From: a virus | DNA length: 25,025 bases | IMG/VR virus record: IMGVR_UViG_3300032092_000229 | Location: 1 to 25,025 of that record | Reading direction: 5' to 3' (one strand) | Shown: piece by piece, positions 1-25,025 of the stretch | How the letters are laid out: every line of letters begins with the position of its first letter | Numbering within the stretch: position 1 is the stretch's first letter | Program-made: the position numbers and the translations under genes | The notes under the pieces: generated by a model | Database searches by the model: none | Told to the model about the DNA's origin: nothing | Seen by the model: only the letters and a program-made list of their open reading frames with translations

Positions 1-924
1 CCCAGCATTACTACCACCACCAGCGCCACCGCCAAGGCCATTAATGCTGTTAAAACTGCTGTTTGCGCCGTTTGTTCCTGGTAAATCGCCAGTGGCAGTG
101 GCGGCAGTCCCGCCAGCACCAATAGTGACTGAATATATAGTCAATCCCGATAAAGTAGTGCTTCCTGTTACAAAGCCACCACCGCCGCCACCGCCGCCAC
201 CAACGGTGCCGCTGCTATAGCGACCACCACCGCCGCCGCCGCCTACGACCAAATAAGTAACCGTAGGGTTATTTGAACTGAAAGTGCCAAATGTGCTAGC
301 CCACGAATTTTCAGCCGTCTTAATTATCTGAATTGAATTATTTGAAGCCACTGTAGGTGTTGGTAGTGCAACCGGAAAGTTGTTTGTAAAAATAGAAACG
401 CCTGATGCGCTCAAGGCTATAGGGTTGGTTCCCCTGTTCACAATCGTAATCACCGTCCCAATTGGGAACGCAACCGATGCGTTTGTCGGGATCGTGATCG
501 TCTGTGCCCCAGTGTTCGCCGAATAGATGTGCTTACCAGCGTCATCAAGAACAAGCGTGTAGTTACCACTTTGGATGTTCTGTGGGTAGGATACTGTGCC
601 CCCAGAAGGAGCCGAAGAAGTATGCGATGCGTCGACCCATTGACTAGATGTACCATCATTATAGTAAATTTTTAGAACACCAACAGTGCTGTTCCACCAT
701 AGTGAGCCATTACCTGGTGAGGCTGGGGCTGTATCCGAAACGGATATACTTGCCCCGCCACCACCACCTGTAACATCAACGATAGTTTCTACGCCGGATA
801 CATTTTTCTTTAAGTATAACTTACCATCAGTCGTATTAATAGCCAGCTCACCAAGAGCTAATTGTGCGGTGGTCGGTACCGCATTTGCAGTAGCCGACCT
901 CCTTAATTGAATTGTATTTGCCAT
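1..924 (-). CDS. Tail fibre protein with glycine-rich tip (partial, C-terminus outside window)
   Basis: 308 codons are visible, open to the left edge. The start is the ATG at 924 after GGAGGGAG. Residues 1-45 (MANTIQLRRSATANAVPTTA, then LALGELAINTTDGKLYLK) are the short N-terminal motif many phage fibres and appendages carry, and the two downstream fibre genes have related versions. The middle (about 80-220) is Ser/Thr/Asn-rich beta-type sequence. From about residue 228 it becomes glycine-rich with runs of 7-9 Gly and alternating Ser/Thr, resembling the glycine-rich receptor-binding tips of T-even-type adhesins. Role inferred: distal fibre or adhesin. The receptor is unknown. Confidence 0.8.
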   Translation of the reverse strand, partial: MANTIQLRRSATANAVPTTAQLALGELAINTTDGKLYLKKNVSGVETIVDVTGGGGGASISVSDTAPASPGNGSLWWNSTVGVLKIYYNDGTSSQWVDASHTSSAPSGGTVSYPQNIQSGNYTLVLDDAGKHIYSANTGAQTITIPTNASVAFPIGTVITIVNRGTNPIALSASGVSIFTNNFPVALPTPTVASNNSIQIIKTAENSWASTFGTFSSNNPTVTYLVVGGGGGGGRYSSGTVGGGGGGGGGFVTGSTTLSGLTIYSVTIGAGGTAATATGDLPGTNGANSSFNSINGLGGGAGGGSNAG

Positions 925-964
925 ATGGCTCCCTCCAGTGCTTATATAAGCGGGGCTTTAATTA

Positions 965-2752
965 TTAGAATGTTCCGCCGTCGATTGTGCTGTTCGCACT
1001 TAGGTAGTCCGTACCTTCCGTAGCTGCGGAATAGCTTGTTCCATTACCTTTTAATAGGCCGGTAATTGCTGCTGTAAGTCCAAGACCACCCTTTGTAACA
1101 CCAATTGCTGTAGCGTTCCAAGTACCAGTACCCACTGTACCAAGTGTAGTTATAGTTGTCTGACCTACATAAGTAGATGCAATATCAATAGCATCAGCTG
1201 CAACTGTAATGCGGTTAGCAGTACCTACAACGTCGATTGTATTGCCTGTTTTAGTTAGACCATTACCTGCCGTAATTTGTCCAGCTCCAGAGAACTGTGT
1301 AATTGTAATTGGGGTTGTACCAAGTGTACCGCCCTGATCTACTGTGAATAGGAATCCATTCTCGGCATTTGTTGTGCCTCTTTCAACGAATACAAATGCA
1401 GCCGGTAGTTCAGCCCAAAGGCTGGCGTCATCCGCGCGAGTAAGCACCCAGTTTGTAGATGCAGAACCAATGTTAGTTACTACGAAAATACCATTTTGTG
1501 CAGCAGTAGTCTGATCTTTAACAAGTACGCGATCATTCACTGTTAGTGTGATACCATCAATGGCTAGTGCGGCTTGAGCTCCACTATTAGTTAGTGTTTG
1601 TGTAGTAGCTGTTACTGTTAAGTTAGCAGTTGTTGCTACTACAGTGCTTGCTTTAGGATCGAGTCCTTGAATAGCAAGATCCACGTAGTTCTTAGTCGCG
1701 GCATCTTGTGCGGCAGTAGGATCAGCAAGACCTGTGATCTTCTGCGAGTTCATAGCAAGCGCGGCTGCTGGAGCTGCGAGCTGTGCTACTGTACTTGTGC
1801 GTACCTGGGTATCAAAGTCACTGATCTTAGAAGCAGTAAGTGTAGGTATATCTGCAGCAACTAGTGAGCTGCTAGCAATTACGCGTCCTTTAGCATCAAC
1901 CTGTACTTTAGTATACGTACCCGCAGTAACACCAGAGTTTGCTAGTGTTAGTGTAATTGCTGTAGTACCTGTACCAGAAGCGTCGCCAGAGATAGAGATT
2001 GACTGGTTGGCAGTTAGATACGTACTTGTATCAATAGCATAAGTATCAGTACCTGTACGTCTAATGAAACCGGCTGTAGCGGTATTCATGAATGTGGCTA
2101 GGGCTGTAAGTGCCGGACCTACACTAATACTATATGTTGTATTAGTAGCTGTATTTGCACTATATCCAGTACCAGTACCAACTGTAACTGTTGTATTACT
2201 TGCGCCTGCAGCACCTACTGAGAATGTAAGGGTACCATTGTTTACTGTAGGTAGATCACTTGTTAAAGCTACTGTACCCGTACTTGCAGGTAATGTTAGG
2301 GTAGTTGTACCTGCAACAGCACTTGCTACTACTTTGGTCGTTCCACTTGTGGAACCAGCAAAGATAGCGCCATTTGTTGAGCCAGCAGCGTTGAGAGTTA
2401 CCCCTCCAGTTAATGTAACTGCGGTAGTAGTAGATGCTCCACGACCAGTTACTGTAGCTAATGTATCGCTCTCTGCCGTTAAGTATGTACTATTATCTAA
2501 TACATAAGTGTCGGCACCGCTTCTCTTTAGGAACCCTGTACCTGATAGCCCAGAAATTGAAGTAAGGTCGGCATCTAGTGCCTGAACTTCGCTAGATTTA
2601 GCGAATACTTCATAACTGTTTGATCCTGTACCTACTGCGATACGATTTTCGTCTGTAATTAGGTACGGTTCGCCAAGATTTAATGTATTACCTGTGACAG
2701 CAGCATTAAGTTGAGCTCTAGTACCTCTTTTAATCTTTAAAAGATTTGCCAT
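965..2752 (-). CDS. Tail fibre protein
   Basis: 595 aa, low-complexity Thr/Ala/Gly/Ser-rich beta-structural protein. The N-terminus (KIKRGTRAQLNAA...LGEPYLITDENRIAVGT) is the fibre-attachment type motif also present in the next gene upstream. Two internal copies of a module are visible: GFLKRSGADTYVLDNSTYLTA near 80 and GFIRRTGTDTYAIDTSTYLTA near 230. A TKNYVD...QGLDPK segment (about 355-370), common in phage fibres, separates proximal and distal parts. It ends in STIDGGTF; the neighbour 2763-3098 also ends in a GTF tail. The ribosome-binding site is weak, so coupling to the preceding gene (10-nt gap) is likely. Confidence 0.85.
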   Translation of the reverse strand: MANLLKIKRGTRAQLNAAVTGNTLNLGEPYLITDENRIAVGTGSNSYEVFAKSSEVQALDADLTSISGLSGTGFLKRSGADTYVLDNSTYLTAESDTLATVTGRGASTTTAVTLTGGVTLNAAGSTNGAIFAGSTSGTTKVVASAVAGTTTLTLPASTGTVALTSDLPTVNNGTLTFSVGAAGASNTTVTVGTGTGYSANTATNTTYSISVGPALTALATFMNTATAGFIRRTGTDTYAIDTSTYLTANQSISISGDASGTGTTAITLTLANSGVTAGTYTKVQVDAKGRVIASSSLVAADIPTLTASKISDFDTQVRTSTVAQLAAPAAALAMNSQKITGLADPTAAQDAATKNYVDLAIQGLDPKASTVVATTANLTVTATTQTLTNSGAQAALAIDGITLTVNDRVLVKDQTTAAQNGIFVVTNIGSASTNWVLTRADDASLWAELPAAFVFVERGTTNAENGFLFTVDQGGTLGTTPITITQFSGAGQITAGNGLTKTGNTIDVVGTANRITVAADAIDIASTYVGQTTITTLGTVGTGTWNATAIGVTKGGLGLTAAITGLLKGNGTSYSAATEGTDYLSANSTIDGGTF

Positions 2753-2762
2753 TTATTTATTC

Positions 2763-3098
2763 TCAGAATGTGCCGAAGTCTACATTCGCTACAGCTAATT
2801 CCATGAAGCTGTTGTTAATATCTTTTTGAATTGTTATACTACTGTTTGTTCTAAGTACCCCATTTGTTCCAGTAGTGCCTCCTAAATATCCTGGGACACC
2901 ATTTGCAACAACGGCTACTTTTTCGTCTTTTAGTTCTTCTGTTTTTGCAAACGACGAATAGCCGCTGGTACTAGTACCAACGGCCAATCTGTTTTCGTCT
3001 ATGATTAAGTAAGGCTCACCGTCTCTTAGCTGACCTGCTGCCTTAGCAGCCTCAATTTGAGCTCGCGTACCTCGTTTTATTTGTATAGTTTGTACCAT
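2763..3098 (-). CDS. Short tail fibre-like protein
   Basis: 111 aa from ATG 3098; an in-frame TTG at 3104 is the alternative. The first 45 residues (QIKRGTRAQIEAAKAAGQL...GEPYLIIDENRLAVGT) match the N-terminal motif of the 595-aa fibre next to it. The protein then stops after a short linker and a tail ending VDFGTF, so it is essentially attachment domain plus a stub. It could be a short baseplate or collar decoration, or the remnant of a longer fibre. No frameshift is seen that would join it to the next gene. Confidence 0.7.
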   Translation of the reverse strand: MVQTIQIKRGTRAQIEAAKAAGQLRDGEPYLIIDENRLAVGTSTSGYSSFAKTEELKDEKVAVVANGVPGYLGGTTGTNGVLRTNSSITIQKDINNSFMELAVANVDFGTF

Positions 3099-3145
3099 GT
3101 CCAACTATAACGTACCGAAGAGTACGTGCTTGCCGCTAATGCAGC

Positions 3146-3343
3146 CTAGCTCTTAGATGTGGTGCTGGCTACTATAATATGGAGCCAAAATGCGCTCAAC
3201 CAATTCCAGAATGTAAGCTGGATAGTTGTGCCAAATAGCTGGTTAACCGCTAAAATAGATAGCCAAGGGCCTAGAACGAATACTCCTACGATCAGTAGGA
3301 TAACTCCGCCAATGCCAAGAGCTGTGAAAGTTTTTTCTAACAT
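3146..3343 (-). CDS. Small two-helix membrane protein
   Basis: 65 aa with two hydrophobic segments, about 7-29 (LGIGGVILLIVGVFVLGPWL) and 40-60, separated by a short polar turn. ATG at 3343 follows GGAG. Its position near the fibre genes would fit a holin-like or inner-membrane phage protein, but hydrophobicity is the only evidence. A TTGACT lies 27 bases upstream (3370-3375), but the matching -10 (TAACAT) would overlap the ribosome-binding site, so that promoter is doubtful. Confidence 0.6.
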   Translation of the reverse strand: MLEKTFTALGIGGVILLIVGVFVLGPWLSILAVNQLFGTTIQLTFWNWLSAFWLHIIVASTTSKS

Positions 3344-3384
3344 GTAATGTTACTCCAAAAAGGATGTGAAGTCAAGTTATTTTT

Positions 3385-3750
3385 CTACGAGGCTAGGATA
3401 AAGTCGCCTGTACGGTCTAGAAATTTGTAGTCTATTTTTGTGGGCAGAAACTCTTGAATTGCAGCAAAAATAGTATTTTTATCAAACTCGGCACAAGAGT
3501 ACACATCAAGTTGCATCAGTCCAGGACTTTCTTCGTCCCAGACGTGCAGAACTATATGACTAGTCTCAATGACTGTCGCTACGGTTAATCCACGATTACC
3601 CTCCATATCAGAATACGTAGCATATGGCCCCATTAGAATTTTCATTCCGATGGCCTCTACTAGGTTCTTCTTCCAGACAGTAATATAAGTTGGGTCAGTT
3701 GGTGGGGCAGATAATTCTGCCCTCACTACAAGGTGGTGATGTACAAGCAA
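3385..3750 (-). CDS. speD: S-adenosylmethionine decarboxylase-like protein (SpeD family)
   Basis: 121 aa from TTG 3750, which has GAAGGA seven bases upstream and begins directly after the stop of the preceding gene. The longer reading from 3813 would overlap that gene by 62 bases. It starts LVHHHLVVRAEL, like the HLVVDLYGC start of prokaryotic SpeD. The core TSHIVLHVWDE...LDVYSC aligns with the family's ESHIxIHTWPE...DVFTC. The Ser that becomes the pyruvoyl group, the His and the catalytic Cys are kept, but Glu before the Ser is Thr. The enzyme makes decarboxylated SAM for spermidine synthesis. Whether this copy self-processes is uncertain. Confidence 0.8.
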   Translation of the reverse strand: MLVHHHLVVRAELSAPPTDPTYITVWKKNLVEAIGMKILMGPYATYSDMEGNRGLTVATVIETSHIVLHVWDEESPGLMQLDVYSCAEFDKNTIFAAIQEFLPTKIDYKFLDRTGDFILAS

Positions 3751-3751
3751 T

Positions 3752-4462
3752 TTATTTTCCTTCAAGCCACTTTTTAAAGTAGGGTCTATATGGACGATAT
3801 ACGTCCACTCCATATTGTTTAAGATGATCTAGGTTTCCTAGATCGTACGCATAAGCACCGTCGTAATATCCCCCGTAACTATCAATACTAGGGAAATATG
3901 GCGAGACCTCTTCAATAGTCTCAATAACATAAACTCGATAGTAATTAGCGATATGTTTTTCACTAACATTATGTTTGCGCTCTAGCACGATGGCCATACA
4001 ATGCCTACGAGCATGCCATACGACTTGTCCATGCTCAAATTCTTCGCGCGCGCACTGTTCAGGAATAATACCTGGCTGCCAGTAGTTTGCTCCAACAACT
4101 TTTTGCGGAACTCCTACAAACTCAATAACATCCTTAACAAATCCAGGAGAACGATAGATGCGCTTTGAAATATCTGTTACTGCGTCTCCATCAAGATAAC
4201 TCTCGATTATAGTTTGAATCTCATACTCGGTTGCCGCTTTACCTCGGTTTGCAGCCCTACGCTGCTGCTGGTCTTCTTGGTCTTGCTTAAACTGTTCAAT
4301 AACTTTAGATAGGCGAGTAGTATTGTACGCAATATTAAGAATGTCACAAGCGTCTTTTTTAGAGATAGGCTTTTCAGCCTCTAAAAGCTGGATAACTCTT
4401 TTGATGCTGGTTTCAGTAATGTTTTCGCCTTCTTTAATCTTTACTTTACCACGAGCTGCCAT
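3752..4462 (-). CDS. Putative DNA-binding (HTH) phage protein
   Basis: 236 aa. Residues about 15-55 (TSIKRVIQLLEAEKPISKKDACDILNIAYNTTRL) look like a helix-turn-helix, followed by a basic/Gln-rich helix (60-78) and a second possible HTH (TEYEIQTIIESYLDGDAVTDISKRIYRSPGFVKDVI). The C-terminal half contains EFEHGQVVWHARRHCMAIV and many aromatic residues. It has its own promoter at 4490-4518 and a GGGGAG ribosome-binding site. The downstream gene encodes the SpeD-like protein. The family is not recognised beyond conserved phage protein; a regulator is inferred from the HTH pattern only. Confidence 0.6.
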   Translation of the reverse strand: MAARGKVKIKEGENITETSIKRVIQLLEAEKPISKKDACDILNIAYNTTRLSKVIEQFKQDQEDQQQRRAANRGKAATEYEIQTIIESYLDGDAVTDISKRIYRSPGFVKDVIEFVGVPQKVVGANYWQPGIIPEQCAREEFEHGQVVWHARRHCMAIVLERKHNVSEKHIANYYRVYVIETIEEVSPYFPSIDSYGGYYDGAYAYDLGNLDHLKQYGVDVYRPYRPYFKKWLEGK

Positions 4463-4489
4463 GCTATATCTCCCCGAAAATGAGTTGTT

Positions 4490-4518
4490 ATTATACTAAG
4501 AAAGACTTGAAATGTCAA
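4490..4518 (-). promoter_or_regulatory. Sigma70-type promoter
   Basis: TTGACA (4518-4513), 17-bp spacer, TATAAT (4495-4490), the best consensus match in the window. ACTTGA-CATT-TCAAGT forms an inverted repeat around the -35. It drives the HTH protein and SpeD. Confidence 0.85.
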
Positions 4519-4519
4519 G

Positions 4520-4666
4520 TTAAATTTTAAAGATCCTAAGTACTTCTTCATCTAGATCGTAGTCTAGCATATCGCCCTCTTCCCAATCGAGCCTTCTAAG
4601 CATGCTCTCTGGTATAACAATAAAGTATTCGTCGAGGTCTTCGTTATATTCTAGTTCCATATTCAT
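4520..4666 (-). CDS. Small acidic AbrB/SpoVT-like protein
   Basis: 48 aa. The start ATG overlaps the thyX stop (ATGA). The segment EYFIVIPESMLRRLDWEEGDMLDYDLDEEVLRI follows the SpoVT-AbrB beta pattern (...ipe.ll..lgweeGD.l...). A second copy of this pattern occurs in the gene at 23231-23455. Such single-domain phage proteins may bind DNA or simply be acidic modulators; function is not known. It ends just before the promoter at 4490-4518. Confidence 0.7.
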   Translation of the reverse strand: MNMELEYNEDLDEYFIVIPESMLRRLDWEEGDMLDYDLDEEVLRIFKI

Positions 4667-5340
4667 TCCACTGTTCCTTGACAAGCCTCAACAACATTTG
4701 GAAAATGTTGTTGAATAATGTTCCAGCATTGTTCTGCAACAATACGATGTTCCTTTTGAGTGGCTTTATCCATACGAAGCTGACAATAATGAATCCAGCT
4801 ACGGAGAGTTCCCGCCATAATCATGGTTGATTCTGTACAGCCTTCTGGAAGCACAGCGCGAGCCTGTTCCTTGGCAATACCATTTTCTATTGCCCAGTTG
4901 TAGGCATCTTTTGCTGCTATTGTGGCGCATTCTTGTATTGCTTGCCACTCATCAGCTAGTCTCTGTCCTTCTTCGCCCACCTCGACGGAGTTCTGTCTAT
5001 TCTTCCGATCTTGTAAGCGAGCTTCCCTTGTAACAAATCCAAGATCTCTTGTTGGATCAGCATAACGCTGGCTATATTCTTGGAAGGCGAAACTTCTGTG
5101 TCGTAAGATTTGGCGAGCAATATCTCTAGTCGTTTTAATTTCCATGCTGACATGTACCATCTCCAGTGGCGACCAGTGCTGATTCTTAATTAGATAACTA
5201 ACCAATTTATTAGCTGTCGCCAGATTATTTTGATTTGAGGGATTAGATACTCTAGCTCCCCAAGCTACTAGTTCTTCGGCTGTGTTACAGTCTGTATAGG
5301 CACTTGGCTTAGAGATAGAGATTAGGTTTACTTCACTCAT
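4663..5340 (-). CDS. thyX: Flavin-dependent thymidylate synthase ThyX
   Basis: 225 aa, normal ThyX length. The signature RHRSFAFQEYSQRY (about residues 80-93) is the RHRxxSxxExSxRY dUMP/FAD-binding motif. The C-terminal segment RAVLPEGCTESTMIMAGTLRSWIHYCQLR matches the family's active-site Ser and Arg region. It converts dUMP to dTMP with FAD, NADPH and methylene-tetrahydrofolate. With the phage dUTPase it secures thymidylate for phage DNA. ATGA overlaps join it to the genes on both sides, so it is translated in a coupled operon led by the promoter at 6801-6829. Confidence 0.97.
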   Translation of the reverse strand: MSEVNLISISKPSAYTDCNTAEELVAWGARVSNPSNQNNLATANKLVSYLIKNQHWSPLEMVHVSMEIKTTRDIARQILRHRSFAFQEYSQRYADPTRDLGFVTREARLQDRKNRQNSVEVGEEGQRLADEWQAIQECATIAAKDAYNWAIENGIAKEQARAVLPEGCTESTMIMAGTLRSWIHYCQLRMDKATQKEHRIVAEQCWNIIQQHFPNVVEACQGTVE

Positions 5341-5534
5341 TGAATCTCTTCCAGTGCCTCTAGCTTATCCTTGTACTCGGCAATATGTGCTAGCTCAAGT
5401 TCAATAGCGGCCATAAAATCAGTATGGTCATGAATAGCCATTGGATTGTCCATCATAATGTGGACGTTCATTGCGTGCTTATCAATATGGGCCTGGAAAT
5501 GCTTCTTAAGCACCCTTTTAATCTTATCTTTCAT
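5337..5534 (-). CDS. Hypothetical charged helical protein
   Basis: 65 aa from ATG 5534, which overlaps the previous stop (ATGA) and follows GGAGAG. An upstream in-frame ATG at 5546 is less likely. It is rich in Lys, His, Met and Glu (KDKIKRVLKKHFQAHIDKHAMNVHIMM), probably all helical with a C-terminal acidic coiled segment. No family recognised. Confidence 0.65.
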   Translation of the reverse strand: MKDKIKRVLKKHFQAHIDKHAMNVHIMMDNPMAIHDHTDFMAAIELELAHIAEYKDKLEALEEIQ

Positions 5535-6076
5535 TCGACTCTCCATGATGTTGTGTTTAATTTAATATTTGTAGGCCAGTCGCCTTCGGTATAAGATTTA
5601 TCATGAAATCTTAACTCGTTTGTGGGCATGATACAAAGTCTGCCATTGTCTAGTTCTATGAACATGAACTCTTTCGACTGGGATGGATCCATTGTGTACC
5701 CATCATTCATAGGAACGGCAGTAAACAAATACATGCCAAACTCGCCGCTCCTACGTATCTCAGCCGTTTGATTATTCAAATAGTCATACTTTATTACTGA
5801 GAATTGATCGCCGTAGCAGTCCCAAATCTGAGAATCCTCAAGAGACCATATCGGTTTCGGTTCTGGAGAGAATGCTAGAGCATGAGGAGGAACACCTCGC
5901 CACACAGCACCACACTCTAGCATTACATGGCAGCCCCAAGAGTGTCCAGGTTTTGAATGTAAAGCGAACCAAATACAGGGTTCAAAGGTATATGGCTCTA
6001 CACCCTTGCGGATGAATGATGAGTCTACCCAACAGTAGATATGATGTGGGATATTCCCAGAACCAGTATATAACAT
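5531..6076 (-). CDS. Conserved phage protein of unknown function
   Basis: 181 aa, rich in Trp, His, Cys and Pro (WFALHSKPGHSWGCHVMLECGAVWRGVPPHALAF). There is no signal peptide or membrane segment. Mixed alpha/beta composition and scattered Cys/His could mean metal binding, but no clean motif is present. The ATG at 6076 shares one base with the stop of the 40-aa membrane gene (TAATG), so translation is coupled. Confidence 0.6.
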   Translation of the reverse strand: MLYTGSGNIPHHIYCWVDSSFIRKGVEPYTFEPCIWFALHSKPGHSWGCHVMLECGAVWRGVPPHALAFSPEPKPIWSLEDSQIWDCYGDQFSVIKYDYLNNQTAEIRRSGEFGMYLFTAVPMNDGYTMDPSQSKEFMFIELDNGRLCIMPTNELRFHDKSYTEGDWPTNIKLNTTSWRVE

Positions 6077-6198
6077 TATTTATTACGTACTCCAATAATA
6101 ATTAGTAGTGCAATCAGTACTACCCAGAACCATGCAGGTAATTGGGCTAACAAACTTAGGAATAATAAGACGAAAATCAATTGTATTATTAAATCCAT
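6076..6198 (-). CDS. Tiny membrane protein
   Basis: 40 aa, nearly all hydrophobic: MDLIIQLIFVLLFLSLLAQL, then PAWFWVVLIALLIIIGVRNK. It has two closely spaced membrane segments with a Pro-containing turn and a basic end. ATG 6198 has GGAAGG upstream and lies 4 bases after the preceding stop; its own stop overlaps the next ATG. Size and shape would suit a holin-like or toxin-like peptide, but nothing more specific can be said. Confidence 0.65.
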   Translation of the reverse strand: MDLIIQLIFVLLFLSLLAQLPAWFWVVLIALLIIIGVRNK

Positions 6199-6201
6199 TT
6201 A

Positions 6202-6792
6202 CTACCTTCCTGAGATTCTGCCAGCCTGTGCAGCTACCATGTCGTCATCCCACCAGTCTGGTTTACCGCGTACTTTCCATGAAGCAAACGGACCTTTGTC
6301 TAACATGTAGAACTTGCGATAAGAAGCGACGGCATCGTCACTTTTAAGCTGATCTGGCATTGCAAGAGTTGGGGTAGACCAACCTACATTTGGTAGTCTA
6401 GTAGGCTCTGGCATACGATTGGCCTCTGCACAGGATGCATGAGATTTATTACCGCGCCACATCGTCTCCTCGTTGAGAGCATTGATGTAGTTGATAATCC
6501 AGTAGTGATGCTCTAAGCTACTACGTGCCCAAATAGCGCTGGGATGATTGATGTGAGTAGGCAAATATCGAGTGAATACACGCTGGTCAATAGCCGGCTC
6601 ATTACGCTTATGTTCATTAATAACTCCTAGTTCTTCGCTTGTTAGTTTACGGGGAATGAAGCCTAGATACTTATCGACCCACAGTGTAGTAGTCATAAGC
6701 TGAGCTGCTTCCAGCTGCATCTTACCTACATGCTTGTCGATATGATACTCGGCACATTTGTCTAAATCATGGTCAAGATAAAATAAATTCAT
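6202..6792 (-). CDS. Pyrimidine-dimer glycosylase-like (Pyr_excise superfamily) phage protein
   Basis: 196 aa. It begins MNLFYLDHDLDKCAEYHIDKHVGKM, the typical start of a widespread phage family (N-terminal YLD..., D.C...H.DKHV.KM.LE.AQL) distantly related to T4 endonuclease V. HPSAIWARSS and QAMPD-like (LAMPDQLK) motifs are also present. The role may be DNA repair or base excision; catalysis is not established for this family. It lacks a Shine-Dalgarno, and the ATG lies only 8 bases past the -10, so its mRNA is predicted to start at or just before the ATG. Confidence 0.7.
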   Translation of the reverse strand: MNLFYLDHDLDKCAEYHIDKHVGKMQLEAAQLMTTTLWVDKYLGFIPRKLTSEELGVINEHKRNEPAIDQRVFTRYLPTHINHPSAIWARSSLEHHYWIINYINALNEETMWRGNKSHASCAEANRMPEPTRLPNVGWSTPTLAMPDQLKSDDAVASYRKFYMLDKGPFASWKVRGKPDWWDDDMVAAQAGRISGR

Positions 6793-6800
6793 AGTAAGCC

Positions 6801-6829
6801 TTTATAGCAAAGAACAGTAGTAAAGTCAA
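6801..6829 (-). promoter_or_regulatory. Sigma70-type promoter, nearly leaderless start
   Basis: TTGACT (6829-6824), 17-bp spacer, TATAAA (6806-6801), then 8 bases to the ATG at 6792. The stop codon of the upstream gene (TGA 6828-6826) lies inside the -35. It drives the six-gene thyX operon. Confidence 0.8.
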
Positions 6830-7101
6830 GACTGATTATTAATCTTCTTAACCCAGTCTTCCATAAGCTTAGCGTACCCGCCAATGTCATGGTAGTTATC
6901 ATCATACATAGGATCACCATTAATAGCACGAGCGAACTTATCCGCTAGTGTGGTGAATCCTTGCTTTACTACTGGAGGTAGTCGTTCCCACTTCTCAGGA
7001 TATATACGAAAGGCATCCTGAATAGCTTGAGCAATAGTGGCGTGCTCTTCAAAAGAGCCATAACGGGCGCCACGTTCTGCTAGTGTAGTTTCTATTGACA
7101 T
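6826..7101 (-). CDS. DUF6378-like phage protein
   Basis: 91 aa. LAERGARYGSFEEHATIAQAIQDAF...W..L........FTTLADKFARAINGDPMYDDNYHDIGGYAKL matches a small helical domain found in many phages (ERG.RYG.F..HA...; K.AR...GDP...D...DIAGYA.L). The conserved His and Asp spacing resembles nucleotide-pyrophosphohydrolase-type folds, but function is unproven. ATG 7101 overlaps the end of the Rz1 gene by 10 bases. Confidence 0.75.
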   Translation of the reverse strand: MSIETTLAERGARYGSFEEHATIAQAIQDAFRIYPEKWERLPPVVKQGFTTLADKFARAINGDPMYDDNYHDIGGYAKLMEDWVKKINNQS

Positions 7102-7376
7102 TTGAGTTCCTTCTTGTCATTTACAGCATCTTTTACGCAAATATATAGATCTATGATCTTATTTAGTTGGAAAGATACTGCATTATATCGTTTACTTGTA
7201 TCTACATTAGCCTGTACAAGTCCACCCATAGTTGGATCTGTAATAGGAGGTAGAGGCTCTGCTTTTTGTGCGAGATTTCCTGGAAGAGGAGGGATTTGCA
7301 CCGCTGGGGCTAGTCCTGTCTCCTTACCTGCACAAGCGGTAGTAAGAAGCGCCAAAGCTAATATTAGTTTTTTCAT
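7092..7376 (-). CDS. Rz1: Outer-membrane spanin subunit (Rz1-like lipoprotein)
   Basis: 94 aa. It has a lipoprotein signal MKKLILALALLTTAC with lipobox LTTAC (Cys15), then a Pro-rich segment (APAVQIPPLPGNL...EPLPPITDP) and a short amphipathic C-terminus. The o-spanin is anchored in the outer membrane and joins the i-spanin to fuse inner and outer membranes in the last step of lysis. The gene starts 4 bases inside the end of the Rz gene, the usual order, here as overlapping-end rather than nested genes. Confidence 0.85.
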   Translation of the reverse strand: MKKLILALALLTTACAGKETGLAPAVQIPPLPGNLAQKAEPLPPITDPTMGGLVQANVDTSKRYNAVSFQLNKIIDLYICVKDAVNDKKELKCQ

Positions 7377-7774
7377 TGTCCTAACCCTCTGATTGCATTA
7401 AGTTCTTTTAGAACATCTGCATCTGTTTTACACTCTTTATATATAGGCTTTTCTTGAATAATAGTTCTGATACTATTTTCATGAATAACTTCTTTTTGTA
7501 CCCTAGCCTGATCTTGCTTTCTAGCAAGCTCACCGTAGTTAACTGCTTGGGTTGCTATAGAATCTGTGAGTTTTCTGTTCTTCTCACCTTCTATTTCGAT
7601 TTTCTTTTCCCACTTAGTGCGTTCTTCTGTAACGCCTTTGTTATAATAAACATTGGATACTACAAAGAATTCTACTATAATTATAACTACCGGAAGTACT
7701 ATTTTCCAATATTTAATAGCCAGTTCTAGTAACTTTTTACCGAATCCTAGCATCCTTAATGCGAAGAATAGCAT
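7373..7774 (-). CDS. Rz: Inner-membrane spanin subunit (Rz-like)
   Basis: 133 aa. There is one N-terminal membrane segment (about 24-44, WKIVLPVVIIIVEFFVVSNV) followed by a charged coiled coil (KWEKKIEIEGEKNRKLTDSIATQ...) reaching into the periplasm and a C-terminal KECKTDADVLKELNAIRGLGQ tail typical of Rz proteins. It pairs with the adjacent Rz1 lipoprotein. ATG 7774 has only a weak ribosome-binding site. No clear promoter is seen between it and the terminator at 7809-7838. Confidence 0.85.
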   Translation of the reverse strand: MLFFALRMLGFGKKLLELAIKYWKIVLPVVIIIVEFFVVSNVYYNKGVTEERTKWEKKIEIEGEKNRKLTDSIATQAVNYGELARKQDQARVQKEVIHENSIRTIIQEKPIYKECKTDADVLKELNAIRGLGQ

Positions 7775-7808
7775 ATTTCTGCTCTGTGATTCTTACGAAT
7801 CAGCTGGA

Positions 7809-7838
7809 CAAATGCAAATAGGGGGCTGTTAAGCCCCC
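7809..7838 (-). terminator. Rho-independent-type terminator
   Basis: GGGGGCT-TAAC-AGCCCCC on the minus strand, followed by a T-rich TATTTGCATTTG tract rather than a pure T run. It lies at the stop of the zinc-ribbon gene and separates the tmRNA unit from the spanin genes. Confidence 0.6.
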
Positions 7839-8125
7839 TAGTAGCAGTCATCACATTTAGGAGATTCAAATATACGTCTCGTAGAGGGCATTGAACAGCC
7901 TGAACAAATATTAGCCGACATTTCTTTAGCAAACATAGAGAAAGCATCTGTTGTCTTGCTCCCTCCTTTATATATAATAGCTAAAGTTCCGTGTCGTACT
8001 GAACATTGAACATCTTCAATTGCTACCCCATCATTAAACTCAACATCATATTCTACCATAGCTCTAAAAGCGTCAATAATATGATCCCAAGCTAGCGGGA
8101 CTTCCTCAGATACGGAGTAGTTCAT
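7838..8125 (-). CDS. Hypothetical protein with C-terminal zinc-ribbon-like Cys motif
   Basis: 95 aa from ATG 8125, chosen over GTG 8146 because AAGGAG lies 10 bases before it. The acidic N-terminal half (WDHIIDAFRAMVEYDVEFNDGVAIEDVQ) is followed by KEMSANICSGCSMPSTRRIFESPKCDDCY, with CxxC...CxxC likely binding zinc. It overlaps the upstream small gene by 20 bases. Function unknown. Confidence 0.7.
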   Translation of the reverse strand: MNYSVSEEVPLAWDHIIDAFRAMVEYDVEFNDGVAIEDVQCSVRHGTLAIIYKGGSKTTDAFSMFAKEMSANICSGCSMPSTRRIFESPKCDDCY

Positions 8126-8267
8126 TGAGGTATTTCTCCTTGTCACTAGATTTGAAATAAGCGCTTTCTTCCGCGAATGTCATCTTTCTGTGCTGTGGAG
8201 TACCTTGCTTATCTTTCCAACAGACATGAGTGATGCCGTCGAAAGGTATTGTCCATGGATTACTCAT
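8106..8267 (-). CDS. Small hypothetical protein downstream of tmRNA
   Basis: 53 aa: MSNPWTIPFDGITHVCWKD, then KQGTPQHRKMTFAEESAYF and a Lys/Glu-rich end. The ribosome-binding site AGGAG sits 6 bases before ATG 8267, directly after the 3' region of the tmRNA precursor, so it is probably on the same transcript. No family recognised. Confidence 0.65.
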   Translation of the reverse strand: MSNPWTIPFDGITHVCWKDKQGTPQHRKMTFAEESAYFKSSDKEKYLNELLRI

Positions 8268-8325
8268 TTTATCTCCTTATGAAAATGCCCCGTTCTGTTT
8301 CTAGGTGGAAGCGTACCCAAAAGAA

Positions 8326-8370
8326 TCAAGCTGCTAGAGCTAGACCTTCATATGCGTTGTTATCGTTTGC
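8326..8370 (-). other. tmRNA proteolysis-tag reading frame
   Basis: Resume codon GCA at 8370-8368, reading ANDNNAYEGLALAA then TGA. With the Ala carried by tmRNA the added tag is AANDNNAYEGLALAA. The AND start and LAA end match known tags recognised by ClpXP and ClpAP. The context GTAAAT-GCAAACGA before and at the resume codon resembles the conserved resume region. Confidence 0.9.
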
Positions 8371-8448
8371 ATTTACGTTTTGTGGCTCTTTGCCAGTCAA
8401 TAGTCTCGGCGTTCCTATTACACGAAAATCGAATACCAGGTCGCCCCC

Positions 8449-8501
8449 ATCATGAATACTGCTCTTTTCGGCGACTGAACCCTCTATCGGAACAGTATTC
8501 A
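8449..8501 (-). other. tmRNA intervening segment (hairpin removed on maturation)
   Basis: TGAATACTG (8501-8493) and CAGTATTCA (8461-8453) form a perfect 9-bp stem between the CCA end and the GGGGGCG 5' end. This is the loop expected to be excised to give two RNA pieces. Confidence 0.75.
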
Positions 8502-8571
8502 TGGTGGAGGCGGCGGGAGTCGAACCCGCGTCTTTCCGCTTTTATTGTCGGCTGTCAGCGACTATGTATAT

Positions 8572-8600
8572 GATATAACAAAAATTACATCAAAAGTCAA
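8572..8600 (-). promoter_or_regulatory. Promoter of the phage tmRNA
   Basis: TTGACT (8600-8595), 17-bp spacer, TATATC (8577-8572); predicted start near 8565. The stop codon of the 57-aa gene (8599-8597) lies inside the -35. Confidence 0.8.
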
Positions 8601-8770
8601 GAAATATTTTCTCGTTCCTGCTTAGCACGAAGGTGCTCTGCTGGACTCATTCCGTAATCCATATGATTAACTGAGATATTAGCTAGAATGAGCTTCTGTC
8701 CCGTCGAGCGATACCAAAGATCACGTTGCTTCTTTTTTCTTTCCATTTTTTGCTTGTGCGTTTCCTGCAT
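8597..8770 (-). CDS. Hypothetical basic protein
   Basis: 57 aa, start ATG 8770 with AAAGGAG upstream. The very basic N-terminus (HKQKMERKKKQRDLWYRSTG) is followed by SPAEHLRAKQERENIS. It overlaps the DUF1289 gene by 50 bases in another frame. The length of the overlap lowers certainty, but the ribosome-binding site is strong. Confidence 0.6.
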   Translation of the reverse strand: MQETHKQKMERKKKQRDLWYRSTGQKLILANISVNHMDYGMSPAEHLRAKQERENIS

Positions 8771-8861
8771 CTACAATCTCCTTTAGGGTTCTACCACATC
8801 CTAGACAGATATAAGTTACCTGATCTAGTTTACACTTATTTTGACACTTCTTTTCAGTCAT
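8721..8861 (-). CDS. DUF1289-like small Cys protein
   Basis: 46 aa: MTEKKCQNKCKLDQVTYICL, then GCGRTLKEI. The pattern C...C.LD..T..C.GCGRTL.EI is that of DUF1289, a small probably metal-binding domain frequent in proteobacteria. The preferred start, ATG 8861, lies exactly 6 bases after the -10 and has no Shine-Dalgarno, so the mRNA is predicted leaderless. An upstream in-frame ATG at 8876 lies within the promoter. Confidence 0.75.
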   Translation of the reverse strand: MTEKKCQNKCKLDQVTYICLGCGRTLKEIVDAGNAQAKNGKKKEAT

Positions 8862-8867
8862 ATATAC

Positions 8868-8896
8868 ACTATACATACTTTAAGCCTTGATGTCAA
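8868..8896 (-). promoter_or_regulatory. Promoter giving a leaderless mRNA
   Basis: TTGACA (8896-8891), 17-bp spacer, TATAGT (8873-8868), 6 bases, then ATG 8861. It diverges from the plus-strand promoter at 8952-8980. Confidence 0.8.
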
Positions 8897-8951
8897 GAAG
8901 TAAATTAAGCGACCCAAAAGTAATCTTTCCTAGTTCGGGTCAAAATATGTC

Positions 8952-8980
8952 TTGACTTTCAAGTCAAAATCACATATATT
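8952..8980 (+). promoter_or_regulatory. Promoter of the dut-rpsU operon, leaderless start
   Basis: TTGACT (8952-8957), 17-bp spacer, TATATT (8975-8980), 6 bases, then ATG 8987. TTGACTT-TC-AAGTCAA (8952-8967) is a perfect inverted repeat over the -35 and could serve as an operator. Confidence 0.85.
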
Positions 8981-8986
8981 ACATGA

Positions 8987-9154
8987 ATGCAGTACAAGAA
9001 AAGACCTTGGACGGACGAGGAGCGTTACATTTTGAAAAAGTATTATAAGCTCAAGCCGATGAAGGAACTTCTTGTGCTGCTGCCTGATCGAACAGAGAAG
9101 GCTATACATAATCAGGTATCATATTTAAGAAAAAGGAAATGGACTTTTGGGTAA
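8987..9154 (+). CDS. Myb/SANT-like small DNA-binding protein
   Basis: 55 aa. RPWTDEERYILKKYYKLKPM is followed by KELLVLLPDRTEKAIHNQVSYLRKRKW, the tryptophan-anchored W-T-x-E-E...L...R...A I..... L...W pattern of Myb/SANT and Myb-like HTH domains. It is first in the plus-strand operon. It has no Shine-Dalgarno, and the ATG coincides with the predicted transcription start. A second ATG at 8983 is out of frame. It probably binds DNA, possibly the inverted repeat at its own promoter (inference). Confidence 0.75.
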   Translation: MQYKKRPWTDEERYILKKYYKLKPMKELLVLLPDRTEKAIHNQVSYLRKRKWTFG

Positions 9155-9362
9155 AAAGAGAAAGAGATCAAAGACGGTCTCTAAGGGTGAACGTCGCAAT
9201 GTTTCGGCAGCGAATTCGTTTGACACTTGGGGAGTAATTGATCGAGCTATATTCAAAGCCAAAGCCCTTGCTGCCGGGAAGCGGGTTTGTTTTACAATCC
9301 CTAATCCCGACAAAACTAACACTAAAGCAAGGTTTATTAAGGTATGTCAGAATGGACGATAA
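9147..9362 (+). CDS. Conserved phage protein (SKGERRNVS family)
   Basis: 71 aa from TTG 9147 with AAGGA about 10 bases upstream, overlapping the Myb-like gene by 8 bases. The basic start GKKRKRSKTVSKGERRNVS, and later AAGKRVCFTIPNPDKTNTKARFIKV, occur in many tailed phages of the T4 type. Function unknown. ATG 9139 lies in a different, shorter frame. Confidence 0.7.
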   Translation: MGKKRKRSKTVSKGERRNVSAANSFDTWGVIDRAIFKAKALAAGKRVCFTIPNPDKTNTKARFIKVCQNGR

Positions 9363-9555
9363 TGTCGTTGAGCTATTTGGGAAGAATCCTACAGTAGTTG
9401 TAGTGGATGAGATTGATCCTGTATTAAATTTTATACAGGATATATTTATTCCGTGGGCTATTGATAATGAACTTGATATTAACTCCATGAAGTTCAAACT
9501 TAACGCAGCAACTATTATGACATGTTTACAAGGAATGTTACTGGATGACATTTGA
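9352..9555 (+). CDS. Hypothetical acidic protein
   Basis: 67 aa from ATG 9352, with AAGG 9 bases upstream. A longer reading from TTG 9238 would overlap the previous gene by 125 bases and is rejected. The sequence MDDNVVELFGKNPTVVVVDE, then IDPVLNFIQDIFIPWAIDNE, is acidic with long hydrophobic stretches. It overlaps the neighbours by 11 bases on each side. No family recognised. Confidence 0.65.
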   Translation: MDDNVVELFGKNPTVVVVDEIDPVLNFIQDIFIPWAIDNELDINSMKFKLNAATIMTCLQGMLLDDI

Positions 9556-9955
9556 GAAGTTACATGAGGATGCAATTATTCCTCAATACCAAACAATCGG
9601 ATCAGCTGGTCTAGATCTTCACAGTATTTTAGCAACCACGATTTTGCCTGGAGAGAGGCAACTAGTAGGCACTGGCCTGCGAGTAAATCTTCCCAACGGT
9701 ACAGAGGGGCAAGTCCGTTCTCGCTCTGGCCTTGCGGCAAAACATGGTATTATTGTTCTCAATGCCCCTGGCACTATAGATGAGGATTATCAAGGAGAGA
9801 TTAAGGTCATCCTTTATAATGCTGGTGATAGTACTTTTAGCATTGAGAAAGGTGATAGAATCGCACAACTAGTGGTGGCACAGGTATATAAACTCGCCGG
9901 TCATACACTAGAGAATATTAGAGAAGATAAGGGATTCGGGTCAACAGGTCTATGA
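9545..9955 (+). CDS. dut: dUTP diphosphatase
   Basis: 136 aa, trimeric dUTPase length. All five motifs are present: GSAGLDLHS (1), RSRSGLA (2), GTIDEDYQGEIKV (3), GDRIAQLV (4) and GFGSTG (5, the glycine-rich C-terminal arm). It hydrolyses dUTP to dUMP, which keeps uracil out of phage DNA and feeds ThyX. ATG 9545 overlaps the previous gene, and its stop forms ATGA with the bS21 gene. Confidence 0.97.
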   Translation: MTFEKLHEDAIIPQYQTIGSAGLDLHSILATTILPGERQLVGTGLRVNLPNGTEGQVRSRSGLAAKHGIIVLNAPGTIDEDYQGEIKVILYNAGDSTFSIEKGDRIAQLVVAQVYKLAGHTLENIREDKGFGSTGL

Positions 9956-10143
9956 GAGTCGAAGTAAGAAATAACAACGTGGATCGTGCGATGCAGATTC
10001 TAAAGAGAAAACTCATCGACGAAGGCGTCTTCAAAGAGTTACAGGAACGTCGTTGCTATGAAAAACCAAGTGATAAAAAGCGTAGGTTAAAGCGAGCGGC
10101 AGTTGCCAGGGAGAGACGTAGGGAGCGCGAAAAAATATCGTGA
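9952..10143 (+). CDS. rpsU: Ribosomal protein bS21
   Basis: 63 aa: MRVEVRNNNVDRAMQILKRK, then LIDEGVFKELQERRCYEKPSDKKRRLKRAA and a basic tail. It has the S21 pattern VR.NN.D.A...LKRK...EG.F.E...R..YEKPS.K. bS21 sits on the 30S platform near the anti-Shine-Dalgarno and helps initiation. Phage copies are known and may exchange into host ribosomes. Being co-translated with dUTPase and next to the hydrolase, it is expressed from the plus-strand operon. It may bias host ribosomes toward phage mRNAs. Confidence 0.95.
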   Translation: MRVEVRNNNVDRAMQILKRKLIDEGVFKELQERRCYEKPSDKKRRLKRAAVARERRREREKIS

Positions 10144-10152
10144 TAACTACTA

Positions 10153-10494
10153 GTGGATTGTATAAGTGAAGTAGCAAGCGTAGTATATGCTGAAAGTCGT
10201 GGGGAAGGTGAACAAGGTATCAGAGCCGTTATTCATGTGATAATGAATAGAAGCAAAGAGCAGGGCGTTAAGCCTTGTATTATTGTTAAACAACCCAACC
10301 AATTTGCAAAAGGAACTAAGAAACCAGCCGATCCTAAGTGGCAACACATAAGAAAGATGGTATTAGAACCTGGGAAAGACCCTACTAACGGGGCTACTTA
10401 CTTCCATAATTTGACAGTCAAGCCTAGGTGGTCTTATAGATTTAAGATAACGTATAAGTTTGGCGATCATATTTTCTACAAACCTAAAAAATAA
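10153..10494 (+). CDS. SleB-type cell wall hydrolase (probable endolysin)
   Basis: 113 aa from GTG 10153, the only start available because a TAA lies in frame 9 bases upstream. No Shine-Dalgarno is seen, so it probably relies on coupling to the bS21 gene. The Hydrolase_2 (SleB) core is complete: VVYAESRGEGEQGIRAVIHV with the conserved Glu, VIMNRS, QPNQFAKG, NGATYFHN, and the closing GDHIFYK. It has no signal peptide or wall-binding domain, so it would need a holin for export. It is predicted to cleave peptidoglycan. Confidence 0.85.
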   Translation: MDCISEVASVVYAESRGEGEQGIRAVIHVIMNRSKEQGVKPCIIVKQPNQFAKGTKKPADPKWQHIRKMVLEPGKDPTNGATYFHNLTVKPRWSYRFKITYKFGDHIFYKPKK

Positions 10495-10499
10495 AAGAA

Positions 10500-10529
10500 G
10501 CCCGTTAGGTTCGCCTAGCGGGCTTTTTT
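10500..10529 (+). terminator. Rho-independent terminator of the plus-strand operon
   Basis: GCCCGTTAGG-TTCG-CCTAGCGGGC: 10-bp stem with a UUCG loop, followed by six T. Confidence 0.93.
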
Positions 10530-10578
10530 ATGCTCGCACGTAATCTTTGTACTTAAAAAGTGCTTCGTCGGCGCACCT

Positions 10579-10622
10579 CAAAAATAAAGCCCGCTTCCAT
10601 TGCTGGAGGCGGGCTCTTTTTG
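10579..10622. terminator. Bidirectional terminator
   Basis: GCCCGCTTCCA-TTGC-TGGAGGCGGGC (10589-10614), flanked by TCTTTTTG on the plus side and TTTATTTTTG on the minus side. It ends the metallophosphoesterase transcript and backs up the plus-strand terminator. Confidence 0.85.
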
Positions 10623-10624
10623 TT

Positions 10625-11425
10625 TCAGACTTCTAGAATCTGGCTCATTTTGAAGAACTTATTCTCACCGTTGTAGCCACGAGGATTACAGACGATTCTA
10701 GTATCATTGATGCTATAATCAAAGCAGTCGTGCATATGTCCGTGTGTCCATAGCTTAATCTGCGGTCGGTCTATAATAAACCCATCTAACGATGAGTAGT
10801 ACCCATAATTCATCTGGGTCTCATTATGATACTTTGGATGAACACTCATGAAGGATGGAGCATGATGACTCATGATAACGACGTTATCTAAGCCTGCACT
10901 AGCCTCGTCAAAAAACTTTATAGTTTTGCGGTGAAGTGCAGCCGCATCCGACGGCCTAAAGCGGCCCCCATATTCATCACCCTTCCAACTAATGATACGA
11001 AAGTCATTCATACCAGCCATGAGGTATTGCTCTGTAATAGGATCGTTATGGTTCATATCAGTCCAAAGAGTAGCTCCTAGGAAAGTGATTCCGTCCTTCT
11101 CCCACTTCTGATTATTCAGAAAATGAATATTAGGAAATACTGACAGATAATTCCTGATAGTATCATCAGTTCTATCAATATATCCCTTGTAGTATTCATG
11201 ATTGCCAGGAATATACAGAACGTTCTCATACTCATTCGAGCAAAACTCGAAGAAATTGAGAAAGTCTAGGGACTTAATATGATAAGGACTATTAATACTC
11301 TTATCAAGGTAAGCACCCATACAAATATCACCATTGAGCATTAGAAGGTCGGCCTTCTCCTCATTCTTTGGAAAGAAATCAGCATCGAACTCTAGATGTA
11401 GGTCGCTCATTTGTTTAATACGCAT
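10625..11425 (-). CDS. Calcineurin-like metallophosphoesterase
   Basis: 266 aa. Metal-binding motifs are in order: SDLHLEF (7-13), NGDIC (31-35), PGNHEYY (74-80), MSHHAP (about 186-191) and THGHMH (about 228-233), which is the complete dinuclear metallophosphoesterase set. It likely hydrolyses phosphodiesters or phosphomonoesters; the substrate is unknown. ATG 11425 follows GGGAG. That ribosome-binding site forms the 3' arm of a perfect hairpin whose 5' arm is only present in read-through mRNA. Confidence 0.93.
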   Translation of the reverse strand: MRIKQMSDLHLEFDADFFPKNEEKADLLMLNGDICMGAYLDKSINSPYHIKSLDFLNFFEFCSNEYENVLYIPGNHEYYKGYIDRTDDTIRNYLSVFPNIHFLNNQKWEKDGITFLGATLWTDMNHNDPITEQYLMAGMNDFRIISWKGDEYGGRFRPSDAAALHRKTIKFFDEASAGLDNVVIMSHHAPSFMSVHPKYHNETQMNYGYYSSLDGFIIDRPQIKLWTHGHMHDCFDYSINDTRIVCNPRGYNGENKFFKMSQILEV

Positions 11426-11431
11426 AAAAAA

Positions 11432-11469
11432 TCTCCCTTTAAGCAGCCATTATAGCGCCTAAAGGGAGA
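11432..11469 (-). other. Hairpin enclosing the -10 and masking the ribosome-binding site
   Basis: TCTCCCTTTA (11469-11460) and TAAAGGGAGA (11441-11432) are perfect 10-bp arms with an 18-nt loop holding the TATAAT of the local promoter, followed by six T. In read-through RNA it could act as a terminator or hide the GGGAG site. RNA from the local promoter starts near 11442 and lacks the 5' arm. Confidence 0.75.
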
Positions 11470-11477
11470 CTTGTCAA
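11449..11477 (-). promoter_or_regulatory. Promoter of the metallophosphoesterase gene
   Basis: TTGACA (11477-11472), 17-bp spacer, TATAAT (11454-11449). The upstream gene's TGA (11476-11474) lies in the -35. Confidence 0.88.
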
Positions 11478-11740
11478 TATTTAATTTTATGAACGTACTC
11501 TAAAGCCTTCTCTGGCCCCCACTCTATTAGATAGGGGTGGTCTTCAAAGAATAACTTAGCTACTTCATCTTCAGTAACTTCTCGGCATCCAATAATATTC
11601 TCAGCTACATGATGTTGACCGAATTCCTCTACGGCTTCCATAATAACTTCGTCCCTGGCATGAGCGCCTTCTTCGCATTCTACCATATAACGCATACGAA
11701 ACATAGATACTGTCTCAACTAGATACTTGGGCATTTGCAC
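11474..11740 (-). CDS. Small conserved phage protein (DpnD/PcfM-like)
   Basis: 88 aa from GTG 11740, spaced 5 bases from AAGGA; ATG 11734 is the alternative. PKYLVETVSMFRMRYMVECE...HARDEVIMEAVEEF resembles small proteins of the form YxVexxxxxxxxyxVeAxxxxeAxexv, as in DpnD/PcfM-like families. It ends GCREVTEDEVAKLFFEDHPYLIEW. Acidic and soluble; function unknown. Confidence 0.65.
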   Translation of the reverse strand: MQMPKYLVETVSMFRMRYMVECEEGAHARDEVIMEAVEEFGQHHVAENIIGCREVTEDEVAKLFFEDHPYLIEWGPEKALEYVHKIKY

Positions 11741-11880
11741 ATCTTTCCTTGATAATTGGTGTCCATATCAGTAATATAGTCTTGTATAATAGTTACAATG
11801 GTTTCAAACTTTTCGTTTTCATCCCATTCTTCTACTATCTGTTTGGCTAAAGATACTGCTTCTTCTCTAAAATTTACCAT
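11719..11880 (-). CDS. Small hypothetical protein
   Basis: 53 aa: MVNFREEAVSLAKQIVEEWD, then ENEKFETIVTIIQDYITDMD and a Cys-containing tail. Acidic and helical. ATG 11880 lies inside the end of the upstream gene (7-base overlap), and its end overlaps the next gene by 22 bases. Confidence 0.6.
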   Translation of the reverse strand: MVNFREEAVSLAKQIVEEWDENEKFETIVTIIQDYITDMDTNYQGKMCKCPSI

Positions 11881-12101
11881 TCTGGCCCCTCTGTCTGTCC
11901 TGTGCGTTCATACACATAGAAAAAATCTAGTCCATAGGCTGGACATACCATTAGTTTATCTGGCATACCATTAACGTCCTGTTTGCCTAGCTCACCGCAG
12001 ATGAAATAGGTATAAGGAATATGCTCAGCCATAAGATGCTTATATGACTTATAAATCCGGCGAAGAGCTTTTAGTTCGCCTTCAAATGCTTCCATTTCCA
12101 T
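11874..12101 (-). CDS. Conserved phage protein of unknown function
   Basis: 75 aa. LRRIYKSYKHLMAEHIPYTYFICGELGKQ, then DVNGMPDKLMVCPAYGLDFFYVYERTGQTEGPEW. The IPYT.FICGE....NG.PD...VCPAYG.DF.Y.Y pattern looks like a compact phage family. ATG 12101 follows GAGGGA and overlaps the previous stop as TAATG. Confidence 0.7.
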   Translation of the reverse strand: MEMEAFEGELKALRRIYKSYKHLMAEHIPYTYFICGELGKQDVNGMPDKLMVCPAYGLDFFYVYERTGQTEGPEW

Positions 12102-12277
12102 TATAGTTCCCTCAAAAATAGTGCATCATCATACCCATCTGCCCAATCTTCGTATGACTTGGAGCCATACGCATAGGGGTTATTGGTTCGCGGCAATCCA
12201 TAGCTAAAAGCATTAGATCCTAGTATGTAAGCATAGCTCTCTTTGTTCTTTTCGAGTTTAGCTTGAAAACTGGTCAT
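12101..12277 (-). CDS. Ribosome modulation factor-like small protein
   Basis: 58 aa. YAYILGSNAFSYGLPRTNNPYAYGSKSYEDWADGYDDA has the RMF-type layout (G..A...G.....NPY.......W..GW..A). RMF binds the 30S/50S interface and drives dimerisation of idle ribosomes. Here aromatic Tyr replaces the second Trp, and the protein is acidic rather than basic, so ribosome binding is uncertain. TAATG junctions on both sides show tight coupling. The same fold could be used for another purpose. Confidence 0.5.
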   Translation of the reverse strand: MTSFQAKLEKNKESYAYILGSNAFSYGLPRTNNPYAYGSKSYEDWADGYDDALFLREL

Positions 12278-12894
12278 TAGTCCCAGAGACTCCTGTAGTA
12301 TTTTCCGAAAAGAATCAATCCTCGGTTAATACGATCATTATACTTTTCTAGGCCTTCCCTGTCAATACTAAAAGTATGATTTGGTCCGTGACCCATAGTA
12401 GAGTAGTCGCCGTTATCACTCTTTGTCCAGATAAGGTCAGTTTTACCACTATAGAAAGCTTGCTCGCCAGGACATTCTTTGCTAATCTCATTGAAGGCCC
12501 AAATCATTTCGTCCATGATCCATTCCCATTGTTCTTCTCCAGAGGCGTCCTTAAGACAGGCTGTAGGAAGATCATTATAGTCTACGCTACCATAGCCATG
12601 ATTAGTAGCCTTAAGCTGTTTGAGTCCAGGAAGAATAATAAGAGATAGGGTATGGTCTAGGCTCCAAGTGTCATAGGAATCGTACTTGACCTTTTCCTTT
12701 CGCTTACGAAACTTATTTATAGGTTTTAGACAGAAGTCAATACCATCTAAAATTCCAACTACGATATGGTCAATCCAGATGTACTGATCTTTTTTAACGT
12801 CAATCCACTCATCACCATACATAAGTTCAAGATACTTGCACTTAGTACGATGAGTGGTGATAAAGCTTTTATATGGTCCAATATTAACTTTCAT
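12277..12894 (-). CDS. Conserved phage protein of unknown function
   Basis: 205 aa from ATG 12894; TTG 12903 is an upstream alternative. It begins MKVNIGPYKSFITTH, with DSYDTWSLDHTLSLIILPGL and KQLKATNHGYGSVDYNDLP in the middle, a pattern I recognise from many large phages (IGPY...; D.WDTWSMD.TLA.IILPML.QLK...HG.P.VD..DVP). About 205 aa is normal for that family. No enzymatic motif is known. Confidence 0.75.
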   Translation of the reverse strand: MKVNIGPYKSFITTHRTKCKYLELMYGDEWIDVKKDQYIWIDHIVVGILDGIDFCLKPINKFRKRKEKVKYDSYDTWSLDHTLSLIILPGLKQLKATNHGYGSVDYNDLPTACLKDASGEEQWEWIMDEMIWAFNEISKECPGEQAFYSGKTDLIWTKSDNGDYSTMGHGPNHTFSIDREGLEKYNDRINRGLILFGKYYRSLWD

Positions 12895-13066
12895 GTTCTT
12901 CAATCCATTCTATCTCATGTATAGCTACAGTTCTAGTTTCCATGGTTCCATCAGGATACTCTAGGTTCAGAATTACGCCGGTGGATTCTTCCCTACGACT
13001 GTAGGAATGTACTACATATACGATGCCGGCATCGTGCCACATATCTGTATTGAGTCTACACTTCAT
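12884..13066 (-). CDS. Small hypothetical protein
   Basis: 60 aa: MKCRLNTDMWHDAGIVYVVH, then SYSRREESTGVILNLEYPDGTMETRTVAIHEIEWIEEHES. It looks like an all-beta SH3-like fold with an acidic end. ATG 13066 forms TAATG with the preceding stop. No family recognised. Confidence 0.65.
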   Translation of the reverse strand: MKCRLNTDMWHDAGIVYVVHSYSRREESTGVILNLEYPDGTMETRTVAIHEIEWIEEHES

Positions 13067-13410
13067 TAGTTTCTCCGCATCTTTGAGATTTCTTCCGCAG
13101 ATTCCTGACTAAATACAGGAACCATGTTGGACTTGTGCATAGTGGCGATACCAAGAAGGCGGTCGCCAGTGTACTTCATTTCGCGCTTAGGGGCAGCGAA
13201 TGAGTCATAAGTGTCGCCGCTAGGATACTTTGGAGTCTCACGACGATAAGTTGTGGCTTCCATCGCAGGTTTAGGGTGGCCTTTGCCGCGTGAGCGGCGT
13301 AGCTTGCCTGAGCGGTAGGCTTCGTACTGTGCCAGCGTTTTGGTCTTAGAGCCTAAACGCTTCATGAGCTTATTATAGTCGTTAAACTCTTGCATAAACT
13401 TATCGGTCAT
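13066..13410 (-). CDS. Conserved phage protein of unknown function
   Basis: 114 aa from ATG 13410, which has GGAG 6 bases upstream (an in-frame ATG at 13422 is less well placed). FMQEFNDYNKLMKRLGSKTKTLAQYEAYRSGKLRR and the C-terminal ATMHKSNMVPVFSQESAEEISKMRRN resemble a conserved tailed-phage family. Basic, partly disordered middle (RGKGHPKPAMEATTYRRETPKY). Function unknown. Confidence 0.7.
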   Translation of the reverse strand: MTDKFMQEFNDYNKLMKRLGSKTKTLAQYEAYRSGKLRRSRGKGHPKPAMEATTYRRETPKYPSGDTYDSFAAPKREMKYTGDRLLGIATMHKSNMVPVFSQESAEEISKMRRN

Positions 13411-13564
13411 TATGTTCTCCATGTCTAATCAGTTCTACTAACCAGCGAATCTGAGGGTGGTGCGTTTCAATATAACTAATAATTTCTTTTTGCTCTGCTT
13501 CTCGACCAAAGGCCTCGCCACTGTCATAAGACTTTTGCATAAGAAATGTGTGAGGTAAATCCAT
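13400..13564 (-). CDS. Small hypothetical protein
   Basis: 54 aa from ATG 13564, which has GGAG 6 bases upstream; earlier TTG/ATG codons at 13585 and 13576 lack this. MDLPHTFLMQKSYDSGEAFG, then REAEQKEIISYIETHHPQIRWLVELIRHGEHNDR, is probably helical. It is the first gene of the operon led by the promoter at 13588-13616. Confidence 0.6.
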   Translation of the reverse strand: MDLPHTFLMQKSYDSGEAFGREAEQKEIISYIETHHPQIRWLVELIRHGEHNDR

Positions 13565-13587
13565 AAGTATCTCCATTAATTTCAATC

Positions 13588-13616
13588 AATATACACTAAA
13601 AGGCAAACCATGTCAA
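13588..13616 (-). promoter_or_regulatory. Sigma70-type promoter
   Basis: TTGACA (13616-13611), 17-bp spacer, TATATT (13593-13588). It begins right after the T run of the terminator at 13622-13648 and leads the operon from 13564 down to 11474. Confidence 0.85.
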
Positions 13617-13621
13617 CACAG

Positions 13622-13648
13622 AAAAAAAGGGGAAGCCTAAGCCTCCCC
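13622..13648 (-). terminator. Rho-independent terminator
   Basis: GGGGAGGC-TTAG-GCTTCCCC followed by seven T on the minus strand. The loop contains the TAG stop of the Cys-rich gene. Confidence 0.9.
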
Positions 13649-13852
13649 TTCTTTTGGTTGAAATTTACCACACCAGTCTTCGTCAGAGACCTGTGGCCAA
13701 TCTCCTACAATTGGAGGATTCGCCCTACAGATATAAACTGTACTATCATGCTTTCTATTTACTTCATCCCCATTAGCGTTAATGAAAGTAAATAAATCGC
13801 CCTCCTTGACTACTAAATCACAGAATACACAATTTGTGCACTTAATTTCCAT
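13637..13852 (-). CDS. Small Cys-rich rubredoxin-like protein
   Basis: 71 aa from ATG 13852 with AAGGAA upstream. KCTNCVFCDL carries three Cys, followed by YICRANPPIVGDWPQVSDEDWCGKFQPK. The layout C.nC..C...C...PP....WP.....DWCG.F suggests a metal-binding zinc-ribbon or rubredoxin-like fold. The 54-aa protein at 19648-19812 has the same plan, so the two are probable paralogues. Confidence 0.65.
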   Translation of the reverse strand: MEIKCTNCVFCDLVVKEGDLFTFINANGDEVNRKHDSTVYICRANPPIVGDWPQVSDEDWCGKFQPKEGEA

Positions 13853-13859
13853 ATTTTCC

Positions 13860-14024
13860 TTAATGAATAGTATGAGTAATAATATATTGCTCATCTACTA
13901 GCCATTGCAGGATAATACCCATTTTCTCGTCAGAGATTTCTAGGTGTTCCTGAATAGCAACAAGACTATTCCATCCGTGCATTAGTAAATAAAGCACTCT
14001 ATGTTTGATAACTTCTTCATCCAT
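13860..14024 (-). CDS. Small winged-helix-like protein
   Basis: 54 aa: MDEEVIKHRVLYLLMHGWNS, then LVAIQEHLEISDEKMGIILQWLVDEQYIITHTIH. The order helix, turn, helix, turn, recognition helix plus beta end is like a minimal winged helix. The start is ATG 14024 (AGGAT just before). No specific family recognised. Confidence 0.6.
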   Translation of the reverse strand: MDEEVIKHRVLYLLMHGWNSLVAIQEHLEISDEKMGIILQWLVDEQYIITHTIH

Positions 14025-14037
14025 ATCCTAAACTTTC

Positions 14038-14211
14038 TTAAATAATCTTACACAACTCTAGTGCTTCCATTGGTGTAAAATCTTCCGCAAGATAAGCCTC
14101 ATATAAAGAGCGTCTAGCATATGCTATATCTGAAGCGCGTTCGGCTGCTATCATATAGCTTTCGGTTAGTAGCTTTACAATCTCACCTGGAGTTGGCTGT
14201 TTTTGGCTCAT
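14038..14211 (-). CDS. Small hypothetical helical protein
   Basis: 57 aa: MSQKQPTPGEIVKLLTESYM, then IAAERASDIAYARRSLYEAYLAEDFTPMEALELCKII. Helical with Ala/Arg-rich middle. The ATG at 14211 overlaps the upstream stop (ATGA). No family recognised. Confidence 0.6.
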   Translation of the reverse strand: MSQKQPTPGEIVKLLTESYMIAAERASDIAYARRSLYEAYLAEDFTPMEALELCKII

Positions 14212-14402
14212 CCAATTCTCACACTACTCCCGCGACCACGGGAGGCTCTATCCTTAAACATCGCTAAGAATATATCATTAATATTATCTGATTCCTTAAC
14301 AAGATACCCAGTCGGATCACCTACCACATGACGGTATAGGGCCCAAGTATCTCCTTCAAGGTCTAGTTCGTAGCGTTCATCGCCAGTAAATCTTAGTTCC
14401 AT
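14208..14402 (-). CDS. Small hypothetical protein from a leaderless mRNA
   Basis: 64 aa from ATG 14402: MELRFTGDERYELDLEGDTW, then ALYRHVVGDPTGYLVKESDNINDIFLAMFKDRASRGRG. A longer ORF from 14453 would read through the promoter and is rejected. The ATG lies 6 bases after the -10, with no Shine-Dalgarno. No family recognised. Confidence 0.65.
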   Translation of the reverse strand: MELRFTGDERYELDLEGDTWALYRHVVGDPTGYLVKESDNINDIFLAMFKDRASRGRGSSVRIG

Positions 14403-14408
14403 AACACA

Positions 14409-14437
14409 GTTATACATTAAAATAGGACTGGAGTCAA
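14409..14437 (-). promoter_or_regulatory. Promoter giving a leaderless mRNA
   Basis: TTGACT (14437-14432), 17-bp spacer, TATAAC (14414-14409), 6 bases, ATG 14402. It follows the terminator at 14456-14488. Confidence 0.82.
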
Positions 14438-14455
14438 GAACTTTTTTAAGCAAAT

Positions 14456-14488
14456 AAAAAGGGCCGACTATTCGAAAATAGCCGACCC
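14456..14488 (-). terminator. Rho-independent terminator closing the large RNA/tRNA unit
   Basis: GGGTCGGCTATT-TTCG-AATAGTCGGCCC (12-bp stem with one G-U, UUCG loop) followed by five T on the minus strand. Confidence 0.92.
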
Positions 14489-14787
14489 TTCAGATGCGTG
14501 TTACGTTTACACGACTGCTCGTACTTTGCGAGCTGTCAACTGGTTTTTGATTTAACTACATCTAAAACACAGTAAACAAACGCCTCGTGGTATCGTCAGA
14601 GGTTAACGCTAGTTAAAGGTAGCCTAGAACCTGACCAGTGACTAACTGGAACCTTTCGTCACAAATAGGTAATCATCCTACTCATGCGGAGCACTAACGT
14701 GTCTCATACCGGCACTTAGCGGTTATCTTACGAAAAACCTTTCTGTGCAATATCCTCACAGGTAAACCTTGAAGAGGACTAAATATC
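14489..14787 (-). ncRNA. Structured non-coding segment downstream of tRNA-Gly
   Basis: About 300 bases with no ORF. Local hairpins can be read on the minus strand, such as GCTCG-CAAAGTA-CGAGC (14533-14517). The segment lies between tRNA-Gly and the terminator of the whole unit. It may be the 3' domain of the large RNA or a separate trailer RNA. Confidence 0.45.
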
Positions 14788-14862
14788 TGGAGCGGGCGAT
14801 CGGGATCGAACCGACGACGAACAGCTTGGAAGGCTGACACTCTACCGCTGAGCTACGCCCGC
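14788..14862 (-). tRNA. tRNA-Gly(UCC)
   Basis: Complete cloverleaf: acceptor GCGGGCG/CGCCCGC, anticodon loop CTTCCAA, T-loop TTCGATC, discriminator U, encoded CCA. Confidence 0.93.
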
Positions 14863-15023
14863 GTTCGTTCGCGTTGTTAAATTTGTAGCCGAGGTATTAC
14901 GCCCCCTCTCGCCCATCGACAGGCTAAGGGATTTACGATCATGCATCACGGTTAATTACTCCGTGTCCCTCTATTGCGAGGTGCGTTCCCTACTCGTTCT
15001 TTTGCGTTGACGACTACAAAACT
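14863..15023 (-). ncRNA. Structured spacer between tRNA-Gly and tRNA-Met
   Basis: About 160 bases without ORF. CCTC-GCAATA-GAGG and CACGG-AGTAATTAA-CCGTG hairpins can be read on the minus strand. Probably part of the large RNA or its processed linker. Confidence 0.4.
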
Positions 15024-15098
15024 TGGTACCAGTAGCTAGGATCGAACTAGCGACCAAGGGAATATGAGTCCCGTACTCTACCGCTGAGCTATACTGGT
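15024..15098 (-). tRNA. tRNA(CAU), elongator Met or lysidine-type Ile2
   Basis: Acceptor ACCAGTA/TACTGGT, loop CTCATAT, T-loop TTCGATC, encoded CCA. The region CCTTGGTCGCTAGTTC resembles bacterial tRNA-Ile2 more than elongator Met, so AUA decoding after lysidine modification is possible. Confidence 0.9.
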
Positions 15099-15121
15099 GT
15101 AATAAAAAGACTACAAGGTAC

Positions 15122-15200
15122 TGGTTGCAGAGGTCGGATTTGAACCGACGATTTCCGGCTTATGAGACCAGCGAGGACAACCTGACTCCTCTACTCCGCG
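15122..15200 (-). tRNA. Initiator tRNA-fMet(CAU)
   Basis: Starts CGCGGAG and ends CTCTGCA-A-CCA, with the C1-A72 mismatch that marks bacterial initiator tRNA. Anticodon loop CTCATAA, T-loop TTCAAAT. The anticodon stem has G29-C41 and G30-C40, but U31-G39 in place of the third G-C pair. Confidence 0.9.
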
Positions 15201-16151
15201 ATAAATGCTATTAAAAGACACTAGTAAAGTGATAAAGGTCCTAAAAACCACGATCGTTGCTATAAATTCGGCCTTGAATGTATACTAATGTCATTTAATA
15301 GCACTCGTTAAAGTGCTATACGAAGGATGAGATTACTCCTTCTAACGGAAGTCTTTGGTCATTACCCAATCCCTTGCGAGGATGGTTCTACCTTTATCCA
15401 CCAAAACGTCTCACGACTGTTCTAGTAACTTCCAGTGCTGCCTTATTAAAGTGATGGCGTTTTCACTGTCACATCGTGCTAATCATCCTTCAATCACCCG
15501 TCTGCCTTGCGAGCAGTTCAGTTCCGCTAAGAACTTCCGTAGTCTTTCCGAACAAACAACTTTGGCTTGCGACCTCCGTTGCACCACATTGTCTTACGAC
15601 TGTGGTATTAAGCACCTTTCACACGATGCCGAAGCGGACTTTGCGTTTTGCTTTATAATAGAGTTTCAGTCTATCCATATATAAGTGAAACATAAGTTTT
15701 GCTAATCTACCTCGAAGTGCCACTTCCGCTGCTTCATTTCCTTTTGGGAAACAAAATACAACACTCCGACTGTTTTTCTCCTTGCGGGATACTAGACCAT
15801 ACTTCAGGACTTGCGCCCTTGATATTGCTGTGTAGCTCTTTCACGCTAATGATCGAACACCACAACTACCAGTTAACTGTACGCACCTCATGTTTTGGCT
15901 TGCTATGGAACAGGACGCCAATCCTTTTATCCCTCACCGAACGGCTCTGGGCATATATCTTTTCAGACCATAACAACACTCCATGCGATGATTGCCTAAG
16001 TAAATAGACAACGACACGCTTTCGGCTATCAACCGAGTCGTATCCAACGCTGGCTTGCATAGTCAGACTCTTGCGAGCGCAGGTATGTAGAAATCCCTGC
16101 ATTGGCCACATTGCTGTGGTTATCTGTTATAGAGCGCTATGCCGCTCTTGA
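15201..16151 (-). ncRNA. Large structured non-coding RNA (about 950 nt)
   Basis: No credible ORF on either strand. It has its own promoter (16158-16186) and a dense series of hairpins: GNRA loops such as CTC-GCAA-GAG, GGGC-GCAA-GTCC, GTC-GTAA-GAC inside ACCACA/TGTGGT, and GTC-GTGA-GAC; three bulged modules reading U-C-GCAA-G inside GC-rich stems; plus UUCG and other stem-loops (GCACT-TTAACG-AGTGC, GAAGGA-GTAATCTCA-TCCTTC). Size, phage location and tRNAs in the same unit are features of giant ornate phage RNAs such as GOLLD. Class membership is inference. Confidence 0.7.
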
Positions 16152-16157
16152 ATATCT

Positions 16158-16186
16158 TTTATAGATGATTTGACCATGAAAGTCAA
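16158..16186 (-). promoter_or_regulatory. Promoter of the large structured RNA
   Basis: TTGACT (16186-16181), 17-bp spacer, TATAAA (16163-16158). RNA predicted to begin at UCAAGAGCG (16151). Confidence 0.82.
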
Positions 16187-16241
16187 GATCTATTTTTTGA
16201 ATCCTTGGATAACTACTGAAGAATTTCAGTGTTTATCAAAG

Positions 16242-16267
16242 GGATGGTTGTTAACGCACAACCATCC
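16242..16267 (-). terminator. Strong hairpin, possible terminator
   Basis: GGATGGTTGT-GCGTTA-ACAACCATCC, a perfect 10-bp stem, but followed only by CTTTGATAAA. It may end the second RNA or be a structural stem. Confidence 0.4.
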
Positions 16268-16495
16268 AAAGCGGGGCCGATAGGCCGATAACTGGTTTAC
16301 TACTTACTCGCCTCGGTTGTCTGGCCAGACCATATCCGATCCTACCTAGTAAGCAAGGTCTCCATATTCAAGAATTGTGCACGATGGAAACGAGCCAATT
16401 ATCTACTAGCACGTCTTATTAGGTTCGCCTAGCTTCCTTCATCGAGAGGTACAGTTGCTGTCTACCTCGATTACTATCAAGAACTGCGCTCTTGA
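16242..16495 (-). ncRNA. Second small non-coding RNA (about 250 nt)
   Basis: Transcript predicted from the promoter at 16502-16530. It begins UCAAGAGCG and folds at once (ATCAAGA/TCTTGAT). Further pairing is seen (TCGAGGTA..TACCTCTCGA; GTCTGGCCAGAC). No ORF longer than a few codons. Confidence 0.5.
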
Positions 16496-16501
16496 TAATC
16501 T

Positions 16502-16530
16502 GTTATACAAAACTTTCAAATGAAAGTCAA
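16502..16530 (-). promoter_or_regulatory. Promoter of the second non-coding RNA
   Basis: TTGACT (16530-16525), 17-bp spacer, TATAAC (16507-16502). Confidence 0.8.
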
Positions 16531-16591
16531 GTACTATTTTAACCAACCCTCAAGAGCAATTCTAGACTTTGAAGTCGTTCCCGCTCTTGAT
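16531..16591 (-). ncRNA. Short hairpin RNA
   Basis: From the promoter at 16598-16626, beginning UCAAGAGCG. TCAAGAGC (16590-16583) pairs with GCTCTTGA downstream (near 16558-16551) and encloses GACTT-CA-AAGTC. No clear terminator, so it may continue into the next unit. Confidence 0.45.
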
Positions 16592-16597
16592 GTAACC

Positions 16598-16626
16598 ATT
16601 ATACTCATTTAAGCATTGAAAGTCAA
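16598..16626 (-). promoter_or_regulatory. Promoter of the short hairpin RNA
   Basis: TTGACT (16626-16621), 17-bp spacer, TATAAT (16603-16598). Confidence 0.85.
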
Positions 16627-16642
16627 CACTAATTTTTAGCAA

Positions 16643-16730
16643 TGGTGGAAGAGGAGGGATTCGAACCCTCGGAACCTTTCGGTTCGTCTCGTTAGCAGTG
16701 AGGTGGTTTCAGCCTCTCACCCACTCTTCC
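16643..16730 (-). tRNA. tRNA-Ser(GCU)
   Basis: Acceptor GGAAGAG/CTCTTCC, loop CTGCTAA, long variable arm GAACC-GAAA-GGTTC, T-loop TTCGAAT, encoded CCA. Confidence 0.93.
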
Positions 16731-16736
16731 ATAATG

Positions 16737-16811
16737 TGGTAGCCCGAACGGGTTCCGACCCCGCTTCTCCGCTGTGAAAGAGCGGTGTCCTAGCCACTAG
16801 ACGACCGGGCC
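16737..16811 (-). tRNA. tRNA-Glu(UUC) with aberrant T-loop
   Basis: Acceptor GGCCCGG/TCGGGCT, anticodon CTTTCAC (UUC), encoded CCA. The T-arm GCGGG-GTCGGAA-CCCGT has G at 54 and G at 58 in place of T54 and A58. Confidence 0.85.
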
Positions 16812-16817
16812 ATTATA

Positions 16818-16891
16818 TGGTCGCGACGGCGGGGATCGAACCCGCGACTCTGGCACCACAAGCCAGCATGTTACCGCTACACTACGCCGTC
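16818..16891 (-). tRNA. tRNA-His(GUG) with irregular acceptor end
   Basis: Anticodon arm CTGGC-TTGTGGT-GCCAG, T-arm GCGGG-TTCGATC-CCCGC, encoded CCA. Acceptor pairs 3-7 are sound, but 1-72 and 2-71 are G-G and A-C. Confidence 0.82.
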
Positions 16892-16903
16892 ATAAACTTA
16901 AAT

Positions 16904-16966
16904 GATTAGACCCCGCTAGGCTGAACCCAACACCTCACGACTCCGCTCAGGCGAGGCCGTCTAATC
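16904..16966 (-). ncRNA. tRNA-like element without anticodon arm
   Basis: Closed by a perfect 8-bp stem GATTAGAC/GTCTAATC, with an inner CGC-CTGA-GCG hairpin and GGGTTCAGCC resembling a T-loop. It is 63 nt and has no CCA or anticodon loop. It lies between tRNA-His and tRNA-Pro and could be a decayed tRNA or a small structural RNA. Confidence 0.4.
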
Positions 16967-16991
16967 TTGCCCTAGTATTACCCTCATAAAC

Positions 16992-17068
16992 TGGTCGGGA
17001 ATGTAGGATTCGAACCTACGACCCCCTGGTCCCAAACCAGGTGCGCTACCAGACTGCGCTAATTCCCG
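16992..17068 (-). tRNA. tRNA-Pro(UGG)
   Basis: Acceptor CGGGAAT/ATTCCCG, anticodon arm CCTGG-TTTGGGA-CCAGG, T-loop TTCGAAT, encoded CCA. Confidence 0.95.
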
Positions 17069-17073
17069 AGAAT

Positions 17074-17274
17074 TTACTTACTTTGAGGAGCTGCTTCGCT
17101 ATCTGGAACAACTTCTGTATCTTCTGCTGTATTTGCTGCATGAAATGCAGCTTCAGCTTCTGGGCCCGCGGCTTCTGATACCGATGGTGCTTCTGATACA
17201 GATGGTGTTTCCGCTGGGGTACACGCTGCTGTGAGTGCGGCAACTGCTGCTGCCATAAAAATCTTGATGTTCAT
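17074..17274 (-). CDS. Small acidic lipoprotein within the tRNA array
   Basis: 66 aa from ATG 17274, after AAAGGGAG. Lipoprotein signal MNIKIFMAAAVAALTAAC with lipobox LTAAC (Cys18), then a Pro/Ser/Glu/Ala-rich tail with a repeated PSVSEA unit. It is a secreted, lipid-anchored peptide with no globular domain. It ends 6 bases before tRNA-Pro, and its promoter sits between it and tRNA-Cys. Phage lipoproteins often mediate superinfection exclusion; that role is inference here. Confidence 0.75.
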   Translation of the reverse strand: MNIKIFMAAAVAALTAACTPAETPSVSEAPSVSEAAGPEAEAAFHAANTAEDTEVVPDSEAAPQSK

Positions 17275-17295
17275 AATTAACTCCCTTTCATTGAA

Positions 17296-17324
17296 AATAT
17301 ACTTGATTAAGCGACTAAAGTCAA
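17296..17324 (-). promoter_or_regulatory. Promoter of the lipoprotein and downstream tRNAs
   Basis: TTGACT (17324-17319), 17-bp spacer, TATATT (17301-17296). Confidence 0.83.
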
Positions 17325-17333
17325 CACTTATTT

Positions 17334-17417
17334 TGGAGTGACGGGTGAGAATCGAACTCACTCTCTTTCGAGGCCTGAGATTTGCAGTCTCGCGCGTTAC
17401 CGATCCGCCACCGTCAC
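17334..17417 (-). tRNA. tRNA-Cys(GCA) with long variable arm
   Basis: Acceptor GTGACGG/CCGTCAC, anticodon CTGCAAA, discriminator U and CCA as expected for Cys. The variable region is 14 nt (GGCCTCGAAAGAGA, a CTC-GAAA-GAG arm), where normal tRNA-Cys has 4-5. Confidence 0.85.
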
Positions 17418-17424
17418 GTTAAAT

Positions 17425-17498
17425 TGGTACCCAAGGAAGGTAACGATCCTCCGTCTTCGAGTTATCAGCTCGTTGCTCTGCCTTTGAGCTACATGGGC
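17425..17498 (-). tRNA. tRNA-Ile(GAU) with variant T-loop
   Basis: Anticodon CTGATAA, acceptor GCCCATG/CTTGGGT with one U-U, encoded CCA. The T-loop is ATCGTTA: A54 and U58 instead of T54 and A58. Confidence 0.85.
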
Positions 17499-17501
17499 AA
17501 A

Positions 17502-17576
17502 TGGCGACCTTGAGGGATTACGATACCCCGTCCTTCGCAGTGACAGTGCGACGCTCTTCCTCTGAGCTACAAGGCC
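17502..17576 (-). tRNA. tRNA-Asp(GUC) with variant T-loop
   Basis: Acceptor GGCCTTG/CAAGGTC, anticodon CTGTCAC, G73, encoded CCA. T-loop ATCGTAA (A54, U58). Confidence 0.87.
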
Positions 17577-17578
17577 AA

Positions 17579-17666
17579 TGGAGGAAGCGGTGAGATTCGA
17601 ACTCACGGAACCTTTCGGTTCGCTAGTTTTCAAGACTAGAGCCATCAACCACTCGGCCACGCTTCC
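17579..17666 (-). tRNA. tRNA-Ser(UGA)
   Basis: Acceptor GGAAGCG/CGCTTCC, anticodon arm CTAGT-CTTGAAA-ACTAG, long variable arm, T-loop TTCGAAT, encoded CCA. Confidence 0.95.
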
Positions 17667-17674
17667 TTAACTTC

Positions 17675-17750
17675 TGGATGCCCGACTAGGACTCGAACCT
17701 AGAACCTACTGATTCAGAGTCAGTTGATCTACCAATTGATCTATCGGGCA
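17675..17750 (-). tRNA. tRNA-Gln(CUG)
   Basis: Acceptor TGCCCGA/TCGGGCA, anticodon arm ACTGA-CTCTGAA-TCAGT, T-loop TTCGAGT, encoded CCA. Confidence 0.93.
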
Positions 17751-17757
17751 AAATTTC

Positions 17758-17842
17758 TGGTGGGCCAGTGAGGTATCGATCCTCCCCCGCGTACGGATCA
17801 GATTTACAGTCTGACTGCCAGAGCCACTGGCTTTACCGACCC
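17758..17842 (-). tRNA. tRNA-Tyr(GUA) with variant T-loop
   Basis: Acceptor GGGTCGG/CTGGCCC, anticodon arm TCAGA-CTGTAAA-TCTGA, long variable arm CCG-TACG-CGG, encoded CCA. T-loop ATCGATA (A54). Confidence 0.9.
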
Positions 17843-17843
17843 G

Positions 17844-17916
17844 TAGACGATGAGGGGTTCGAACCCACGACCTAAGGATTAAGAGTCCCGCGCTCTACCG
17901 ACTGAGCTAATCGTCC
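17844..17916 (-). tRNA. tRNA-Lys(CUU), CCA not encoded
   Basis: Acceptor GGACGAT/ATCGTCT, anticodon loop CTCTTAA, T-loop TTCGAAC. Discriminator A at 17844 is followed by CGG. Only one base separates it from tRNA-Tyr. Confidence 0.9.
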
Positions 17917-17928
17917 AAGTTAAACTTG

Positions 17929-18004
17929 TGGTGCTCCCACACGGATTCGAACCGCGGACACCATGATCTTCAATCACGTGCTCTACCAACTGAGCTATGG
18001 AAGC
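17929..18004 (-). tRNA. tRNA-Phe(GAA)
   Basis: Acceptor GCTTCCA/TGGGAGC, anticodon loop TTGAAGA, T-loop TTCGAAT, encoded CCA. Confidence 0.93.
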
Positions 18005-18005
18005 A

Positions 18006-18087
18006 TGGAGCCACAGATAGGATTCGAACCTACATTTGCAATCCAGTTACCTTTCTCTCCGTTCGTAGCGGAGGGGGTTACTGCGGC
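18006..18087 (-). tRNA. Aberrant tRNA, best read as Arg(ACG) lacking a normal D-arm
   Basis: Acceptor GCCGCAG/CTGTGGC, T-arm GTAGG-TTCGAAT-CCTAT and CCA are sound. CTCCG-CTACGAA-CGGAG is a perfect tRNA-Arg(ACG) anticodon arm. Only 6-7 bases precede it, so the D-arm is missing, and 23 bases (AGAAAGGTAACTGGATTG..) separate it from the T-arm. An alternative reading with TTGCAAA as a Cys anticodon pairs poorly. Confidence 0.6.
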
Positions 18088-18099
18088 ACTTATAATATC

Positions 18100-18182
18100 T
18101 GGTGCGGGTAGAGGGACTCGAACCCCCACGATCGCTCGCTAGTACCTAAAACTAGTGCGTCTACCAATTTCGCCATACCCGC
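18100..18182 (-). tRNA. tRNA-Leu(UAG)
   Basis: Acceptor GCGGGTA/TACCCGC, anticodon stem CTAGT/ACTAG with loop TTTAGGT, variable arm, T-loop TTCGAGT, encoded CCA. Confidence 0.93.
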
Positions 18183-18189
18183 GTTATTC

Positions 18190-18265
18190 TGGTGGAGCCT
18201 AAGAGGATCGAACTCTTGACCTCCTGCGTGCAAGGCAGGCGCTCTACCATCTGAGCTAAGACCCC
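18190..18265 (-). tRNA. tRNA-Ala(UGC)
   Basis: Acceptor GGGGTCT/AGGCTCC with G3-U70, anticodon arm CCTGC-CTTGCAC-GCAGG, T-loop TTCGATC, encoded CCA. Confidence 0.95.
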
Positions 18266-18271
18266 TTATAA

Positions 18272-18346
18272 TGGTACTCGGTGACGGGATTGAACCGCCG
18301 ACCCTCTCGGTGTAAACGAGACGCTCTACCGCTGAGCTAACCGAGC
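18272..18346 (-). tRNA. tRNA-Val(UAC)
   Basis: Acceptor GCTCGGT/ACCGAGT, anticodon arm TCTCG-TTTACAC-CGAGA, T-loop TTCAATC, encoded CCA. Confidence 0.95.
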
Positions 18347-18347
18347 A

Positions 18348-18423
18348 TGGTGAACGCTCTGGGGCTTGAACCCAGGACCTACAGGTTAAAAGCCCGTTGC
18401 TCTACCTACTGAGCTAAGCGTTC
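18348..18423 (-). tRNA. tRNA-Lys(UUU)
   Basis: Acceptor GAACGCT/AGCGTTC, anticodon arm ACGGG-CTTTTAA-CCTGT, T-loop TTCAAGC, encoded CCA. Its first ten bases are also the last codons and stop of the upstream gene. Confidence 0.93.
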
Positions 18424-18764
18424 GTTGTTTCTTCTAGATCGACTAAATGTGCTCTAATAAAATCTACGTTTGATAGCGCCTTATGCAGGTTTTGCAAGTC
18501 TAGCTTACCAGCCTTGGCTAGAGAAGGAATCTCTAGTCCAAACCACTCACCAATCTCCTTCACAAGGTCTTCCTTGCGAGTGATTGGCTCTCCATTCTTG
18601 CTGACACGCACAGGAGCCTGATAGACACCAGCGCTAGAGAGTTTAGCGATAATTGATCGCGCACTCTTTCCATGTTCCTCTGCGAGACGATCAACAGTCG
18701 CCCGAGTAGGGTCAGCATTATACTCATCAATAATTAGTTGTGTTAGTTCTTCTGTATAGCTCAT
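18414..18764 (-). CDS. Phage HTH DNA-binding protein
   Basis: 116 aa from ATG 18764, overlapping the upstream stop (ATGA) with GGAG upstream. MSYTEELTQLIIDEYNADPT, then RATVDRLAEEHGKSARSIIAKLSSAGVYQ, is a helix-turn-helix resembling small phage regulators. The middle is SKNGEPITRKEDLVKEIGEWFGLEIPSLAKAGKLDLQNLHKAL. The protein at 19264-19584 has the same plan, so they are likely paralogues. The stop codon lies inside tRNA-Lys(UUU). Confidence 0.7.
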   Translation of the reverse strand: MSYTEELTQLIIDEYNADPTRATVDRLAEEHGKSARSIIAKLSSAGVYQAPVRVSKNGEPITRKEDLVKEIGEWFGLEIPSLAKAGKLDLQNLHKALSNVDFIRAHLVDLEETTNA

Positions 18765-19177
18765 TCTTCGATACTCCGACAATACATACGATAGAGGCCA
18801 ACTTGCATACCATAAGCCTCAACTTCCCAAGGACTAAAGAAATATTCTTCCGAGTTAGCAGCGTACTCTTCGTATCTCTTACCATTCCACATACAATATT
18901 TGCCGTGGTCTACTAGTGCGCCAGTGGCGTACTGCTTCACATGAACCATCTCATGTGCTAGAATAGATAGAGGATCTTCGTATCCGGAATCTTCTTCTTC
19001 TTCTTTAATACCTACAATAAAATATGGAATAGCATCATCATCATGATACTCGCAATACCCGTCAATAGGCATATTAGGATATATACCTACGGCAATAATA
19101 GTAGTATCCGGAATACCCAGCTTAGCTGCATAGAACTCGGCGGCTTCCTTAAACTCATCGTTATCACAAATAATCAT
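18761..19177 (-). CDS. Zinc metallopeptidase-like protein (SprT/gluzincin type)
   Basis: 138 aa. ILAHEMVHVKQYATG holds an HExxH motif (His-Glu-Met-Val-His), and SPWEVEAYGMQVGLY about 45 residues later can supply the third ligand Glu. The N-terminal part is acidic. The fold is like that of small single-domain metallopeptidases found in phages; the substrate is unknown, and it may be cytoplasmic because there is no signal peptide. It is first in the transcript that runs on into the tRNA array. Confidence 0.75.
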   Translation of the reverse strand: MIICDNDEFKEAAEFYAAKLGIPDTTIIAVGIYPNMPIDGYCEYHDDDAIPYFIVGIKEEEEDSGYEDPLSILAHEMVHVKQYATGALVDHGKYCMWNGKRYEEYAANSEEYFFSPWEVEAYGMQVGLYRMYCRSIEE

Positions 19178-19206
19178 AAGGAAGTCCTCTCATTTTCAAG
19201 ATAATT

Positions 19207-19236
19207 GTTATACCATAGTTAGGGGGTCGCTGTCAA
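19207..19236 (-). promoter_or_regulatory. Promoter within a hairpin loop
   Basis: TTGACA (19236-19231), 18-bp spacer, TATAAC (19212-19207). Its -35 lies in the loop of the 19223-19257 hairpin. It drives the metallopeptidase, HTH gene and probably the tRNAs. Confidence 0.75.
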
Positions 19237-19257
19237 TGATTATTTTCTAGCGACCCC
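19223..19257 (-). other. Inverted repeat around the -35
   Basis: GGGGTCGCT (19257-19249) and AGCGACCCC (19231-19223), perfect 9-bp arms, 17-nt loop. No T run follows, so it is a possible RNA-stabilising 3' hairpin for the 19264 gene and/or an operator. Confidence 0.6.
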
Positions 19258-19263
19258 ATATTC

Positions 19264-19584
19264 TTAAAGCGCGGTCTTTACGACATTACGCAGTTTCACG
19301 AGATCTTCGAGAACCAGCTTGTCGAGACCCTTGAAGGTCACGTTGAGCATGGACTCAATCTCGGCGGCTACAGCGGCCTTTGATACCTTAGCTTCCTTAG
19401 TAACGGAAGGCTTCTCAGCAGAGACCTTCGGCTGGTAAGGAAGTTCCATGGAACGAACCTTAGCAACAACGCTACGGATGCTAATATCGTGCGTGGTGGC
19501 GAACTCTTGGGCCATATCATAGGTGATAACGCCCATCGACTTCAGTTCATCAAGCATCTTCTCAGTGTAGTTAATTTTAGACAT
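19264..19584 (-). CDS. Phage HTH DNA-binding protein, paralogue of 18414-18764
   Basis: 106 aa from ATG 19584 (GGGAG 8 bases upstream; ATG 19590 is too close to that site). MSKINYTEKMLDELKSMGVI, then TYDMAQEFATTHDISIRSVVAKVRSMELPYQ, is a helix-turn-helix. A Lys/Pro/Ser-rich linker leads to AAEIESMLNVTFKGLDKLVLEDLVKLRNVV, alignable with the C-terminus of the other protein. GC content appears higher than in its neighbours. Probably a phage transcription modulator (inference). Confidence 0.7.
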   Translation of the reverse strand: MSKINYTEKMLDELKSMGVITYDMAQEFATTHDISIRSVVAKVRSMELPYQPKVSAEKPSVTKEAKVSKAAVAAEIESMLNVTFKGLDKLVLEDLVKLRNVVKTAL

Positions 19585-19610
19585 TTTCATTTCTCCCTTT
19601 CGATGTAATC

Positions 19611-19639
19611 ATAATAACCGAATCACGAGGAAAGGTCAA
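19611..19639 (-). promoter_or_regulatory. Promoter of the HTH gene at 19264-19584
   Basis: TTGACC (19639-19634), 17-bp spacer, TATTAT (19616-19611). Confidence 0.75.
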
Positions 19640-19647
19640 CACTGATT

Positions 19648-19812
19648 TTAAGCGTTCCTGCCCACATACTCGCCACAGCTTGCATCCGCATCTGTACGAG
19701 GCCAATATGTCCGATCTAGCTTAGAATTAGATGGACGAGGCGCATAGCGTTGACACTGACCACCACCAACAGCGGGTGTAGGATTCCAATATTTACAAAT
19801 TTCACAAGTCAC
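19648..19812 (-). CDS. Small Cys-rich rubredoxin-like protein
   Basis: 54 aa from GTG 19812 with AAGGAG upstream. MTCEICKYWNPTPAVGGGQC, then QRYAPRPSNSKLDRTYWPRTDADASCGEY: four Cys in C..C...C...C spacing with WP...CGEY. It shares its plan with the 71-aa protein at 13637-13852. Probably binds zinc or iron; function unknown. It overlaps the preceding gene by 11 bases. Confidence 0.65.
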   Translation of the reverse strand: MTCEICKYWNPTPAVGGGQCQRYAPRPSNSKLDRTYWPRTDADASCGEYVGRNA

Positions 19813-19915
19813 TTTTTACTCTCCTTATACGTTTATAGGCCGCTCGTAGTGCCAATAAAGGCACTACGAACGACCCAGGTATTAGCAGGAAAGCTCCTAC
19901 TAATGCTGTAATCAT
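19802..19915 (-). CDS. Tiny membrane protein
   Basis: 37 aa: MITALVGAFLLIPGSFVVPL, then LALRAAYKRIRRVKSDL. One hydrophobic segment and a basic tail (positive-inside). ATGA overlap with the upstream gene. The coding sequence contains a perfect 10-bp hairpin TCGTAGTGCC-TTTATT-GGCACTACGA, unusual inside such a short gene. Confidence 0.55.
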   Translation of the reverse strand: MITALVGAFLLIPGSFVVPLLALRAAYKRIRRVKSDL

Positions 19916-20115
19916 GGTACTCGATACCACTCCAAAAGCAGTAGAATTGCATCAATATGTTGCTGAATCTGCATCTTATCATAGATTTCATTCATAGAAA
20001 ATATGCCAGGCTTATCCTTTTCCATATCTTCTTCGAACTGGAATAGAGTTTCTTTTAGTTCATTAAATACTAGATTGGAAATCTGTTCGGAGTCCATATC
20101 AATTACTACTTGCAT
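19912..20115 (-). CDS. Small hypothetical protein
   Basis: 67 aa from ATG 20115, with AAGG 8 bases upstream; the longer reading from 20223 would overlap the previous gene by about 100 bases. MQVVIDMDSEQISNLVFNEL, then KETLFQFEEDMEKDKPGIFSMNE and a helical C-terminus (QQHIDAILLLLEWYRVP). The DSEQISNLVFNELKET...D...H..AI..LL..Y pattern occurs in small phage proteins of unknown function. Confidence 0.65.
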   Translation of the reverse strand: MQVVIDMDSEQISNLVFNELKETLFQFEEDMEKDKPGIFSMNEIYDKMQIQQHIDAILLLLEWYRVP

Positions 20116-20116
20116 C

Positions 20117-20407
20117 TTAGTTACCTTCATACTTGGCTTTAAGCCGTTCATATTCATTGCGGTCACGCTCTTCCTGATAGGCAATAGCATTAGCCTGCTG
20201 AATCTCCATAACACTGAGTTCAACTTCAGTCATCGGACGATGAAAAGTAATTTCAACACCTGCACCCTCGTATCCGTCACTATAGATATTAAGACAAGAT
20301 TCCGTTGCTTCTGGGTTTTCAGCTTCCCATGCCTGAAGTGCAGCGATAGCTTCCGCGACGCTGACACCATTAATGTCTAGTTCTTCGAAACAATACTTCG
20401 TATTCAT
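20117..20407 (-). CDS. Hypothetical acidic protein
   Basis: 96 aa, ATG 20407 with GGAG upstream. MNTKYCFEELDINGVSVAEA, then IAALQAWEAENPEATESCLNIYSDGYEGAGVEITFHRPMTEVE and a charged helical tail. It appears alpha/beta with a coiled C-terminus. No family recognised. Confidence 0.65.
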   Translation of the reverse strand: MNTKYCFEELDINGVSVAEAIAALQAWEAENPEATESCLNIYSDGYEGAGVEITFHRPMTEVELSVMEIQQANAIAYQEERDRNEYERLKAKYEGN

Positions 20408-20412
20408 ATCAA

Positions 20413-20718
20413 TTACTCCTCAATACCATGTTCAGCAAGGGCTTCTGCCCAGCCTTGTTCAAACCATTCATCACGAAACTTGTCGTAAAGCTCAGTCTTA
20501 GCCTGTTCGTAGCCAGCATCCCAGCCGCTATCATAACCACTGTCAACACCGGCAGAGTAGCCGTCGTCATAGCCGTCGTCGGTATCCAATAGACCCGCTT
20601 CATAGGCATCCTGCAGGGCATTTTCCATGAGCTGCTCTACAGCATCACGCTGTTTCGTAGTAATAAAGCCGTTCTCGACCCACTGGTCAAGATTGGTTGT
20701 CACATGACTTGTAAGCAT
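20413..20718 (-). CDS. Acidic repeat protein
   Basis: 101 aa from ATG 20718 (AAGGGA upstream). The N-terminus is SHVTTNLDQWVENGFITTKQ. Residues about 45-70 carry a repeat of GY/GW plus Asp (DDGYDDGYSAGVDSGYDSGWDAGYEQA), a regular 4-residue rhythm. The C-terminal helix is rich in Trp and Glu. The repeat may form an acidic helix surface (DNA mimic-like); that is inference. Confidence 0.65.
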   Translation of the reverse strand: MLTSHVTTNLDQWVENGFITTKQRDAVEQLMENALQDAYEAGLLDTDDGYDDGYSAGVDSGYDSGWDAGYEQAKTELYDKFRDEWFEQGWAEALAEHGIEE

Positions 20719-20818
20719 TTTTATTTCCCTTCCTGCAATAGAGTTTCTTTGATTTAACAACTTTGGGTTTATTGAATTTCCACAAGTTGCGAGCGATTGG
20801 ATTACGAGTAAGAGCCAC
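20687..20818 (-). CDS. Small basic DUF7230-like protein
   Basis: 43 aa from GTG 20818, with AAGGGA 8 bases upstream. Sequence begins MALTRNPIARNLWKFNKPKV, then VKSKKLYCRKGNKNAYKSC. The NP.A....FNK..V..SKK.Y.RK pattern resembles small basic phage proteins of the DUF7230 type. It overlaps the previous gene by 17 bases and the next by 32 bases in other frames. Confidence 0.6.
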   Translation of the reverse strand: MALTRNPIARNLWKFNKPKVVKSKKLYCRKGNKNAYKSCDNQS

Positions 20819-20924
20819 CGAAGCTGTCCCTTTTCCGATCTTCTTCAATTTTACGCTTCCAGAGAAGTGCTCTCTGAAGCATAAGATACTTACGATACTC
20901 ATTCATGTCTTTAAATTGCTTCAT
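20802..20924 (-). CDS. Small basic hypothetical protein
   Basis: 40 aa: MKQFKDMNEYRKYLMLQRAL, then LWKRKIEEDRKRDSFGGSYS. ATG 20924 follows AAAGGGGA and is the first gene after the promoter at 20949-20977. Helical and basic. Confidence 0.65.
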   Translation of the reverse strand: MKQFKDMNEYRKYLMLQRALLWKRKIEEDRKRDSFGGSYS

Positions 20925-20948
20925 GGCTTTTCCCCTTTCGATTTAATA

Positions 20949-20977
20949 AATATAATCGAAATGGCAAATAGAATCAA
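20949..20977 (-). promoter_or_regulatory. Sigma70-type promoter
   Basis: TTGATT (20977-20972), 17-bp spacer, TATATT (20954-20949). Leads the operon from 20924 to 19648. Confidence 0.7.
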
Positions 20978-20986
20978 GACTTAATT

Positions 20987-21193
20987 TCACGAATTGACAA
21001 TTTCCATTCGATGGTCATTCAGTGGCTTTAGTGCTTGAGCGGCTAGACGAATGGCTTCCTTCTCAGAAGTCGAGCCTTCGATTACATTCCAAATATCTTG
21101 GTCTTCCCAACACTCGATTAGAATGTCCCAGCCCTCAAACTCATAGTGGTTTGCTGCATGAAAAATAACAGCCTCAACTAGTTGCTTGTTCAC
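20987..21193 (-). CDS. Small hypothetical protein
   Basis: 68 aa from GTG 21193 with AAGGAA upstream. MNKQLVEAVIFHAANHYEFE, then GWDILIECWEDQDIWNVIEGSTSEKEAIRLAAQALKPL. The GWD.L.E......I......SEKEAI......L pattern is seen in small phage proteins. Overlaps the upstream gene by 20 bases. Confidence 0.65.
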   Translation of the reverse strand: MNKQLVEAVIFHAANHYEFEGWDILIECWEDQDIWNVIEGSTSEKEAIRLAAQALKPLNDHRMEIVNS

Positions 21194-21311
21194 GTTCGAT
21201 TTCCTTTCGAATAGCATCATGAAGTTTCTGGAAGGTTTCCTTGTTAAAGGCCCTGTTAAGATGAGCTATAGCCTCACCATAGGTGAGAGTTTCTTTTTCA
21301 CGAATATCCAT
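21174..21311 (-). CDS. Small hypothetical protein
   Basis: 45 aa: MDIREKETLTYGEAIAHLNR, then AFNKETFQKLHDAIRKEIEREQATS. Helical. TAATG junction at 21311 with the upstream membrane-protein gene. Confidence 0.6.
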   Translation of the reverse strand: MDIREKETLTYGEAIAHLNRAFNKETFQKLHDAIRKEIEREQATS

Positions 21312-21478
21312 TATACGAGTTCCTCTACAATTCCTAGAATTTCTGCACCAATTAGGAGGCAGCCAGCTCCGACTACGTTACCTACCACTAGAAATGCGCC
21401 TGCTGCAATGCGTAGACCACTCTTAGCCAGCGAGACATAGAAGTGTCCACGGCTAGTATCTTTAGGTTGAATATCCAT
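21311..21478 (-). CDS. Small membrane protein
   Basis: 55 aa: MDIQPKDTSRGHFYVSLAKS, then a hydrophobic stretch GLRIAAGAFLVVGNVVGAGC and LLIGAEILGIVEELV. One long or two short glycine-rich membrane segments. TAATG junctions on both sides. Confidence 0.6.
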   Translation of the reverse strand: MDIQPKDTSRGHFYVSLAKSGLRIAAGAFLVVGNVVGAGCLLIGAEILGIVEELV

Positions 21479-21603
21479 TAGTTGAACTGCTTGCTAAGAT
21501 GCTGCATTACACCGAACCAGAACTTCTTGAACTCAGGATTCTTGGCACGACGATAGGCTTGGTAGGCATTATACCAACGATACTCTGGTGATTGAATGAA
21601 CAC
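21478..21603 (-). CDS. Small hypothetical protein
   Basis: 41 aa from GTG 21603 with AAGGAG upstream: MFIQSPEYRWYNAYQAYRRA, then KNPEFKKFWFGVMQHLSKQFN. Aromatic and basic. First gene after the promoter embedded in the terminator at 21631-21662. Confidence 0.6.
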   Translation of the reverse strand: MFIQSPEYRWYNAYQAYRRAKNPEFKKFWFGVMQHLSKQFN

Positions 21604-21623
21604 TGTTTTTCTCCTTATGCTTC

Positions 21624-21652
21624 ATAATACAAAAAATGGCCCCTGAAGTCAA
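21624..21652 (-). promoter_or_regulatory. Promoter whose -35 lies in a terminator loop
   Basis: TTGACT (21652-21647), 17-bp spacer, TATTAT (21629-21624). Confidence 0.82.
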
Positions 21653-21662
21653 GGGCCATTTT
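21631..21662 (-). terminator. Rho-independent terminator with promoter in its loop
   Basis: AAAATGGCCC-TTGACTTCAG-GGGCCATTTT followed by further T, perfect 10-bp stem. Its loop is the -35 hexamer of the next operon. Confidence 0.88.
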
Positions 21663-21826
21663 CATGAATCTATAAAATATATTAAAGGCCATAGTAGCAC
21701 TGAAACAAAACCGCCAGTAATTTTTACAAACGGACTATACTCTTCCCAGTACCATGAGTCTACTAGAACATCCATCATTATGTATGTTCCAGTAGCTACA
21801 TAGATAATTAAAAACCAACTAATCAC
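21662..21826 (-). CDS. Small two-helix membrane protein
   Basis: 54 aa from GTG 21826 (GTGA overlap): MISWFLIIYVATGTYIMMDV, then LVDSWYWEEYSPFVKITGGF and VSVLLWPLIYFIDS. Two hydrophobic segments around an acidic loop. Last gene before the terminator. Confidence 0.6.
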   Translation of the reverse strand: MISWFLIIYVATGTYIMMDVLVDSWYWEEYSPFVKITGGFVSVLLWPLIYFIDS

Positions 21827-22092
21827 AGGGCTTTGATTGCCTGTAGTAGATTAGTCACTCCTTTTTCAGTGAGGTGTCCCTCAACGTCGTTAGTGATTTC
21901 AGTATCATAGTAAAGATCCCAACTATCACCATCGACCTTCACGACTGCAAGTTCATACAGTTCATCATCAGCGCCATAGCTTCCATAACCTTTAATTACA
22001 GAAGCACCATAGCCATTGTCGAAGAAGACCATAGCTTGAACACCTGGAAGGCCCGAATTACGAGGCCCAAATTCTAGATCATCAAAAGTCAT
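21823..22092 (-). CDS. Hypothetical protein
   Basis: 89 aa: MTFDDLEFGPRNSGLPGVQA, then MVFFDNGYGASVIKGYGSYGADDELYELAVVKVDGDSWDLYYDTEITNDVEGHLTEKGVTNLL. The F.DNGYG.SV..G..SYG.....YE.AV pattern is familiar from phage proteins of unknown function. TAATG junction upstream. Confidence 0.7.
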   Translation of the reverse strand: MTFDDLEFGPRNSGLPGVQAMVFFDNGYGASVIKGYGSYGADDELYELAVVKVDGDSWDLYYDTEITNDVEGHLTEKGVTNLLQAIKAL

Positions 22093-22253
22093 TAGTTATA
22101 GTTCCTTTCACGGGTAATAAATTTTTCTAAGTTGAGAAACAGAAAGTTACTCAACGACTGATAGTCATCTTCTTCATCAAGTTGAGCCCGCATTTCATTT
22201 ACTAGAAAGTCATGCAGTTCAAAGGTTAAATTGTCAACATCATCTGGAGACAT
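22092..22253 (-). CDS. Small acidic hypothetical protein
   Basis: 53 aa: MSPDDVDNLTFELHDFLVNE, then MRAQLDEEDDYQSLSNFLFLNLEKF. Helical, acidic. ATG 22253 lies within the end of the upstream gene (14-base overlap), with only a weak ribosome-binding site. Confidence 0.55.
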   Translation of the reverse strand: MSPDDVDNLTFELHDFLVNEMRAQLDEEDDYQSLSNFLFLNLEKFITRERNYN

Positions 22254-22431
22254 AGAAATGATCCGCTAAGTCAGAGAGAAAGGTGTAACGATCGTAGCCC
22301 TCTAGACGAACACTTGAATTATGCCCGTTTAGATTGCACTCTGCATTAGACAGATAGCTTTTCTCAGCGAACGCATCAAAGAGTGCCTTCGCGTCCTGTG
22401 GTGAAAGATTATCAAAATAAATATTAAGCAC
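22240..22431 (-). CDS. Small hypothetical protein
   Basis: 63 aa: MLNIYFDNLSPQDAKALFDA, then FAEKSYLSNAECNLNGHNSSVRLEGYDRYTFLSDLADHFY. Probably alpha/beta. Overlaps the upstream gene by 8 bases. No family recognised. Confidence 0.6.
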   Translation of the reverse strand: MLNIYFDNLSPQDAKALFDAFAEKSYLSNAECNLNGHNSSVRLEGYDRYTFLSDLADHFYVSR

Positions 22432-22627
22432 GGTATTCCATCTCCATATCTTCTGCCCACTGTTGGGCTTCTACTTCAGCTTCTTCACGAGTCGGATGAG
22501 TGCGAAAACTGCGCTCATATGGCTCCCAGAAGGGGCCGATATCTTCTTCTTCCTCATTAAGCCATACATGGACTCCGAAGAAGCCATTCATGCCTTCCAT
22601 AACAGTAATAAAATGCTTATCGGTCAT
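22424..22627 (-). CDS. Small acidic hypothetical protein
   Basis: 67 aa: MTDKHFITVMEGMNGFFGVH, then VWLNEEEEDIGPFWEPYERSFRTHPTREEAEVEAQQWAEDMEMEY. The beta-rich start followed by REEAE.EA..WA resembles small phage proteins of the form ...Y....EA...A..wA.. . Function unknown. Confidence 0.65.
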   Translation of the reverse strand: MTDKHFITVMEGMNGFFGVHVWLNEEEEDIGPFWEPYERSFRTHPTREEAEVEAQQWAEDMEMEYRA

Positions 22628-22793
22628 TTCGAACTCCTACTCGACGGCCAAGTGCAGGAATTGCAAGTGGCAATGCTAAAATCAGCATAAAGATGCCTTG
22701 AATAGTACTCCAGCTTAGGCAGGGTACTGCGAACCAGTTGATGATACACGCAATGACGAAGCCAATGCTAGTATATATAGACCATTTAATCAC
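22617..22793 (-). CDS. Small two-helix membrane protein
   Basis: 58 aa from GTG 22793 (GGAGGT upstream, GTGA overlap): MIKWSIYTSIGFVIACIINW, then FAVPCLSWSTIQGIFMLILALPLAIPALGRRVG. Two membrane segments and a basic end. Confidence 0.6.
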   Translation of the reverse strand: MIKWSIYTSIGFVIACIINWFAVPCLSWSTIQGIFMLILALPLAIPALGRRVGVRNDR

Positions 22794-23008
22794 ATTGTAC
22801 CTCCACTTCGTTCCTGCTGACGCATTGTGCGTTCCCAACTATATTCGGTAGCAATCTCGTTCATCTTCTTGAGTTCACGAGACTTCATACGATACCGAGC
22901 CATGAGTTCCATGTAGCGAAGTGCGAGAGAGTCACGACTAGCGTTCTCTACCCACTCAACTAGATCATGGTCATCATAAACTCGGTCTAGCATATCATCA
23001 AATGTCAT
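22790..23008 (-). CDS. Hypothetical helical protein
   Basis: 72 aa from ATG 23008, with AAGGAG upstream; the longer reading from 23071 crosses the promoter. MTFDDMLDRVYDDHDLVEWV, then ENASRDSLALRYMELMARYRMKSRELKKMNEIATEYSWERTMRQ. Charged, mostly helical. Confidence 0.65.
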   Translation of the reverse strand: MTFDDMLDRVYDDHDLVEWVENASRDSLALRYMELMARYRMKSRELKKMNEIATEYSWERTMRQQERSGGTM

Positions 23009-23029
23009 AGTTTGTCTCCTTATGCAATG

Positions 23030-23058
23030 ATAATAGCGGATTGACACGAAGATGTCAA
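23030..23058 (-). promoter_or_regulatory. Sigma70-type promoter
   Basis: TTGACA (23058-23053), 17-bp spacer, TATTAT (23035-23030). The TGA stop of the upstream gene (23057-23055) lies in the -35. Drives 23008 to 21662. Confidence 0.85.
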
Positions 23059-23234
23059 GGTTGATATTCAACTATCTCGACTTCTTCCTCGTTACCATCA
23101 ATTACCCAGACCTGTCTATAGGCTTCCGCCTTCTCTCTAGAGTCAGTAGTCCATACACGCATTTCATCAACCGGCCCCTCACTTACGTAGACCCAGCTAT
23201 TGTCTGGTAAATATACCTTAATTGCATACTTCAT
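23055..23234 (-). CDS. Small hypothetical protein
   Basis: 59 aa: MKYAIKVYLPDNSWVYVSEG, then PVDEMRVWTTDSREKAEAYRQVWVIDGNEEEVEIVEYQP. Beta-rich start then a DSREKAEAYRQ helix, a plan common in small phage proteins. ATGA overlap upstream. Confidence 0.65.
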   Translation of the reverse strand: MKYAIKVYLPDNSWVYVSEGPVDEMRVWTTDSREKAEAYRQVWVIDGNEEEVEIVEYQP

Positions 23235-23455
23235 AATTGTTCCTTTTCTTCGCGCAGAGTAATTCTATCATCCTCTACAACCCAGACTAGTGCTGTTCCT
23301 TCTGCCCAGCCCATTCGCTCCATGAGTTCGTCAGATAGTTCTATATATAACTCTCCGTCTTCTGTCTCTTTGACTATACTGGTGGTTCTATCTCGGGAGA
23401 ATTCACTATAATAATGAAAGTACGCCGTTGATTCATCTTGTATCCTGTCATTCAT
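23231..23455 (-). CDS. AbrB/SpoVT-like domain protein
   Basis: 74 aa from ATG 23455 (23464 is an in-frame alternative). The C-terminal half GELYIELSDELMERMGWAEGTALVWVVEDDRITLREE follows the swapped-hairpin AbrB pattern (l.Ls.elmE.mGW.eGt.l.w.ved..i.l). The N-terminal part is charged. It is similar in plan to the 48-aa protein at 4520-4666. It may be a small DNA-binding regulator (inference). Confidence 0.65.
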   Translation of the reverse strand: MNDRIQDESTAYFHYYSEFSRDRTTSIVKETEDGELYIELSDELMERMGWAEGTALVWVVEDDRITLREEKEQL

Positions 23456-23645
23456 TATGCTCAAGTTCCCTTAGAACATTTATTAGATAATTAAGTTCTT
23501 TTATACTCATAGTACTTACTTCTACACTAGTACTGTAGAGTCCTACTGTGACTTCGCGATAACGCCATAGTTTATTCTCTTGAATAACGGCCTGTACAGC
23601 TCTTAGAAAGTCATCATTTACTGATTCAATTTTCAGGGTATACAT
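23448..23645 (-). CDS. Small hypothetical protein
   Basis: 65 aa: MYTLKIESVNDDFLRAVQAV, then IQENKLWRYREVTVGLYSTSVEVSTMSIKELNYLINVLREL. Alpha/beta. ATG 23645 with AAGGAA upstream, overlapping the pentapeptide gene by 20 bases. Confidence 0.65.
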   Translation of the reverse strand: MYTLKIESVNDDFLRAVQAVIQENKLWRYREVTVGLYSTSVEVSTMSIKELNYLINVLRELEHNE

Positions 23646-24222
23646 ATAATTTCCTTGCTACTAACATATCAAATATCCACTTCTTATTCTGCTTCCAGAA
23701 GCGGCGAGCGCGAAGCCCTTCCATTCTAGCACTATACTGCTCTTCTGTAGTATAAAACCAATCCATAGTATTGAACTCACACCCGACGTGCATATAGCCA
23801 TTGTCTAGTGCTACAATAGGATACTCTATCCCATCTATGATTATAGGAGCACTATGGATTATAGTGCCATTCCAGCTCACAGAGTCGAAGTCCGTGCCAG
23901 GAAAGTCTACAGTTGACAGCATCGCGTCACGCATCGTGCATAGAGTAATCTCACAGTTTTTGAACTGCGACCTAAAGATGTAGGCTTCATTGAAGCTACA
24001 CTCTATAAAACGACAGTGCTCGAACCGCACGCCAGTTAGATACGCCATATCAAGGTCGCACCTAAAGAAGTCGCAACCGACAAAGATCGCGCCTAGGAAG
24101 TCTGCTTTCGTGAAGCCGCAGTCCTCAAACTCGCAATCTTTAAATTCAGACTGTGTAAAGTCTCTGTAGGCAAAGGGCCTATTGAAGTAATTCTCGTTAG
24201 ATATTTCTGCATCTTTAAACAT
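23626..24222 (-). CDS. Pentapeptide-repeat protein
   Basis: 198 aa from ATG 24222; the ORF extends to 24258 but that crosses the promoter. Residues about 25-110 are pentapeptide repeats of the (A/C)xFxx type (CEFEDCGFTKADFLGAIFVG, CDFFRCDLDMAYLTGVRF), which fold as a right-handed quadrilateral beta-helix. The C-terminal IIIDGIEYPIVALDNGYMHVGCEFNTMDWFY...WKQNKKWIFDMLV resembles tails of other phage pentapeptide proteins. Some family members mimic DNA and block gyrase; that role is not shown here. The ATG is 7 bases past the -10, with no ribosome-binding site. Confidence 0.85.
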   Translation of the reverse strand: MFKDAEISNENYFNRPFAYRDFTQSEFKDCEFEDCGFTKADFLGAIFVGCDFFRCDLDMAYLTGVRFEHCRFIECSFNEAYIFRSQFKNCEITLCTMRDAMLSTVDFPGTDFDSVSWNGTIIHSAPIIIDGIEYPIVALDNGYMHVGCEFNTMDWFYTTEEQYSARMEGLRARRFWKQNKKWIFDMLVARKLYVYPEN

Positions 24223-24229
24223 AGTTGAC

Positions 24230-24258
24230 ACTATACTACACAAACGAGCTAAAGTCAA
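24230..24258 (-). promoter_or_regulatory. Promoter giving a leaderless mRNA
   Basis: TTGACT (24258-24253), 17-bp spacer, TATAGT (24235-24230), 7 bases, ATG 24222. Back to back with the plus-strand promoter at 24275. Confidence 0.8.
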
Positions 24259-24274
24259 GACATAAATTTAGCAC

Positions 24275-24303
24275 TTGACTTCAAGCCCAGGCCGTGCTAT
24301 ACA
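24275..24303 (+). promoter_or_regulatory. Sigma70-type promoter for non-coding RNA
   Basis: TTGACT (24275-24280), 17-bp spacer, TATACA (24298-24303). No ORF follows. Confidence 0.75.
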
Positions 24304-24309
24304 GAGTTC

Positions 24310-24388
24310 ATCACAGCCCAACCAGGGAAACGAAGTTTCCAAACGCTAGGACACAATAAGTTTAAACCATACCTTAGAAAAATAACTC
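24310..24388 (+). ncRNA. Leader or short RNA from the first plus-strand promoter
   Basis: About 80 bases without ORF, containing the hairpin GGAAAC-GAA-GTTTCC (24326-24340). No terminator before the next promoter, so it may read through into the 590-nt RNA. Confidence 0.45.
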
Positions 24389-24417
24389 TTGACTTTTCGC
24401 AAAACCTATGATATTAT
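24389..24417 (+). promoter_or_regulatory. Promoter of the 590-nt RNA
   Basis: TTGACT (24389-24394), 17-bp spacer, TATTAT (24412-24417); start near 24424. Confidence 0.83.
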
Positions 24418-24423
24418 ACTAAC

Positions 24424-25011
24424 ATAGTTAGTTGGTAATAGCTTATATTTACTTATACAGTTTATTACACAACAACTTAAACTCCAGGGTTGTTGTCAGA
24501 AAGACGGGAGCGTAAGCGGTAGTCTTTCTACAACAGTACCGGAGAAGATTTAAAGAATCTATTTTATACTGTTTCATATCTAATGAGCTACACAGAGACG
24601 AAGTCTCAAACTAAAGCATCAACTCCTGAACAAGTAACCGAACGAAGTTCACCAATAAAGCTACAACATCTCGAAGAGATCTAAAAGAAACAATTATTGC
24701 TAAGGAGTTTGAGACAACTGTTTATGCTCAACTAAAACAGTATAATATCCGATTTAACGGCTACAATTGTATTTGCAATACAAACAAGCTACAAAGGTCA
24801 TTTTAAGCCTCTTTGTTGGTCAACAACTGCTCCTACTTATTTTTAAATTTATACTGGTTTATAACCCTTTCAACGCAAACTTGTCCATACTATACTAGTC
24901 GCGCGTCAGCCCACTCTAGCCCGCCGTAGCTCTTGAAATACTACTAGTTTACTACTCATTTGCGCACGAAGTGCGCCAGCCTCGCTACAACAGTAGTGGG
25001 GCTATTTTTTT
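24424..25011 (+). ncRNA. Large structured non-coding RNA (about 590 nt)
   Basis: Bounded by its own promoter and a strong terminator, without a usable ORF. Structure seen: a long hairpin near 24489-24535 (AGAAAGAC/GTCTTTCT extended by TGTTGT/ACAACA) capped by GC-GTAA-GC with GGGA/GGTA facing each other; long-range pairing TATACTGTTT (about 24565) with AAACAGTATA (about 24735); C(GAA)G hairpins at 24595, 24640, 24668 and 24962. GCTACA or CTACAA recurs about six times. Size and phage setting recall ROOL/GOLLD-type RNAs, but family membership is not established. Confidence 0.7.
24978..25011 (+). terminator. Rho-independent terminator of the 590-nt RNA
   Basis: AGCCTCGCTAC-AACA-GTAGTGGGGCT (11 bp, two G-U), A, then seven T. 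Confidence 0.92.
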
Positions 25012-25025
25012 GTCTGCTTGCTGTG

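Follow-up and report, generated by a model that had tools for sequence, protein, structure and literature searches.

The 25,025-base stretch of DNA analysed here (the window, a 25-kb fragment entered as an IMG/VR virus record and presumably from a virus of aquatic bacteria) carries a true phage two-piece tmRNA, encoded on the minus strand at 8284-8600 and belonging to a class that has already been published. We put at roughly 80% the probability that this gene is, as its sequence suggests, a working, phage-owned tmRNA of the alphaproteobacterial type whose intervening spacer is an exchangeable cassette. The phage genes in the window, together with the virus record, indicate that the gene is carried by a virus. 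Alone, the window gene is of modest interest; the part worth following is the spacer slot in its relatives.

The first-pass annotation, made from the letters alone, had proposed a complete permuted two-piece tmRNA in a phage and had asked for a covariance search with the alphaproteobacterial model. In that search (cmscan) Rfam RF04321 (tmRNA_permuted) matched 8563-8326 of the minus strand with 89.2 bits (gathering threshold 47, E-value 3e-16) and Rfam RF01849 (alpha_tmRNA) matched 8604-8284 of the same strand with 63.3 bits (gathering threshold 50). ARAGORN likewise predicted a permuted tmRNA, with the tag ANDNNAYEGLALAA, and the proposal is confirmed. The alpha_tmRNA score (63 bits) is lower than those of most other phage genes scored because the window gene has a shorter pairing domain and differs in its T-loop and D-like segment. 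The parts of the locus are as follows.

8572-8600, minus strand: sigma70-like promoter (TTGACT at 8600-8595, 17-nt spacer, TATATC at 8577-8572)
8502-8565, minus strand: acceptor piece, transcribed first (cmscan, RF04321 and RF01849; the 5' end at 8565 is approximate)
8529-8513, minus strand: T-arm GCGGG-UUCGACU-CCCGC, within the acceptor piece
8512-8506, minus strand: acceptor 3' strand CGCCUCC, followed by A73 at 8505 and the encoded CCA at 8504-8502
8449-8501, minus strand: intervening spacer of 53 nt, predicted to be removed, with a 9-10-bp closing stem (8501-8493/8461-8453) and a loop
8452-8449, minus strand: UGAU, the last spacer bases, opposite the ACCA end
8284-8448, minus strand: tag piece (cmscan; the 3' end near 8284 is approximate)
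8448-8442, minus strand: G1-G7, the start of the tag piece, after which the D-like segment follows
8538-8533 with 8428-8423, minus strand: first joining helix, CGGAAA with UUUUCG (from the sequence)
8565-8560 with 8405-8400, minus strand: second joining helix, AUAGUC with GACUAU (from the sequence)
8326-8370, minus strand: tag frame ANDNNAYEGLALAA, then UGA (ARAGORN); the resume codon is GCA with GUAAAU before it
within 8284-8448, minus strand: 3' domain of the tag piece with AACAGAA (cmscan)

The acceptor half precedes the tag half, and GGGGGCG (8448-8442) pairs with CGCCUCC (8512-8506) to give a 7-bp acceptor stem that includes G3-U70. The G3-U70 pair is an alanine determinant, and with discriminator A73 and CCA the alanine identity set is complete. 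The earlier reading of this arrangement, of the encoded CCA and of two further helices joining the pieces agrees with the sequence, and both helices (CGGAAA/UUUUCG and AUAGUC/GACUAU) have paired changes in an alignment of relatives. The tag, which had been described as intact and was called as such by ARAGORN, is of the degradation type, ends in ALAA and has its resume codon and stop. The predicted piece ends, 8502 (CCA) and 8448 (G1), match to the base. The closing stem of 8501-8449 itself is a feature absent from that annotation.

The tmRNA had also been given a promoter of its own, and this assignment is upheld by the TTGACT-17 nt-TATATC element at a position conserved among viral relatives. 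A generic promoter scan did not list the window promoter, which was missed because the last base of the -10 element is C. Within the 75 nt examined, TTGAC-N16..18-TA is found at the same place in 114 of 182 viral relatives (1-4% in controls, which were stretches 400-1500 nt farther upstream) and the T4-late box TATAAATA in 113 of the 182 (about 0-1% in controls). The two are found together in 85 relatives and in none of the controls, as an overlapping sigma70-type/T4-late promoter (TTGAC-17-TATAAATA) upstream of the viral tmRNA loci. On these counts the usual form is a sigma70-type promoter whose -10 element overlaps a T4-type late box, which suggests tmRNA expression both early and late in infection. 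The window has kept the sigma70-like element, with a weak -10 (TATATC), and lacks TATAAATA.

Relatives were collected as 117 unique viral and 49 unique alphaproteobacterial permuted tmRNAs. Parsing required acceptor and T-stem pairing, so these pairings are not independent evidence in the relatives; the spacer was left free. A second viral sample was drawn by a different pattern that also did not touch the spacer. More than 180 distinct viral relatives were parsed, and nearly all have G3-U70, CCA and an ANDN tag. One contig (L004) is 91.7% identical to the window over 1101-9625; in its tmRNA three T-stem pairs and one acceptor pair are changed on both sides with all pairings preserved, and its tag (ANDNDSFADIRLAA) and spacer differ from those of the window. 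The cmscan E-values and these compensatory changes place the window tmRNA far beyond chance. Another contig, 99.98% identical over 10 kb, is the same virus and thus gives no independent support. T-loops of the window type (UUCGACU) were found in 21 of 186 viral copies, and positions 54 and 58 of the T-loop are GG or UA in every viral copy but one.

Novelty of a phage permuted tmRNA, as implied by the first-pass annotation, did not stand. Among 18,146 phage genomes 53 two-piece tmRNAs have been reported, 50 of them marine or aquatic, with phage Melnitz as an example (Buchholz et al. 2022, PMC9004378), and a 2025 tmRNA database holds 79 bacteriophage tmRNA sequences of all forms (PMC11915505). 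When viral contigs were scanned with the tag start, and again with the opening bases of the tag piece, each scan gave at least 120 stretches. Moreover, Rfam matched unannotated permuted tmRNAs in Sinorhizobium phage Phosso, Mesorhizobium phage Cp1R7A-A1, Rhodobacter phage RcXuper, Ruegeria phage RpAliso and Erythrobacter phage vB_EliS-L02.

The gene of Melnitz, a Methylophilales phage (MZ577097), resembles that of the window in being permuted and of the alpha type, with an encoded CCA, an ANDN tag, a promoter directly upstream and thyX close by. In contrast, the Melnitz T-loop is the bacterial-type GGCAGTA, its spacer is 142 nt long and contains an unannotated 54-aa ORF whereas the 53-nt window spacer is non-coding, and its tmRNA gene is followed by a glutamine riboswitch; beside the window tmRNA Rfam gave no riboswitch match. 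Alphaproteobacterial permuted tmRNAs (Caulobacter type) share with the window the gene order, acceptor stem, G3-U70, CCA, tag context and 3' AACAGAA motif, but 46 of the 49 unique bacterial copies have the T-loop GGCRGTA and none has UUCGACU. The one-piece tmRNAs of the mycobacteriophage Bxz1 group and Bacillus phage G are phage-encoded like that of the window, but are not permuted.

From the known biology of permuted tmRNAs, we infer the following course for the window RNA. A precursor would be transcribed from the promoter at 8600-8572, RNase P would cut before G1 (8448), 3' processing would halt once it reaches the encoded CCA (8502), and the hairpin formed by the 53-nt spacer would be thrown away. 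The two pieces, held together by base pairing, would be charged by the host AlaRS and delivered to stalled ribosomes by host SmpB and EF-Tu, and the ANDNNAYEGLALAA tag would direct the product of the stalled ribosome to a host protease. A search of 20 phage records that carry a tmRNA, mostly fragments, found no SmpB, and thus the phage probably relies on the host protein. The phage may in this way control ribosome rescue, the likely benefit being that rescued ribosomes would stay in steady supply while infection leaves many messages broken. Leaderless, tightly overlapping mRNAs, which had been offered as the reason for such control, do not fit the window; Shine-Dalgarno sequences precede 15 of the 25 window ORFs checked, and the gene 3' of the tmRNA starts at 8267 with a good one and the sequence AAGGAGAUAAAAUG.

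A role in host takeover rather than rescue is the alternative that survives best, though we consider it unlikely. The phage tmRNA would then be a decoy or modulator that titrates host SmpB or AlaRS or redirects tagging by substituting the phage tag for that of the host. The tag-less tRNA-like domain of phage DS6A is reported to inhibit endogenous tmRNA (PMC11915505, PMC4131195), and the phage tags are unlike those sampled from bacteria (ANDNNAYEGLALAA against ANDNNAPVAVAA in Thalassospira, for instance). However, a pure decoy needs no tag frame, resume context or stop, and all three are intact in nearly all complete phage copies. The DS6A form (PMC4131195) lacks a tag frame and is not permuted, whereas the window tag called by ARAGORN is intact, which rules out the window RNA as a tRNA-domain-only inhibitor of that type. 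The start of the window's tag occurs in 20 viral stretches; ANDN tags are also found in bacteria.

The rescue tmRNA we favor differs from its bacterial counterparts in its spacer, and this architecture distinguishes phage copies from bacterial ones. The median spacer length is 82 nt in the 117 unique viral copies versus 31 nt in the 49 alphaproteobacterial copies. The first 9 nt of each spacer were compared with the 9 nt preceding its last four bases, and 8 or 9 pairs were scored as a stem. By this measure a closing stem is present in 98 of 107 testable viral spacers of the first sample and 57 of 65 of the second, and over both samples in 155 of the 172 unique viral spacers of sufficient length versus 5 of 34 bacterial ones. 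In neighboring registers the mean was about 3-5 pairs and hardly any stem was scored, so the stem exists at one register only. Several pair types occur at most stem positions, and hence the stem covaries. The last four spacer bases are UGAU in 92 of 117 viral copies, and three of the four could pair with ACCA, so that the acceptor stem is predicted to run on into the spacer as a nearly continuous helix. In the window, the spacer has both the closing stem and UGAU, and its predicted fold is one long hairpin that continues the acceptor stem. Such a stem would keep the precursor halves adjacent whatever lies inside, and therefore the spacer could be exchanged or filled without harm to the tmRNA.

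Signs of such exchange are seen with the window spacer itself. All 53 nt are identical in a contig (L305) having the bacterial-type T-loop GGCAGTA and a different tag, and four further contigs (L140, L306, L307 and L308) have the same loop, another tag and two A-U stem pairs that have both become G-C. Fifteen groups of similar spacers were found, and most span different tags. Because the permutation makes the acceptor half, the spacer and the start of the tag piece contiguous, one recombination could swap the whole tRNA-like domain. The permutation thus puts that domain and a disposable spacer side by side in a single stretch, which phages would swap and fill. We think it improbable that the window spacer is instead a functional small RNA released from the precursor, rather than a mere discarded linker. 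Its loop is base-for-base identical in six contigs with two tRNA-domain types and three tags, and its stem changes by compensation while the loop stays, both of which a small RNA would explain; however, a shared cassette can also reflect recent recombination, and the non-coding phage spacers, taken as a set, show only weak structure outside the closing stem (mean z -0.47, n=99). On that weak signal we also discarded the idea that non-coding spacers generally contain a structured RNA. ARAGORN found no tRNA within 136 spacers.

Many of the longer spacers hold genes. ORFs were counted as nested when they had a Shine-Dalgarno sequence and filled at least 60% of a spacer of at least 85 nt. Nested ORFs were present in 24 of 58 spacers of the first sample (1.8 +- 1.4 expected, maximum 6, from 100 dinucleotide shuffles) and in 15 of 39 of the second (1.1 +- 1.0 expected, maximum 4, from shuffles), giving 39 of 97 long viral spacers where about 3 are expected from shuffles that ignore the relatedness of the spacers. 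The ORFs form several unrelated families, among them a DUF2061-like membrane protein (match just below the Pfam cut-off) and several short hydrophobic or cysteine-rich proteins. Changes within families fall mostly at codon position 3, with dN lower than dS in almost every comparison: for instance, 0.049 versus 0.249 in the DUF2061 family and 0.12-0.14 versus 0.75-1.32 among three members of the MKNPLVKK family, rough values since the sequences are short and related. With a single exception (L100, see below), the spacers are free of TATAAATA boxes and strong sigma70 sites, and thus the spacer ORFs are expected to use the tmRNA promoter. The window spacer has no ORF of note and at 53 nt is too short for a comparable one. 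In the cultured phage Melnitz the 54-aa ORF lies within the spacer; it is the only nested ORF found among isolates, as tblastn of three spacer proteins against annotated isolate genomes gave no match.

These data make it fairly probable that the removed spacer is a general cargo slot. The covarying stem beside CCA would keep the precursor foldable whatever the insert, cassettes would move between tmRNAs having different tags and T-loops, and the small, often membrane-spanning, protein genes held by about 40% of long spacers would be translated from the precursor before or during processing, with the 53-nt element of the window being one conserved non-coding cassette. A hairpin-closed, swappable spacer between CCA and G1 that in many phages contains small genes looks new, and we found no description of the spacer ORFs in the open-access papers searched. 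Genes nested in the precursor of a structural RNA, and so read from a transcript that must be cut to release that RNA, would be an unusual arrangement which would couple ribosome rescue to expression of small phage proteins. Automated annotation overlooks the nested genes, and several isolates lack even the tmRNA in their annotation.

That the window tmRNA is an unused passenger from a host chromosome, acquired for example by imprecise excision, is very hard to credit: phages are known to carry fragments of host ssrA at integration sites (PMC9004378), but the window proteins searched included no integrase, compensatory evolution preserves the structure, the promoter is conserved in 114 of 182 relatives and the spacer has the architecture that marks phage copies.

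Individual spacers and their genes gave further observations. The 351-nt spacer of L100 has lost its closing stem and contains an HNH endonuclease gene (phrog_2255, E-value 2e-20) with its own TATAAATA late promoter and Shine-Dalgarno sequence; since this segment is cut out in any case, a mobile endonuclease lodged there would have no need of an intron. The unannotated Phosso tmRNA (about 5530-5945) was missed by ARAGORN and has a spacer of 410 nt without a long ORF, in which GCCCCATCATAACAACATG has perfect potential pairing with the spacer end and the first bases of the tag piece. A DUF2061 gene like the spacer-nested ones lies directly upstream of a short-spacer tmRNA in L272, and in five contigs (L273-L276 and L278) no tmRNA was found within about 1.5 kb of such a gene; hence the DUF2061 gene also lives outside the slot.

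Elsewhere in the window, the minus strand at 14788-18423 carries an array of 18 tRNA genes with a GOLLD RNA inside (15769-15324, Rfam 210.8 bits). Two other carriers of a permuted tmRNA, Phosso and the 99-kb contig of L095, have GOLLD as well. We rejected GOLLD as a fixed tmRNA companion since, besides the window, it is present in two of 20 records and absent from the other 18. Two adjoining ORFs at 965-3104 (minus strand) begin with an Mtd_N-like domain (the N-terminus of the major tropism determinant), the second being a short copy whose match is below the Pfam cut-off. Genes for S-adenosylmethionine decarboxylase and ThyX lie at 3385-3813 and 4663-5340 of the minus strand, and in both the window and Melnitz thyX is a few kb from the tmRNA.
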